Of a DNA stretch of 47,095 nt, positions 1-47,095 are shown in pieces. The stretch lies in NCBI GenBank assembly GCA_904395865.1, contig CAJFNY010000058.1:1-47095 (forward strand). Direction: 5' to 3'. The notes under the pieces were generated by a model. The model was not told the origin of the DNA, searched no databases, and saw only the letters and a program-made list of their open reading frames with translations. A program made the position numbers and the translations under genes. The stretch comes from an uncultured Oscillospiraceae bacterium. GTDB taxonomy: Bacteria > Bacillota > Clostridia > Oscillospirales > Oscillospiraceae. The stretch's first letter is position 1; each line of letters begins with the position of its first letter.

Positions 1-1
1 G

Positions 2-589
2 CACATCCCCTGGATCCACAACGTCAAGAACACCGACATGGTCATCGACATCGACGATGAGGACTCCCAGCGCCTGCTGCGGCTGTTCAACACCCCCGAG
101 GGCCAGAAGTACCTGAAGGAGGAGCTGAAGCTGGACGACGCGCTCGTCGAGAAGCTCACCTGGCTGGGCATCTCCGGCATTGCCAACGTGCTCTGCTGCA
201 TCAAGATGGCCAAGTACTACGAGCTGACGGAGCACGACGTCGTCGGCACGGTGCTGACCGACTCTGCCGTCATGTACGCCTCCCGCGTCCAGGAGCTCAA
301 CGACGAGCACGGCCCGTACACCGTCCACGAGGCCGCCCTGGACCACGGCCTGCACATGCTGGGCCTCCGGACCGACAGCATGATGGAGCTGAACTATCAG
401 CAGCGCAAGCGCGTCCACAACCTCAAGTACTACACGTGGGTGGAGCAGCAGCAGATGGACGTGGAGGACCTGAACGCCCAGTGGTACGACACCGAGGGCA
501 CGTGGGACAGCGTCCACGCCCAGGCCGCGGAGCTCGACGCCCTGATCGACGAGTTCAATGAAGCCACCGGCCTGCTGAAGGCCCTGTAA
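2..589 (+). CDS. PLP-dependent enzyme (fold-type II, cysteine-synthase-like), C-terminal part; 5' end outside window
   Basis: Open frame runs in from the window edge (HIPWIHNVKNTDMV...GISGIANVLCCIKMAKYYELTEHDVVGTVLTDS); followed by a terminator-like hairpin and another PLP enzyme. Confidence 0.6.
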   Translation, partial: HIPWIHNVKNTDMVIDIDDEDSQRLLRLFNTPEGQKYLKEELKLDDALVEKLTWLGISGIANVLCCIKMAKYYELTEHDVVGTVLTDSAVMYASRVQELNDEHGPYTVHEAALDHGLHMLGLRTDSMMELNYQQRKRVHNLKYYTWVEQQQMDVEDLNAQWYDTEGTWDSVHAQAAELDALIDEFNEATGLLKAL

Positions 590-601
590 GCGACGGAATC
601 T

Positions 602-631
602 CCGGGCGGGGCAGCAGCCCCGCCCGGTTTT
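602..631 (+). terminator. Rho-independent terminator/attenuator
   Basis: CCGGGCGGGGC-agca-GCCCCGCCCGG followed by TTTT; 11-bp perfect stem. Confidence 0.75.
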
Positions 632-648
632 GGGAAAGGAGCGCGACT

Positions 649-1890
649 ATGCGACACGTCCTCGGCGCCCGCTGCGTCAAATGCGGGAAGGAATACGACG
701 CCGTCCCCGGCCTGACCAACTGCAGCTGCGGCGGCATTCTGGACATCGTCTACGACTACGACTTGATCCGCAGCCGCCTCACGAAAGCGCAGCTGGCAGA
801 GCGGCAGGACCACACCATGTGGCGGTACCGGGAGCTGCTGCCGGTGGAGGAGAACACGCCGCCCACGCCCCTGCGGGTGGGCTGGAGCCCCCTCTACCAG
901 GCGCCGCGGCTGGCCTCCCAGCTGGGGCTGGGGAAGCTGTACGTCAAGGACGACGGCCAGAACCCCACCGCCTCCCTGAAGGACCGCGCTTCGGCCATGG
1001 CCGTGGCCAAGGCGCTGGAGGCCGGCGCGCAGGTGATCGCCTGCTCGTCCACCGGCAACGCCGCCTCCTCCCTGGCCGGCAACGCCGCGGCCGCGGGGCT
1101 GAAAACGTACATCTTCGTTCCCTCCCGCGCCCCCAAGGGGAAGGTGGCCCAGCTGCTGACCTTCGGCGCCACGGTGATCTCCGTCCAGGGCAGCTACGAG
1201 GAGACCTTCGAGCTGTCGAAGCAGGCCATCGACCGCTGGGGCTGGTACAACCGCAACGCGGCCATCAACCCCTACCTGTCGGAGGGCAAAAAGACCGTGG
1301 CGCTGGAGATCATGGAACAGCTGGACTGGCAGGTGCCCGACTACGTGGCCATCTCCGTGGGCGACGGCTGCACCATCGCCGGCCTGTGGAAGGGCCTGAA
1401 GGACCTGTATGCCATCGGCTTCATCGACCGGCTGCCGCGGCTGATCTCCGTCCAGGCCGAGGGCTGCTGCCCCATCAACCGGGCCATCGCCGAGAACGAG
1501 CCCTGGCATCCCATGGAGGAGAACACCCTGGCCGACTCCATCGCCGTGGGCGTGCCGCGGAACGCCGACAAGGCCCTTATGGCCATCCGGGAGTCCAACG
1601 GCATCGTCGTCAACGTCAGCGACCAGGAGATCCTGGACGCCCAGCAGCTGCTGGGCAGGACGTGCGGCGTCTTTGGCGAGCCGGCCGGCGTCACCGGAAC
1701 GGCCGGCGTCCGGAAGCTGTGCCAGCAGGGTGTCCTGGGCTGCGATGACACGGTGGTCAGCGTCGTCACCGGAAACGGCCTCAAGGATGTGGCCAACGCC
1801 ATCCGCGCCTGCGGTGAGCCGATCTCCATCCCGTCGGACATGAACCAGCTGCTGGACGCCTTCGCAGCGCGGGGAATCCAGCCGGAATAA
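649..1890 (+). CDS. thrC: Threonine synthase-like PLP enzyme
   Basis: N-terminal CxxC...CxC element, KDDGQNPTASLKDRA PLP-lysine motif, SSTGNAASSLAGNAAAAGL; SD GGGAAAGGAG upstream. Confidence 0.8.
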   Translation: MRHVLGARCVKCGKEYDAVPGLTNCSCGGILDIVYDYDLIRSRLTKAQLAERQDHTMWRYRELLPVEENTPPTPLRVGWSPLYQAPRLASQLGLGKLYVKDDGQNPTASLKDRASAMAVAKALEAGAQVIACSSTGNAASSLAGNAAAAGLKTYIFVPSRAPKGKVAQLLTFGATVISVQGSYEETFELSKQAIDRWGWYNRNAAINPYLSEGKKTVALEIMEQLDWQVPDYVAISVGDGCTIAGLWKGLKDLYAIGFIDRLPRLISVQAEGCCPINRAIAENEPWHPMEENTLADSIAVGVPRNADKALMAIRESNGIVVNVSDQEILDAQQLLGRTCGVFGEPAGVTGTAGVRKLCQQGVLGCDDTVVSVVTGNGLKDVANAIRACGEPISIPSDMNQLLDAFAARGIQPE

Positions 1891-1907
1891 AGATAGACTA
1901 CAGTATA

Positions 1908-1942
1908 AAAATGGCTGCATTCGATTCGGATGCAGCCATTTT
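1908..1942. terminator. Terminator hairpin after threonine synthase
   Basis: AAAATGGCTGCAT (1908-1920) and ATGCAGCCATTTT (1930-1942), 13-bp perfect stem with flanking A and T tracts. Confidence 0.85.
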
Positions 1943-1944
1943 CG

Positions 1945-1973
1945 TTGCCTTTTCCCAGCCTGTGTGGTATACT
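1945..1973 (+). promoter_or_regulatory. Sigma-A-type promoter with extended -10
   Basis: TTGCCT (1945-1950), 17-bp spacer, TGG-TATACT (-10 at 1968-1973); predicted TSS coincides with the ATG at 1980. Confidence 0.7.
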
Positions 1974-1979
1974 CTTCCC

Positions 1980-3401
1980 ATGGAAAAGAGAGATTTTTAC
2001 TACGTCACCCGCAGGAATGCGCTGACTTGGATTTCAGCAGTGCTGATGCTGGCTTCGACGGTGGCCCACATCGCGCGGTACTGTGAGAAGGGAGCAGTAC
2101 GCGGCGCGGAGATGTGGTTCCAGCTGATGCTGCCGGGGCTGGCAGGCGTGCTGTTCATCCTGATGATCCTGATCGCCGGCGAACGCCATCTGTATCGGAC
2201 GGCCATCCCCGTCTGGATGTTCGCCATCAGCTTTGCCTATGCGGCGTGGGCCGCCGTCAACTGGCGGCTGGCACTGCTGCTGTGGCTCGTCTGCGCGTCT
2301 CTGGCCGGCTTCTACACCCGCGTCACTGCCGGCAAGGTCAAGCACTTCTGGACCCTCTGGTTTTTCACGGCGGCGCTGCTGGCCGTCTTTCTGGTGGAGC
2401 GCCGGGCGGCGCTGCTGGCGGCGGCCGGGGACTTCTGGCGGACCTTCAGCCTGCTGCACGGCGTGCTGCTGGCGGCGTCGGTTCTGGCACTGTCGCTGGC
2501 GATCCAGGTGCGGCCCGACGGGTATCCCTACTGCCCCACCTGGGGCGATCGCTCCGACGGCCGCCGGGTGCGCACGATCCCGGCCATGAGCTACGTGGTG
2601 CCGTACATCATGCCGGAGCGGGCAGCGGCCTCCAACTGGATCACCGACACCATCGATCTGACGCCCATCGAGCGGTACATCCGCGCCAAGCGGCTGGCGG
2701 GGCTCTCCGGCTTCGGCATCACCCACGTGTTCCTGGCCGCCTACGTGCGGATCGTGGCCCAGTACCCGGCCATCAACCGCTTCTGCTCCGGCCAGCACGT
2801 CTTTTCCCGCGGCCGGGACATCGAGTTCGTCATGGCCGTCAAGACGAAGATGACGACGGACGCCCCCGACACCATGATCAAGGTCCACTTTGACCCGGCC
2901 GACACGGCTGAGGATGTCTACCGCAAGCTCAACGCCCGGATTGCAGAGGTCAAGGACGCGCCGCTGGACTCGGACTTCGACAAGACGGCCAAGATCCTGA
3001 CGTACATCCCCGGCCTCGTGCTGAAGTTCGTCGTGTGGCTGCTGAAAACCATGGACTATTTCGGCCTGATTCCCAGCTTCCTGCTGGGCGTCAGCCCGTT
3101 CCACGGCTCGGTCATCCTCACGTCCATGGGCTCGCTGGGGATTCCGCCCATCGTCCACCATTTGTACGATTTCGGCAATCTGCCGGTGTTCTTCGCCCTG
3201 GGCTGCAAGTACCGGCGGAACGTGGTGGAGGATGACGGCACCGTCGTCGCCAAAAAGTTTGTGGATTTCACGGTCAACTGTGACGAGCGGATCTGCGACG
3301 GCTTCTACTTCGCCACCGGACTCAAGTACATGCGCAAGTTCCTGGCGCACCCCGAGCGGCTGGATGAGCCGCCGGAGCAGGTGCTCAGCGACATCGACTG
3401 A
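1980..3401 (+). CDS. Membrane-anchored 2-oxoacid dehydrogenase E2-acyltransferase-like protein, probably non-catalytic
   Basis: N-terminal TM helices then CAT/E2-like fold signatures (TPIERYIRAKRL, GSVILTSMGSLGIPPIVHHLYDFGNLPVFFALG, ERICDG). ORF-track start 1911 lies in the terminator and upstream of the promoter, so M24 (1980) is preferred. Confidence 0.65.
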   Translation: MEKRDFYYVTRRNALTWISAVLMLASTVAHIARYCEKGAVRGAEMWFQLMLPGLAGVLFILMILIAGERHLYRTAIPVWMFAISFAYAAWAAVNWRLALLLWLVCASLAGFYTRVTAGKVKHFWTLWFFTAALLAVFLVERRAALLAAAGDFWRTFSLLHGVLLAASVLALSLAIQVRPDGYPYCPTWGDRSDGRRVRTIPAMSYVVPYIMPERAAASNWITDTIDLTPIERYIRAKRLAGLSGFGITHVFLAAYVRIVAQYPAINRFCSGQHVFSRGRDIEFVMAVKTKMTTDAPDTMIKVHFDPADTAEDVYRKLNARIAEVKDAPLDSDFDKTAKILTYIPGLVLKFVVWLLKTMDYFGLIPSFLLGVSPFHGSVILTSMGSLGIPPIVHHLYDFGNLPVFFALGCKYRRNVVEDDGTVVAKKFVDFTVNCDERICDGFYFATGLKYMRKFLAHPERLDEPPEQVLSDID

Positions 3402-3406
3402 CCCCG

Positions 3407-3437
3407 CAGCGCCCCGCCGGCTCCCGGCGGGGCGCTG
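3407..3437 (+). terminator. GC-rich hairpin after E2-like gene
   Basis: CAGCGCCCCGCCGG-ctc-CCGGCGGGGCGCTG, 14-bp perfect stem. Confidence 0.65.
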
Positions 3438-3560
3438 TTCATGGTGCCGTGAATGGCGGCCGGATTCTGTCAGTTCTAAAAATTTTTTAGGAAAGCCGCG
3501 CCAAATTGCGGAAATTCTCGTGAAGAATGCACAAAATAGAAATTTTTTTCGAAAAGGATA

Positions 3561-3589
3561 TTGTAACTTGCCTCGTTCTTCTGTAAAAT
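3561..3589 (+). promoter_or_regulatory. Promoter for BMP transporter operon
   Basis: TTGTAA (3561-3566), 17-bp spacer, TAAAAT (3584-3589). Confidence 0.6.
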
Positions 3590-3673
3590 ATGGGTGTAGG
3601 TCAAAGTGCGTACCCCGAGAGCACTTTCCGTTCCGGGCAGCATGCCCGACCGACAAAACAGGAGGATTGAGAA

Positions 3674-4981
3674 ATGAAAAAACTTCTTGCGCTGCTGCTG
3701 GCTCTGACCATGGTGTTTGCAATGGTCGCCTGCAGCTCTGAGACCGACACCTCGACTCCCTCGACCGACGAAGCCACCACCGACGGCACCGACTCCACGG
3801 ATGCAACGGATTCCGCGGACACCGGCGATTCCACCGATTCCGGCGACTCCACCGGTGAAACCGTCGCCGCCTCCGACATCAAGGTCGGCTTCATCTTCCT
3901 GCACGACGAGAACTCCACCTACGACCTGAACTTCATCAACGCCGCCAACGCCGCCTGCGAGAACCTGGGCATCACGGACTTCGAGCTCCGCACCAACGTT
4001 CCCGAGGGCCAGGAGTGCTACGACACCGCTGCCGAACTGGCTGACGACGGCTGCGACATCATCTTCGCCGACAGCTTCGGCCATGAGGACTACATGATCC
4101 AGGCTGCCCAGGAGTTCCCGGAGGTCCAGTTCTGCCACTCCACCGGCACCAAGGCGCACACCCAGGGCCTGGACAACTACCACAACGCCTTCGCCTCCAT
4201 CTATGAGGGCCGCTACCTGGCCGGTATCGTGGCCGGCATGAAGCTCAACGAGATGATCGAGGCCGGTGAGATCACCGAGGATCAGGCGAAGATCGGCTAC
4301 GTCGGCGCCTACACGTACGCCGAGGTCGTCTCCGGCTACACCTCCTTCTTCCTGGGCGCCCGCTCCGTGTGCCCCAGCGCCACCATGGAAGTGACCTTCA
4401 CCGGCTCCTGGTACGACGAGACGGCTGAGAAGGAAGGCGCGCAGAAGCTCATCGACAACGGCTGCGTCCTCATCAGTCAGCACGCCGACTCCATGGGCGC
4501 CCCCACTGCCTGCGAGCAGGCCGGCGTTCCCAACGTCTCCTACAACGGCTCCACCATCAGCGCCTGCCCCAACACGTACCTGATCTCCTCCCGCATCGAC
4601 TGGACGCCGTACTATGAGTACGCCATCACCTGCGTGATGGAGGGCACTGCCATTGACGCCGACTGGACCGGCACGCTGTCCACCGGCTCCGTGGTCCTGA
4701 CCGAGCTGAACGAGAACGCCGCCGCCGAGGGCACTCAGGAGGCCATCGACGCCGCCATGGCCGAGCTGGAGGCCGGTACGCTGCACGTGTTCGACACCTC
4801 CACCTTCACCGTGGGCGGCGAGACGCTGGACAGCTACATGGCCGACGTGGATACCGACGCCGACTACACGCCCGACACCGAGGCGATTTCCGACGGCTAC
4901 TTCCACGAGTCCGAGTACCGCTCCGCGCCGTACTTCGACCTGCGGATTGACGGCATCACCCTGCTGGACGAGGCGTTCTGA
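3674..4981 (+). CDS. BMP-family lipoprotein, ABC transporter substrate-binding protein
   Basis: Lipoprotein signal (LTMVFAMVACSS), D/S/T-rich linker, BMP-like sequence (IKVGFIFLHDENSTYDLNF...YEGRYLAGIVAGM); followed by ATPase and two permeases. Confidence 0.85.
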   Translation: MKKLLALLLALTMVFAMVACSSETDTSTPSTDEATTDGTDSTDATDSADTGDSTDSGDSTGETVAASDIKVGFIFLHDENSTYDLNFINAANAACENLGITDFELRTNVPEGQECYDTAAELADDGCDIIFADSFGHEDYMIQAAQEFPEVQFCHSTGTKAHTQGLDNYHNAFASIYEGRYLAGIVAGMKLNEMIEAGEITEDQAKIGYVGAYTYAEVVSGYTSFFLGARSVCPSATMEVTFTGSWYDETAEKEGAQKLIDNGCVLISQHADSMGAPTACEQAGVPNVSYNGSTISACPNTYLISSRIDWTPYYEYAITCVMEGTAIDADWTGTLSTGSVVLTELNENAAAEGTQEAIDAAMAELEAGTLHVFDTSTFTVGGETLDSYMADVDTDADYTPDTEAISDGYFHESEYRSAPYFDLRIDGITLLDEAF

Positions 4982-5027
4982 TTTCCCGGCGGGCAGTTCC
5001 AACGTTCTGACAGTCTGATAAATCCTT

Positions 5028-5063
5028 GCCCCTGCCCGGGCACCGCACCGGGCAGGGGCTTTT
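5028..5063 (+). terminator. Intercistronic terminator between substrate-binding protein and ATPase
   Basis: GCCCCTGCCCGG-gcaccgca-CCGGGCAGGGGC followed by TTTTC; 12-bp stem. Confidence 0.75.
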
Positions 5064-5175
5064 CAAAACCAACCCTTTGCAGGGGGCCTCCGGACGGCCG
5101 CCGCACCTCGGCGGCGCGGACGTCCGGCGCCCTCATCCTTAGGAGCGGCTGCGCGGTCTCTCCGGCAGAGAAAGG

Positions 5176-6729
5176 ATGACAGCCTTGGAAACTGTTAAAA
5201 ATGCCATCAGAATGGAGCACATCACGAAGCGCTTCGGTGACGTTGTGGCCAACCGCGACATCAACATGGAGCTGCACAAGGGAGAGATTCTCTCATTGCT
5301 GGGGGAGAACGGCAGCGGCAAGACCACCCTGATGAACATGCTCTCCGGCATCTACCATGCCGACGAGGGGCAGATCTACGTCAACGATCAGCCGGTGACC
5401 ATCTCCTCCCCGAAGGATGCCTTCGACCTGGGCATCGGCATGATCCACCAGCACTTCAAGCTGGTGGATGTATTCACCGCCACGGAGAACATCGCCCTGG
5501 GCCTCAAGGACCACGGCCGGCTGGACCTGAAGCAGGTCAGTCAGCGCATTGAGGAAATCTGCCGGAAGTACGGCTTTGAAATCGATCTCTCCCAGAAGGT
5601 CTACGAGATGTCGGTTTCCCAGAAGCAGACGGTGGAGATCGTCAAGGTCCTGTACCGGGGCGCGGACATCCTGATTCTCGACGAGCCCACCGCCGTCCTG
5701 ACGCCCCAGGAGACGGAGAAGCTCTTCGCCGTCATGCGCAACATGCGGGACGACGGCAAGTCCCTGATCATCATCACCCACAAGCTCCACGAGGTGCTCG
5801 AGATCTCCGACCGGGTGGCCGTGCTGCGCAAGGGCGAGTACATCGGCGACGTCCCCACGTCGGAGGCCACGCTCCAGTCCCTGACCGATATGATGGTCGG
5901 CCGGGCCGTGACGCTGAACATCGACCGGCCGGAGCCGAAGGAGCTGGTCAAGCGGCTGGAGATCCGGGGGCTGACCGTCCGGAACGTCTACGACGTCAAG
6001 GTGCTGGACGACATCAGCTTCGACGTCTACGGCGGCGAGATCCTCGGCATTGCCGGCATCTCCGGCTGCGGCCAGAGGGAGCTGCTGGAGTCCATCGCCG
6101 GGCTGCAGAAGCTGGAGTCCGGCTCCATCCGCTTCTACCCGGAAGGGGAGAGCGGCGAGGCCCATGAGCTGGTCGGCCTCGACCCGATGGCGATCCGGAA
6201 GCACGGCGTGTCCATGGCCTTCGTGCCGGAGGACCGCCTCGGCATGGGCCTGGTTGGCTCCATGGGCATGACCGGCAACATGATGCTCCGCTCCTGGAAC
6301 AAGGGCAAGGGCGTCTTTCTGGACCGGAAGGGCCCCGAGGCCCTGGCCAACCAGGTCTGGAAGGACCTGGAGGTCGTCACGCCGAGCACCTCCTTCCCGG
6401 TCCGGCGGCTGTCCGGCGGCAACGTGCAGAAGGTGCTGGTGGGGCGGGAGATCGCCCAGGATCCCGCCGTACTGATGACGGCGTACGCCGTCCGCGGCCT
6501 GGACATCAACACCTCTTACACCATCTACAACCTGCTGACGCAGGAGAAGATGAAGGGCGTGGCCGTTATCTTCGTGGGTGAGGATCTGGATGTGCTGCTG
6601 GAGCTCTGCGACCGGATCCTGGTGCTCTGCGGCGGCCGCGTCAGCGGCATCGTGGACGGGCGCACGACCGATAAAATACAGGTCGGCGCCATGATGACGC
6701 ACTTGGGAGGAGGCAGCGCAGATGCATAA
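5176..6729 (+). CDS. ABC transporter ATP-binding protein, two NBDs (nucleoside/simple-sugar type)
   Basis: Walker A GENGSGKTT, Walker B ILILDEPTAVLTP, second-NBD signature RRLSGGNVQKVLVGREI. Start uncertain (ATG 5176, TTG 5185 or ATG 5212). Confidence 0.85.
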   Translation: MTALETVKNAIRMEHITKRFGDVVANRDINMELHKGEILSLLGENGSGKTTLMNMLSGIYHADEGQIYVNDQPVTISSPKDAFDLGIGMIHQHFKLVDVFTATENIALGLKDHGRLDLKQVSQRIEEICRKYGFEIDLSQKVYEMSVSQKQTVEIVKVLYRGADILILDEPTAVLTPQETEKLFAVMRNMRDDGKSLIIITHKLHEVLEISDRVAVLRKGEYIGDVPTSEATLQSLTDMMVGRAVTLNIDRPEPKELVKRLEIRGLTVRNVYDVKVLDDISFDVYGGEILGIAGISGCGQRELLESIAGLQKLESGSIRFYPEGESGEAHELVGLDPMAIRKHGVSMAFVPEDRLGMGLVGSMGMTGNMMLRSWNKGKGVFLDRKGPEALANQVWKDLEVVTPSTSFPVRRLSGGNVQKVLVGREIAQDPAVLMTAYAVRGLDINTSYTIYNLLTQEKMKGVAVIFVGEDLDVLLELCDRILVLCGGRVSGIVDGRTTDKIQVGAMMTHLGGGSADA

Positions 6730-7813
6730 GCATACGAAGCGGTTCTACATCTCCAGGCGCACGGAGCTTCCGTGGTACAGGGCCTGGGCCATCCGGGGCG
6801 CCGCCATCGTGCTCGCGCTCATCACCTGCGCCGTCGTCACCATGCTGCTGACCGGCGAAAATCCCATCGGTATCTTTTCTACGACCGTTTACGGCGCCTT
6901 CGGCACGGCCCGCCGCACGTGGGTGACGATCCAGGACGTGGCCATTCTGCTGGGCATCTCCCTGGCCGTCACGCCGGCCTTCAAGATGCGCTTCTGGAAC
7001 ATCGGCGCGGAGGGCCAGGTGCTCATGGGCGGCCTGGCCACCACCACCTGCATGATCTGCCTGGCAGGGGTGCTGCCGAACGCCCTGGTGATCGTCTGCA
7101 TGGTCGTCACCAGCCTGCTGGCCGGGGCGCTGTGGGGCTTCCTCCCCGCCTTCTTCAAGGCCCGGTGGAACACCAACGAGACGCTGTTCACCCTGATGAT
7201 GAACTACATTGCCACCCAGCTGTGCGCCTTCTTCATCATCGTCTGGGAGGTGCCCAAGGGCGCCGGCAAGATCGGCATCATCAACCAGAGCACGCAGATC
7301 GGCTGGCTGCCGGAGATCGGGAACCAGTATCTGCTGAGCATTGTGGTGGTAGCGGTGCTGACCGTGGCCATGTACGTCTACCTGAGCCGCAGCAAGCACG
7401 GCTATGAGATCGCCGTGGTGGGCGAAAGCCTCAACACCGCCCGCTACGCCGGCATCAAGCCGTCCCGCGTCATCATCCGCACCATGGTCCTCTCCGGCGC
7501 CATCTGCGGCCTCATCGGTTTGCTGCTGGTGGGCGGCATCAACCACACCCTGACGACCACCGTGGTGGGGGGCCAGGGCTTCACGGCCGTCATGGTCTCC
7601 TGGCTGGCCAAGTTCAACCCGCTGGTCATGGTGCTGGCCAGCGCCCTGCTGGTGTTCCTGAGCCGCGGCGCCAACGAGATCGCCAGCGACTTCGGCCTGA
7701 ACCAGTCCTTCTCGGACATCCTCACCGGCATCATCCTGTTCTTTATCATCGGCAGCGAGTTCTTCATCAACTACCAGATTCACTTCCGCAAAGCGGGCGA
7801 GAAGGAGGCGTGA
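6722..7813 (+). CDS. ABC transporter permease (BMP/nucleoside type)
   Basis: Multi-TM; RFWNIGAEGQVLMGGLA and YAGIKPSRVIIRTMVLSGAICGLIG motifs; overlaps the ATPase gene by 8 nt. Confidence 0.85.
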   Translation: MHKHTKRFYISRRTELPWYRAWAIRGAAIVLALITCAVVTMLLTGENPIGIFSTTVYGAFGTARRTWVTIQDVAILLGISLAVTPAFKMRFWNIGAEGQVLMGGLATTTCMICLAGVLPNALVIVCMVVTSLLAGALWGFLPAFFKARWNTNETLFTLMMNYIATQLCAFFIIVWEVPKGAGKIGIINQSTQIGWLPEIGNQYLLSIVVVAVLTVAMYVYLSRSKHGYEIAVVGESLNTARYAGIKPSRVIIRTMVLSGAICGLIGLLLVGGINHTLTTTVVGGQGFTAVMVSWLAKFNPLVMVLASALLVFLSRGANEIASDFGLNQSFSDILTGIILFFIIGSEFFINYQIHFRKAGEKEA

Positions 7814-7816
7814 ACC

Positions 7817-8806
7817 GTGCTGAGTGGACTGATTTCCTTCATCCCCCGGGCCGTGATGCAGGGCATCCCGCTGCTGTACGGCAGCACCGGTGAGATCCTC
7901 ACCGAGAAGTCCGGCAACCTGAACCTGGGCATCCCCGGCGTCATGTACGTGGGCGCCATCTGCGGCGTCATCGGCGCGTTCTTCTATGAGCAGGCCGTGC
8001 CGCCGGAGGCCATGAACGCCTTCCTGGCCATCGGCATCCCGCTGGTCTGCTCCCTGCTGGGCTCCCTGCTGATGGGCCTGCTTTACAGCTTCCTGACCAT
8101 CAGCCTCCGGGCCAACCAGAACGTCACCGGCCTGGCACTGACGACGTTCGGCGTGGGCATCGGCAACTTCTTTGGCGGCTCCCTCATCAAGCTGTCCGGC
8201 AGCGAGGTGCCGTCCATCGCCCTGTCCAGCACCAGCGCCTACTTCAGCACCTCGATCCCCGCGGCAGAGACGACGGGCTGGTTCGGCCAGGTGTTCCTGT
8301 CGTACGGCTTCCTGGCGTATCTGGCCATCCTCATCGCCCTCGTGGCCGCCTTCGTGCTCAAGCGCACCCGAACGGGGCTGCACCTGCGGGCCGTGGGTGA
8401 AAACCCCGCCACGGCCGACGCGGCCGGCATCAACGTCACCAGGTATAAGTACCTCGCCACGTGTGTCGGCAGCATGATCGCCGGCCTCGGCGGCCTGTAC
8501 TACGTCATGGACTACGCCAGCGGCGTCTGGTCCAACAACGCCTTCGGCGACCGCGGCTGGCTGGCCATCGCCCTGGTGATCTTCACCATCTGGCGGCCCA
8601 GCGTCAGCATCCTGGCCTCCATTCTCTTCGGCGGGTGCTACATCCTGTACCTGTATATCCCCGGCCCCATTGCGGTGAAGGAGCTGTACAAGATGATCCC
8701 GTACGTGGTGACGCTCGTCGTCCTGATCCTGGTCTCCATCCGCAAAAAGCGGGAGGATCAGCCGCCGGCTTCGCTGGGGCTGCCGTACTTCCGAGAAGAA
8801 CGATAG
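7817..8806 (+). CDS. ABC transporter permease (BMP/nucleoside type), second subunit
   Basis: LTEKSGNLNLGIPGVMYVGA and LHLRAVGENPATADAAGINVTRYKYLATCVGSMIAGLGGLYY motifs. Confidence 0.85.
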   Translation: MLSGLISFIPRAVMQGIPLLYGSTGEILTEKSGNLNLGIPGVMYVGAICGVIGAFFYEQAVPPEAMNAFLAIGIPLVCSLLGSLLMGLLYSFLTISLRANQNVTGLALTTFGVGIGNFFGGSLIKLSGSEVPSIALSSTSAYFSTSIPAAETTGWFGQVFLSYGFLAYLAILIALVAAFVLKRTRTGLHLRAVGENPATADAAGINVTRYKYLATCVGSMIAGLGGLYYVMDYASGVWSNNAFGDRGWLAIALVIFTIWRPSVSILASILFGGCYILYLYIPGPIAVKELYKMIPYVVTLVVLILVSIRKKREDQPPASLGLPYFREER

Positions 8807-8813
8807 CGAAACT

Positions 8814-8861
8814 GAAAGAGGAAGCGCTGCGAAAGTCATCTTTCGCAGCGCTTCCTCTTTC
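8814..8861. terminator. Bidirectional terminator between convergent genes
   Basis: 22-bp perfect stem GAAAGAGGAAGCGCTGCGAAAG-tcat-CTTTCGCAGCGCTTCCTCTTTC. Confidence 0.85.
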
Positions 8862-8866
8862 CCGTT

Positions 8867-9571
8867 TCACGACGGCTCGGAGACATCCTCCTGGCCCTTT
8901 TTCATGGCGCTGACGACCATCTCCTTGGCCACGTTGAAGTGCGCCTCCAGCTCGGCGACCATCCCCTCCGGATCCCGGGCGCGGGCCAGCTCCAACAGGC
9001 GGCGGTGGGAATCGGGGAAGTAGTGCATGTCCTCGTGGACGCCGATGGTGACGCTCGTCCACTGGGGCGCGCCCACCAGCTTCCACATGCGCTCAAGGAT
9101 CTCGTTCCGCGCCGAGGCCACGATGACGCTGTGGAACAGCACGTCGCACCGGGCCAGCTCCGCCCGGTCGCCGCCGTCGGCAGCGGCGTCCATCTGGTGC
9201 AGGGCAGTCTCCATGGCGGCGAGGCCCTCGTCGGTGATCTGCGCCAGCCCCTCGCGGGCGGCGAAGCACTCCAGGATGGAGCGAAGCGTGTAAATCTGAT
9301 GCAGCCTCTTCTCATCCACAGGCAGAACGAAACAGCCGCTGTACGGCTTGATCTCCACCAGGCCCATGACCTCCAGCTCCCGCAGCGCCTCCCGGACGGG
9401 CGACTGCGAAACCCCGAGCTCCCGGGCAACCTTCGTCTCAATCAGGCGCTCGCCGCTTTTCAGCTCACCGGAGATGATCTTGTCCTGAATATATTTGCAA
9501 ACCTGATTGCTGAATTTTTCCTTATGAATGGCCACTTCCAAGGTTTTCCCCCAACTCAAATCGTTCAGCAT
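8867..9571 (-). CDS. GntR-family (FadR/FCD subfamily) transcriptional regulator
   Basis: N-terminal wHTH (IISGELKSGERLIETKVARELGVSQSPVREALRELEVMGLVEI) and FCD-type C-terminal domain with conserved D/H residues. Confidence 0.9.
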   Translation of the reverse strand: MLNDLSWGKTLEVAIHKEKFSNQVCKYIQDKIISGELKSGERLIETKVARELGVSQSPVREALRELEVMGLVEIKPYSGCFVLPVDEKRLHQIYTLRSILECFAAREGLAQITDEGLAAMETALHQMDAAADGGDRAELARCDVLFHSVIVASARNEILERMWKLVGAPQWTSVTIGVHEDMHYFPDSHRRLLELARARDPEGMVAELEAHFNVAKEMVVSAMKKGQEDVSEPS

Positions 9572-9579
9572 CTTTGTTT

Positions 9580-9608
9580 ACTATACCATTTCTTCCGAAC
9601 AGCGTCAA
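9580..9608 (-). promoter_or_regulatory. Promoter of GntR gene
   Basis: On minus strand TTGACG, 17-bp spacer, TATAGT preceded by TGG; -10 ends 8 nt before the annotated ATG. Confidence 0.7.
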
Positions 9609-9742
9609 GGGGACGCAGCCGGCCGAAGTGCCGGAGCCGTGTCGGGAGCCGCGGGAACTTGTCCAAAGAAAACTGGCATGATTGCGCAAATGGAGCATAG
9701 ATATTTCTACAGGGCACCCCGCTGTGAATGGCCGATTCTGGT

Positions 9743-9771
9743 TTGACAGTCAGCGGGGAATGGTGTAGAAT
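9743..9771 (+). promoter_or_regulatory. Promoter of transketolase/molybdenum hydroxylase operon
   Basis: TTGACA (9743-9748), 17-bp spacer, TAGAAT (9766-9771). Confidence 0.8.
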
Positions 9772-9777
9772 TTGAGT

Positions 9778-9797
9778 ATAATCGATTATCGATAATC
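9778..9797. promoter_or_regulatory. Putative operator: overlapping palindromes ATAATCGATTAT and GATTATCGATAATC
   Basis: Two overlapping perfect palindromes at the predicted TSS; the same half-site ATAATCG/CGATTAT recurs at 18091-18120. Confidence 0.7.
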
Positions 9798-9842
9798 AAG
9801 GCAAGCGGCCGCCACTGGCGGCGGATCACAAGGGGGTATTTT

Positions 9843-10709
9843 ATGAACCAGGCACCCGATTTCCAGGCCATGCGCCGCCTCAGCGCCGACATCCGGAAGG
9901 AGACGACCCGGGCCATCGGCGCCGCAGGCTTCGGCCACATCGGCGGCTCGGCATCCATTGCGGACGTGCTGGCCGTCCTGTACGGCGGGGCCATGCGGAT
10001 TGACCCGGCCAATCCCGGATGGGAGGACCGGGACTGGCTGGTGCTCTCCAAGGGGCACTGCGGCCCGGCGCTGTACGCCGTCCTGGCCCTGCGGGGCTAC
10101 TTCCCCATGGAGTGGCTCAAGACCGTCAACCAGCCGGGCACGCGCCTGCCCAGCCACGCCGACTGCCGCAAGACTCCCGGTGTGGACATGACCACCGGCT
10201 CCCTGGGCCAGGGCATGTCCTCCGCCGTGGGCATCGCCCTGGGCAACCGCCTCCGCGGCCGGGACAGCTACACGTACTGCATTCTCGGCGACGGCGAGCT
10301 CAACGAGGGCGAGGTGTGGGAGGGCGCCGAGGCGGCCAACCACCTGGGGCTCGACCACTTCATCGCCTTCGTGGACTGGAACAAGAAGCAGCTGGACGGC
10401 CGGCTGGAGGACATCTGCCGCCCCATGGACATCGAAGAGAAGTTCCGCGCCTTCGGCTTTGACGCCCGGACGGTCTGCGGCTGGGATGTAGAGGCCATCT
10501 GGAACGCCATCCAGGCGGCGAAGGCCGTGCCCGGCCGGGCCCACGTGATCGTGCTGGACACCATCAAGGGCCTGGGCGTCCAGCTGGCGGAGGAGCAGGA
10601 GTTCAACCACTATCTGAACTTCGGCCCGCAGGAGGCGGAGGCCGCCTGCGAGGAGATCGACCGCCGCATGGCGGCGGGGACGTATCCGGGAGGTGATTTC
10701 AAATGGTAA
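9843..10709 (+). CDS. Transketolase, N-terminal subunit
   Basis: ThDP-binding region GDGELNEGEVWEGAEAANHLGLDHFIAFVDWNKKQLDG; GSLGQGMSSAVGIALGNRL. Confidence 0.9.
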   Translation: MNQAPDFQAMRRLSADIRKETTRAIGAAGFGHIGGSASIADVLAVLYGGAMRIDPANPGWEDRDWLVLSKGHCGPALYAVLALRGYFPMEWLKTVNQPGTRLPSHADCRKTPGVDMTTGSLGQGMSSAVGIALGNRLRGRDSYTYCILGDGELNEGEVWEGAEAANHLGLDHFIAFVDWNKKQLDGRLEDICRPMDIEEKFRAFGFDARTVCGWDVEAIWNAIQAAKAVPGRAHVIVLDTIKGLGVQLAEEQEFNHYLNFGPQEAEAACEEIDRRMAAGTYPGGDFKW

Positions 10710-11668
10710 CGCTGCGCGATTCCATCCAGGTTGCACCCGAGGAGATGCGTCACGCCTACTGCAACGCGCTGATTGAAGCCGCCCGGCGGGACGAGCGGAT
10801 CGTCGCCATCGACTGCGACCTGAGCAACTCCTGCGGCACGAAGGCCTTCCGAAAGGCGTTCCCCGGCCGCGCGTTCAATGTCGGCATCGCCGAGCAGAAC
10901 GGCTGCGCCATGGCCGGCGGCCTGTCGGCAGCGGGGATGATCCCCTTCTTCCACACGTTTGCCGTGTTCGCCACCCGGCGCGTCTACGACCAGATCTTCC
11001 TCAGCTGCGCCTACGCGGGCCAGAACGTCAAGATCATCGGCTGCGACGCCGGCGTCAGCGCCGCCTTCAACGGCGGCACGCACATGGCGTTCGAGGATGT
11101 GGGCCTGATGCGCGTCATGCCGCACGTGACGATCGTGGAGCCCTCGGACCCGGTCATGATGCGGTCCATCGTGCCGCAGGTGGCTGAGACGCCCGGCGTG
11201 TTCTACCTGCGGATGCCGCGTAAGACGGTCTATCAGCTGTATGAGGAGGGCTCGTCGTTCACCATCGGCCAGGCGGCCGTCATCCGCCCCGGCAGCGACG
11301 TGACGCTGATCGCCGTGGGCATGGAGGTCGTCCAGGCGCTGCGGGCCGCGGAGCAGCTGGCGGCGGAGGGGATCTCTGCCCGGGTGGTGGACATGTTCAC
11401 GATCAAGCCCCTGGACACCGACTGCGTCTGCCGCTGCGCGGCGGAGACGGGTGCCATCGTCACCTGCGAGAACGAGAGCATTCTCGGCGGGCTGGGCAGC
11501 GCCGTGGCGGAGACGCTGGCGGAGCACTGCCCCACGCCCATGGAGTGGGTGGGCGTCCGCGACGAGTTCGGCGAAGTGGGGCCCCAGAGCTACCTGGAGG
11601 AGCGCTTCGGGCTGACGGCGCCGCACATCGCGGAGGCTGCACGCCGCGTGCTCCGGAGAAAAGGCTGA
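10703..11668 (+). CDS. Transketolase, C-terminal subunit
   Basis: Pyrimidine-binding/C-terminal transketolase motifs (FNVGIAEQNGCAMAGGLSAAGMIPFFHTFAVFATRR; THMAFEDVGLMRVMPH); overlaps the N-terminal subunit gene. Confidence 0.9.
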   Translation: MVTLRDSIQVAPEEMRHAYCNALIEAARRDERIVAIDCDLSNSCGTKAFRKAFPGRAFNVGIAEQNGCAMAGGLSAAGMIPFFHTFAVFATRRVYDQIFLSCAYAGQNVKIIGCDAGVSAAFNGGTHMAFEDVGLMRVMPHVTIVEPSDPVMMRSIVPQVAETPGVFYLRMPRKTVYQLYEEGSSFTIGQAAVIRPGSDVTLIAVGMEVVQALRAAEQLAAEGISARVVDMFTIKPLDTDCVCRCAAETGAIVTCENESILGGLGSAVAETLAEHCPTPMEWVGVRDEFGEVGPQSYLEERFGLTAPHIAEAARRVLRRKG

Positions 11669-11700
11669 CACACATTTTGAAATGGAGGAGAACGTACGAT

Positions 11701-13221
11701 ATGGGTGAAGTAATTCGGAAGCAATACTGCGTCAACGGCCAGTGGAAGGACTCCAAGACGGACCGGTGGATGGAGGTCACGGATTCTTCCACCGGCGAGG
11801 TCATCGCCGAGGTCCCGTGCTGCACGGCGGACGAGGTGGAGGAGGCCATCGCCGCGGCCCACGCCGCGTTCCCGGAGTGGTCGATGATGTCCCTGAGCAA
11901 GCGGACGCAGATGCTGTTCAAGTGGCGCAACGTCCTGATGGACCACCTGGAGGAGCTGACGTACCTGTGCGCCAAGGAGCTGGGCAAGAACCTCAGCGAG
12001 GCCCGCGGCGACGTGCTCAAGGCCATCGAGCCGACGGAGCTGGCCTGCTCCGCGCCGTACATCACCCAGGGCAGCGCCTCGCTGCAGGTCACGACCGGTT
12101 TCGACACGGCCACGTACCGCATGCCGCTGGGCGTCGTGGCGGGCATCGTCCCCTTCAACTTCCCGGCCATGATCCCCTGGGGCTGGATGGTCCCGCTGGC
12201 CATCGCCACCGGCAACACCGTCGTCCTGAAGGCGGCCTCCTTCACGCCGCTGACCTCCATGCGGATCCTGGAGCTCTTCTATGAGGAGGGCGGTTTCCCC
12301 CGCGGCGTCGTGAACCTCGTCACCTGCAGCCGCAAGGAGTCGGAGCTGTTCCTGACGGACCCGCGGGTCAAGGCCGTCACCTTCGTGGGCTCCACGGAGG
12401 TCGGCAAGCACATCTACTCCGTGGCGGCCGCTCACGGCAAGCGCGTCCAGGCCCAGTGCGAGGCCAAGAACCACGCCCTGGTGCTGGAGGACTGCGACCT
12501 GGAGAGCACCGTCAACGCCGTCATCAACTCCACGTACGGCTGCGCGGGCATGCGCTGCATGGCCCTGCCGGTCATCTGCGTGCAGGAGAGCATTGCCGAC
12601 CGGTTCGTGGCGATGCTGAAGGAGAAGGCCATGGCCATGAAGGTCGGCTGCGCCTACGACCCCGAGACGAAGCTGGGCCCCGTGGTCAATGCCAAGCATC
12701 GGCAGTTCATCTGCGACTGGATCCAGAAGGGCGTCGACGAGGGCGCCGAGCTGGTGCTGGACGGGCGGAACATCGTCGTTCCGGGGTATGAGAACGGCTT
12801 CTTCGTCGGGCCTACGATCCTCGACCACGTGAAGCCGGGTATGACCGTGGGAGACCGGGAGATCTTCGGGCCTGTGACCGTCATCAAGCGCGTCAAGAAC
12901 TTCGAGGAGGGCCTGGCCATCATGAACGCCAACCCCTTCGCCAACGGCTCGGTGATCTTCACCCAGAACGGCTACTACGCCCGCCAGTTCGAGCTGCTGA
13001 CCGACGGCGGCATGGTGGGCATCAACGTGGGCATTCCGGTGCCCTCGGCCTACTTCCCGTTCTCGGGCAACAAGGATTCCTTCTTCGGCGACCAGCACGT
13101 GCTGGGCCTGGACGGCGTGCGGTTCTATACCCGCGCCAAGACGGTTACGAAACACTGGTACGACGAGCACTCCCGCAAGCGGGTCATGGACACCTGGGAG
13201 GGCACCGTCGAGCGGATCTGA
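11701..13221 (+). CDS. Aldehyde dehydrogenase, methylmalonate-semialdehyde dehydrogenase (MmsA/IolA)-like
   Basis: GVVAGIVPFNFPAMIPWGWMVPLAIATGNTVVLK, FVGSTEVGKHIY, catalytic-Cys motif GCAGMRCMA. ORF-track start 11545 overlaps the transketolase gene; ATG 11701 follows a GGAGG-type SD. Confidence 0.85.
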   Translation: MGEVIRKQYCVNGQWKDSKTDRWMEVTDSSTGEVIAEVPCCTADEVEEAIAAAHAAFPEWSMMSLSKRTQMLFKWRNVLMDHLEELTYLCAKELGKNLSEARGDVLKAIEPTELACSAPYITQGSASLQVTTGFDTATYRMPLGVVAGIVPFNFPAMIPWGWMVPLAIATGNTVVLKAASFTPLTSMRILELFYEEGGFPRGVVNLVTCSRKESELFLTDPRVKAVTFVGSTEVGKHIYSVAAAHGKRVQAQCEAKNHALVLEDCDLESTVNAVINSTYGCAGMRCMALPVICVQESIADRFVAMLKEKAMAMKVGCAYDPETKLGPVVNAKHRQFICDWIQKGVDEGAELVLDGRNIVVPGYENGFFVGPTILDHVKPGMTVGDREIFGPVTVIKRVKNFEEGLAIMNANPFANGSVIFTQNGYYARQFELLTDGGMVGINVGIPVPSAYFPFSGNKDSFFGDQHVLGLDGVRFYTRAKTVTKHWYDEHSRKRVMDTWEGTVERI

Positions 13222-13267
13222 CACGGCCCATGCGGCCCGTCAGCCGTCCCCACAATGCGTCAAGCGC

Positions 13268-13295
13268 GGAGGGCCGGCCAGCCGGCCGGCCCTCC
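13268..13295 (+). terminator. Intercistronic GC hairpin
   Basis: GGAGGGCCGGCC-agcc-GGCCGGCCCTCC, 12-bp perfect stem; no strong U tract. Confidence 0.5.
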
Positions 13296-13324
13296 CATGT
13301 TCACCGAAATCGGAGGGAAGCTCG

Positions 13325-14350
13325 ATGATTACGAATCCATACCTTTCCTGGCTCAGCCAGACGGCGTCCTGGTGGTGGAACGACAGCGCCGTGCTGTCGT
13401 CCATGGACGCGGCCATTGCCAACGGCGCCACCGGCGTCACGACGAATCCGCTGCTGGTCAAGCGGGCGCTGTACGGCGACCCGGACTACTGGCGCCCCAG
13501 AATCCAGAGCGCCCGGCCGCTCTGCGGCGACGCCAGGGCCGAGGAGATCATCCGGTGCGTCACGGTGGAGATCGCCGAAAAGTTCCAGCCCATCTTTGCG
13601 CAGACCGGCGGCCGCCAGGGCTACGTCTGCGCCCAGGTGAACCCCAAGAAGCAGGGCGACGACGAGGCCATGGTGGAGATGGGCCGCCGGCTGGCCGCCT
13701 GGGCGCCCAACATCGCCGTGAAGCTGCCGGCCACGGCCGCCGGCCTCCGGGCCATGGAGGCGCTGGCCGCCGAGGGCATCACCACGGTGGGCACGGTGAG
13801 CTTCACGGTGGGGCAGGTGGTGGCCGTCGCGGCGGCGCAGCAGCGGGGGCTGGAGCGCTGCCGGGCGGCCGGCGGCCGGCCCGGCCGGGCGTTTGCCGTG
13901 CTGATGGTCGGCCGGCTGGACGACTACCTGCGGGACGTCATCCACGACGCCGCCGCGCCGGTGCCGGAGCGCGCGATCATCCAGGCCGGCACCGCCGCCA
14001 TCAAGAAGGCGTACGCCATCTGCCGCGACCGGGGCTACGACGCGGAGCTGATGCCCGCCGGCATGCGCGGCGGCTACCACGCCGTGGCCCTGGCCGGCGC
14101 GAAGATGAGCATGTCGCTGTCCGACGGCATCCAGGCGGCCCTGGCCAAGGAGACGGCCTTCGTGCCCCACATCGACGACCCGGTGGACGCAGAGGACCTG
14201 CGCCTGCTCCAAACCGTCCCGGAATTCGTCCGCGCCTACGACGAGGAGGCCCTGCCGCCGGCGTCGTTCATCACGTACGGCGCAACCCAGCGGACGCTGT
14301 CCCAGTTCGTGGAGGCGGGCTGGGGCCCCATCGCCGACTTCCCTCTGTGA
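13325..14350 (+). CDS. Transaldolase-family protein
   Basis: ATGVTTNPLLVKRAL, catalytic-Lys motif NIAVKLPATAAGLRAMEALAAEGI, GTVSFTVGQ. Confidence 0.8.
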   Translation: MITNPYLSWLSQTASWWWNDSAVLSSMDAAIANGATGVTTNPLLVKRALYGDPDYWRPRIQSARPLCGDARAEEIIRCVTVEIAEKFQPIFAQTGGRQGYVCAQVNPKKQGDDEAMVEMGRRLAAWAPNIAVKLPATAAGLRAMEALAAEGITTVGTVSFTVGQVVAVAAAQQRGLERCRAAGGRPGRAFAVLMVGRLDDYLRDVIHDAAAPVPERAIIQAGTAAIKKAYAICRDRGYDAELMPAGMRGGYHAVALAGAKMSMSLSDGIQAALAKETAFVPHIDDPVDAEDLRLLQTVPEFVRAYDEEALPPASFITYGATQRTLSQFVEAGWGPIADFPL

Positions 14351-14378
14351 GGCCCGGTAGCAAAGGAGAGATACTGTC

Positions 14379-16676
14379 ATGACGCCCCATTATCCCATTG
14401 GCGCCGATATTCCCCGCAAGGACGGCAAGGCCAAGGTTACGGGCCGGGCCAAGTACGGCGCCGACTGGAACCTCAGCGGCCAGCTGTACGCCGCCGTCTA
14501 CCACAGCCCCATCCCCCACGGGCGCATCCTGCGTCTGGACGTCACCAGGGCCCGCGCCCTGCCGGGCGTGCGCTGCGTGCTGACGGGCGCGGAGTGCGGC
14601 CAGCGCCACGGCCAGTTCATCGCCGACCAGCCGATTCTGGCGGTCGACAAGGTCCGGTACGTGGGGGAGCCCGTGGCCGCCGTGGCCGCGGACACCCTGC
14701 GGATCGCCAAGGAGGCCGTAGCGCTGATCGAGGCCGAGTACGAGCCGCTGCCGGTGGTGGACTCCATCGAGGACGCGCTGGCCGCGGAGAGCCTCGTCCA
14801 TGAGGACTGGTCTCAGTACACCATCTACGGCCTGACGCACCCCGTCCCCGGCAGCAACATCATCGACCGGTATCAGCTGATCCGCGGCGACGTGGAGCAG
14901 GGCTTCGCCCAGGCGGACGTGATCGTGGAGAGCGACTTCTACTGCAGCATGCTGCAGCACGTCGTCATGGAGACCCACGCGGCCCTGGCCGACGCCACCG
15001 ACGACGAGCTGGTCATCTACTCGCCGGCCCAGTCGCCCTTTACGGTCCGGGCGGCCATCGCCCAGTGCCTGGGCTACCGCTACGACCAGGTGCGCATCGT
15101 CTGCACCGAGATCGGCGGCGGCTTCGGGTGCAAGGCGGAGCCGAAGCTGGAGCCCATCGTGGCGGTGCTGTCCCGGGCGGCCCGCCGGCCGGTGAAGCTC
15201 GTGTACGACCGCCACGAGGAGTTCGAGGCCACCGTGACCCGGGCGCCCTGCAAGTTCCACCTGAAGACCGGCGCCACCCGCGACGGCAAGCTCACCGCCC
15301 AGCAGATCACCGTCTGGTGGGACACCGGCGCCTACGGCACGTACGGCCCCCGCGTCAACTACAACGCCGGCTACGCCTCCAACGGCCCCTACGCCATCCT
15401 CAACTGCCACACCGACGGCTACTGCCTGGTGACGAACCACTCACTGGGCTCGGCCTACCGCGGCTTCGGCGTCTCGGAGGTGGCCCAGGCCCATGAGACC
15501 CAGATGGACGAACTGGCCGACCGGCTCGGCATGGACCCGCTGGAGTTCCGCCTGAAGAACGTCCTGCGGGACGGCAGCGTCAGCGTCACCGGCGAGGTCA
15601 TGGAGAGCGTCGGCGTGGCCCAGTGCCTGGAGGCGGCCGCCGCCAACCTGGACTGGGACCGGAAGCCCCGCCGCTGGATCACGCCCGACGGCATGCTCCA
15701 CGGCAAGGGCATCGCCTGCTTCATCAAGCTCACCGGAACGCCGTCCACCACCTCCTGCCTCCTGCGGATGAATGAGGACGGCTCGCTGATCATCGAGTCG
15801 GCCAGCCGGGAGATGGGCCAGGGCGTCCTGACGGTGCTGCCGCAGTTCGCCGCGTCGGTGCTGGGCCTGGATCTGGACCGGATCGTCGTGGCGCCGGTGG
15901 ACACCGCCATGGTGCCCTACGACAAGACGACCACCTCCAGCCGCTCCACCTTCCACAGCGGCAACGCCGTGCTGGAGGCCGCCGGGGAGATCCTGCGGCA
16001 GCTGAAGGCCCTGGTGGGCCGGAAGTGGGGCGTTCCGCCGGAGGACGTGCAGTTCCAGGAGGGGCTCTTCTCGGACGCCGCCGGCCACCGCCTGCACATC
16101 AACGACGTGGGCAGCAGCGGCCTGCTCAAGGAGGAGCCGCCGGTGATGGCCGTGGGCCGCTTCGGCTCCAAGGACGTGTTCGACCCGCCGGACGCACACA
16201 CGCACGCCTCCAGCCGGCCGACGATCATGTGGATGATGGGCGCCCAGGCGGCCGAGGTGGAGGTCGACCCCCGGACGGGCCACGTCCGTGTCGTCCGGGT
16301 CGGCGCGGCCCACGACGTGGGCAGGGCCGTCAACCCGCTGGGCTGCCTGCAGCAGATCGAGGGCGGCATCGTCATGGGGATGGGCCACGCCCTGCTGGAG
16401 GAGATGATCTACCGGGACGGCGTGCTCCGGAACGGCAATATGGTGGACTACAAGGTTCCCACCTCCATGGACGCCGGCATTGACTGCAGGATCACCCTGG
16501 TGGAGGTGCCCCATCCGGAGGGCCCCTACGGTGTCAAGGGCATCGGCGAGCCCGCCGTGGCCCCCACCTCTCCGGCCATCAGCAACGCCGTCAGCGCCGC
16601 CTGCGGCCATCGCTTCCGCAGGATTCCCATCAAGCCGGAGGATATCCTGTCTGCAAAGGAGGACGCGGCATGCTGA
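14379..16676 (+). CDS. Xanthine dehydrogenase-family molybdenum hydroxylase, molybdopterin-binding large subunit
   Basis: GKAKVTGRAKYGAD N-terminus, CTEIGGGFGCKAEPKLEPIVAVLSRAARRPVKL, GSAYRGFG, C-terminal GIGEPAVAPTSPAISNAVSAACG with candidate active-site Glu. Confidence 0.9.
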   Translation: MTPHYPIGADIPRKDGKAKVTGRAKYGADWNLSGQLYAAVYHSPIPHGRILRLDVTRARALPGVRCVLTGAECGQRHGQFIADQPILAVDKVRYVGEPVAAVAADTLRIAKEAVALIEAEYEPLPVVDSIEDALAAESLVHEDWSQYTIYGLTHPVPGSNIIDRYQLIRGDVEQGFAQADVIVESDFYCSMLQHVVMETHAALADATDDELVIYSPAQSPFTVRAAIAQCLGYRYDQVRIVCTEIGGGFGCKAEPKLEPIVAVLSRAARRPVKLVYDRHEEFEATVTRAPCKFHLKTGATRDGKLTAQQITVWWDTGAYGTYGPRVNYNAGYASNGPYAILNCHTDGYCLVTNHSLGSAYRGFGVSEVAQAHETQMDELADRLGMDPLEFRLKNVLRDGSVSVTGEVMESVGVAQCLEAAAANLDWDRKPRRWITPDGMLHGKGIACFIKLTGTPSTTSCLLRMNEDGSLIIESASREMGQGVLTVLPQFAASVLGLDLDRIVVAPVDTAMVPYDKTTTSSRSTFHSGNAVLEAAGEILRQLKALVGRKWGVPPEDVQFQEGLFSDAAGHRLHINDVGSSGLLKEEPPVMAVGRFGSKDVFDPPDAHTHASSRPTIMWMMGAQAAEVEVDPRTGHVRVVRVGAAHDVGRAVNPLGCLQQIEGGIVMGMGHALLEEMIYRDGVLRNGNMVDYKVPTSMDAGIDCRITLVEVPHPEGPYGVKGIGEPAVAPTSPAISNAVSAACGHRFRRIPIKPEDILSAKEDAAC

Positions 16677-17536
16677 ACGCGTTTGAGCTGTACACCCCGG
16701 CCACCGTGGAGGAGGCCTGCCGCTGCCGGGCGGAGACCGGCGGCACGCTCCTGGCCGGCGGCACGGACGTCCTGGTGGCCATGCACGGCGGCAAGGCCCA
16801 TGCGGTGCTGATCGACCTGAAGGGCCTGGCGCCGCTGCGGGGCATCCGGGAGACGGAGACCCATTGGCACCTGGGCGCCCTGACGCCCCACTACGCCATC
16901 GAGGCCGACCCGGTCTGGCGCGCCAGGTGCACGTGCCTGTACGAGGGCTGCTCCCAGGTGGGCTCCGTCCAGATCCGCCACCGCGGCACCCTGGGCGGAA
17001 ACCTCTGCAACGCCGTCCCCTCGGCCGACAGCGCCGGCCCGCTGCTGGCGCTGGACGCAGTCTGCCGCATCGCCTCGCCGGCGGGCGTACGCGACGTGCC
17101 GCTGACGGAGTTCTTCCTGGGCGCCCGGCGCACGGTGCTGGGGCCAGACGAGCTGCTGCAGGAGATCGTGGTGCCGAAGCCGGCGCCCCACACGGGCAGC
17201 TGCTACATCAAGTACACCCGCCGCCGGGCCATGGATCTGGCCCTCTGCGGCGTCACCGTCCTGGTCACGCTGGACGGCGGCCGGATCGCCGCGGCCCGGG
17301 TGGCCCTGACCACCGCTGCGCCCACGCCGATCCGTGCCCCCGGCGCAGAGGCGTACCTCCAGGGGCGGCAGGCAGACCGGGTGGATCTGGCGGAACTGGG
17401 GCGGCGGACCGCGGCGGACGCCAGCCCGCGCACCAGCTGGCGCGCCTCCACGGAATTCCGCCTGACGCTGCTGCAGGAGCTGGCCGGCCGTGCCTTTACG
17501 ACGGCGCTGGCCCGGGCGAAGGAGGATCCCACATGA
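16670..17536 (+). CDS. Xanthine dehydrogenase-family FAD-binding subunit
   Basis: LLAGGTDVLVAMHGGK and QIRHRGTLGGNLCNAVPSADSAGPLLAL motifs; overlaps neighbours at ATGCTGA and ATGA. Confidence 0.9.
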   Translation: MLNAFELYTPATVEEACRCRAETGGTLLAGGTDVLVAMHGGKAHAVLIDLKGLAPLRGIRETETHWHLGALTPHYAIEADPVWRARCTCLYEGCSQVGSVQIRHRGTLGGNLCNAVPSADSAGPLLALDAVCRIASPAGVRDVPLTEFFLGARRTVLGPDELLQEIVVPKPAPHTGSCYIKYTRRRAMDLALCGVTVLVTLDGGRIAAARVALTTAAPTPIRAPGAEAYLQGRQADRVDLAELGRRTAADASPRTSWRASTEFRLTLLQELAGRAFTTALARAKEDPT

Positions 17537-18000
17537 GAAGCAAGGAAATCCAGGTGACGGTCAACGGGGAGCTGTACCTCCGTACCGTCTCCGTGTCCAC
17601 GACCCTGGCCGAGTTCCTGCGGGAGGACCTGGGCATGACCGGCACGAAGATCGGCTGCAACGAAGGCGAGTGCGGCGCCTGCACCGTCCTGTTCAATGGG
17701 GAGCCGGTGAACTCCTGCCTGGTGCTGGCCGTGGAGGCCGACGGTGGCACGGTCCTGACCGTGGAGGGCCTGGCCGGCGACGAGCTGCACCCGCTGCAGC
17801 AGGCGTTCCTGGACGTGGGCGCCGTGCAGTGCGGCTTCTGCACGCCCGGCATGCTGCTCAGCGCCAAGGCGCTGCTGGACCGGAATCCCCATCCGGATGA
17901 GGCGTTCATCCGGAAAAACATCGAGGGCAACATCTGCCGCTGCACCGGCTACGACCGGATCGTCCAGGCGATCCTGCTGGCGGCAGAGCGGATGTCGTAG
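17533..18000 (+). CDS. Xanthine dehydrogenase-family [2Fe-2S] subunit
   Basis: CNEGECGACTVLFNGEPVNSC and CGFCTPGMLLSAKALL...NICRCTGYDRIVQAI cluster motifs; ATGA overlap with FAD subunit. Confidence 0.92.
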   Translation: MRSKEIQVTVNGELYLRTVSVSTTLAEFLREDLGMTGTKIGCNEGECGACTVLFNGEPVNSCLVLAVEADGGTVLTVEGLAGDELHPLQQAFLDVGAVQCGFCTPGMLLSAKALLDRNPHPDEAFIRKNIEGNICRCTGYDRIVQAILLAAERMS

Positions 18001-18049
18001 AAAATTCGGCTGCGAACTCAGTGAAACTGCACAATATTTCGTTTGAACA

Positions 18050-18078
18050 TTGACAATCTTTATGCACTTAGCTATACT
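18050..18078 (+). promoter_or_regulatory. Promoter of split-dikinase operon
   Basis: TTGACA (18050-18055), 17-bp spacer, TATACT (18073-18078). Confidence 0.85.
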
Positions 18079-18090
18079 GCTACCTAGAGA

Positions 18091-18122
18091 CGATTATCAT
18101 AATCGATAATCGAAAATCGATC
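18091..18122. promoter_or_regulatory. Putative operator array sharing half-sites with 9778-9797
   Basis: CGATTAT-C-ATAATCG palindrome (18091-18105), then ATAATCG and AATCGAT repeats immediately downstream of the promoter. Confidence 0.7.
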
Positions 18123-18203
18123 AAAAGAGGAACACCGCAATCCGGATGGCCATCCGACCGGCGCCGGCACCTGCCGGCAACCACAAAACAAGGAGGAAAA
18201 CAC

Positions 18204-19898
18204 ATGGCGGAGCGCAAAATCTATGCAACGTTCTTCGGCGACGAAAAGCATCCGGTCCACTGGGAAAGCGAGGAAGAGAAGCAGCTCATGTGGTGGTACG
18301 ACGACCTCCACTGCCCGAATCCCATTTCCCCCATGTACTTCAGCTGCGGCGGCTGGTGGGGCCCCACCTGCAAGTATTTCTACAAGCGCTTCGGCGTCGG
18401 CGGCTACGACTGGCCGGCCAAGAAGATCGGCGGCTACGTCTACACGGCCGTCGTCCCGCCCAAGACGCCGGCCGACCAGGTGGACGGCATGAACGCCTAC
18501 TACAACGCGGTCATGCCCATCTACGCCGAGACCTTCATCGACCAGTGGGAAAAGGAATACGTTCCCGAGCTGGTGGCCATCGCCGACAAGATGGTGGACT
18601 TCGACTTCGAGCACAAGACCATCCCCGAGGCCATGATCCACCTGGAGGACTGCCTGGATATGCAGGAGCGGGCCTTCCGGATCCACTGGATCCTGAACTT
18701 CGCCCAGGCCCAGGCCTCCGGCGAGTTCCAGGCCATCTACCAGAAGGCCGTCGGCCCCATCGACGAGGACTACTCTCTGATCACCGTCTCGCCCGATGAC
18801 CGGAACTGGGAGTCCCTCCGGGACGCCTGGCAGATCAAACAGGAGATCTGCGCCGACCCGGCGATGAAGGCCTTCTGGATGGAGCACGACGCTGCCGCCA
18901 TCCAGCAGAAGCTGGCCGACGTTCCCGGCGGCAAGGCGCTGCTGGAGAAGATCCAGGCGTACACCCAGGAATACGGCTGGAAGCCGCTGTGGACCCATGA
19001 GTACATCTACAAGCTGTGGATCGAGGATCCGACGCCCATCTACGAGGCCATCAAGGGCTACGTGGAGACCGACTACGACTACCCCTCCCAGATTGAGGCG
19101 TGCCACAAGTCCCAGAACGACGCCATTGCCCGCGCCCGGGCGCGGATCACCGATGAGAGCCTCCGGGATGAGTTCGAGAAGAAGATGGCCATCAACATGA
19201 AGATGCTGCCGCTGACCCCGAACCACCACTTCTTCATCGACCAGTCCATCTACGCCCACATGCGCATCATGTTCCTGGGCATCGGCGACATGCTGGTCCG
19301 GGCGGGCAAGCTGGACGACCGCGAGGACATCTTCATGGTGACGTACGACGAGCTGCGCGCCGGCGCCTGCTCCGACTACGACCTGAAGTCCAAGGTGGTG
19401 CAGGCCCGCGCCGAGATGGCCGAGGCCGCCAAGCATCCGCCGCGCTACTGGTACGGCACCGTGGACGAGTGGTCCCTCCACGAGGAGATCTACAAGCAGA
19501 TCCTCTGGGGCTATCCCGACGTGTTCTACAAGTCGCTGGAGATGGAGAAGGCCGAGGCCGAGGGGAGCGGCGAGGACCGGATCCTCAAGGGCGTGCCCGG
19601 CTCCGCCGGCATCGTCGAGGGAACCGCCCGCGTCGTGTCCAACCCGAAGGAGTTCGACCAGCTCCAGAAGGGCGACATCATGATCTGCCGGATGACGAAC
19701 CCCGGCTGGATCATCTCCTTCTCCAAGATCTCCGGCCTGGTGACGGACACCGGCGGCGCCCTGTCCCATCCGGCGGTGGTCTCCCGGGAGTTCGGCATCC
19801 CCTGCGTCGTGGGCACGGTCAACGCCACCCAGCGCATCCGGACCGGGGACCACATCCGCGTCGACGGCGACAGCGGCCAGGTGGAAATCCTCAGCTGA
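18204..19898 (+). CDS. PEP-utilizing-enzyme/dikinase subunit: acceptor-binding region plus phosphohistidine swivelling domain (phenylphosphate synthase alpha-like)
   Basis: C-terminal motif VTDTGGALSHPAVVSREFGIPCVVGT (His about residue 522 of 564); upstream ~450 aa rich in aromatics (WWYDDLHCPNPISPMYF); partnered with a PPDK_N gene. Confidence 0.8.
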   Translation: MAERKIYATFFGDEKHPVHWESEEEKQLMWWYDDLHCPNPISPMYFSCGGWWGPTCKYFYKRFGVGGYDWPAKKIGGYVYTAVVPPKTPADQVDGMNAYYNAVMPIYAETFIDQWEKEYVPELVAIADKMVDFDFEHKTIPEAMIHLEDCLDMQERAFRIHWILNFAQAQASGEFQAIYQKAVGPIDEDYSLITVSPDDRNWESLRDAWQIKQEICADPAMKAFWMEHDAAAIQQKLADVPGGKALLEKIQAYTQEYGWKPLWTHEYIYKLWIEDPTPIYEAIKGYVETDYDYPSQIEACHKSQNDAIARARARITDESLRDEFEKKMAINMKMLPLTPNHHFFIDQSIYAHMRIMFLGIGDMLVRAGKLDDREDIFMVTYDELRAGACSDYDLKSKVVQARAEMAEAAKHPPRYWYGTVDEWSLHEEIYKQILWGYPDVFYKSLEMEKAEAEGSGEDRILKGVPGSAGIVEGTARVVSNPKEFDQLQKGDIMICRMTNPGWIISFSKISGLVTDTGGALSHPAVVSREFGIPCVVGTVNATQRIRTGDHIRVDGDSGQVEILS

Positions 19899-19908
19899 CG
19901 CATCCAGC

Positions 19909-19934
19909 CGCGTGGGGAGCGCGCTCCCCACGCG
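19909..19934. repeat. 26-nt perfect intercistronic palindrome
   Basis: CGCGTGGGGAGCG/CGCTCCCCACGCG between the two dikinase genes. Confidence 0.7.
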
Positions 19935-19968
19935 CCATCCAAAGCAGAAAGATTCGAGGTTTTGAAAA

Positions 19969-20922
19969 ATGCGTTTGATTGCTTGGTTCGATGAGCTGCC
20001 GGAGGAGAACCTCGGCCTCGTCGCCGGCGGTAAGGGCGCCAGCCTCTGCCGGATGTTTCAGAACGGCTTTCCCGTGCCGGAGGGATTCATCGTCTGTTCC
20101 GGGATGTACAGCCGCTTTATGGAAGAGAACGGCCTGTGGGAAAAGGTATACGCCAAACTGGAGGAGATCGACTGGGACTCGGGCGAAAGCCTTGCCAGGA
20201 CGGGTGAGGAGATCCGCCGGATGATCGCGGAGGCGCCCATGTCCGACGAGATGGCGCAGCTGCTGGTGGAGCACTACCGCCAGCTGGGGGACCGCGCGCC
20301 GGTGGCCGTCCGCTCCAGCGGCACGGCCGAGGACCTGGACGACGCCAGCTTCGCCGGGCAGCAGGAGACCTACCTGTACGTCATCGGCGAGGACGAGGTG
20401 GTCCGCTACGTCAAGGAGTGCTGGGCCTCCCTGTACAACGACTGCGCCATCTTCTACCGCCGGGAAAAGCGGTTCGACGAGCGGGAGATCGCCATCGCCG
20501 TCGTCGTCATGCGGATGGTCAACTCCGAGAAGTCGGGCGTCTGCTTCTCCGCCAACCCCATCAACAAGTCCCGGGAGACGTGCATGATCGAGGCGGCTTG
20601 GGGCCTGGGCGAGGGCGTGGTCCAGGGCATTGTGAACCCGGACAACTACGTGGTGCGCAAGAGCGACTTCGGCTACGACATGCGCCACGTCTCCGTCAAG
20701 GAGATCATGGTGCTCCGCGCCGGCGAGCGCGGCGGCAGCAAGGAGGTCCCCGTGCCGGCGGAGCGGCGGGAGCAGCCCGTCCTGAGCGACGACGAGGTCC
20801 GCGATCTAGTGCAGCTGGCCATGCGGGTGGAGACCTTCTACGGAAAGCCCCAGGATCTGGAGTGGGCCTACGAAAACGGGAGGATGTATCTGCTGCAGGC
20901 GCGGCCCATCACGACGCTCTGA
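19969..20922 (+). CDS. PEP/pyruvate-binding (PPDK_N) ATP-grasp subunit of split dikinase
   Basis: GGKGASLCRMFQNGFPVPEGFIVCS, VAVRSSGTAEDLDDASFAGQQETYL, C-terminal PQDLEWAYENGRMYLLQARPIT. Confidence 0.9.
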   Translation: MRLIAWFDELPEENLGLVAGGKGASLCRMFQNGFPVPEGFIVCSGMYSRFMEENGLWEKVYAKLEEIDWDSGESLARTGEEIRRMIAEAPMSDEMAQLLVEHYRQLGDRAPVAVRSSGTAEDLDDASFAGQQETYLYVIGEDEVVRYVKECWASLYNDCAIFYRREKRFDEREIAIAVVVMRMVNSEKSGVCFSANPINKSRETCMIEAAWGLGEGVVQGIVNPDNYVVRKSDFGYDMRHVSVKEIMVLRAGERGGSKEVPVPAERREQPVLSDDEVRDLVQLAMRVETFYGKPQDLEWAYENGRMYLLQARPITTL

Positions 20923-20977
20923 GCAGCGGACCGCCGGCAATCATCCGCGCCTTCCAAGCTGAATGGAGGTAAACAGC

Positions 20978-21514
20978 ATGACGATGAAAAAGCAGCTTCT
21001 CTACGCGATCCTGACCGCCATCCTCGCGGGCGTCGTGACGTACGTGACCCAGGCCATGTCCGGCTGGCCCATCCCGGCCTGCGCCGGCAACGGGCTGACG
21101 TACATCTGCTTCATCTGCTGGGCCTGCTACTTCGTGTGCGGCTGCAATGTGAAGGGCGCCATCAACTGGTTCCTCTCCATGGCCGCGGGCGTCGTCGCCG
21201 GAATCCTGATGTTCGTTCTGACCTTCGCCTTCCAGGGCGCCATGGGCTACCTGCTGGCCGTCTCGGTGGCGGTGGTCATCCTCGTGATTTTCATGATGTT
21301 CTACGACCGCGTGAAGCTCAGCGGCGCGGGCGTGTTCGTGGGAACGGGCCTGTTCTTCTCCCTCAACGCCGCCGGCGCGCTGACCACCTTCACCGTCTCC
21401 GACTACCTGCTGGTGGGCGGCACGGAGCTCCTGTACGCGGCCATCGGCCTCGTGGCCGGCTGGCTGACCATCTGGTTCAGCAGTCTGGTGACGCGCACCA
21501 AGGGCGGCCAATAA
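20978..21514 (+). CDS. DUF1097-like small integral membrane protein
   Basis: Five to six hydrophobic segments in ~178 aa. ORF-track ATG 20963 is part of the SD (ATGGAGGT), so 20978 is preferred. Confidence 0.5.
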   Translation: MTMKKQLLYAILTAILAGVVTYVTQAMSGWPIPACAGNGLTYICFICWACYFVCGCNVKGAINWFLSMAAGVVAGILMFVLTFAFQGAMGYLLAVSVAVVILVIFMMFYDRVKLSGAGVFVGTGLFFSLNAAGALTTFTVSDYLLVGGTELLYAAIGLVAGWLTIWFSSLVTRTKGGQ

Positions 21515-21526
21515 CCGCGGCGCAAC

Positions 21527-21554
21527 GCGCCGGCGGGCCCGTTCCCGCCGGCGC
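21527..21554 (+). terminator. Intercistronic hairpin
   Basis: GCGCCGGCGGG-cccgtt-CCCGCCGGCGC, 11-bp stem, T-rich ccctttt shortly after. Confidence 0.5.
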
Positions 21555-21593
21555 CATCCCTTTTGGAAACTGCACGGATTTTAGGAGTGTATC

Positions 21594-21995
21594 ATGATGT
21601 ATCCTGTGATTCACGAAACTGAAGTGGAAGAAAAAAAGGCCCCCGGCCGCTATCTGCGGTGGGTCGTGGACACCCAGAGCGGACTGCCGGGCCGCTGCTG
21701 CTCCTGCTGCATCATGCGCGTGGAGCCCGGCCAGACCGTCTCGCCGGCCCACTGCCACCCCGGCGGCGAGGAGATGTTATATATTCTGGAGGGGTCCGGG
21801 ACGGTCTACATCGACGGCATTCTCTACCCCTTCCGCGCCGGCAGCGTCGTACTCTTTGAGCAGGGCAAGATCCACATGGTCCGCAACACCGGCGACGAGC
21901 CGCTGAAGGTGGCCTGCTTCTTCGCACCGGCCGCAAATCTGGATTCCTATGAGTACCACCCCGAGGTGGACTTCGACGGAGGGCACACGCCATGA
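21594..21995 (+). CDS. Cupin-domain protein
   Basis: Cupin motif 1 HCHPGGEEMLYILEG and motif 2 FRAGSVVLFEQGKIHMVRN. Confidence 0.85.
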   Translation: MMYPVIHETEVEEKKAPGRYLRWVVDTQSGLPGRCCSCCIMRVEPGQTVSPAHCHPGGEEMLYILEGSGTVYIDGILYPFRAGSVVLFEQGKIHMVRNTGDEPLKVACFFAPAANLDSYEYHPEVDFDGGHTP

Positions 21996-23035
21996 GACGA
22001 GACAATCCCCTGTACGGCTTTTCCATTCAGCCGGAGGACCTGCACTACGTCGGCCACGACCTGCAGCGGCCCGAATGCATTCTGGCCGAGCCGGACGGCA
22101 GCCTCTGGGCCGCCGACGCCCGGGGCGGCGTCGTGCACATCCGGCCCGACGGCAGCCAGCAGATCATCACGCAGAAGCACGACGGCGGCCTGAAGCCGGA
22201 TAAGGACGTGGACCGCTTCTTCAACGGCACGCTGCCCAACGGCCTGGCCTTCGCCCGGAGCGGCGACATCCTGATCTCCAACTTCGGCACGGACTGCCTG
22301 GAGATCATGCGGCGCACCGGCGAGACCCGCGTCCTGGTGGACACCATCGACGGGAAGCCCATCGGCAAGGTCAACTTCGTCCTGCGGGATTCCCGGGACC
22401 GGGTCTGGATCACCGTGACCACCATGAAGAAGAACTGGATCGACGCGCTGGTGCCCGACCTGGACGACGGCTACATCGCCCTCTACGACGGCCGCAGCCT
22501 CCGGGTCGTGGCCGACGGCCTGCACTTTACGAACGAGGTCCGCTTCGACGCCCGGGAGGAGTACCTCTACTGCGTGGAGACCGTCGGCGTGCGGGGCGGC
22601 CGTGTGGTCCGCTTCCGCTGCGACGGGCAGGGCAATCTCTCGGGCAAGGAGGTCTACGGCCCCTCGGAGTGGGGGCAGGGCGCCTATCCGGACGGCATTG
22701 CCTTCGACAGCTACGGCAACCTGTGGGGCACCATGGTCTATTCGGACAAAATCTTCGTCATCGACCCCGACGGCGAGGGGACGATCCTCTTCGACGCCGG
22801 GGACCACGAGAAGGTCCAGGCCCTGGACGACGCCTTTTACGCCAGCCGCGTGACGAACGAGATCCTCTTCGCCACCGGCCGCGGGCCCGCGCCGTGGACG
22901 GCCAGCGTCTGCTTCGGCGGCCCGGACCTGCGGAACGTCTACATCGGCTCCCTGCGCGCCACGAACATTCCCTGGTTCCGCGCACCAGTGGCGGGGCTGC
23001 CCATGGTGCACTGGAATGAAGGGAGGAAGCCATGA
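21992..23035 (+). CDS. SMP-30/gluconolactonase/LRE-family lactonase-like protein
   Basis: PECILAEPDGSLWAADARGGVVHI, NGLAFARSGDILISNFGTD, PDGIAFDSYGNLWGT beta-propeller motifs; ATGA overlap with cupin gene. Confidence 0.8.
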   Translation: MRRDNPLYGFSIQPEDLHYVGHDLQRPECILAEPDGSLWAADARGGVVHIRPDGSQQIITQKHDGGLKPDKDVDRFFNGTLPNGLAFARSGDILISNFGTDCLEIMRRTGETRVLVDTIDGKPIGKVNFVLRDSRDRVWITVTTMKKNWIDALVPDLDDGYIALYDGRSLRVVADGLHFTNEVRFDAREEYLYCVETVGVRGGRVVRFRCDGQGNLSGKEVYGPSEWGQGAYPDGIAFDSYGNLWGTMVYSDKIFVIDPDGEGTILFDAGDHEKVQALDDAFYASRVTNEILFATGRGPAPWTASVCFGGPDLRNVYIGSLRATNIPWFRAPVAGLPMVHWNEGRKP

Positions 23036-24120
23036 ACGAGACCATGAAGGCCATCCTGCTCCGGGGCCCCAACGACTTCGTCTACTGCGACGTGCCGAAG
23101 CCGTCCCCCGGCGAGTACGAGGTGCTCTGCCGGGTGGAGTCCGTCTCCATCTGCGGCACCGACCCGCACATCATCCAGGGGGATTTCCCCGGCGTCTGGC
23201 CCCAGTCGTTCCCGCTGATCCCGGGGCACGAGTGGTCCGGCGTCGTGGTGGCGCTGGGAGAGAAGGCCGACTGCTTCGGCTGGAAGGTGGGCGACCGGGT
23301 CTGCGGCATCGCCAACCTGGGCTGCGGCCACTGCAAAAACTGCATGGAGGGGCGCTTCACCATCTGCCTCAACTACGGCAACCAGAAGGTGCACCGGATG
23401 TACGGCCACATCTCCCCCGGCGCCTACGCCGAGTACATCGCCGTCAACATCCGTTCCATCTCCAAAATCCCGGACGAGATGGACTTTGACACCGCCTGCA
23501 TCATGGACACGCTGTCCATCGCCCTGCACACGGTCCTGCACAGCCATCTGGAGCCGGGCGACGACGTGCTCGTCAACGGCGCCGGCGCCCAGGGCTGGAT
23601 GTCCATCCTCTGTGCCCGGGCCATGGGCGCCAACCGGATCTTCTGCTCCGGCAGCGGCAACCGCCTGGCCAAGGCCGCGGAGCTGGGGGCCATCCCCATC
23701 GACTACCGCAAGGAGGATCTGGTGGAACGCATCCGGGCGGAGACCGGGGGACTGGGCGTCAAGCGCGTGATGGAGTGCACCGGGACGGTCCAGGGCGTCC
23801 GGAACGCCTGCTGGACTGTGGCCCGCGGCGGCTGCATCTCGGTCATCGGCTTCCCCAAGGATGACGTGCCGATCCCCATCAAGCACCTGGTCATGGACGA
23901 GATCGAGCTGGTGGGCAACCGGGCCAACCCGAACACGCTGGACAAGGCGATCTCCATCGCCAGCAAGTGCCTGGACGATCTCCGGGGCCTCATCACCCAC
24001 GTGTTCCCCCTGTCCGAATACCGCAAGGCGTACGAAATCTTTACCACCCGGGCCGACCATTCGCTGAAGGTCGTCGTCAAGCCCCAGTGGAAGGAACCGA
24101 ATGGAGGAGTGCAGAAATGA
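23032..24120 (+). CDS. Zinc-dependent MDR alcohol/polyol dehydrogenase
   Basis: ESVSICGTDPHIIQGD, IPGHEWSGVVVALGEKA, structural Zn CGHCKNCMEGRFTIC. Confidence 0.9.
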   Translation: MNETMKAILLRGPNDFVYCDVPKPSPGEYEVLCRVESVSICGTDPHIIQGDFPGVWPQSFPLIPGHEWSGVVVALGEKADCFGWKVGDRVCGIANLGCGHCKNCMEGRFTICLNYGNQKVHRMYGHISPGAYAEYIAVNIRSISKIPDEMDFDTACIMDTLSIALHTVLHSHLEPGDDVLVNGAGAQGWMSILCARAMGANRIFCSGSGNRLAKAAELGAIPIDYRKEDLVERIRAETGGLGVKRVMECTGTVQGVRNACWTVARGGCISVIGFPKDDVPIPIKHLVMDEIELVGNRANPNTLDKAISIASKCLDDLRGLITHVFPLSEYRKAYEIFTTRADHSLKVVVKPQWKEPNGGVQK

Positions 24121-25016
24121 ACGAGTTTTCCGCCCAGCTGAGCAGCGGCAAGGCCGCCATCCGCTTCGACATCCTCGGCGGCCCGGCCCGCGACCGCATC
24201 GTCGAGGACGACACGTTTCTCAACTACCGCCTGGGCGCCGTGGAGATCACCGACCGCGTGACCCGGGAGAAGCCCGACATCCTCTGGAACTACGACGACC
24301 CGGTCAAGTCCATCGTCTACCAGGACGCACAGCTGCGGCTGGGCGGCTTCTGGGAGGAGGGCGAGCTCAACAAGATCATGGTGACGATGCTGGCCAACGA
24401 AATGGACCGGTGCGGCCTGCACCCGTTCCACTCCTCCAGCGTCGTCTACCACGGGAAGATGATCCTCCTGGTGGGCGGTGAGAACAACCACGGCAAGTCG
24501 ATGACGCAGCTGGAGGGCTGCCGCCGCGGCGCGCAGGTGTTCTCCACCGAGACCACCGTCACCGACGAGGACGGGCTGGCCCTCTACGGGTCCAAGAATC
24601 TCTACATCCGCAAGCGCGCCAAGGGCACCGAGCGCAGCGACCTGCCGGATCAGGACCAGGGCGTGGCCAAGTTCTTCGACCGCGAGCCTGAGATGGTCAT
24701 GTGCTACGAGCCGCACCGCGTCGACCTGGCCATCATGCCCTGCATCGACGGCCACTTCGACACCCAGGTCACGCCCATGAACCAGTTTGAGGCGTCGTAC
24801 CAGAGCTACCATTCACTGATGAACTTCTTCGGCCTCAACCAGCTGCTGTGCGGCAAGTACGGCCTGGCCATGCCCATCGTGGACACCGACGAGCGGCGGC
24901 AGGCCCGCGCCCGCTTCTGCGCCCGGTTTGCCGGCGGCCGGCCGTACTACATGGTGCGCGCCAAAACGCCGCAGATCGTCTTTGACGAGATCGACAAGAT
25001 CCTCGAAACCCTCTGA
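24117..25016 (+). CDS. HPr-kinase-like P-loop protein of unknown function
   Basis: HSSSVVYHGKMILLVGGENNHGKSMTQLEGCRRGAQVFSTETT resembles the HprK C-terminal layout (His, P-loop GxxxxxGKS, RGA...); ATGA overlap with ADH gene. Confidence 0.55.
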   Translation: MNEFSAQLSSGKAAIRFDILGGPARDRIVEDDTFLNYRLGAVEITDRVTREKPDILWNYDDPVKSIVYQDAQLRLGGFWEEGELNKIMVTMLANEMDRCGLHPFHSSSVVYHGKMILLVGGENNHGKSMTQLEGCRRGAQVFSTETTVTDEDGLALYGSKNLYIRKRAKGTERSDLPDQDQGVAKFFDREPEMVMCYEPHRVDLAIMPCIDGHFDTQVTPMNQFEASYQSYHSLMNFFGLNQLLCGKYGLAMPIVDTDERRQARARFCARFAGGRPYYMVRAKTPQIVFDEIDKILETL

Positions 25017-25020
25017 GGCC

Positions 25021-25797
25021 GTGCTGACCGACCGCATCGAGGTGGACACCCACGTCCACTCCGTCCTGTCCGGCCACGCCTGGAGCACGCTCCGCGAGGA
25101 CGTGCGCCAGGCCCGCCGGGCGGGCCTCCGGGCCATCTGCCTGACGGAGCACAGCAGCGCCACGCCGGGCGCGTCCCCGGAGTGGACGCCGCTGTCCATG
25201 CAGATGCTGCCGGAGGAGGACGAGGGCATCCGGATCTACCGCGGGCTGGAGGCCGACGTGCTGGACGACACCGGCCGGCTCTGCCCCCGGGCGGCGTACC
25301 TGGAGGGGCTGGACTTCTGCATCGCCAGCATGCACCTGGTCGCCTGCGGCTGCACCCGCGACGCCGACGCCTGCACGGAGACGTGGCTGCGCGTGCTGGA
25401 CAATCCGCTGGTGAACGCCCTGGGCCACATCGACCGGGCAGCCTTCCCCTGCGCGCTGGAGCCCATCGTCCGCCGGGCCCGGGAACGCGGCGTGCTGATC
25501 GAGCTCAACAATGCCTCCATGATCCCCATGCGGGACGCCGGCCGCGAAAACGCCATCCGGCTGGCCGGACTGTGCCGGCGGTATGAGGTGCCGGTCTGCG
25601 TCGGCAGCGACGCCCACTATCACACCATGGTGGGCGATTTTTCGCTGCTCGGGCCGCTGCTGGAGTCGCTGGACTTCCCGGCGGAGCTGATCGTCAACCG
25701 GACCGTCGCCGCCTTCGACCGCTACCTCGCCGAAGCCAACCGCCGTAAGAAAAGGAGCGTTGACCATGCAGAAACTGACCGAACACGTCTATACTGA
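25021..25797 (+). CDS. PHP-domain hydrolase (YcdX-like)
   Basis: DTHVHSVLSGHAWSTL, LTEHSS, IASMHL, GHIDRA, VGSDAHY metal-ligand motifs; GTG start at 25021. Confidence 0.8.
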   Translation: MLTDRIEVDTHVHSVLSGHAWSTLREDVRQARRAGLRAICLTEHSSATPGASPEWTPLSMQMLPEEDEGIRIYRGLEADVLDDTGRLCPRAAYLEGLDFCIASMHLVACGCTRDADACTETWLRVLDNPLVNALGHIDRAAFPCALEPIVRRARERGVLIELNNASMIPMRDAGRENAIRLAGLCRRYEVPVCVGSDAHYHTMVGDFSLLGPLLESLDFPAELIVNRTVAAFDRYLAEANRRKKRSVDHAETDRTRLY

Positions 25798-26629
25798 AAC
25801 GCAGATCCGCGGCTGCGACCCGAGCATCATCCTGACGCGGGAGGGCGCCGTGTTCATCGACACGGCCCAGTGGATCACCAACCTGGAGCAGATGATCGCC
25901 TTCGCTCAGGAGCGGGCCGGGTCCATCCGGTATCTGATCAACACCGAGTCCCACATCGACCACATCTTCGGGAATCACTGGCTGAAGAAGGCCGGTGCCA
26001 CCATCATCGGCCACGAAAAGATCCTCGATTCCTTCTTCAAGATCCCCGCCGCCTTCCACATGACGACCCACGACTACAACGTCGACATCATCCGCCGCCA
26101 GGACCCGGAGGCCCTGGACCGGATGCCGTCGGAGGCGGAGTACTGCATCGCCACGCCGGACATCACGTTCTCCGAACGGCTGACGCTGAAGCTGGGGGAC
26201 CACACGTTCCACTGCGTCCACACGCCCGGCCACTCGCCGGAGCAGGTCAGCGTCTACGTGCCGGAGGAGCGGTGCGTCTTCGTCGGCGACAACATCTTCA
26301 ACGACTGCCAGATCTGGCTCCACACCGCCGACTTTGACCAGCTGTTCGCCAGCCTGGACTGGCTGCAGGGGCTGGATGTGGACTACATCGTCCCGGGCCA
26401 CGGCCCCGTCCGCGGCAAGTCGTGCATCGTGGAGAACAAGCAGTTCCTCTACGACTGGCTGGCTGCCGTGTCCGAGGGCATCAACCGCGGCTGGAGCGAG
26501 GAGGAGTGCGTGGCGCGGATCAGCTTCGCCGACCGCTGCCCGGTGGACATCGGGCAGGCCGAGTGCATGGAGTACATCCAGACGAACAACGTCCGCCGGA
26601 CGTACGCCTACCTGATGGGCAAGCGCTGA
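25766..26629 (+). CDS. Metallo-beta-lactamase-fold hydrolase with altered first motif
   Basis: INTESHIDHIFGN, HTPGHSPEQVSVYVPEERCVFVGDNIF, YIVPGHGPV; ATG 25766 preceded by AAAGGAG. Confidence 0.85.
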   Translation: MQKLTEHVYTETQIRGCDPSIILTREGAVFIDTAQWITNLEQMIAFAQERAGSIRYLINTESHIDHIFGNHWLKKAGATIIGHEKILDSFFKIPAAFHMTTHDYNVDIIRRQDPEALDRMPSEAEYCIATPDITFSERLTLKLGDHTFHCVHTPGHSPEQVSVYVPEERCVFVGDNIFNDCQIWLHTADFDQLFASLDWLQGLDVDYIVPGHGPVRGKSCIVENKQFLYDWLAAVSEGINRGWSEEECVARISFADRCPVDIGQAECMEYIQTNNVRRTYAYLMGKR

Positions 26630-26641
26630 GGAGGAGTCGCC

Positions 26642-27589
26642 ATGAAACTGGAGCATGTGAACAGAATCGCCATCGTCGGCACCGGCATGATCGGGGCCAG
26701 CCTGGCCACGCTCTTCACCGGCCACGGCTATGCCACCACCATGCTGGCCCTCAACGACCGGGAGGCCGCCGGCGGCCTGGAGCGGTACCGCACCAACTTT
26801 GCCGACCTGATCGCCGAGGGGCTGGTGACGGCGGCCCAGGCGGACGCCTGCGAGCGGCTGCTCTCCATCACCCAGACGTACGACGATCTGGCCGACGCCG
26901 ACTTCGTCTACGAGTGCGTCGTGGAGGACCGGGACGTCAAGTACCAGATCTACGCCCAGCTGGACGCCCACTGCGACCGGGTGCGCGGCATCTCCTCCAC
27001 GTCCTCGGCCATGGACACCGACCTGCTCTGCGGCGGCTTCACGCGCCACCGGGCCAAGTTCGCCGTGGCGCACCCGTGGAACCCGCCCCATCTGGTGCCG
27101 TGCGTGGAGATCGTCCGGGGGAAGGAGACCGACGAGGCGGCGCTGCAGTTTATCTGCCAGGTGCTGGAGTCGGTGGGCCGGGCGCCGGTGGTCATGAACC
27201 GCAGCGTCCCGGGCTTCGTGGCCAACCGCCTGCAGCACGCGCTGTACCGGGAGGCGGCGTACATGGTGGAGCAGGGCATCGCCAGCCCGCAGGATATCGA
27301 CCGGGCGCTGCAGACGAGCTTCATCCCGCGGTATACGGCCGTGGGCATCTTCGAGCACTTCGACTACGCCGGCCTGGACATGATCCGGAGCATCGAAGAG
27401 ACGCTGTACCACGACCTGTGCGATACCAAGGAGCCGCACCGGATGATCGTGGACCACTGTGCGCGGGGAGAGCTGGGTTGCAAGACCGGCCGCGGCGTGC
27501 TAGACTGGTCCCACGTGGATGTGGACGCCTACCGCAAGCGCGCGGCGGCGCCGTATCTGAAGTTCTTCAACTGGAGCCTCCCGGAGTGA
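26642..27589 (+). CDS. 3-hydroxyacyl-CoA dehydrogenase/L-gulonate dehydrogenase-family NAD(P) oxidoreductase
   Basis: IAIVGTGMIGASLATLFTGHGY Rossmann motif, SSTSSAMDTDLL, AVAHPWNPPHLVPCVEIVRG, GFVANRLQHALYREA. Confidence 0.85.
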   Translation: MKLEHVNRIAIVGTGMIGASLATLFTGHGYATTMLALNDREAAGGLERYRTNFADLIAEGLVTAAQADACERLLSITQTYDDLADADFVYECVVEDRDVKYQIYAQLDAHCDRVRGISSTSSAMDTDLLCGGFTRHRAKFAVAHPWNPPHLVPCVEIVRGKETDEAALQFICQVLESVGRAPVVMNRSVPGFVANRLQHALYREAAYMVEQGIASPQDIDRALQTSFIPRYTAVGIFEHFDYAGLDMIRSIEETLYHDLCDTKEPHRMIVDHCARGELGCKTGRGVLDWSHVDVDAYRKRAAAPYLKFFNWSLPE

Positions 27590-27629
27590 GCCGCCGGGAG
27601 CCGCTCCCCCGCGGACAGGAGGTACGCCC

Positions 27630-28445
27630 ATGGACCGCATGATCGTGCTGGGCACCGGTCAGGCCGTCTGCCTGCACTACCACAACACCTGCTTCGCCCT
27701 GGAAACCGGCGGAGATTACTTCCTGGTGGACGGCGGCGGCGGAAGCGACATCCTCCGCTGCTTCACCACGGCGGGCATCCCCTGGCAGCGGCTGCACCAC
27801 GCCTTCCTCAGCCACGAGCACACCGACCACCTGCTGGGGATGGTCTGGGTGGTGCGCTACGTGGCCGAGCTCATCAACTGGGGCCGCTACGAGGGAGACT
27901 TTACCGTATACACCCACGATGTGGCGGCGGAGAAGCTGCTGACCATCTGCCGGATGCTGCTCAAGCCGGCCCAGGCGGTGCTGCTGGAGCGGCGGATCCA
28001 CGTGGAGCTGGTGGAGGCCGGGGACACCCGGACCATTCTGGGCGACCGGTACACCTTTTTCGACATTCAGTCCCGGAAGGCCAAGCAGTTCGGCTTCCGG
28101 GCCGGGAGTCCCGACGGCACCAGCCTGGTATTTCTGGGGGACGAGCCGTTCTCCGAGGCGTGCGCGCCGTACATGGCGCCGTGCGACTGGCTGCTGACGG
28201 AGGCCTACTGCCTCTACGCCGAGCGGGAACGCTACAACCCGTACGAGCTCTGCCACGCCACGGTGCGGGAGGCCTGCCAGTGCGCCGAGCGGTTCGGCGC
28301 CCGGCACCTGGTCCTTTGGCACACCGAGGACGAGAGCACCTTCGGCAGCCGCAAGGCGCGCTATACGGCCGAAGCCCGGCAGTTTTACCGCGGAGACGTC
28401 CGGGTGCCGGACGACTTTGAGGTGCTGCAGCTGCGCGGCTCCTGA
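27630..28445 (+). CDS. Metallo-beta-lactamase-fold hydrolase (RNase Z/PhnP-like)
   Basis: Short N-terminus MIVLGTGQAVCLHYHNTCFALETGGDYFLVDGGGG, SHEHTDHLLG, FLGDEPF, VLWHTED. Confidence 0.75.
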   Translation: MDRMIVLGTGQAVCLHYHNTCFALETGGDYFLVDGGGGSDILRCFTTAGIPWQRLHHAFLSHEHTDHLLGMVWVVRYVAELINWGRYEGDFTVYTHDVAAEKLLTICRMLLKPAQAVLLERRIHVELVEAGDTRTILGDRYTFFDIQSRKAKQFGFRAGSPDGTSLVFLGDEPFSEACAPYMAPCDWLLTEAYCLYAERERYNPYELCHATVREACQCAERFGARHLVLWHTEDESTFGSRKARYTAEARQFYRGDVRVPDDFEVLQLRGS

Positions 28446-28459
28446 CCCCGCCTGAAACC

Positions 28460-28493
28460 AACGCCGCCCGGCGCGAATGCGTCGGGCGGCGTT
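28460..28493 (+). terminator. Terminator-like hairpin, end of dikinase operon
   Basis: AACGCCGCCCGgCGC-gaat-GCGtCGGGCGGCGTT. Confidence 0.7.
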
Positions 28494-28540
28494 GCAGACT
28501 GTCGAAAAACCGCTCCGGCCGAAGGGTTTGGAGGGGGAAC

Positions 28541-28582
28541 GTGTGAAGCCGCCCGGCGCGTTTGCGCCGGGCGGCTTCACAC
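28541..28582. terminator. Long terminator hairpin, convergent intergenic region
   Basis: 19-bp perfect stem GTGTGAAGCCGCCCGGCGC-gttt-GCGCCGGGCGGCTTCACAC. Confidence 0.75.
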
Positions 28583-28593
28583 ATTTCCGGGCC

Positions 28594-29283
28594 TCATCCC
28601 CGGTTGGGATCGTAATTCTTGCCGAACTTCAGGTCCGTGAATTTGGCCGGCGTATGGGCCACGCGCGTCTTGTCCATGTCTCCGTCGGTCTCGGTGCCGA
28701 TGACCTTCTCCAGGTTCTGCTCGATCTCGGCAGCGATCTCGTGGGCATCCTCGTGGGCAGGCGGAGCAGCCGCGGGCTTGGGCTCCTTCTCAAAGTCGTA
28801 GGGCTGCTTGGCCGCCGGCTTCTGAGGGCCCAGGTTCATCAGCTTCAGATTGTTCAGCAGGTCCAGATGGCGGCTGACGTCCTTCTCGATCACCTCGATG
28901 AAGTTCTGGGCAGCCTGCTTCGCCCGCTCAATGCGCTCCTCCTCAGCCGCGATCTGCTGCTGCGTCTCGGCGGCCTTGCTGCGCAGGGCGTTCTCGGTCT
29001 GGCTCGTCAGCTGGGCGCACTTCTTCTCGGCCTCGGCGATCATCTGATCGGAGGTCTTCTGGGCGGCGACCAGTGCCTTCTTCATGCTGTCCTCCTGGGC
29101 GCGGTACTCCTCCAGCTTCTCCACCAGGATCTTCATCTTGCTCTTGAGAACGGCATTTTCCTTGTAGAGGCTGATGTAGTCCTCGGTCAGCGGCTCCAGG
29201 AACTCATCGACGCTGCCCATGTCGTAGCCGCCGAACACGGCCTTGACGAACGTCTTTTCCTGGATCTCCTGTGGTGTAAACAC
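28594..29283 (-). CDS. divIVA: DivIVA-domain cell-division protein
   Basis: FTPQEIQEKTFVKAVFGGYDMGSVDEFLEPLTEDY and coiled-coil; adjacent to sepF. Confidence 0.85.
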   Translation of the reverse strand: MFTPQEIQEKTFVKAVFGGYDMGSVDEFLEPLTEDYISLYKENAVLKSKMKILVEKLEEYRAQEDSMKKALVAAQKTSDQMIAEAEKKCAQLTSQTENALRSKAAETQQQIAAEEERIERAKQAAQNFIEVIEKDVSRHLDLLNNLKLMNLGPQKPAAKQPYDFEKEPKPAAAPPAHEDAHEIAAEIEQNLEKVIGTETDGDMDKTRVAHTPAKFTDLKFGKNYDPNRG

Positions 29284-29305
29284 GACTGCTCGCTCCTTTC
29301 AAGGC

Positions 29306-29806
29306 TCAGAGATACATGCCGTTGTTTTCCAGCTCGTCGATCAGATCCCCGACAATGTCCACATTGTAGGGCGTGATGATGTAGGTGGAGATGGCGACCT
29401 TCTTGATCTTGCCATCCAGGGCATAGGCGCAGCCGGAAAGGAAGTCCACCAGACGGCGGGCGACGCTCTTGTCGGTATTCTCCAGGTTCAGCACCACGGC
29501 GTGCTTGTCCCGCAGGTGCTCGGCGATATCGGAGACGTTGTCGAAGCTCTCGGGCTTGACCAGCACCACCTGCAGCTGCGCCGTGGTGTGGATGTTGACG
29601 ACCTTGCTGCGGCGGTCGGACGGCGCGCCGGCGGAGGCGCCGGAGCCCAGGCCCAGGTCGTCCAGGTTATAGGCCGGCGCGGCCGACGAGCGGGAGGCCT
29701 TCGGCGCGGCGGGCGCGTCGTCGATGGCGTCGTCGTAATCGTCAAAATCGTCCTCATCCTCGGCGTAGGGCTTGGCCAGCTTCTTCAGTTCGTCCATGAA
29801 TCCCAT
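29306..29806 (-). CDS. sepF: Cell division protein SepF
   Basis: VVLVKPESFDNVSDIAEHLRDKHAVVLNLENTDKSVARRLVDFLSGCAYALDGKIKKVA. Confidence 0.92.
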   Translation of the reverse strand: MGFMDELKKLAKPYAEDEDDFDDYDDAIDDAPAAPKASRSSAAPAYNLDDLGLGSGASAGAPSDRRSKVVNIHTTAQLQVVLVKPESFDNVSDIAEHLRDKHAVVLNLENTDKSVARRLVDFLSGCAYALDGKIKKVAISTYIITPYNVDIVGDLIDELENNGMYL

Positions 29807-29836
29807 GTTTTCGGTTCCTCCTATGGCAACGTTCGT

Positions 29837-30532
29837 TTATTTCTGGTAATTCCGGGGGCCGAAGATGGCCGTCCCCACCCGGATCATGGTGCTGCCCTCG
29901 GCGATGGCGTCGGCAAAGTCATCGGTCATTCCCATGGACAGGCACTCCATATGGACATTATCGTATGTTTTCTCACTTATGTCAACAAAAAGCTTGCGCA
30001 TTTCTGCAAAATACTTGCAGTTTTCTCCGGGATACTGGCTGATCGGCGGAATTGCCATGAGTCCGCGGAGGTGCACCGACGGGAAATCCCCCATCCGGGC
30101 CGCCATCTCCCGGGCCTCCTCCACCGTGAAGCCAGATTTGCTCTCCTCGCCGCCCACGTTGACCTCCAGCAGGATGTCCTGCACCAGGCCCTTCTTTGCG
30201 GCCTCCTTCTCGATGCACTGCAGCAGCTCCAGCCGGTCCACCGACTGGATCAGGTCCACGACGCCCACCACCTGCCGGACCTTGTTCGTCTGCAGGTGGC
30301 CGATGAAGTGGATCGGCACGCCGTCGTACGCCCCCTGGGGCAGCTTCTGCACCAGCTCCTGGACGCGGTTTTCACCGCAGCAGTCCACGCCGGCCTCCAC
30401 CGCCTGGCGCACGGCGGCCGCATCGTTCATCTTTGTGGCGGCACACAGCAGAATCTCTTTCGGATCGCGGCCGGCTGCCCGGGCCGCCTCTGCCATCCGG
30501 ATGCGGAGCTTTGCTACATTTTCCTGGATCAT
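29837..30532 (-). CDS. yggS: YggS-family pyridoxal phosphate homeostasis protein
   Basis: ILLCAATKMNDAAAVRQAVEAGVDCCGENRVQELVQK, HFIGHLQTNKVR, LSMGMTDDFADAIAEGSTMIRVGTAIFG. Confidence 0.92.
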   Translation of the reverse strand: MIQENVAKLRIRMAEAARAAGRDPKEILLCAATKMNDAAAVRQAVEAGVDCCGENRVQELVQKLPQGAYDGVPIHFIGHLQTNKVRQVVGVVDLIQSVDRLELLQCIEKEAAKKGLVQDILLEVNVGGEESKSGFTVEEAREMAARMGDFPSVHLRGLMAIPPISQYPGENCKYFAEMRKLFVDISEKTYDNVHMECLSMGMTDDFADAIAEGSTMIRVGTAIFGPRNYQK

Positions 30533-31743
30533 GATTCGGTTACGACCTTTCCATCGTATAGATTTTTTGCGTTGACAATGATTTCGTCACCCGGCCAGAG
30601 GTTGTCCGTGGAGCTCTTGTCCAGCTCCACCACGTAGCTCTCGCCGTTGTCATAGAGGATGTTGACGGGCTTCCAGCGCGCCGTGGCGCTCTCCAGGATG
30701 TAGACCCCGTCCTGGCCGTCCTGCACGCGGATGGCGTCCTTGGGCACCCGCAGGCCGGCGTAGGAGCGGAACACCACGTCGGCCGTCTGCCGGCGCAGCA
30801 GCGTCACGTCCTGGATGTACGAGGAGGATTCGAGCACCAGCAGCCGCTGGCCATCCTCCTCGTCGCCGATGCGCATCACCGTCATGTCCAGTGATTCGCT
30901 GAGCCCCTGGGCGAATGTGACGGTCACGGTGTCGCCGACCTCCGTCTCCAGCAGGTATTCCGCAGGCACGGCAGCGGCAAAGTACCAGTCGGCGCTGGAG
31001 ATCAGGCGGCCGCAGGCGCTGGACGGCACCTCCGCAGGCTCCAGGGCCTCCAGCTCGGCGACGGTGAGGGTCTCCAGGCGCTCCGGTGTCAGGATGGCCT
31101 CGTAGCCGTCCACGCTGCCGGAGAAGTAGCCGGAGGTCGGCGCGACGATGCGGGCCGTGTCGCTGCCGGAGGCGCTCTGCAGCTGCGTCAGCTGCTGCTC
31201 CAGTGCAGCGCTCTGGCTCTGAATGGCGGCCAGATCCTCCTGGCCGGTGCTCCGGCGGAGCACCATGCCCCGGATTCCATTGCTCTGGCTGCTGGCCGCC
31301 GTCAGGTCCCCCTGGGCCACGTACCGGGCGTACGACAGGAGCTCTGCCGTCAGCTCCCGGTCCAGCGCCGCCGTGTCGGCAGCGTCGAGATCGTAGGAGG
31401 CCGCGTAGGACAGCTGCTCCAGCTGGGCGCTGATGGCGTCCATCTCCTCCTGACGAGCCTGGGCGTCTGCGCTGTCGTAGCCGGTGGCCACCACCTGGCC
31501 GGTGCCGACCTTCTCACCCTCCTGCCGCTCCAGCACCGTGATGCCGAAGGGGGAGGTCAGCACCTGCTCACTTCGGACGACCCAGCCAGTCACCTGGCAG
31601 CCCTCGCCGGCCTCGTATTCGATGGCCCGGGTGGTCGTCAGCGGCTCCCGGATGGCGGAGATCACGGCGTAACCTAAGTACAGCACCACGGCGGCCAGCA
31701 CCACACCGAGAATGATTTTGTTGTAAATCTTGCCCTGCTTCAT
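30529..31743 (-). CDS. HlyD-family secretion/efflux adaptor-like membrane protein
   Basis: Single N-terminal TM, biotinyl-lipoyl-like and alpha-hairpin regions; ATGA overlap with yggS. Confidence 0.65.
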   Translation of the reverse strand: MKQGKIYNKIILGVVLAAVVLYLGYAVISAIREPLTTTRAIEYEAGEGCQVTGWVVRSEQVLTSPFGITVLERQEGEKVGTGQVVATGYDSADAQARQEEMDAISAQLEQLSYAASYDLDAADTAALDRELTAELLSYARYVAQGDLTAASSQSNGIRGMVLRRSTGQEDLAAIQSQSAALEQQLTQLQSASGSDTARIVAPTSGYFSGSVDGYEAILTPERLETLTVAELEALEPAEVPSSACGRLISSADWYFAAAVPAEYLLETEVGDTVTVTFAQGLSESLDMTVMRIGDEEDGQRLLVLESSSYIQDVTLLRRQTADVVFRSYAGLRVPKDAIRVQDGQDGVYILESATARWKPVNILYDNGESYVVELDKSSTDNLWPGDEIIVNAKNLYDGKVVTES

Positions 31744-31776
31744 CGGTGCTCCTTCCGGTACGGCCGCCGGCGGCGG

Positions 31777-32013
31777 TCAGGGAATGGGGTCGGTACCCGG
31801 CAGCCGGAGGGGGGCTGCGGGCGAAATGGTGGAAATGGCGTGCTTATAGATGAAATTCTGCCGGCCCTCCGCCTGGATCAGCACGGAACGGTCGTCATAG
31901 GCAGTGATGCGGCCCCGCAGCTGGTAGCCGTTCATCAGAAAGACCGTCACCGGGCAGTGCTCCCGGCAGAGCATTTGCAGGAACGTCGCCTGCAGCGAAT
32001 CGATGGTTTCCAT
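31777..32013 (-). CDS. hfq: RNA chaperone Hfq
   Basis: Sm1/Sm2 motifs (VTVFLMNGYQLRGRITAYDDRSVLI, NFIYKHAISTISP); start at METIDSLQ after SD GAAGGAGTG; next to miaA. Confidence 0.9.
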   Translation of the reverse strand: METIDSLQATFLQMLCREHCPVTVFLMNGYQLRGRITAYDDRSVLIQAEGRQNFIYKHAISTISPAAPLRLPGTDPIP

Positions 32014-32086
32014 GGAAATCACTCCTTCTGTCTCGTGATATCCATAATCTACCACAGATGGCCCGCAGATTTTATCAAAAGGAATG

Positions 32087-33040
32087 TCAATTTGGTGGCG
32101 CCGGGCGGAATTCCAGCTGTGCCAGGATGTCCAGCGCCGCCTGCAGCACGGCATCCGCCTCCGGCTCGTCGGGCTGGCGGATCCAGTGGATCGCCGGATT
32201 GCGGCGGAACCACGTCAGCTGCCGCTTGGCGTACCGGCGGGACTCCTGCCGGACGCGGTCGGCCGCTGCCGCCACGGTCTGCTCGCCCCGGAGGGCGGCC
32301 AGGAACTCCTTGTAGCCGATGGCCTGGAGGCTTGTGGCCTCCGGTGGGACGCCCATGGCCAGCAGCGCGCGCAGCTCCTCCAGCAGTCCGTCCTCCAGCA
32401 TGCGCCCGACCCGGGCGTCGATCCGGCGGTAGAGCGCATCCCGGTGGACGAAGTCCAGGCCGATCCACGCGGCCGTATACCGCGGCGGCTGGCGGCGGCT
32501 CTCCTCGTTGTGCTCGGTGATGGTGCGGCCGGTCTCCAGGTAGACCTCCGCGGCCCGGAGGATCCGCCGCCGGTCGCCGGGCGGGATCCGCGCGGCGCTG
32601 GCCGGGTCCACCCGCTGCAGGAGGCTGCGGACGGCCTCGATCCCCTGCTCGTCGGCCAGCCGCTCCAGCTCCTGCCGCCGCCCGGTGGACGGGCAGGGGG
32701 CGAAGGTGCGCCCGGAGAGCAGGCTGTCCACGTACAGGCCCGTTCCGCCGCAGAGGACCGCTGTGCGCCCCCGGGCCAGGATGTCCCGGAGCACCGGATC
32801 GGCCAGCTCCACGAAGCGGCCCACGGAGAAGGGTTCGCCGGGGTCGACGATGCTGAGCATGTGGTGCGGCACGCCGCCCATCTCCTCTGCCGTGGGCGTG
32901 GCGGTGCCGATGTCCATGTGCCGGTAGATCTGCATGGAATCGCAGGAGAGTACTTCGCCGTCGAAGCACCGGGCCAGCTCCACGGCCAGGGCCGTCTTGC
33001 CCGAGGCGGTGGGGCCCACGACACAGATGATCCGATCCAT
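32087..33040 (-). CDS. miaA: tRNA dimethylallyltransferase MiaA
   Basis: VVGPTASGKTALAVELA, DSMQIYRHMDIGTAKP-like DSMQIYRHMDIGTATPT. Confidence 0.95.
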   Translation of the reverse strand: MDRIICVVGPTASGKTALAVELARCFDGEVLSCDSMQIYRHMDIGTATPTAEEMGGVPHHMLSIVDPGEPFSVGRFVELADPVLRDILARGRTAVLCGGTGLYVDSLLSGRTFAPCPSTGRRQELERLADEQGIEAVRSLLQRVDPASAARIPPGDRRRILRAAEVYLETGRTITEHNEESRRQPPRYTAAWIGLDFVHRDALYRRIDARVGRMLEDGLLEELRALLAMGVPPEATSLQAIGYKEFLAALRGEQTVAAAADRVRQESRRYAKRQLTWFRRNPAIHWIRQPDEPEADAVLQAALDILAQLEFRPAPPN

Positions 33041-33050
33041 TCCGCGCCTC

Positions 33051-35003
33051 CTACGACCGGCGGAACTGCCGCTCCAGCTGGCCTCTGGTCAGCGCGATGC
33101 AGACCGGGCGGCCGTGGGGGCAGCAGCGGATATCGTCGCGGGTCAGGACCTGGCGGACCAGCTCGTCCCGCTCCGCCGGCTCCGTGTGCCAGCCGGCCTT
33201 GATGGCGGCCTTGCAGGCGATGGTGTGCAGGATCTGATCCCGCATTGCGGCCGGCTCGCTACCGCGGCCCTCCACCAGCGCGGCGGCCAGCTCCTGCAGC
33301 GCCGCCTCGGCCTGGGACTCGTCCAGGTCGGCGGGGATCTGCCGCAGCACCACGGCGCCGTCGCCGAAGTCGTCCGCCTCGAAGGCGTAGGCCCGCAGGG
33401 CCTCCCGGTGCTCCAGCACCGCGGCGGCCTCCTCCCGCTCCAGCTGCACCGGCAGCGGGGCCATCAGCACCTGGGCCATCAGCTCCGTCTCCGAGGCCCG
33501 AAGGCGCTCGAAAAGGATTCGTTCATGGGCCGCGTGCTTGTCGATAAACAGCACCTGCCCGTCCTGCTCCACGAGGATGTACGTGTCCAGCACCTCGCCC
33601 ACCACCCGCCAGGCCGGCGCCTCCGGGAGTGTCCAGGTCTGCTGGGCCGGCGGCTCCGACGTCGGAAGCGCCACCGGCGACGCCAGGACTGCCGGCGCAT
33701 CGGTCGGCGGCGCGTCGGCGGCCGGCGCGGCCGGGTACGCCGGTTCCTCCGGGTACGGCGGCGGCTCCCGGCGCTGCGGCCGGGCCGTGTCGGCCGGCGT
33801 CTCCCGCGGCGCCGCCGGAACGGTTTCTGCCGGCCGGAACACCTGCCGGACGGCCTCCGGGGCCGGCGCGGCCTTGGGCGCTTTGGAGAGCGTCTCGGCG
33901 AAGGCGCGGAACTGGCCGGCGTCCATGGTGCGGAACGCCTCCTTCTGCGGCGGCTGCACGGCCGCGGCCGGCTCCGCCGCCTTCGGCGTACGCAGGCGCA
34001 TCTCCGGCCGGTCAACGGCCTTGCTCAGGGCGCCCAGCACGCCGTAGTGAACGGCGTCGAAGACACTGCGCTCCGCCAGGAACCGCACCTCTGCCTTGGT
34101 GGGATGGACGTTGACGTCCACCTGCCCCAGGGGCAGCTCCACGTGGAGGACGCAGCAGGGGAAGCGGCCGGCCATCATCTGGTTCTGGTACGCCTGCTCC
34201 AGAGCCGCCGTCAGCAGCCTGGAGCGGACGGGCCGTCCGTCCACGAAGAAGTGCTGGCCGCCCCGGTTTCCCCGGGTGGCCGACGGGCGGGAGACGAAGC
34301 CGCGGATCCGGTACTGCTCCCAGCGGCTGTCCACCGGGACGAGGCCGGCGGCGAACTGGCGGCCGAAAATGCAGTAAATGGCCGCGTGCAGGTCCCCGTC
34401 GCCGGGGGTGGACAGCTGCTCCTGCCCGTCCCGCAGGAAGCGGAAGGCCACGTCGGGGTGGGACAGGGCCTGCCGCTGGACGACGGCGAAGGCGTTGGAC
34501 GCCTCGGCCGAGTCGGATTTCATGAATTTCATCCGCGCCGGCGTGTTGTAAAACAGGTCGCGGACGATGATCGTCGTGCCGGCCGGGCAGCCGGCGGGGC
34601 TGCGCTCGGTGATGACACCGGCCTCCAGGTGGAGGCTGGTGCCGGCCGGGGCGTCTGCTGTCCGTGTCAGCAGGTCGATGCGCGAAACGCTGGCAATGGC
34701 CGCCAGAGCCTCGCCCCGGAAGCCCAGGGTGCCGATGGCGTCCAGGTCAGAAGCCTCCCGGAGCTTGCTGGTGGCGTGCCGCAGGAAGGCCAGCTCCGCG
34801 TCGTCGGAAGCCATGCCGCAGCCGTCGTCGGTGACGCGCAGGAACGTCATGCCGCCGTTCTGAAGCTCGACGGTCACGTGCTTCGCCCCGGCGTCCACGG
34901 CGTTCTCCAGCAGCTCCTTGACGACGCTGCCGGGCCGCTCCACCACCTCGCCGGCGGCGATCAGGTCGGCCACATGGGGTGACAGTTGATGAATGACGGA
35001 CAT
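33051..35003 (-). CDS. mutL: DNA mismatch repair protein MutL
   Basis: IAAGEVVERPGSVVKELLENAVDAGAKHVTVEL, TLGFRGEALAAIASVS; C-terminal DKHAAHERILFE. ORF-track start 35585 overextends. Confidence 0.95.
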   Translation of the reverse strand: MSVIHQLSPHVADLIAAGEVVERPGSVVKELLENAVDAGAKHVTVELQNGGMTFLRVTDDGCGMASDDAELAFLRHATSKLREASDLDAIGTLGFRGEALAAIASVSRIDLLTRTADAPAGTSLHLEAGVITERSPAGCPAGTTIIVRDLFYNTPARMKFMKSDSAEASNAFAVVQRQALSHPDVAFRFLRDGQEQLSTPGDGDLHAAIYCIFGRQFAAGLVPVDSRWEQYRIRGFVSRPSATRGNRGGQHFFVDGRPVRSRLLTAALEQAYQNQMMAGRFPCCVLHVELPLGQVDVNVHPTKAEVRFLAERSVFDAVHYGVLGALSKAVDRPEMRLRTPKAAEPAAAVQPPQKEAFRTMDAGQFRAFAETLSKAPKAAPAPEAVRQVFRPAETVPAAPRETPADTARPQRREPPPYPEEPAYPAAPAADAPPTDAPAVLASPVALPTSEPPAQQTWTLPEAPAWRVVGEVLDTYILVEQDGQVLFIDKHAAHERILFERLRASETELMAQVLMAPLPVQLEREEAAAVLEHREALRAYAFEADDFGDGAVVLRQIPADLDESQAEAALQELAAALVEGRGSEPAAMRDQILHTIACKAAIKAGWHTEPAERDELVRQVLTRDDIRCCPHGRPVCIALTRGQLERQFRRS

Positions 35004-35014
35004 GGATTCCCTCC

Positions 35015-35725
35015 TCAGCCGTGCAGAATGCCCATGGACACGGCATTGATGAGACAGTGGACGAGAATGGGGGCCCAGATGGTGTCGGACTTTTCGTACG
35101 TCCAGCCCAGGGCCACGCCGGCCGGCACGTACTGAATGGCCACCAGCAGCGTGGCGACCCAGCCCACCTGCCCCACGTACTGCCAGACGTGCAGCACGGC
35201 GAACAGCAGGGCCGACAGCACGTAGGCCAGCAGCCGGCTCTTCTGGTGCAGATTCCCGAAGATGAGGCCGCGGAACAGCGTCTCCTCCACCAGCGGCGCC
35301 AGCAACACCGTGCAGACCAGCACCAGGTAGAAATTGCCGGCGGCCAGGCTGTCCAGGAAGCGGTCGTTGGGATTGGCGGCCGTCAGCCGGAGCAGGTCCA
35401 GCACCCACGCCAGCGCCCAGGCCAGCGCGTAGTAGAACACGAAGCCGAGGATGATCGCCTGGACGAAGGCCCAGAACCGGTGGGCGATGCTGGCCAGGGA
35501 GGCGATCAACCACCGGCGGAACACCAGGGCGATTACCAGGAAGTTGATGAGGAAGTAGACGAGATTGACGGTCGCCGCGGACCACCGCAGGTCCAGCGCG
35601 TCCACCAGGAGCCCCAGCAGCCAGCCGAGCCCCACCACGTACAGCGGCAGGTACAGGAAGCCGCCGATGATCTCCGCCCGGGACATGGGGGTGCCCAGGG
35701 CGCCGCGTCTGTTGGTGCCGGCCAT
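35015..35725 (-). CDS. CPBP-family (CAAX-like) intramembrane metalloprotease
   Basis: EETLFRGLIFG motif and HVWQ/H...N motifs in a multi-TM protein. Confidence 0.85.
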   Translation of the reverse strand: MAGTNRRGALGTPMSRAEIIGGFLYLPLYVVGLGWLLGLLVDALDLRWSAATVNLVYFLINFLVIALVFRRWLIASLASIAHRFWAFVQAIILGFVFYYALAWALAWVLDLLRLTAANPNDRFLDSLAAGNFYLVLVCTVLLAPLVEETLFRGLIFGNLHQKSRLLAYVLSALLFAVLHVWQYVGQVGWVATLLVAIQYVPAGVALGWTYEKSDTIWAPILVHCLINAVSMGILHG

Positions 35726-35750
35726 AGCGGGCCTCCTTTGAAAATCGGAA

Positions 35751-38369
35751 TCAGGGCGCCTTGTCGGCCAGCTGCTTCAGGGCAAACAGGGCGTTGAGCG
35801 CCTCAATGGGCGTCATGGTCTCCACGTTCATGGCCGCCAGCCGGCGGCGGATCTCGTCGCCGGCCATGTCCAGCAGGGAGACCTGATCGGCCGCCGGCGC
35901 CGCCGCCTGGGCCTGCGGCGCGGCCGGAGCGCCGCGCTCCAGCTCCCGCAGCAGATGCCGGGCCCGGGTGATGACCGAGTCGGGCAGGCCCGCCAGCCTG
36001 GCCACGTCGACGCCGAAGGAGTCGTCCGCCGCACCGGGGACGATCTTCCGCAGGAAGATGACCTCGCCCTGGCGCTTCTTGACGGCGATGTTGTAGTTCT
36101 TCACGCCGGGGAGCTCCTGCTCCATGGCGGTCAGCTCGTGGTAATGGGTGGCAAAGAGCGTCTTGGCGCCCAGCTTCTTCCGGTCGGCGGCGTATTCCAG
36201 CACCGCCCGGGCGATGGCCATGCCGTCGAAGGTGGAGGTGCCGCGGCCGATCTCGTCGAGGATCAGCAGGGAGCGCGGCGTGGCGTTGCGGAGGATCTCG
36301 GCCACCTCGGTCATCTCCACCATGAAGGTGGACTGGCCGGCAGCCAGATCGTCCGACGCGCCGATGCGCGTGAACACCCGGTCGACGATGCCGATCCGCG
36401 CCGACCTGGCCGGCACGAAGGAGCCGATCTGCGCCATGAGCACGATCAGCGCCACCTGGCGCATGTACGTGGATTTGCCGGCCATGTTGGGGCCGGTGAT
36501 GATGGCCACGTTGTCGCCGCCGACGCCCAGCGTCGTGTCGTTGGGGACGAACAGACTGTCCTTCAGCGACTGTTCCACCACCGGATGGCGGCCCTCAGAG
36601 ATGACGATCTCCCCGGACAGATCCACCTCCGGCCGGCAGTAGCGGTTCTCCACCGCCACGTGGGCGAAGCAGCAGAGCACGTCCAGCGCCGCCACGGCGC
36701 CGGCCGTCAGCCGGACCCGCTCCACCTGCTCCGCCAGCCACTGGCGCAGCTGGACGAACAGCTCGTATTCCAGAGAGGTGATGCGCTCCCGGGCGGTGAG
36801 GATCGTGTTCTCCAGCTCCTTGAGCTCGGGGGTGATGTACCGCTCGCAGTTGGTCAGCGTCTGCTTGCGGATGTAGTAGTCGGGGGCCAGGTTCGTCTGC
36901 CCCTTGGAGATCTCCAGATAGTAGCCGAACACGCGGTTGTATCCCACGCGCATGGACTTGATGCCGGTCTTTTCCTTCTCCCGGGCCTCGATCTCCGCCA
37001 TGGCGCCCTTGCCGCCGGACATGATGTCCCGGAGCCGGTCCACCTCCTCGCTGTAGCCGGCGCGGATGATGCCGCCTTCGCGGATGGTGAAGGGCGGATC
37101 GTCGACGATGGCCCGGTCGATGCGGGTTTTCAGGTTTTCCAGGTCGTCCAGCTGCTCGCAGAGCGTCTGGCTCAGGGAGGCCGACAGGCCGGAGACGGCC
37201 GCGCGGATCTCCGGCAGCCGCGTGCAGCCGTTGGAGAGACTGACCAGGTCGCGGCCGTTGGCCGTGCCGTTGACGACCCGGGCCAGGATCCGCTCCAGGT
37301 CGGACACGTCCCGGAGCAGTTCCCGCAGCTCCTTGCGGGCCACGGTCTTCTGCACCAGCTCCTCCACGGCGCTCAGCCGCTTTCCGATCAGCGCCGGGGA
37401 CAGCAGCGGCTTTTCCATCCAGCTGCGCAGGAGGCGGCTGCCCATGGTGGTGCATGTCTTGTCCAGGACGCCCAGAAGGCTGCCGCGCTTGTCCTTGGAG
37501 CGCAGCGTCTCGGTCAGCTCCAGGTTGCGGCGGGCCGTCCAGTCCAGCTCCATGAAGCGGCCGGACAGGTAGTACTCCAACACCCGGATGTGCACCAGGT
37601 CGGAGCGCTGCACCTGCTTGAGCGTCGTCAGCAGCGCGCCGGCCGCCCGGACCACCGCCGGCGCCGCCTCCAGCTCCAGCTGGGCCAGCGTCTGGCGGAA
37701 CTGGCCCTCCACGGCGGCCCGGCAGGCCTCGTAGTCGAACAGGGCCGCATCGCCATGGTCCACGCAGCAGTTCAGCCGGGTCTGCAGCGACTCCGGCAGC
37801 AGCGCCGCGGCGTCCGCCGTGCCGCCCAGCAGCAGCTCCGAGGGGCCGAAGCGCGCCAGCTCGCCCACGGCCTTCTCGTCGGCCTGGCTGCCGGAGACGA
37901 AGGTGGCGTAGAACACGCCGGTGGACACGTCGCAGAAGGCCAGGCCGTACGCGCCGCCCTCGCCGTAGGCGCTGGCGAAGTAGTTGTTCCGCCGCTCGTC
38001 GAGCATGGAGCTCTCGGTGACGGTGCCGGGGGTGACGATGCGGATGATGTCCCGCTTGACGAGGCCCTTGGCCGTGGCCGGGTCCTCCAGCTGCTCGCAG
38101 ATGGCCACCTTGTATCCCCTGGCCACCAGGCGGGCGATGTAGCCCTCGCAGGAGTGGTACGGCACGCCGCACATGGGGATCCGGTCGGGGTCGTCCTTGG
38201 CCTTGCTGCGGTCGCGGCTGGTGAGGGTCAGGTCCAGCTCCCGGGCCGCCACCAGGGCGTCGTCGGCGAACATCTCGTAGAAATCGCCCAGGCGGAAGAA
38301 GAGGATGCAGTCGGGGTTCTGCTCCTTGATCTGCAGGTACTGCCGCATCATGGGCGTCAGTTCGGACAT
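35751..38369 (-). CDS. mutS: DNA mismatch repair protein MutS
   Basis: MMRQYLQIKEQNPDCILFFRLGDFYEMF, TGPNMAGKSTYMRQVALIVLMAQIGSFVPA, LILDEIGRGTSTFDG. Confidence 0.97.
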   Translation of the reverse strand: MSELTPMMRQYLQIKEQNPDCILFFRLGDFYEMFADDALVAARELDLTLTSRDRSKAKDDPDRIPMCGVPYHSCEGYIARLVARGYKVAICEQLEDPATAKGLVKRDIIRIVTPGTVTESSMLDERRNNYFASAYGEGGAYGLAFCDVSTGVFYATFVSGSQADEKAVGELARFGPSELLLGGTADAAALLPESLQTRLNCCVDHGDAALFDYEACRAAVEGQFRQTLAQLELEAAPAVVRAAGALLTTLKQVQRSDLVHIRVLEYYLSGRFMELDWTARRNLELTETLRSKDKRGSLLGVLDKTCTTMGSRLLRSWMEKPLLSPALIGKRLSAVEELVQKTVARKELRELLRDVSDLERILARVVNGTANGRDLVSLSNGCTRLPEIRAAVSGLSASLSQTLCEQLDDLENLKTRIDRAIVDDPPFTIREGGIIRAGYSEEVDRLRDIMSGGKGAMAEIEAREKEKTGIKSMRVGYNRVFGYYLEISKGQTNLAPDYYIRKQTLTNCERYITPELKELENTILTARERITSLEYELFVQLRQWLAEQVERVRLTAGAVAALDVLCCFAHVAVENRYCRPEVDLSGEIVISEGRHPVVEQSLKDSLFVPNDTTLGVGGDNVAIITGPNMAGKSTYMRQVALIVLMAQIGSFVPARSARIGIVDRVFTRIGASDDLAAGQSTFMVEMTEVAEILRNATPRSLLILDEIGRGTSTFDGMAIARAVLEYAADRKKLGAKTLFATHYHELTAMEQELPGVKNYNIAVKKRQGEVIFLRKIVPGAADDSFGVDVARLAGLPDSVITRARHLLRELERGAPAAPQAQAAAPAADQVSLLDMAGDEIRRRLAAMNVETMTPIEALNALFALKQLADKAP

Positions 38370-38391
38370 GGAAAGCCTCCTTTTCGCGGGG

Positions 38392-39795
38392 TTACAGGCG
38401 CCCCGTCAGGGACCAGGTGGATGCGCCGGTGATCTCCGCCTCGGCGTACCGGCCGATCCAGCCGTCGTCGCCGCCGGTCAGGCGCACGAGCCGGTTGCCG
38501 TTGGTGCGCCCGGTGAGGACGCCGTCCTCCCGGCCGTCCACCAGGACGCGGAGCCGGCGGCCCACACAGGCCGCGTGCTTCTCCTCGGAGATGCGGTTCT
38601 GCAGGGCACACAGCCGGTCGAACCGGCGCAGCTTCTCCTCCCGGGTGAACGGGTCGGGCATCCGCGCCGCCGGCGTTCCCTCCCGCGGAGAGTAGAGGAA
38701 CGTGAACAGCGCGTCGCACCGGGCGCGCTCCACCAGACGCAACGTGTCGGCAAACTCCTCATCGGTCTCCCCGGGGAAGCCGACGATCACGTCGGAGGTC
38801 AGCACCAGGTCGGGCATGACGCTGCGGGCGTAGTCCACCAGGGCCAGGTACTGCTCCGCCGTGTACCGGCGATTCATGGCCTGCAGCACCCGGTCGTTCC
38901 CGGCCTGGAAGGGCAGGTGGATGTGGCGGGCAATCTTCGGCGAGGCGGCCATGGTGTCGAAGAGCTTCTCCGTGGCGTCCTTGGGATGGCTCGTCATGAA
39001 GCGCAGCAGGAAGTCTCCGGGGATCTGCGCCAGCTCCGCCAGCAGGTCGGCGAAGTCCACGCCCAGGCCCAGGTCGTGGCCGTAGGAATTGACGTTCTGG
39101 CCCAGCAGCGTGATGTCCCGGCAGCCGCCCTCGGCCAGCTGCCGCACCTCGGCGATCACGTCCTCCGGCCGCCGGCTGCGCTCCCGGCCGCGGACGTACG
39201 GCACGATGCAGTAGGAGCAGAAATTGTTGCAGCCGTACATGACGCTGACCCACGCCTTGAAGGCGCTGGAGCGGACCACCGGCAGGCCCTCGGCGATGGA
39301 GCCGGGCTCGTCGGCCGTGGCAAAGACGCGCTTGCCGCCGGTCAGCACGCGGTACAGCAGGGACGGCAGCTCCCAGAGATGGTGGGTGGAAAAGACGCCG
39401 TCCACGTGGACGTAGCTCTTCCGGATTTTCTCCGCCACCTGGGGCTGGCCCATCATGCAGCCGCAGAGGAAGATCCGCTGGTCCGGATGGCGGCGCTTCG
39501 TGTGCACCAGGGCGCCCACGTTGCCCAGCACCCGCTGCTCGGCGTGCTCCCGGACGGCGCAGGTGTTGATGACCACCAGGTCGGCGCCTTCGGCGTCGGC
39601 CTGCATGGTGTAGCCGCAGGCCTCCAGCATGCCGCGGATGCGCTCGGAGTCGGCCTCGTTCTGCTGGCAGCCGTACGTGTCCACGAAGGCAGTCGGCACG
39701 CGGCCCCGCTTCTCCCAGAGGGCCCGGATGCGCCCGCAGAACGCCTGCTGCTCCCGCAGCTGCTCGGGCGCAATGACGGTTGTGTTGCTGTCCAA
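38392..39795 (-). CDS. miaB: tRNA-2-methylthio-N6-dimethylallyladenosine synthase MiaB
   Basis: TYGCQQNEADSERIRGML, radical-SAM GCNNFCSYCIVPYVRGRERSR, TRAM-like C-terminus; TTG start with upstream GGTGGAG. Confidence 0.95.
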   Translation of the reverse strand: MDSNTTVIAPEQLREQQAFCGRIRALWEKRGRVPTAFVDTYGCQQNEADSERIRGMLEACGYTMQADAEGADLVVINTCAVREHAEQRVLGNVGALVHTKRRHPDQRIFLCGCMMGQPQVAEKIRKSYVHVDGVFSTHHLWELPSLLYRVLTGGKRVFATADEPGSIAEGLPVVRSSAFKAWVSVMYGCNNFCSYCIVPYVRGRERSRRPEDVIAEVRQLAEGGCRDITLLGQNVNSYGHDLGLGVDFADLLAELAQIPGDFLLRFMTSHPKDATEKLFDTMAASPKIARHIHLPFQAGNDRVLQAMNRRYTAEQYLALVDYARSVMPDLVLTSDVIVGFPGETDEEFADTLRLVERARCDALFTFLYSPREGTPAARMPDPFTREEKLRRFDRLCALQNRISEEKHAACVGRRLRVLVDGREDGVLTGRTNGNRLVRLTGGDDGWIGRYAEAEITGASTWSLTGRL

Positions 39796-39831
39796 GGTCG
39801 AATCTCCACCATTCTTTAGAATAATCAGTTT

Positions 39832-39860
39832 ATTTTATCAGCTTTCGCCTCTTTTTGCAA
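39832..39860 (-). promoter_or_regulatory. Promoter of miaB-mutS-mutL operon
   Basis: Minus strand TTGCAA, 17-bp spacer, TAAAAT. Confidence 0.7.
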
Positions 39861-39983
39861 GGGCAGGCACGGCGGGAAACTTCCGGAAAAATTAACAGAA
39901 TTTCCGTTTCACTTCCCGCCTGGCTGTGGTACGATGGAACCATCCCATCGCCGGCCGTCCGCCGAAGAAAGGAAGCGTGTTCC

Positions 39984-40670
39984 ATGAAAATTCTTCCCAC
40001 GCCCGTGGAGGGCACCCTGCGCAAGGTGGCGCTGAAGGTCCCGGAGGCCATTTACGACTGCTCCGGCATCCAGATTTTCGGCAAGCGCATCAAGTCGCTG
40101 GTGTTCACCACGGACGTCAGCATCCTCCGCAACGTCAATGCCGACGCGGCCATTGCCGTCTATCCGTTCACGCCCCAGCCAATCATCACCCAGGCGCTGC
40201 TGCTGGCGGCGGACCTTCCGGTGTTCGTGGGGGTGGGCGGCGGTCTGACCCAGGGCCAGCGGGTCGTCAACCTGGCCGCGTACGCGGAGATGCAGGGGGC
40301 CATGGGCGTGGTGGTCAACGCCCCCACTGCCAACGAGGTCATCGAACAGGTGGCCGCCGCCGTGGACATTCCGGTGGTCGTCACCGTGGCCCGGGCCGAC
40401 GAGGACTTCCGCGCCCGGGTGGAGGCCGGCGCCGGCATCTTCAACGTCTCGGCCGCGGCCCGCACGCCGGAGGTGGTGGCGGCCATCCGGGCCCTCTACC
40501 CCCGCTTCCCGATCCTGGCCACCGGCGGCGCCACCGATGAAAGCATCCGCGCCACCATTACCGCCGGCGCCAACGCCATCTCCTGGACGCCGCCCACCTG
40601 CGCCGAGCTCTTCAAGCGGATCATGGCCGCTTATCGCGAGGGCCGCGGGTATCACGACATCGATCAGTGA
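39984..40670 (+). CDS. TIM-barrel protein of unknown function (putative hydrolase/epimerase-like fold)
   Basis: Repeated beta-alpha pattern (VFVGVGGGLTQGQR, VVVTVARADEDF, ILATGGATDESIRATITAGANAISWTPP); start ATG 39984 after GAAAGGAAG. Confidence 0.5.
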   Translation: MKILPTPVEGTLRKVALKVPEAIYDCSGIQIFGKRIKSLVFTTDVSILRNVNADAAIAVYPFTPQPIITQALLLAADLPVFVGVGGGLTQGQRVVNLAAYAEMQGAMGVVVNAPTANEVIEQVAAAVDIPVVVTVARADEDFRARVEAGAGIFNVSAAARTPEVVAAIRALYPRFPILATGGATDESIRATITAGANAISWTPPTCAELFKRIMAAYREGRGYHDIDQ

Positions 40671-40691
40671 CGCGTTTTGCTGCGGAAACAG

Positions 40692-40720
40692 TTGCAATCC
40701 GACAATTCCGATTGTATAAT
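40692..40720 (+). promoter_or_regulatory. Promoter of Rrf2-family regulator
   Basis: TTGCAA (40692-40697), 17-bp spacer, TATAAT (40715-40720). Confidence 0.8.
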
Positions 40721-40776
40721 AGGGATTAGATCCCCCGCCGTCTCCGGCCGGCGGTTTCCATCGGAGGTGTCTGCGC

Positions 40777-41214
40777 ATGAAAGTTTCCACCAAAGGACGG
40801 TATGCCCTGCGCATCATGATCGACCTGGCCCAGCACGACGACGGTGAGGCCATTTCCCTGAAGGACATTGCCCGGCGGCAGGAGGTGTCTGCCAAGTACC
40901 TGGAGCTGATCATCGCCATTCTCAACAAGGCAGGCTTCGTATACAGCACCCGCGGCAAGGCCGGCGGATATCGGCTGGCCCGCCCGGCGGCCGCCTACAC
41001 GGTCGGCTCCATCCTGAAGCTCACCGAAGGCTCCCTGGCGCCGGTGGCCTGCCTGGATACCGGCACGAGCACCTGCACCCGCGCCTGCCGCTGCGAGGCG
41101 CTGCCCATGTGGGAGCATCTCGATCGGCTCATTGACGAATACCTGGAGAGCGTCACGCTGCAGGATCTGCTGAATCAGGCCGCTGCAGCGCGGGAGAACT
41201 CTGCTCGGGAATAA
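40777..41214 (+). CDS. Rrf2-family transcriptional regulator (IscR/CymR-like)
   Basis: MKVSTKGRYALRIMIDLAQHDDGEAISLKDIARRQEVSAKYLELIIAILNKAGFVYSTRGKAGGYRLARP; Cys-rich CLDTGTSTCTRACRCEALPMW. Confidence 0.92.
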   Translation: MKVSTKGRYALRIMIDLAQHDDGEAISLKDIARRQEVSAKYLELIIAILNKAGFVYSTRGKAGGYRLARPAAAYTVGSILKLTEGSLAPVACLDTGTSTCTRACRCEALPMWEHLDRLIDEYLESVTLQDLLNQAAAARENSARE

Positions 41215-41244
41215 CGTGTCCGCCGGGAGGTGCTCCCGGCTTTG

Positions 41245-41273
41245 CGGGCTGCCGGCAGCATCGGCAGCCCGCA
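41245..41273 (+). terminator. Hairpin downstream of Rrf2 gene
   Basis: GCGGGCTGCCG...CGGCAGCCCGC; a second hairpin CGGCAG...CTGCCG-AATTTTTT follows at 41297-41326. Confidence 0.65.
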
Positions 41274-41363
41274 GTCAGTTTCTGAAAAACTTTCATCGGC
41301 AGCTCTGTGCAGCCTGCCGAATTTTTTGTGAATAAATCGTTAAAATGTATCAAATTTATTCGT

Positions 41364-41390
41364 TTCGACAGAAATCGACACGATTTGACA
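41364..41390 (+). promoter_or_regulatory. Three tandem Spo0A-box-like elements at 10-bp period
   Basis: TTCGACA (41364-41370), ATCGACA (41374-41380), TTTGACA (41384-41390); the first is the exact reverse complement of TGTCGAA. Confidence 0.6.
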
Positions 41391-41411
41391 CGGCTTTCAT
41401 GCAATTTTTGC

Positions 41412-41439
41412 TTGACTGTTTCCTGACGCGCGATATAAT
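41412..41439 (+). promoter_or_regulatory. Promoter of small clostridial protein gene
   Basis: TTGACT (41412-41417), 16-bp spacer, TATAAT (41434-41439). Confidence 0.75.
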
Positions 41440-41567
41440 CATTTTCAGAAACAACGGCTGCAGGGCAGCCGACCCGGGCCCGCACTGTACGTCCCGGACC
41501 AAGCGGTGGGAGACGGCGGGATGTGTCGCGGCAGGCGGCTTGCACAGCGGCAGAGGGGGTGGTTTCT

Positions 41568-41789
41568 TTGTATCGGTTCCGCGTGATCGAGACGGAGGAT
41601 TCGTTCCTGGGCGGGCGCTCCTACGGCATTGTGGGCGAAGAAAGCCGTGCGGCGGACTGGGTGCCGGTCGAATGCGTCCCGAACATCTCCTGCCGGCTGC
41701 CGTTCGTCACGCAGCTGGCGGAGCGATGTAACCGATACCAGCTGAGTCCGGTCCATCTGCGGGATGTAGTGATGGACGCAATTCCATAG
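41568..41789 (+). CDS. Small conserved-looking clostridial protein (possibly DUF6514-like)
   Basis: 73-aa frame from TTG preceded by GAGGGGGTGG; own promoter and terminator; sequence YRFRVIETEDSFLGGRSYGIVGE. Confidence 0.55.
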   Translation: MYRFRVIETEDSFLGGRSYGIVGEESRAADWVPVECVPNISCRLPFVTQLAERCNRYQLSPVHLRDVVMDAIP

Positions 41790-41796
41790 CAAAGAC

Positions 41797-41825
41797 GCCC
41801 GGCGGAATATCGTCGGGCGTCTCTG
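41797..41825 (+). terminator. Terminator hairpin after small protein gene
   Basis: GACGCCCG...CGGGCGTC. Confidence 0.65.
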
Positions 41826-41981
41826 CGTTGTATGGGGAAAAAGGGAGGCTCAAAAGGGCGCCAAACGAAATCTCTGTCCGGCTTCTTTTGACAGTTTCAG
41901 AATACACGCGACCTTTGAATGGCGTGTGAACGGATTTCAAACAATTCGTGAACACGCTGCCGCCGTGTGTTCAGCCGCGGG

Positions 41982-42010
41982 TTGACACGGCAACGGGTTT
42001 CCAATAAAAT
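41982..42010 (+). promoter_or_regulatory. Promoter of GPP34-like gene
   Basis: TTGACA (41982-41987), 17-bp spacer, TAAAAT (42005-42010). Confidence 0.75.
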
Positions 42011-42056
42011 GAAGGGGACACAGGGCGGGAGCCCGGCAGAAAGGGGGACCATCAGG

Positions 42057-42704
42057 ATGCAGCACGACTGGGGACTTACGCAGGCGTTCTTTCTCTGCAC
42101 CGTCAATCACCGGGGACATCACCGTGCCATTTCCATGGGCAATGCCGCCGGTCTGGCGGCCGCCGCGGTACTGGAGCTGGCCCTGGAGGGCGCCGTGACG
42201 ATGACGAACGGCCGCCTGACCGTCACCGGGCCGCTGCCGGTGCCCCATCTGGCGCCGGTCTACCGGTACATCGAGGCGCGGCAGCCTCTGAAGGCGCGGA
42301 GAGTGGTGGAGGCCTTTGCCATCACCTTTACCAACCGGGGCCCCGACGCGCTGGTCGCCGCCGTCGTGGCGCCCCTGGAGGCCACCGGCGCCGTCACCCG
42401 GGACACCTCCGGGCTTCACGGGCGGCGGCCGCGGTACCTTCCGAACCCGCGGGCGCGGGACAGTGTCATCCGCCAGATCCGGACGGAGTTTCTGGAGGGA
42501 GGCGCTCTGTCCGATGAGGTGGTGATCCTGGCAGCGCTTCTGGATCGGATCGACGGCCTTTCCCAGTTCTTCCCCCCGTATGAGCGGCAGATGCTCCGGG
42601 CGCAGCTGCGGGAGATCCGTGCCCATCCGGCCAGCGAAACGGCGGCCGGCATGATCCGGTGCGTCGAGGAGCTCGTGATTATGACGCTCATCTCCGCTAC
42701 CTAA
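42057..42704 (+). CDS. GPP34/GOLPH3-like protein
   Basis: Short all-helical protein with AAAVLELALEGAVTMTNGRLTVTG and DEVVILAALLDRIDGLSQFFPPYERQMLRAQLREI; ORF-track start 41967 lies upstream of the promoter. Confidence 0.5.
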   Translation: MQHDWGLTQAFFLCTVNHRGHHRAISMGNAAGLAAAAVLELALEGAVTMTNGRLTVTGPLPVPHLAPVYRYIEARQPLKARRVVEAFAITFTNRGPDALVAAVVAPLEATGAVTRDTSGLHGRRPRYLPNPRARDSVIRQIRTEFLEGGALSDEVVILAALLDRIDGLSQFFPPYERQMLRAQLREIRAHPASETAAGMIRCVEELVIMTLISAT

Positions 42705-42769
42705 GTCCCGGCGCCAGCCGGTGTCCGAATTTGAAACGGGCGCTGTTCCGCCCGAAGGGAGGCCTTTGC

Positions 42770-43618
42770 TTGAAGAAGCGCACCAATGGCTTTCGCCATG
42801 TGGAGAACCGCAAGCGAATGGCGGTGGTCTATATTCTGCTGCGGTTGTCGGTGGTGCTGGTGATGGTGGCCCAGTTCTTCAACCGGAACTACGAGAACGT
42901 GTTCCTGTGTATCCTGACCATGGTGCTGTTCCTGATGCCAACCATCATTGAGCGTCGGCTGCGCATCGACCTGCCGGACACACTGGAGGTCATCATTCTC
43001 CTGTTCATTTACGCGGCAGAGATCCTCGGCGAGATTCAGGCGTTTTACGTCCATCTGCGCTTCTGGGACACCATGCTCCACACGCTCAACGGCTTTCTCT
43101 GTGCAGCCATCGGCTTCTCGCTGGTGGACATTCTGAACCGGAATGAGCGGATCTCCCTGCAGCTCTCCCCGTTCTTCATGGCGGTAATCGCCTTCTGCTT
43201 CTCCATGACGGTGGGGGTTCTGTGGGAATTCTTTGAGCGGCTGGCGGACACCGTGCTGCTGTTCGACATGCAGAAGGACCACGTGGTGAATACCATCGCC
43301 TCGGTGGCACTGGACCCGACCCAGAGCAACCAGGTCGTCATCGTGCGGGACATCGCCGACGTGATTCTCGTGCACTCCGACGGCTCCCAGCAGGCCCTGG
43401 GGCTGGGCGGCTACCTGGACCTGGGCATCTACGACACCATGAAGGATCTGTTCGTCAACTTCATCGGCGCCGTGGTGTTCTCGGTCATCGGCTACTTCTT
43501 CGTGAAGAACCGCGGCCGCGGCCGATTTGCGCGCCGCTTCATCCCGCGGGTGCTGATGAACGGGGAAGCCGACGTGCCTGCCCAGGAGCCGGAAGACCCA
43601 CAGGGCAGAGGGACGTGA
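42770..43618 (+). CDS. Multi-pass membrane protein of unknown function
   Basis: Six or so TM helices, HLRFWDTMLHTLNGFLCAAIGFSLVDILN; TTG start after GGGAGG. Confidence 0.6.
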   Translation: MKKRTNGFRHVENRKRMAVVYILLRLSVVLVMVAQFFNRNYENVFLCILTMVLFLMPTIIERRLRIDLPDTLEVIILLFIYAAEILGEIQAFYVHLRFWDTMLHTLNGFLCAAIGFSLVDILNRNERISLQLSPFFMAVIAFCFSMTVGVLWEFFERLADTVLLFDMQKDHVVNTIASVALDPTQSNQVVIVRDIADVILVHSDGSQQALGLGGYLDLGIYDTMKDLFVNFIGAVVFSVIGYFFVKNRGRGRFARRFIPRVLMNGEADVPAQEPEDPQGRGT

Positions 43619-43645
43619 GCGTCCTGCCGTACGGCAGCCTCGGCG

Positions 43646-43685
43646 GCCGGAATCCACAGAAATGTGGCTTCCGGCCGCTTTTTGC
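43646..43685 (+). terminator. Rho-independent terminator
   Basis: GCGGCCGGAA-t-CCACA-gaaa-TGTGG-c-TTCCGGCCGC followed by TTTTT. Confidence 0.9.
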
Positions 43686-43771
43686 TGCATTCCGAATCTG
43701 CCGGGGCGAATGTCCGAAGATTCTCCCGCAGCAGCGGCGGCGCGTCCCACATCTTCCGGGCAAACCGTTCC

Positions 43772-43800
43772 TTGACGGAGCGGGAGTCTCCCGGTATGAT
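43772..43800 (+). promoter_or_regulatory. Promoter of beta-propeller protein gene, with palindrome in spacer
   Basis: TTGACG (43772-43777), 17-bp spacer containing CGGGAG-T-CTCCCG (43781-43793), TATGAT (43795-43800). Confidence 0.7.
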
Positions 43801-43851
43801 AGTCGTACACCGGGGCGGCCGAGCCGCGGGACCGATTTGCGGAAGGGATGA

Positions 43852-45408
43852 ATGACAATGAGCAACCAGGAAATCGCCCAGCGTGGCATTCTCGACGCAT
43901 GGAAGCAGATGGAGGAAACCGGAGACCGGAAGCAGGAGTCCATCCAGAGCGAACCGCCCACCACGGATCTGGACATTGGCAGCCGTGTGGAGATGTTCGT
44001 GGACCGGTATCTGATCGATCAGATGTATAACACGACACTGCGGCTGGCGCCCCCGCAGCCGCAGAACATGGCCGTCACCTTCGACCGCCCGTGGGAGGGA
44101 CCGGGCAGCGGCGCCTACGCCTCCGTATTCTTCGACGGCAAGCAGTACCGCCTGTATTACCGGGCCTGCGGAAACAACGCGGCCAAATCCGGCGGCGACC
44201 TGAGCGCCCGGCAGTATACGTGCCTGGCCCTGAGTCCCGACGGCATCCACTGGGAGAAGCCGGAGCTGGACCTGGTGGAATTTGACGGCAGCACCAAGAA
44301 CAACATCGTCGTCTCCGGCATCATGGCGCACAACTTCTCCCCGTTTCCGGACGGGAATCCCGCCTGCCCGCCGGAAGAGCGCTTCAAGGCCGTGGCCGGC
44401 CATGCCAATACGGGCCTGATGGCCTTCTGCTCGGAGGACGGACTCCACTGGCACACGCTGCAGGACGAGCCGATCATCCGGGAGGGCGCGTTCGACTCCC
44501 AGAATCTCTGCTTCTACGACCGGCGGATCGGGAAATACCGCTGCTATTCCCGCTACTTCGCAAAGCCCATCGCGTGGGAGCAGGAGGCGCGGGACGGCAC
44601 CTTCCGCCCGGTGCTGCCGCCGGATACGCTGGACGATCTGGGCATCGGCATCCGCGCCATTCAGAGTGCCACATCCGAGGACTTTCTCCACTGGAGCGAC
44701 CAGGTCGCCAACACCTACCAGCGCGGCGTCCCGCTGGAGCACTTCTACACCAATGCCACGATCCCGTGCCCGGGTGCCGAGCACATCTACCTCTCCATGC
44801 CCATGCGCTTCCTGCATGACCGGCATAAGGTGCCATCCTGCCCGTTCCCCGGCGTTTCGGACGGCGTGTTCATGACGAGCCGCGACGGCGTGCGGTTCGA
44901 CCGGACCTTCCTGGAGGGGTGGCTGCGTCCCGGACTCAGCGAACGATGCTGGACCCAGCGGAACTATATCACTGCCTGGGGCCTGCTGGAGACGTCGCCG
45001 GAGGAGCTTTCCCTGTTCGTCGGCGTCCACTATGAGTGGGATGACGGCGGAATCCGCCGGTACACCGTCCGCCGTCACGGCTTCGCCTCCGTGAACGCTC
45101 CGTACGACGGCGGCATCCTGGTGACGAAGCCCTTCCGCTTCCAGGGGGATGCCCTGTACCTGAACTACGCCACCTCGGCCGCCGGCGCCATCCGGGTCGG
45201 CATCATCTCCGACGGCAGCGGCTGGCCGGCCTGCGACTTCAGCACTGAGGACTGCGACCTGATCTACGGCAACGAGCTGGCACGTCGCGTAACGTGGCGC
45301 GGCAGCGGAGATCTCTCCCGCTTCGCCGGCCGGACGGTCCGCCTGAAGTTTGAGATGTACGACGCCGACCTGTATGCGCTGCAGTTCGGCACGGCGTCCC
45401 AGCCCTGA
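43852..45408 (+). CDS. GH32/GH43-like five-bladed beta-propeller protein of the type abundant in Planctomycetes/Lentisphaerae
   Basis: RVEMFVDRYLIDQM, VTFDRPWEGPGSGAYASVFFDGKQYRLYYRA, SPDGIHWEKPELDLVEFDGSTKNNIVV, GAFDSQNLCFYD. Confidence 0.65.
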   Translation: MTMSNQEIAQRGILDAWKQMEETGDRKQESIQSEPPTTDLDIGSRVEMFVDRYLIDQMYNTTLRLAPPQPQNMAVTFDRPWEGPGSGAYASVFFDGKQYRLYYRACGNNAAKSGGDLSARQYTCLALSPDGIHWEKPELDLVEFDGSTKNNIVVSGIMAHNFSPFPDGNPACPPEERFKAVAGHANTGLMAFCSEDGLHWHTLQDEPIIREGAFDSQNLCFYDRRIGKYRCYSRYFAKPIAWEQEARDGTFRPVLPPDTLDDLGIGIRAIQSATSEDFLHWSDQVANTYQRGVPLEHFYTNATIPCPGAEHIYLSMPMRFLHDRHKVPSCPFPGVSDGVFMTSRDGVRFDRTFLEGWLRPGLSERCWTQRNYITAWGLLETSPEELSLFVGVHYEWDDGGIRRYTVRRHGFASVNAPYDGGILVTKPFRFQGDALYLNYATSAAGAIRVGIISDGSGWPACDFSTEDCDLIYGNELARRVTWRGSGDLSRFAGRTVRLKFEMYDADLYALQFGTASQP

Positions 45409-45421
45409 TTTGTAAAAACAT

Positions 45422-45450
45422 GGCCGCAGCAGGCATGCCTGCTGCGGCCA
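45422..45450. terminator. Palindromic terminator (probably serving the minus-strand gene)
   Basis: GGCCGCAGCAGG-catg... CCTGCTGCGGCC perfect palindrome; on the minus strand followed by ATGTTTTTAC. Confidence 0.75.
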
Positions 45451-45478
45451 ATCAATCTTCTGGGAAATGCGGCGGCGC

Positions 45479-46852
45479 TTACAGCTGATACCGGCCCCGG
45501 CGCAGGTACTGACCGTGGCTCCCGGCCAGCACGTTCCCCTGATCCACTGCCAGACTGCCCCGCAGATAGACGCTGCGGATGCTGCCGGTTGTCCGGTACC
45601 CCTCATAGGGATTGTAGTCCACGTTGGCCGTCTGGCCCTCCGCGGTGATCACCGAGTCGGCCTGGGGATCGTAGACGACGATGTCTGCATCGCTGCCCGG
45701 CGCGATGACGCCCTTCCGCGGCCACAGGCCGTAGAGCTTTGCCGGATTCTCCGAGAGCACCCGGGCCATCTGCCCGCAGGACAGCACGCCGCCGGCCACC
45801 AGGGCTGAATACGTCAGCACGCCGCGGGTCTCCACGCCGGGGAGGCCGCCTGGAATCTTCGTGAAGTTATCGCGCCCGGCGTCCTTCTGGGCCAGGGTGA
45901 AGCTGCAGTGGTCGGTGGAGACGGTCTGGATTTCCCCGGCAGCCAGCGCCTCCGTCAGCGCCCGGCAGTCGGCCGGCTTCCGCAGCGGCGGCGCGCAGAC
46001 GTAGCGGGCCGCCTGGGTGTACGACTCCTGAAAATAGACCCGGTCGTCCAGCAGCAGATACTGGGGGCAGGTCTCCACGAAGACCTTCTGACCCCTGGCC
46101 CTTGCGGCGCGGATCTCCTGGAGCCCCGCCTCCGAGCTCAGGTGCACGATGACGACCGGCGTGTCGGCCACCTGTGCCATCCGCAGCAGCCGGCCGACGG
46201 CCTCGGCCTCCAGCGGTGACGGCCGCGTCTGCGGATGCGCCTCCGGCCCCGTCTGGCCGGAGGCCAGGGCCTCTGCGATCAGTGCGTCGATGACGCCGCT
46301 GTTTTCACAGTGCACGCCGCTGATGCCCCCCAGCTCCTTCAGGGCCACCAGGGCGGAAAACAGGTCCTGATCCCCGATCATCATGGCCGGATACGTCAGG
46401 TACATCTTGAACGACGTGATGCCCTGGTCGAACATGGCCGGCAGCTCCCGCCGGATGTCCTCGTTCCAGTCGTCGATGGTCATGTGGAAGCCGTAGTCGC
46501 AGGCGCTTTTGCCGTCCGCCTTCCGATGCCACAGCTCCAGGCCGTACTGCAGGCTCTCGCCCTTGTTGGGGCAGGCAAAGTCGATCACCGTCGTCGTTCC
46601 GCCGCGGAGGGCGCTGCGGCTGCCGGTGTAAAAGTCGTCCGCCGTGGTGGTGTTGCACACGTCCAGATCGAAGTGTGTGTGCGCGTCAATGAAGCCGGGA
46701 AACAGCAGCATCCCGCCAACATCGACCGTCTCCGCATCGGCCGCTTCCAGCCCGAGCCCTACGGCGGAGATCTGCTCGCCGTCGATCAGCACATCCGCGC
46801 GAATCGCCCCGCTGCCGGAGACCACAGTGCCGCCCTTGAGCAAACGCTTCAT
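45479..46852 (-). CDS. hydA: Dihydropyrimidinase/D-hydantoinase-like amidohydrolase
   Basis: FPGFIDAHTHFDLDV metal motif, SFKMYLTYPAMMI carbamylated-Lys region, VHLSSEAGLQEIRAAR, VSTDHCSF. Confidence 0.85.
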   Translation of the reverse strand: MKRLLKGGTVVSGSGAIRADVLIDGEQISAVGLGLEAADAETVDVGGMLLFPGFIDAHTHFDLDVCNTTTADDFYTGSRSALRGGTTTVIDFACPNKGESLQYGLELWHRKADGKSACDYGFHMTIDDWNEDIRRELPAMFDQGITSFKMYLTYPAMMIGDQDLFSALVALKELGGISGVHCENSGVIDALIAEALASGQTGPEAHPQTRPSPLEAEAVGRLLRMAQVADTPVVIVHLSSEAGLQEIRAARARGQKVFVETCPQYLLLDDRVYFQESYTQAARYVCAPPLRKPADCRALTEALAAGEIQTVSTDHCSFTLAQKDAGRDNFTKIPGGLPGVETRGVLTYSALVAGGVLSCGQMARVLSENPAKLYGLWPRKGVIAPGSDADIVVYDPQADSVITAEGQTANVDYNPYEGYRTTGSIRSVYLRGSLAVDQGNVLAGSHGQYLRRGRYQL

Positions 46853-47017
46853 ATCCCTCAGCTCCTTTGGTTCAGTGTGCTTTCATTGTACCACTCCGTC
46901 CGCCAAAAGGGAACGGTTTCCGCCCACGAAAAAAATCTCGGATTCACAAAAAAAGTGCTTGCTTTTTCGGGAGAAGTCTGCTATTATAATAAAGCTTTCT
47001 GAAGCAGAACAGAATAT

Positions 47018-47093
<76 letters not shown>

Positions 47094-47095
47094 AA

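Follow-up and report, generated by a model that had tools for sequence, protein, structure and literature searches.

Two-component dikinases without the C-terminal PEP/pyruvate TIM barrel are a recently described group: in 2025 the hydroxyphenylethanone dikinase HpeHI was placed together with CreHI (4-cresol) and PpsAB (phenol) in a subfamily of barrel-less, two-component small-molecule dikinases (PMC12167813). The characterised members of this subfamily phosphorylate phenols, and the related single-chain enzyme RPH phosphorylates rifampin (PMC12167813). A first-pass annotation of the DNA studied here, a contig of 47,095 nucleotides from an uncultured Oscillospiraceae bacterium (the window), pointed to a similar pair of genes; after the 2025 description, its barrel-less two-protein layout is no novelty. 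The choice of PpsAB and RPH as comparators was apt, since PpsAB has the same two-protein layout and RPH the matching fold. Among open-licence papers we found none on the clade to which the first gene of the pair belongs, or on its locus.

Results

The dikinase pair

Judging from its domains, the pair is likely a two-component small-molecule dikinase. Gene 1 (564 aa, 18204-19898, + strand) would be the 'H' component and gene 2 (317 aa, 19969-20922, + strand), a stand-alone ATP-grasp protein, the 'I' component; positions and lengths agree with those first assigned (stop codons are counted in the ORFs), and a 70-base gap separates the two ORFs, which do not form a single chain. In gene 1 an acceptor-binding domain (about residues 1-455) is followed by a phosphohistidine swivel domain (about residues 460-564) with His522. 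The swivelling motif reported at the outset, TDTGGALSHPAVVSREFGIPCVVGT, is present, and PF00391 (residues 488-558, E 1.5e-24) is the sole Pfam match at E<=10. Gene 2 is likewise matched at E<=10 by one family only, the PPDK_N domain PF01326 (residues 19-316, E 2.9e-106), as had been proposed, and its assignment is also supported by blastp against reference proteins.

The barrel, said in the first-pass annotation to be missing from both proteins, is indeed missing: an HMM search with PF02896 gave no match in gene 1, in gene 2 or elsewhere in the draft genome, which has 2.37 Mb and is 87% complete, and the same search matched in 14/14 control genomes. Therefore, within the 87% completeness, no third protein of the draft supplies a barrel. 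Apart from gene 2, the genome has no PPDK_N protein of full length but only a fragment, on contig C23; no paralogue of gene 1 was found in it. The catalytic motifs of gene 1 are intact: the swivel motif has the form TxxGGxxxH, the catalytic His is preceded by Ser, a feature shared with PpsA and CreH, and His522 is invariant across 30 aligned relatives. The regulatory Thr, whose lack is one of the published criteria (PMC12167813), is absent from the pair.

A sigma-70-type promoter-like site, TTGACA-17-TATACT, with 11/12 consensus matches lies upstream of gene 1 (18050..18078, + strand). It opens a segment (18050-18123) that continues as an A+T-rich stretch with GATTATC/ATAATCGATAATCGA repeats, possibly an operator. 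Between the genes, at 19911-19934, there is a perfect hairpin (GCGTGGGGAGC/GCTCCCCACGC), through which the relative amounts of the two proteins may be set.

Fold of gene 1

The AlphaFold2 model of gene 1, built with 30 relatives as input, has a mean pLDDT of 90.9 and a pTM of 0.89. The only PDB entries that match it across most of its length are those of RPH (5FBT: TMq 0.68, 20% identity over about 600 columns), whereas the match to PPDK is confined to about 120 residues of the swivel domain. RPH is also the top match in a search with a profile of the clade. The same picture was given for HpeH, which is about 20% identical to RPH and is matched by PPDK in the swivel domain only (PMC12167813). 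The model thus indicates an RPH-like acceptor domain and not a barrel remnant. The N-terminal region of some 450 residues to which acceptor binding had been ascribed stands as an acceptor part, with the correction that it spans about residues 1-455 and is mostly helical.

A separate clade

The reference proteins were all picked by gene context and are proxies, not named reference strains: Azoarcus KH32C (L106) for PpsA, with ppcABDG downstream; Rhodococcus (L107, L111) for CreH, recognised by P450 and aldehyde dehydrogenase genes; and Rhizobium (L109) for HpeH, recognised by biotin carboxylase genes. Haloarchaeal types were included as well. By blastp over the full length, the PpsA- and CreH-type proteins share 24-26% identity with gene 1; for the HpeH type the figure is about 30%, in the C-terminal half only. 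Gene 2 shares about 41% identity with PpsB/CreI-type proteins. Within its own clade, which comprises Bacillota, Spirochaetota, Chloroflexota, Thermomicrobiota and archaea, gene 1 shows 36-74% identity.

The phylogeny against PpsA-type proteins that had been proposed as a check was carried out by maximum likelihood. It placed gene 1 in a clade of its own (support 100/99), apart from the PpsA/CreH/HpeH-type clade (100/100), for which about 45% identity among members was the yardstick; the branches of this tree are long and its deeper order is not fixed. The differences fixed between the clades lie in the acceptor domain, around a helix with a conserved His that reads TPxHHFxxDQ in the gene 1 clade and xExHxFYxEHW in the other. 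Since the acceptor domain is only 24-26% identical to proteins of the characterised types, a phenolic acceptor cannot be read across; the domain is too diverged for a shared proven substrate.

In Thermomicrobium roseum both clades are represented, by one member each, on a single plasmid, and its PpsA-type dikinase pair (L108:6998-15474) likewise has an XDH-family Mo enzyme within a few kb. An HD-domain protein beside the Rhodococcus CreHI-type cluster (L111:1086-1697) is about 30% identical to Thermomicrobia HD/DUF4202 proteins (E 2e-4).

The conserved locus

The most informative evidence is the conserved locus around the pair, which the first-pass annotation did not include. In the window all of its genes described here lie on the + strand. 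The three subunits of an XDH-family oxidoreductase precede gene 1: the molybdopterin subunit (14379..16676), with orthologues in most dikinase loci, the FAD subunit (16670..17536) and the [2Fe-2S] subunit (17533..18000; PF01799 and PF00111). Further upstream are a split transketolase (9843..11668; N half 9843-10709, C half 10703-11668), common to locus L054, and an MMSDH-type aldehyde dehydrogenase (11701-13221) and a divergent transaldolase (13325-14350), both common to loci L058 and L069. Downstream of gene 2, a DUF1097 membrane protein, a cupin, an SMP-30/gluconolactonase and a Zn alcohol dehydrogenase (20963..24120) are common to the nearest relatives, L054-L057. They are followed by a miniature P-loop protein of PEPCK/HprK fold (299 aa, 24117..25016), without a Pfam match and kept in 26 compared loci, a PHP-domain protein (25021..25797) and a metallo-beta-lactamase-fold (MBL) hydrolase (25760..26629), each with relatives in 14 loci, and a 3-hydroxyacyl-CoA-dehydrogenase-type (3HCDH) NAD enzyme (26642..27589), which in the compared loci always stands alongside the MBL gene. 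The window also encodes a BMP-type ABC transporter. An ARAGORN call of tRNA-Gly(gcc) at 32188-32282 lies within a coding stretch (antisense ORF 32087-33040) and may be a false call.

A scan of genome contigs yielded 46 loci, which belong to Bacillota, Spirochaetota, Chloroflexota, Thermomicrobiota and archaea. In each, genes were predicted with a codon model fitted to that locus, with the annotated T. roseum record as a check on the gene calls, and were then clustered. The partners of gene 1 were counted in 53 stretches, some of them overlapping, and a gene missing from a partial locus is not thereby missing from the genome: ATP-grasp 42, FAD subunit 35, GntR 34, Mo subunit 33, FeS subunit 33, PEPCK-fold protein 26, cyclase-family hydrolase 21, and MBL, 3HCDH and PHP proteins 14 each. 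Pairwise identities of gene 1 and of the Mo subunit are correlated (r = 0.92).

Two further pairs of genes alternate: the MBL and cyclase-family hydrolases never occur in one locus among those compared, and the PEPCK-fold protein (37-77% identical in related loci) is never found together with an HD/DUF4202 protein. Each alternation is a single change on the tree and may thus be mere ancestry. The model of the PEPCK-fold protein (pLDDT 88) matches PEP carboxykinase (E 4e-8) and HprK (E 3e-5). In four Oscillibacter-type loci (L064, L065, L068, L095; e.g. L095:11007-11639) an adenylate kinase gene lies inside the cluster, between the PEPCK-fold and MBL genes, which indirectly fits AMP as the dikinase product. 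Enzymes of this kind turn ATP and the acceptor into AMP, Pi and the phosphorylated acceptor and require both components.

Some loci contain malate genes (a LarAH6 malate racemase, above cut-off in L070, malic enzyme, a fumarase-type hydratase and malate dehydrogenase) and some a pyruvate-dehydrogenase-type complex, so the products of the pathway may enter at the level of a C4 acid and acetyl-CoA. The combination of the two (L049, L051, L070) may be a lead to ring cleavage of the resorcinol/hydroxyhydroquinone type; among open papers none was found with which to compare it. The Moorella stamsii cluster is flanked by genes for a corrinoid protein, a pterin methyltransferase, RACo and a URO-D methyltransferase (L113, L070:1-2845, L114:9162-10178), which is circumstantially compatible with methoxylated aromatics.

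Alternation of Mo and W enzymes

After removal of duplicates, 40 longer loci were compared: the Mo enzyme alone occurs in 30, a tungsten aldehyde:ferredoxin oxidoreductase (AFOR) alone in 6, and both together in none. The tree requires 5 changes between them, of which at least 3 are forced by well-supported branches. Such repeated switches argue that the Mo enzyme and the AFOR fill the same role. The AFOR of the loci is nearest to aldehyde oxidoreductases (1AOR), not to BamB. The nearest PDB relative of the Mo enzyme large subunit is HBCR; a reductive dehydroxylation like that of 4-hydroxybenzoyl-CoA reductase (4-HBCR) was nevertheless ruled out, because the FAD subunit lacks the 4Fe-4S loop: it is collinear with CutM without an insertion and has an offset of about 42 residues to 1RM6_B. 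Purine catabolism, considered for the XDH-type enzyme and the nucleoside-type transporter, was dropped because the combination is not kept in other loci.

Origin of the locus

The locus is accessory, horizontally gained and spread. The gene 1 clade occurs in about 4/398 sampled Bacillota genomes; no orthologue of gene 1 was found in six congeners or in the sampled order, and for the Mo subunit the congeners have no orthologue, only paralogues of 31-33% identity. The contig carries at its right end a gene native to the genus. A locus that is missing from the six congeners although the contig end is native points to horizontal gain, and the same native end led us to reject contamination of the draft genome.

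Discussion

The reading that we consider probable is that the pair is an AMP-forming dikinase with an enolic or phenolic acceptor, acting early in a catabolism that was acquired horizontally, is mainly anaerobic and includes a Mo/W enzyme. Gene 2 would bind ATP, the swivel domain of gene 1 would take the beta-phosphate onto His522, and the phosphorylated swivel would pass it on to a small acceptor bound by the helical N-terminal region of the same protein. The XDH-type molybdoenzyme, or the tungsten AFOR in other lineages, would oxidise the acceptor compound or its product, and dehydrogenases and hydrolases would then degrade the compound. From the evidence above we infer dikinase activity, the class of the acceptor, which is probably an enolic or phenolic hydroxyl, and this order of steps. 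That the acceptor is a new one is plausible. The first-pass annotation had argued for a new acceptor from the lack of a UbiD carboxylase and a PpsC-type subunit nearby. Neither is present in the window, but these absences alone say little, as HpeHI and CreHI also work without either.

One could argue that the acceptor is instead a sugar-like or cyclitol hydroxyl and that its phosphorylated product feeds transketolase, transaldolase and GAPDH/PGK-type enzymes. The split transketolase, the transaldolase, the gluconolactonase and the BMP-type ABC transporter of the window suit such a substrate, as do GAPDH-II and PGK paralogues in L049, L070 and L072, and the SDR is nearest to gluconate/KduD dehydrogenases. 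However, genes of the sugar type occur in a minority of loci, the core genes (Mo/W oxidoreductase, cyclase-family or MBL hydrolase) are untypical of sugar pathways, and the characterised subfamily acts on phenols and RPH on rifampin (PMC12167813). Thus we hold a sugar-like acceptor to be possible, but rather unlikely. Vitamin B6 degradation was considered upon a match of the 3HCDH gene to FHMPC dehydrogenase and was rejected as generic family similarity: several 3-hydroxybutyryl-CoA dehydrogenases rank above it, the match falls far short of the curated cut-off, and the MBL gene has no match to 4-pyridoxolactonase.

It is very improbable that the pair is phenylphosphate synthase proper with phenol as acceptor. 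The layout and the Ser before the catalytic His are those of PpsAB, and gene 2 shares 42% identity with the PpsB of Azoarcus KH32C; gene 1, however, is only 26% identical to PpsA of the same organism and falls in the other clade, and the window has neither PpsC nor the phenylphosphate carboxylase, the genes found downstream of ppsAB in Azoarcus. The RPH fold of gene 1 could also speak for a detoxifying antibiotic phosphotransferase, to which we give a slighter chance still: the enzyme consists of two chains rather than one and sits in a conserved catabolic locus with transporters, a Mo/W oxidoreductase and GntR regulators. That the pair is a decayed or regulatory PEP synthase is hardly credible, even though both domains are kin to PEP synthase by sequence, since the acceptor domain is RPH-like without a barrel remnant, the catalytic motifs are intact and the gene 1 clade is conserved across phyla.

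If the preferred reading, an early dikinase step on an enolic or phenolic acceptor, is true, a clade spread horizontally among gut Clostridia, termite Treponema and Moorella as well as Chloroflexota, Thermomicrobiota and archaea, from gut dwellers to heat-loving lineages, marks an undescribed catabolic pathway. A more speculative extension, which we regard as doubtful, is that the dikinase would activate a compound of plant or geochemical origin at its ring or enol, that the interchangeable Mo/W enzyme would oxidise it, and that the PEPCK-fold protein would later recover the phosphate as ATP. Such a phosphoryl 'loan' would repay part of the dikinase cost in energy-limited cells; in aerobic relatives an HD-domain protein, a putative phosphatase, replaces the PEPCK-fold protein. 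The question of the substrate is directly testable, since named strains are among the carriers of these loci: Oscillibacter valericigenes An860, Moorella stamsii DSM 26217, Thermomicrobium roseum DSM 5159, Thermalbibacter longus CFH 74404 and Bacillus canaveralius M4.6.

Compared with the known systems, PEP synthase and PPDK share the ATP-grasp and swivel domains with the window pair, but have in addition the C-terminal PEP/pyruvate barrel and the regulatory Thr. RPH (PDB 5FBT, 5HV1) has the same fold as gene 1 and as the ATP-grasp part; however, it is a single three-domain chain with 20% identity and serves resistance rather than catabolism. PpsAB has the layout, the catalytic motif and the anaerobic setting in common with the pair and differs in identity (26%) and in the PpsC and phenylphosphate carboxylase that accompany it in Azoarcus KH32C. 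CreHI, the 4-cresol kinase, has the same layout, the Ser before the catalytic His and a neighbouring oxidative enzyme set, yet its identity is 24% and its route is aerobic with P450 and dehydrogenases, whereas the window has an oxidoreductase of the Mo or W type. HpeHI of Rhodococcus rhodochrous GD02 also consists of two proteins, one ATP-grasp and one acceptor/swivel, with an RPH-like acceptor fold, the motif T/SxxGGxxxH, no TIM barrel and no PpsC (PMC12167813); its context of carboxylase and phosphatase is absent from the window. The split layout was already known, and what is new here is the clade and its conserved locus.
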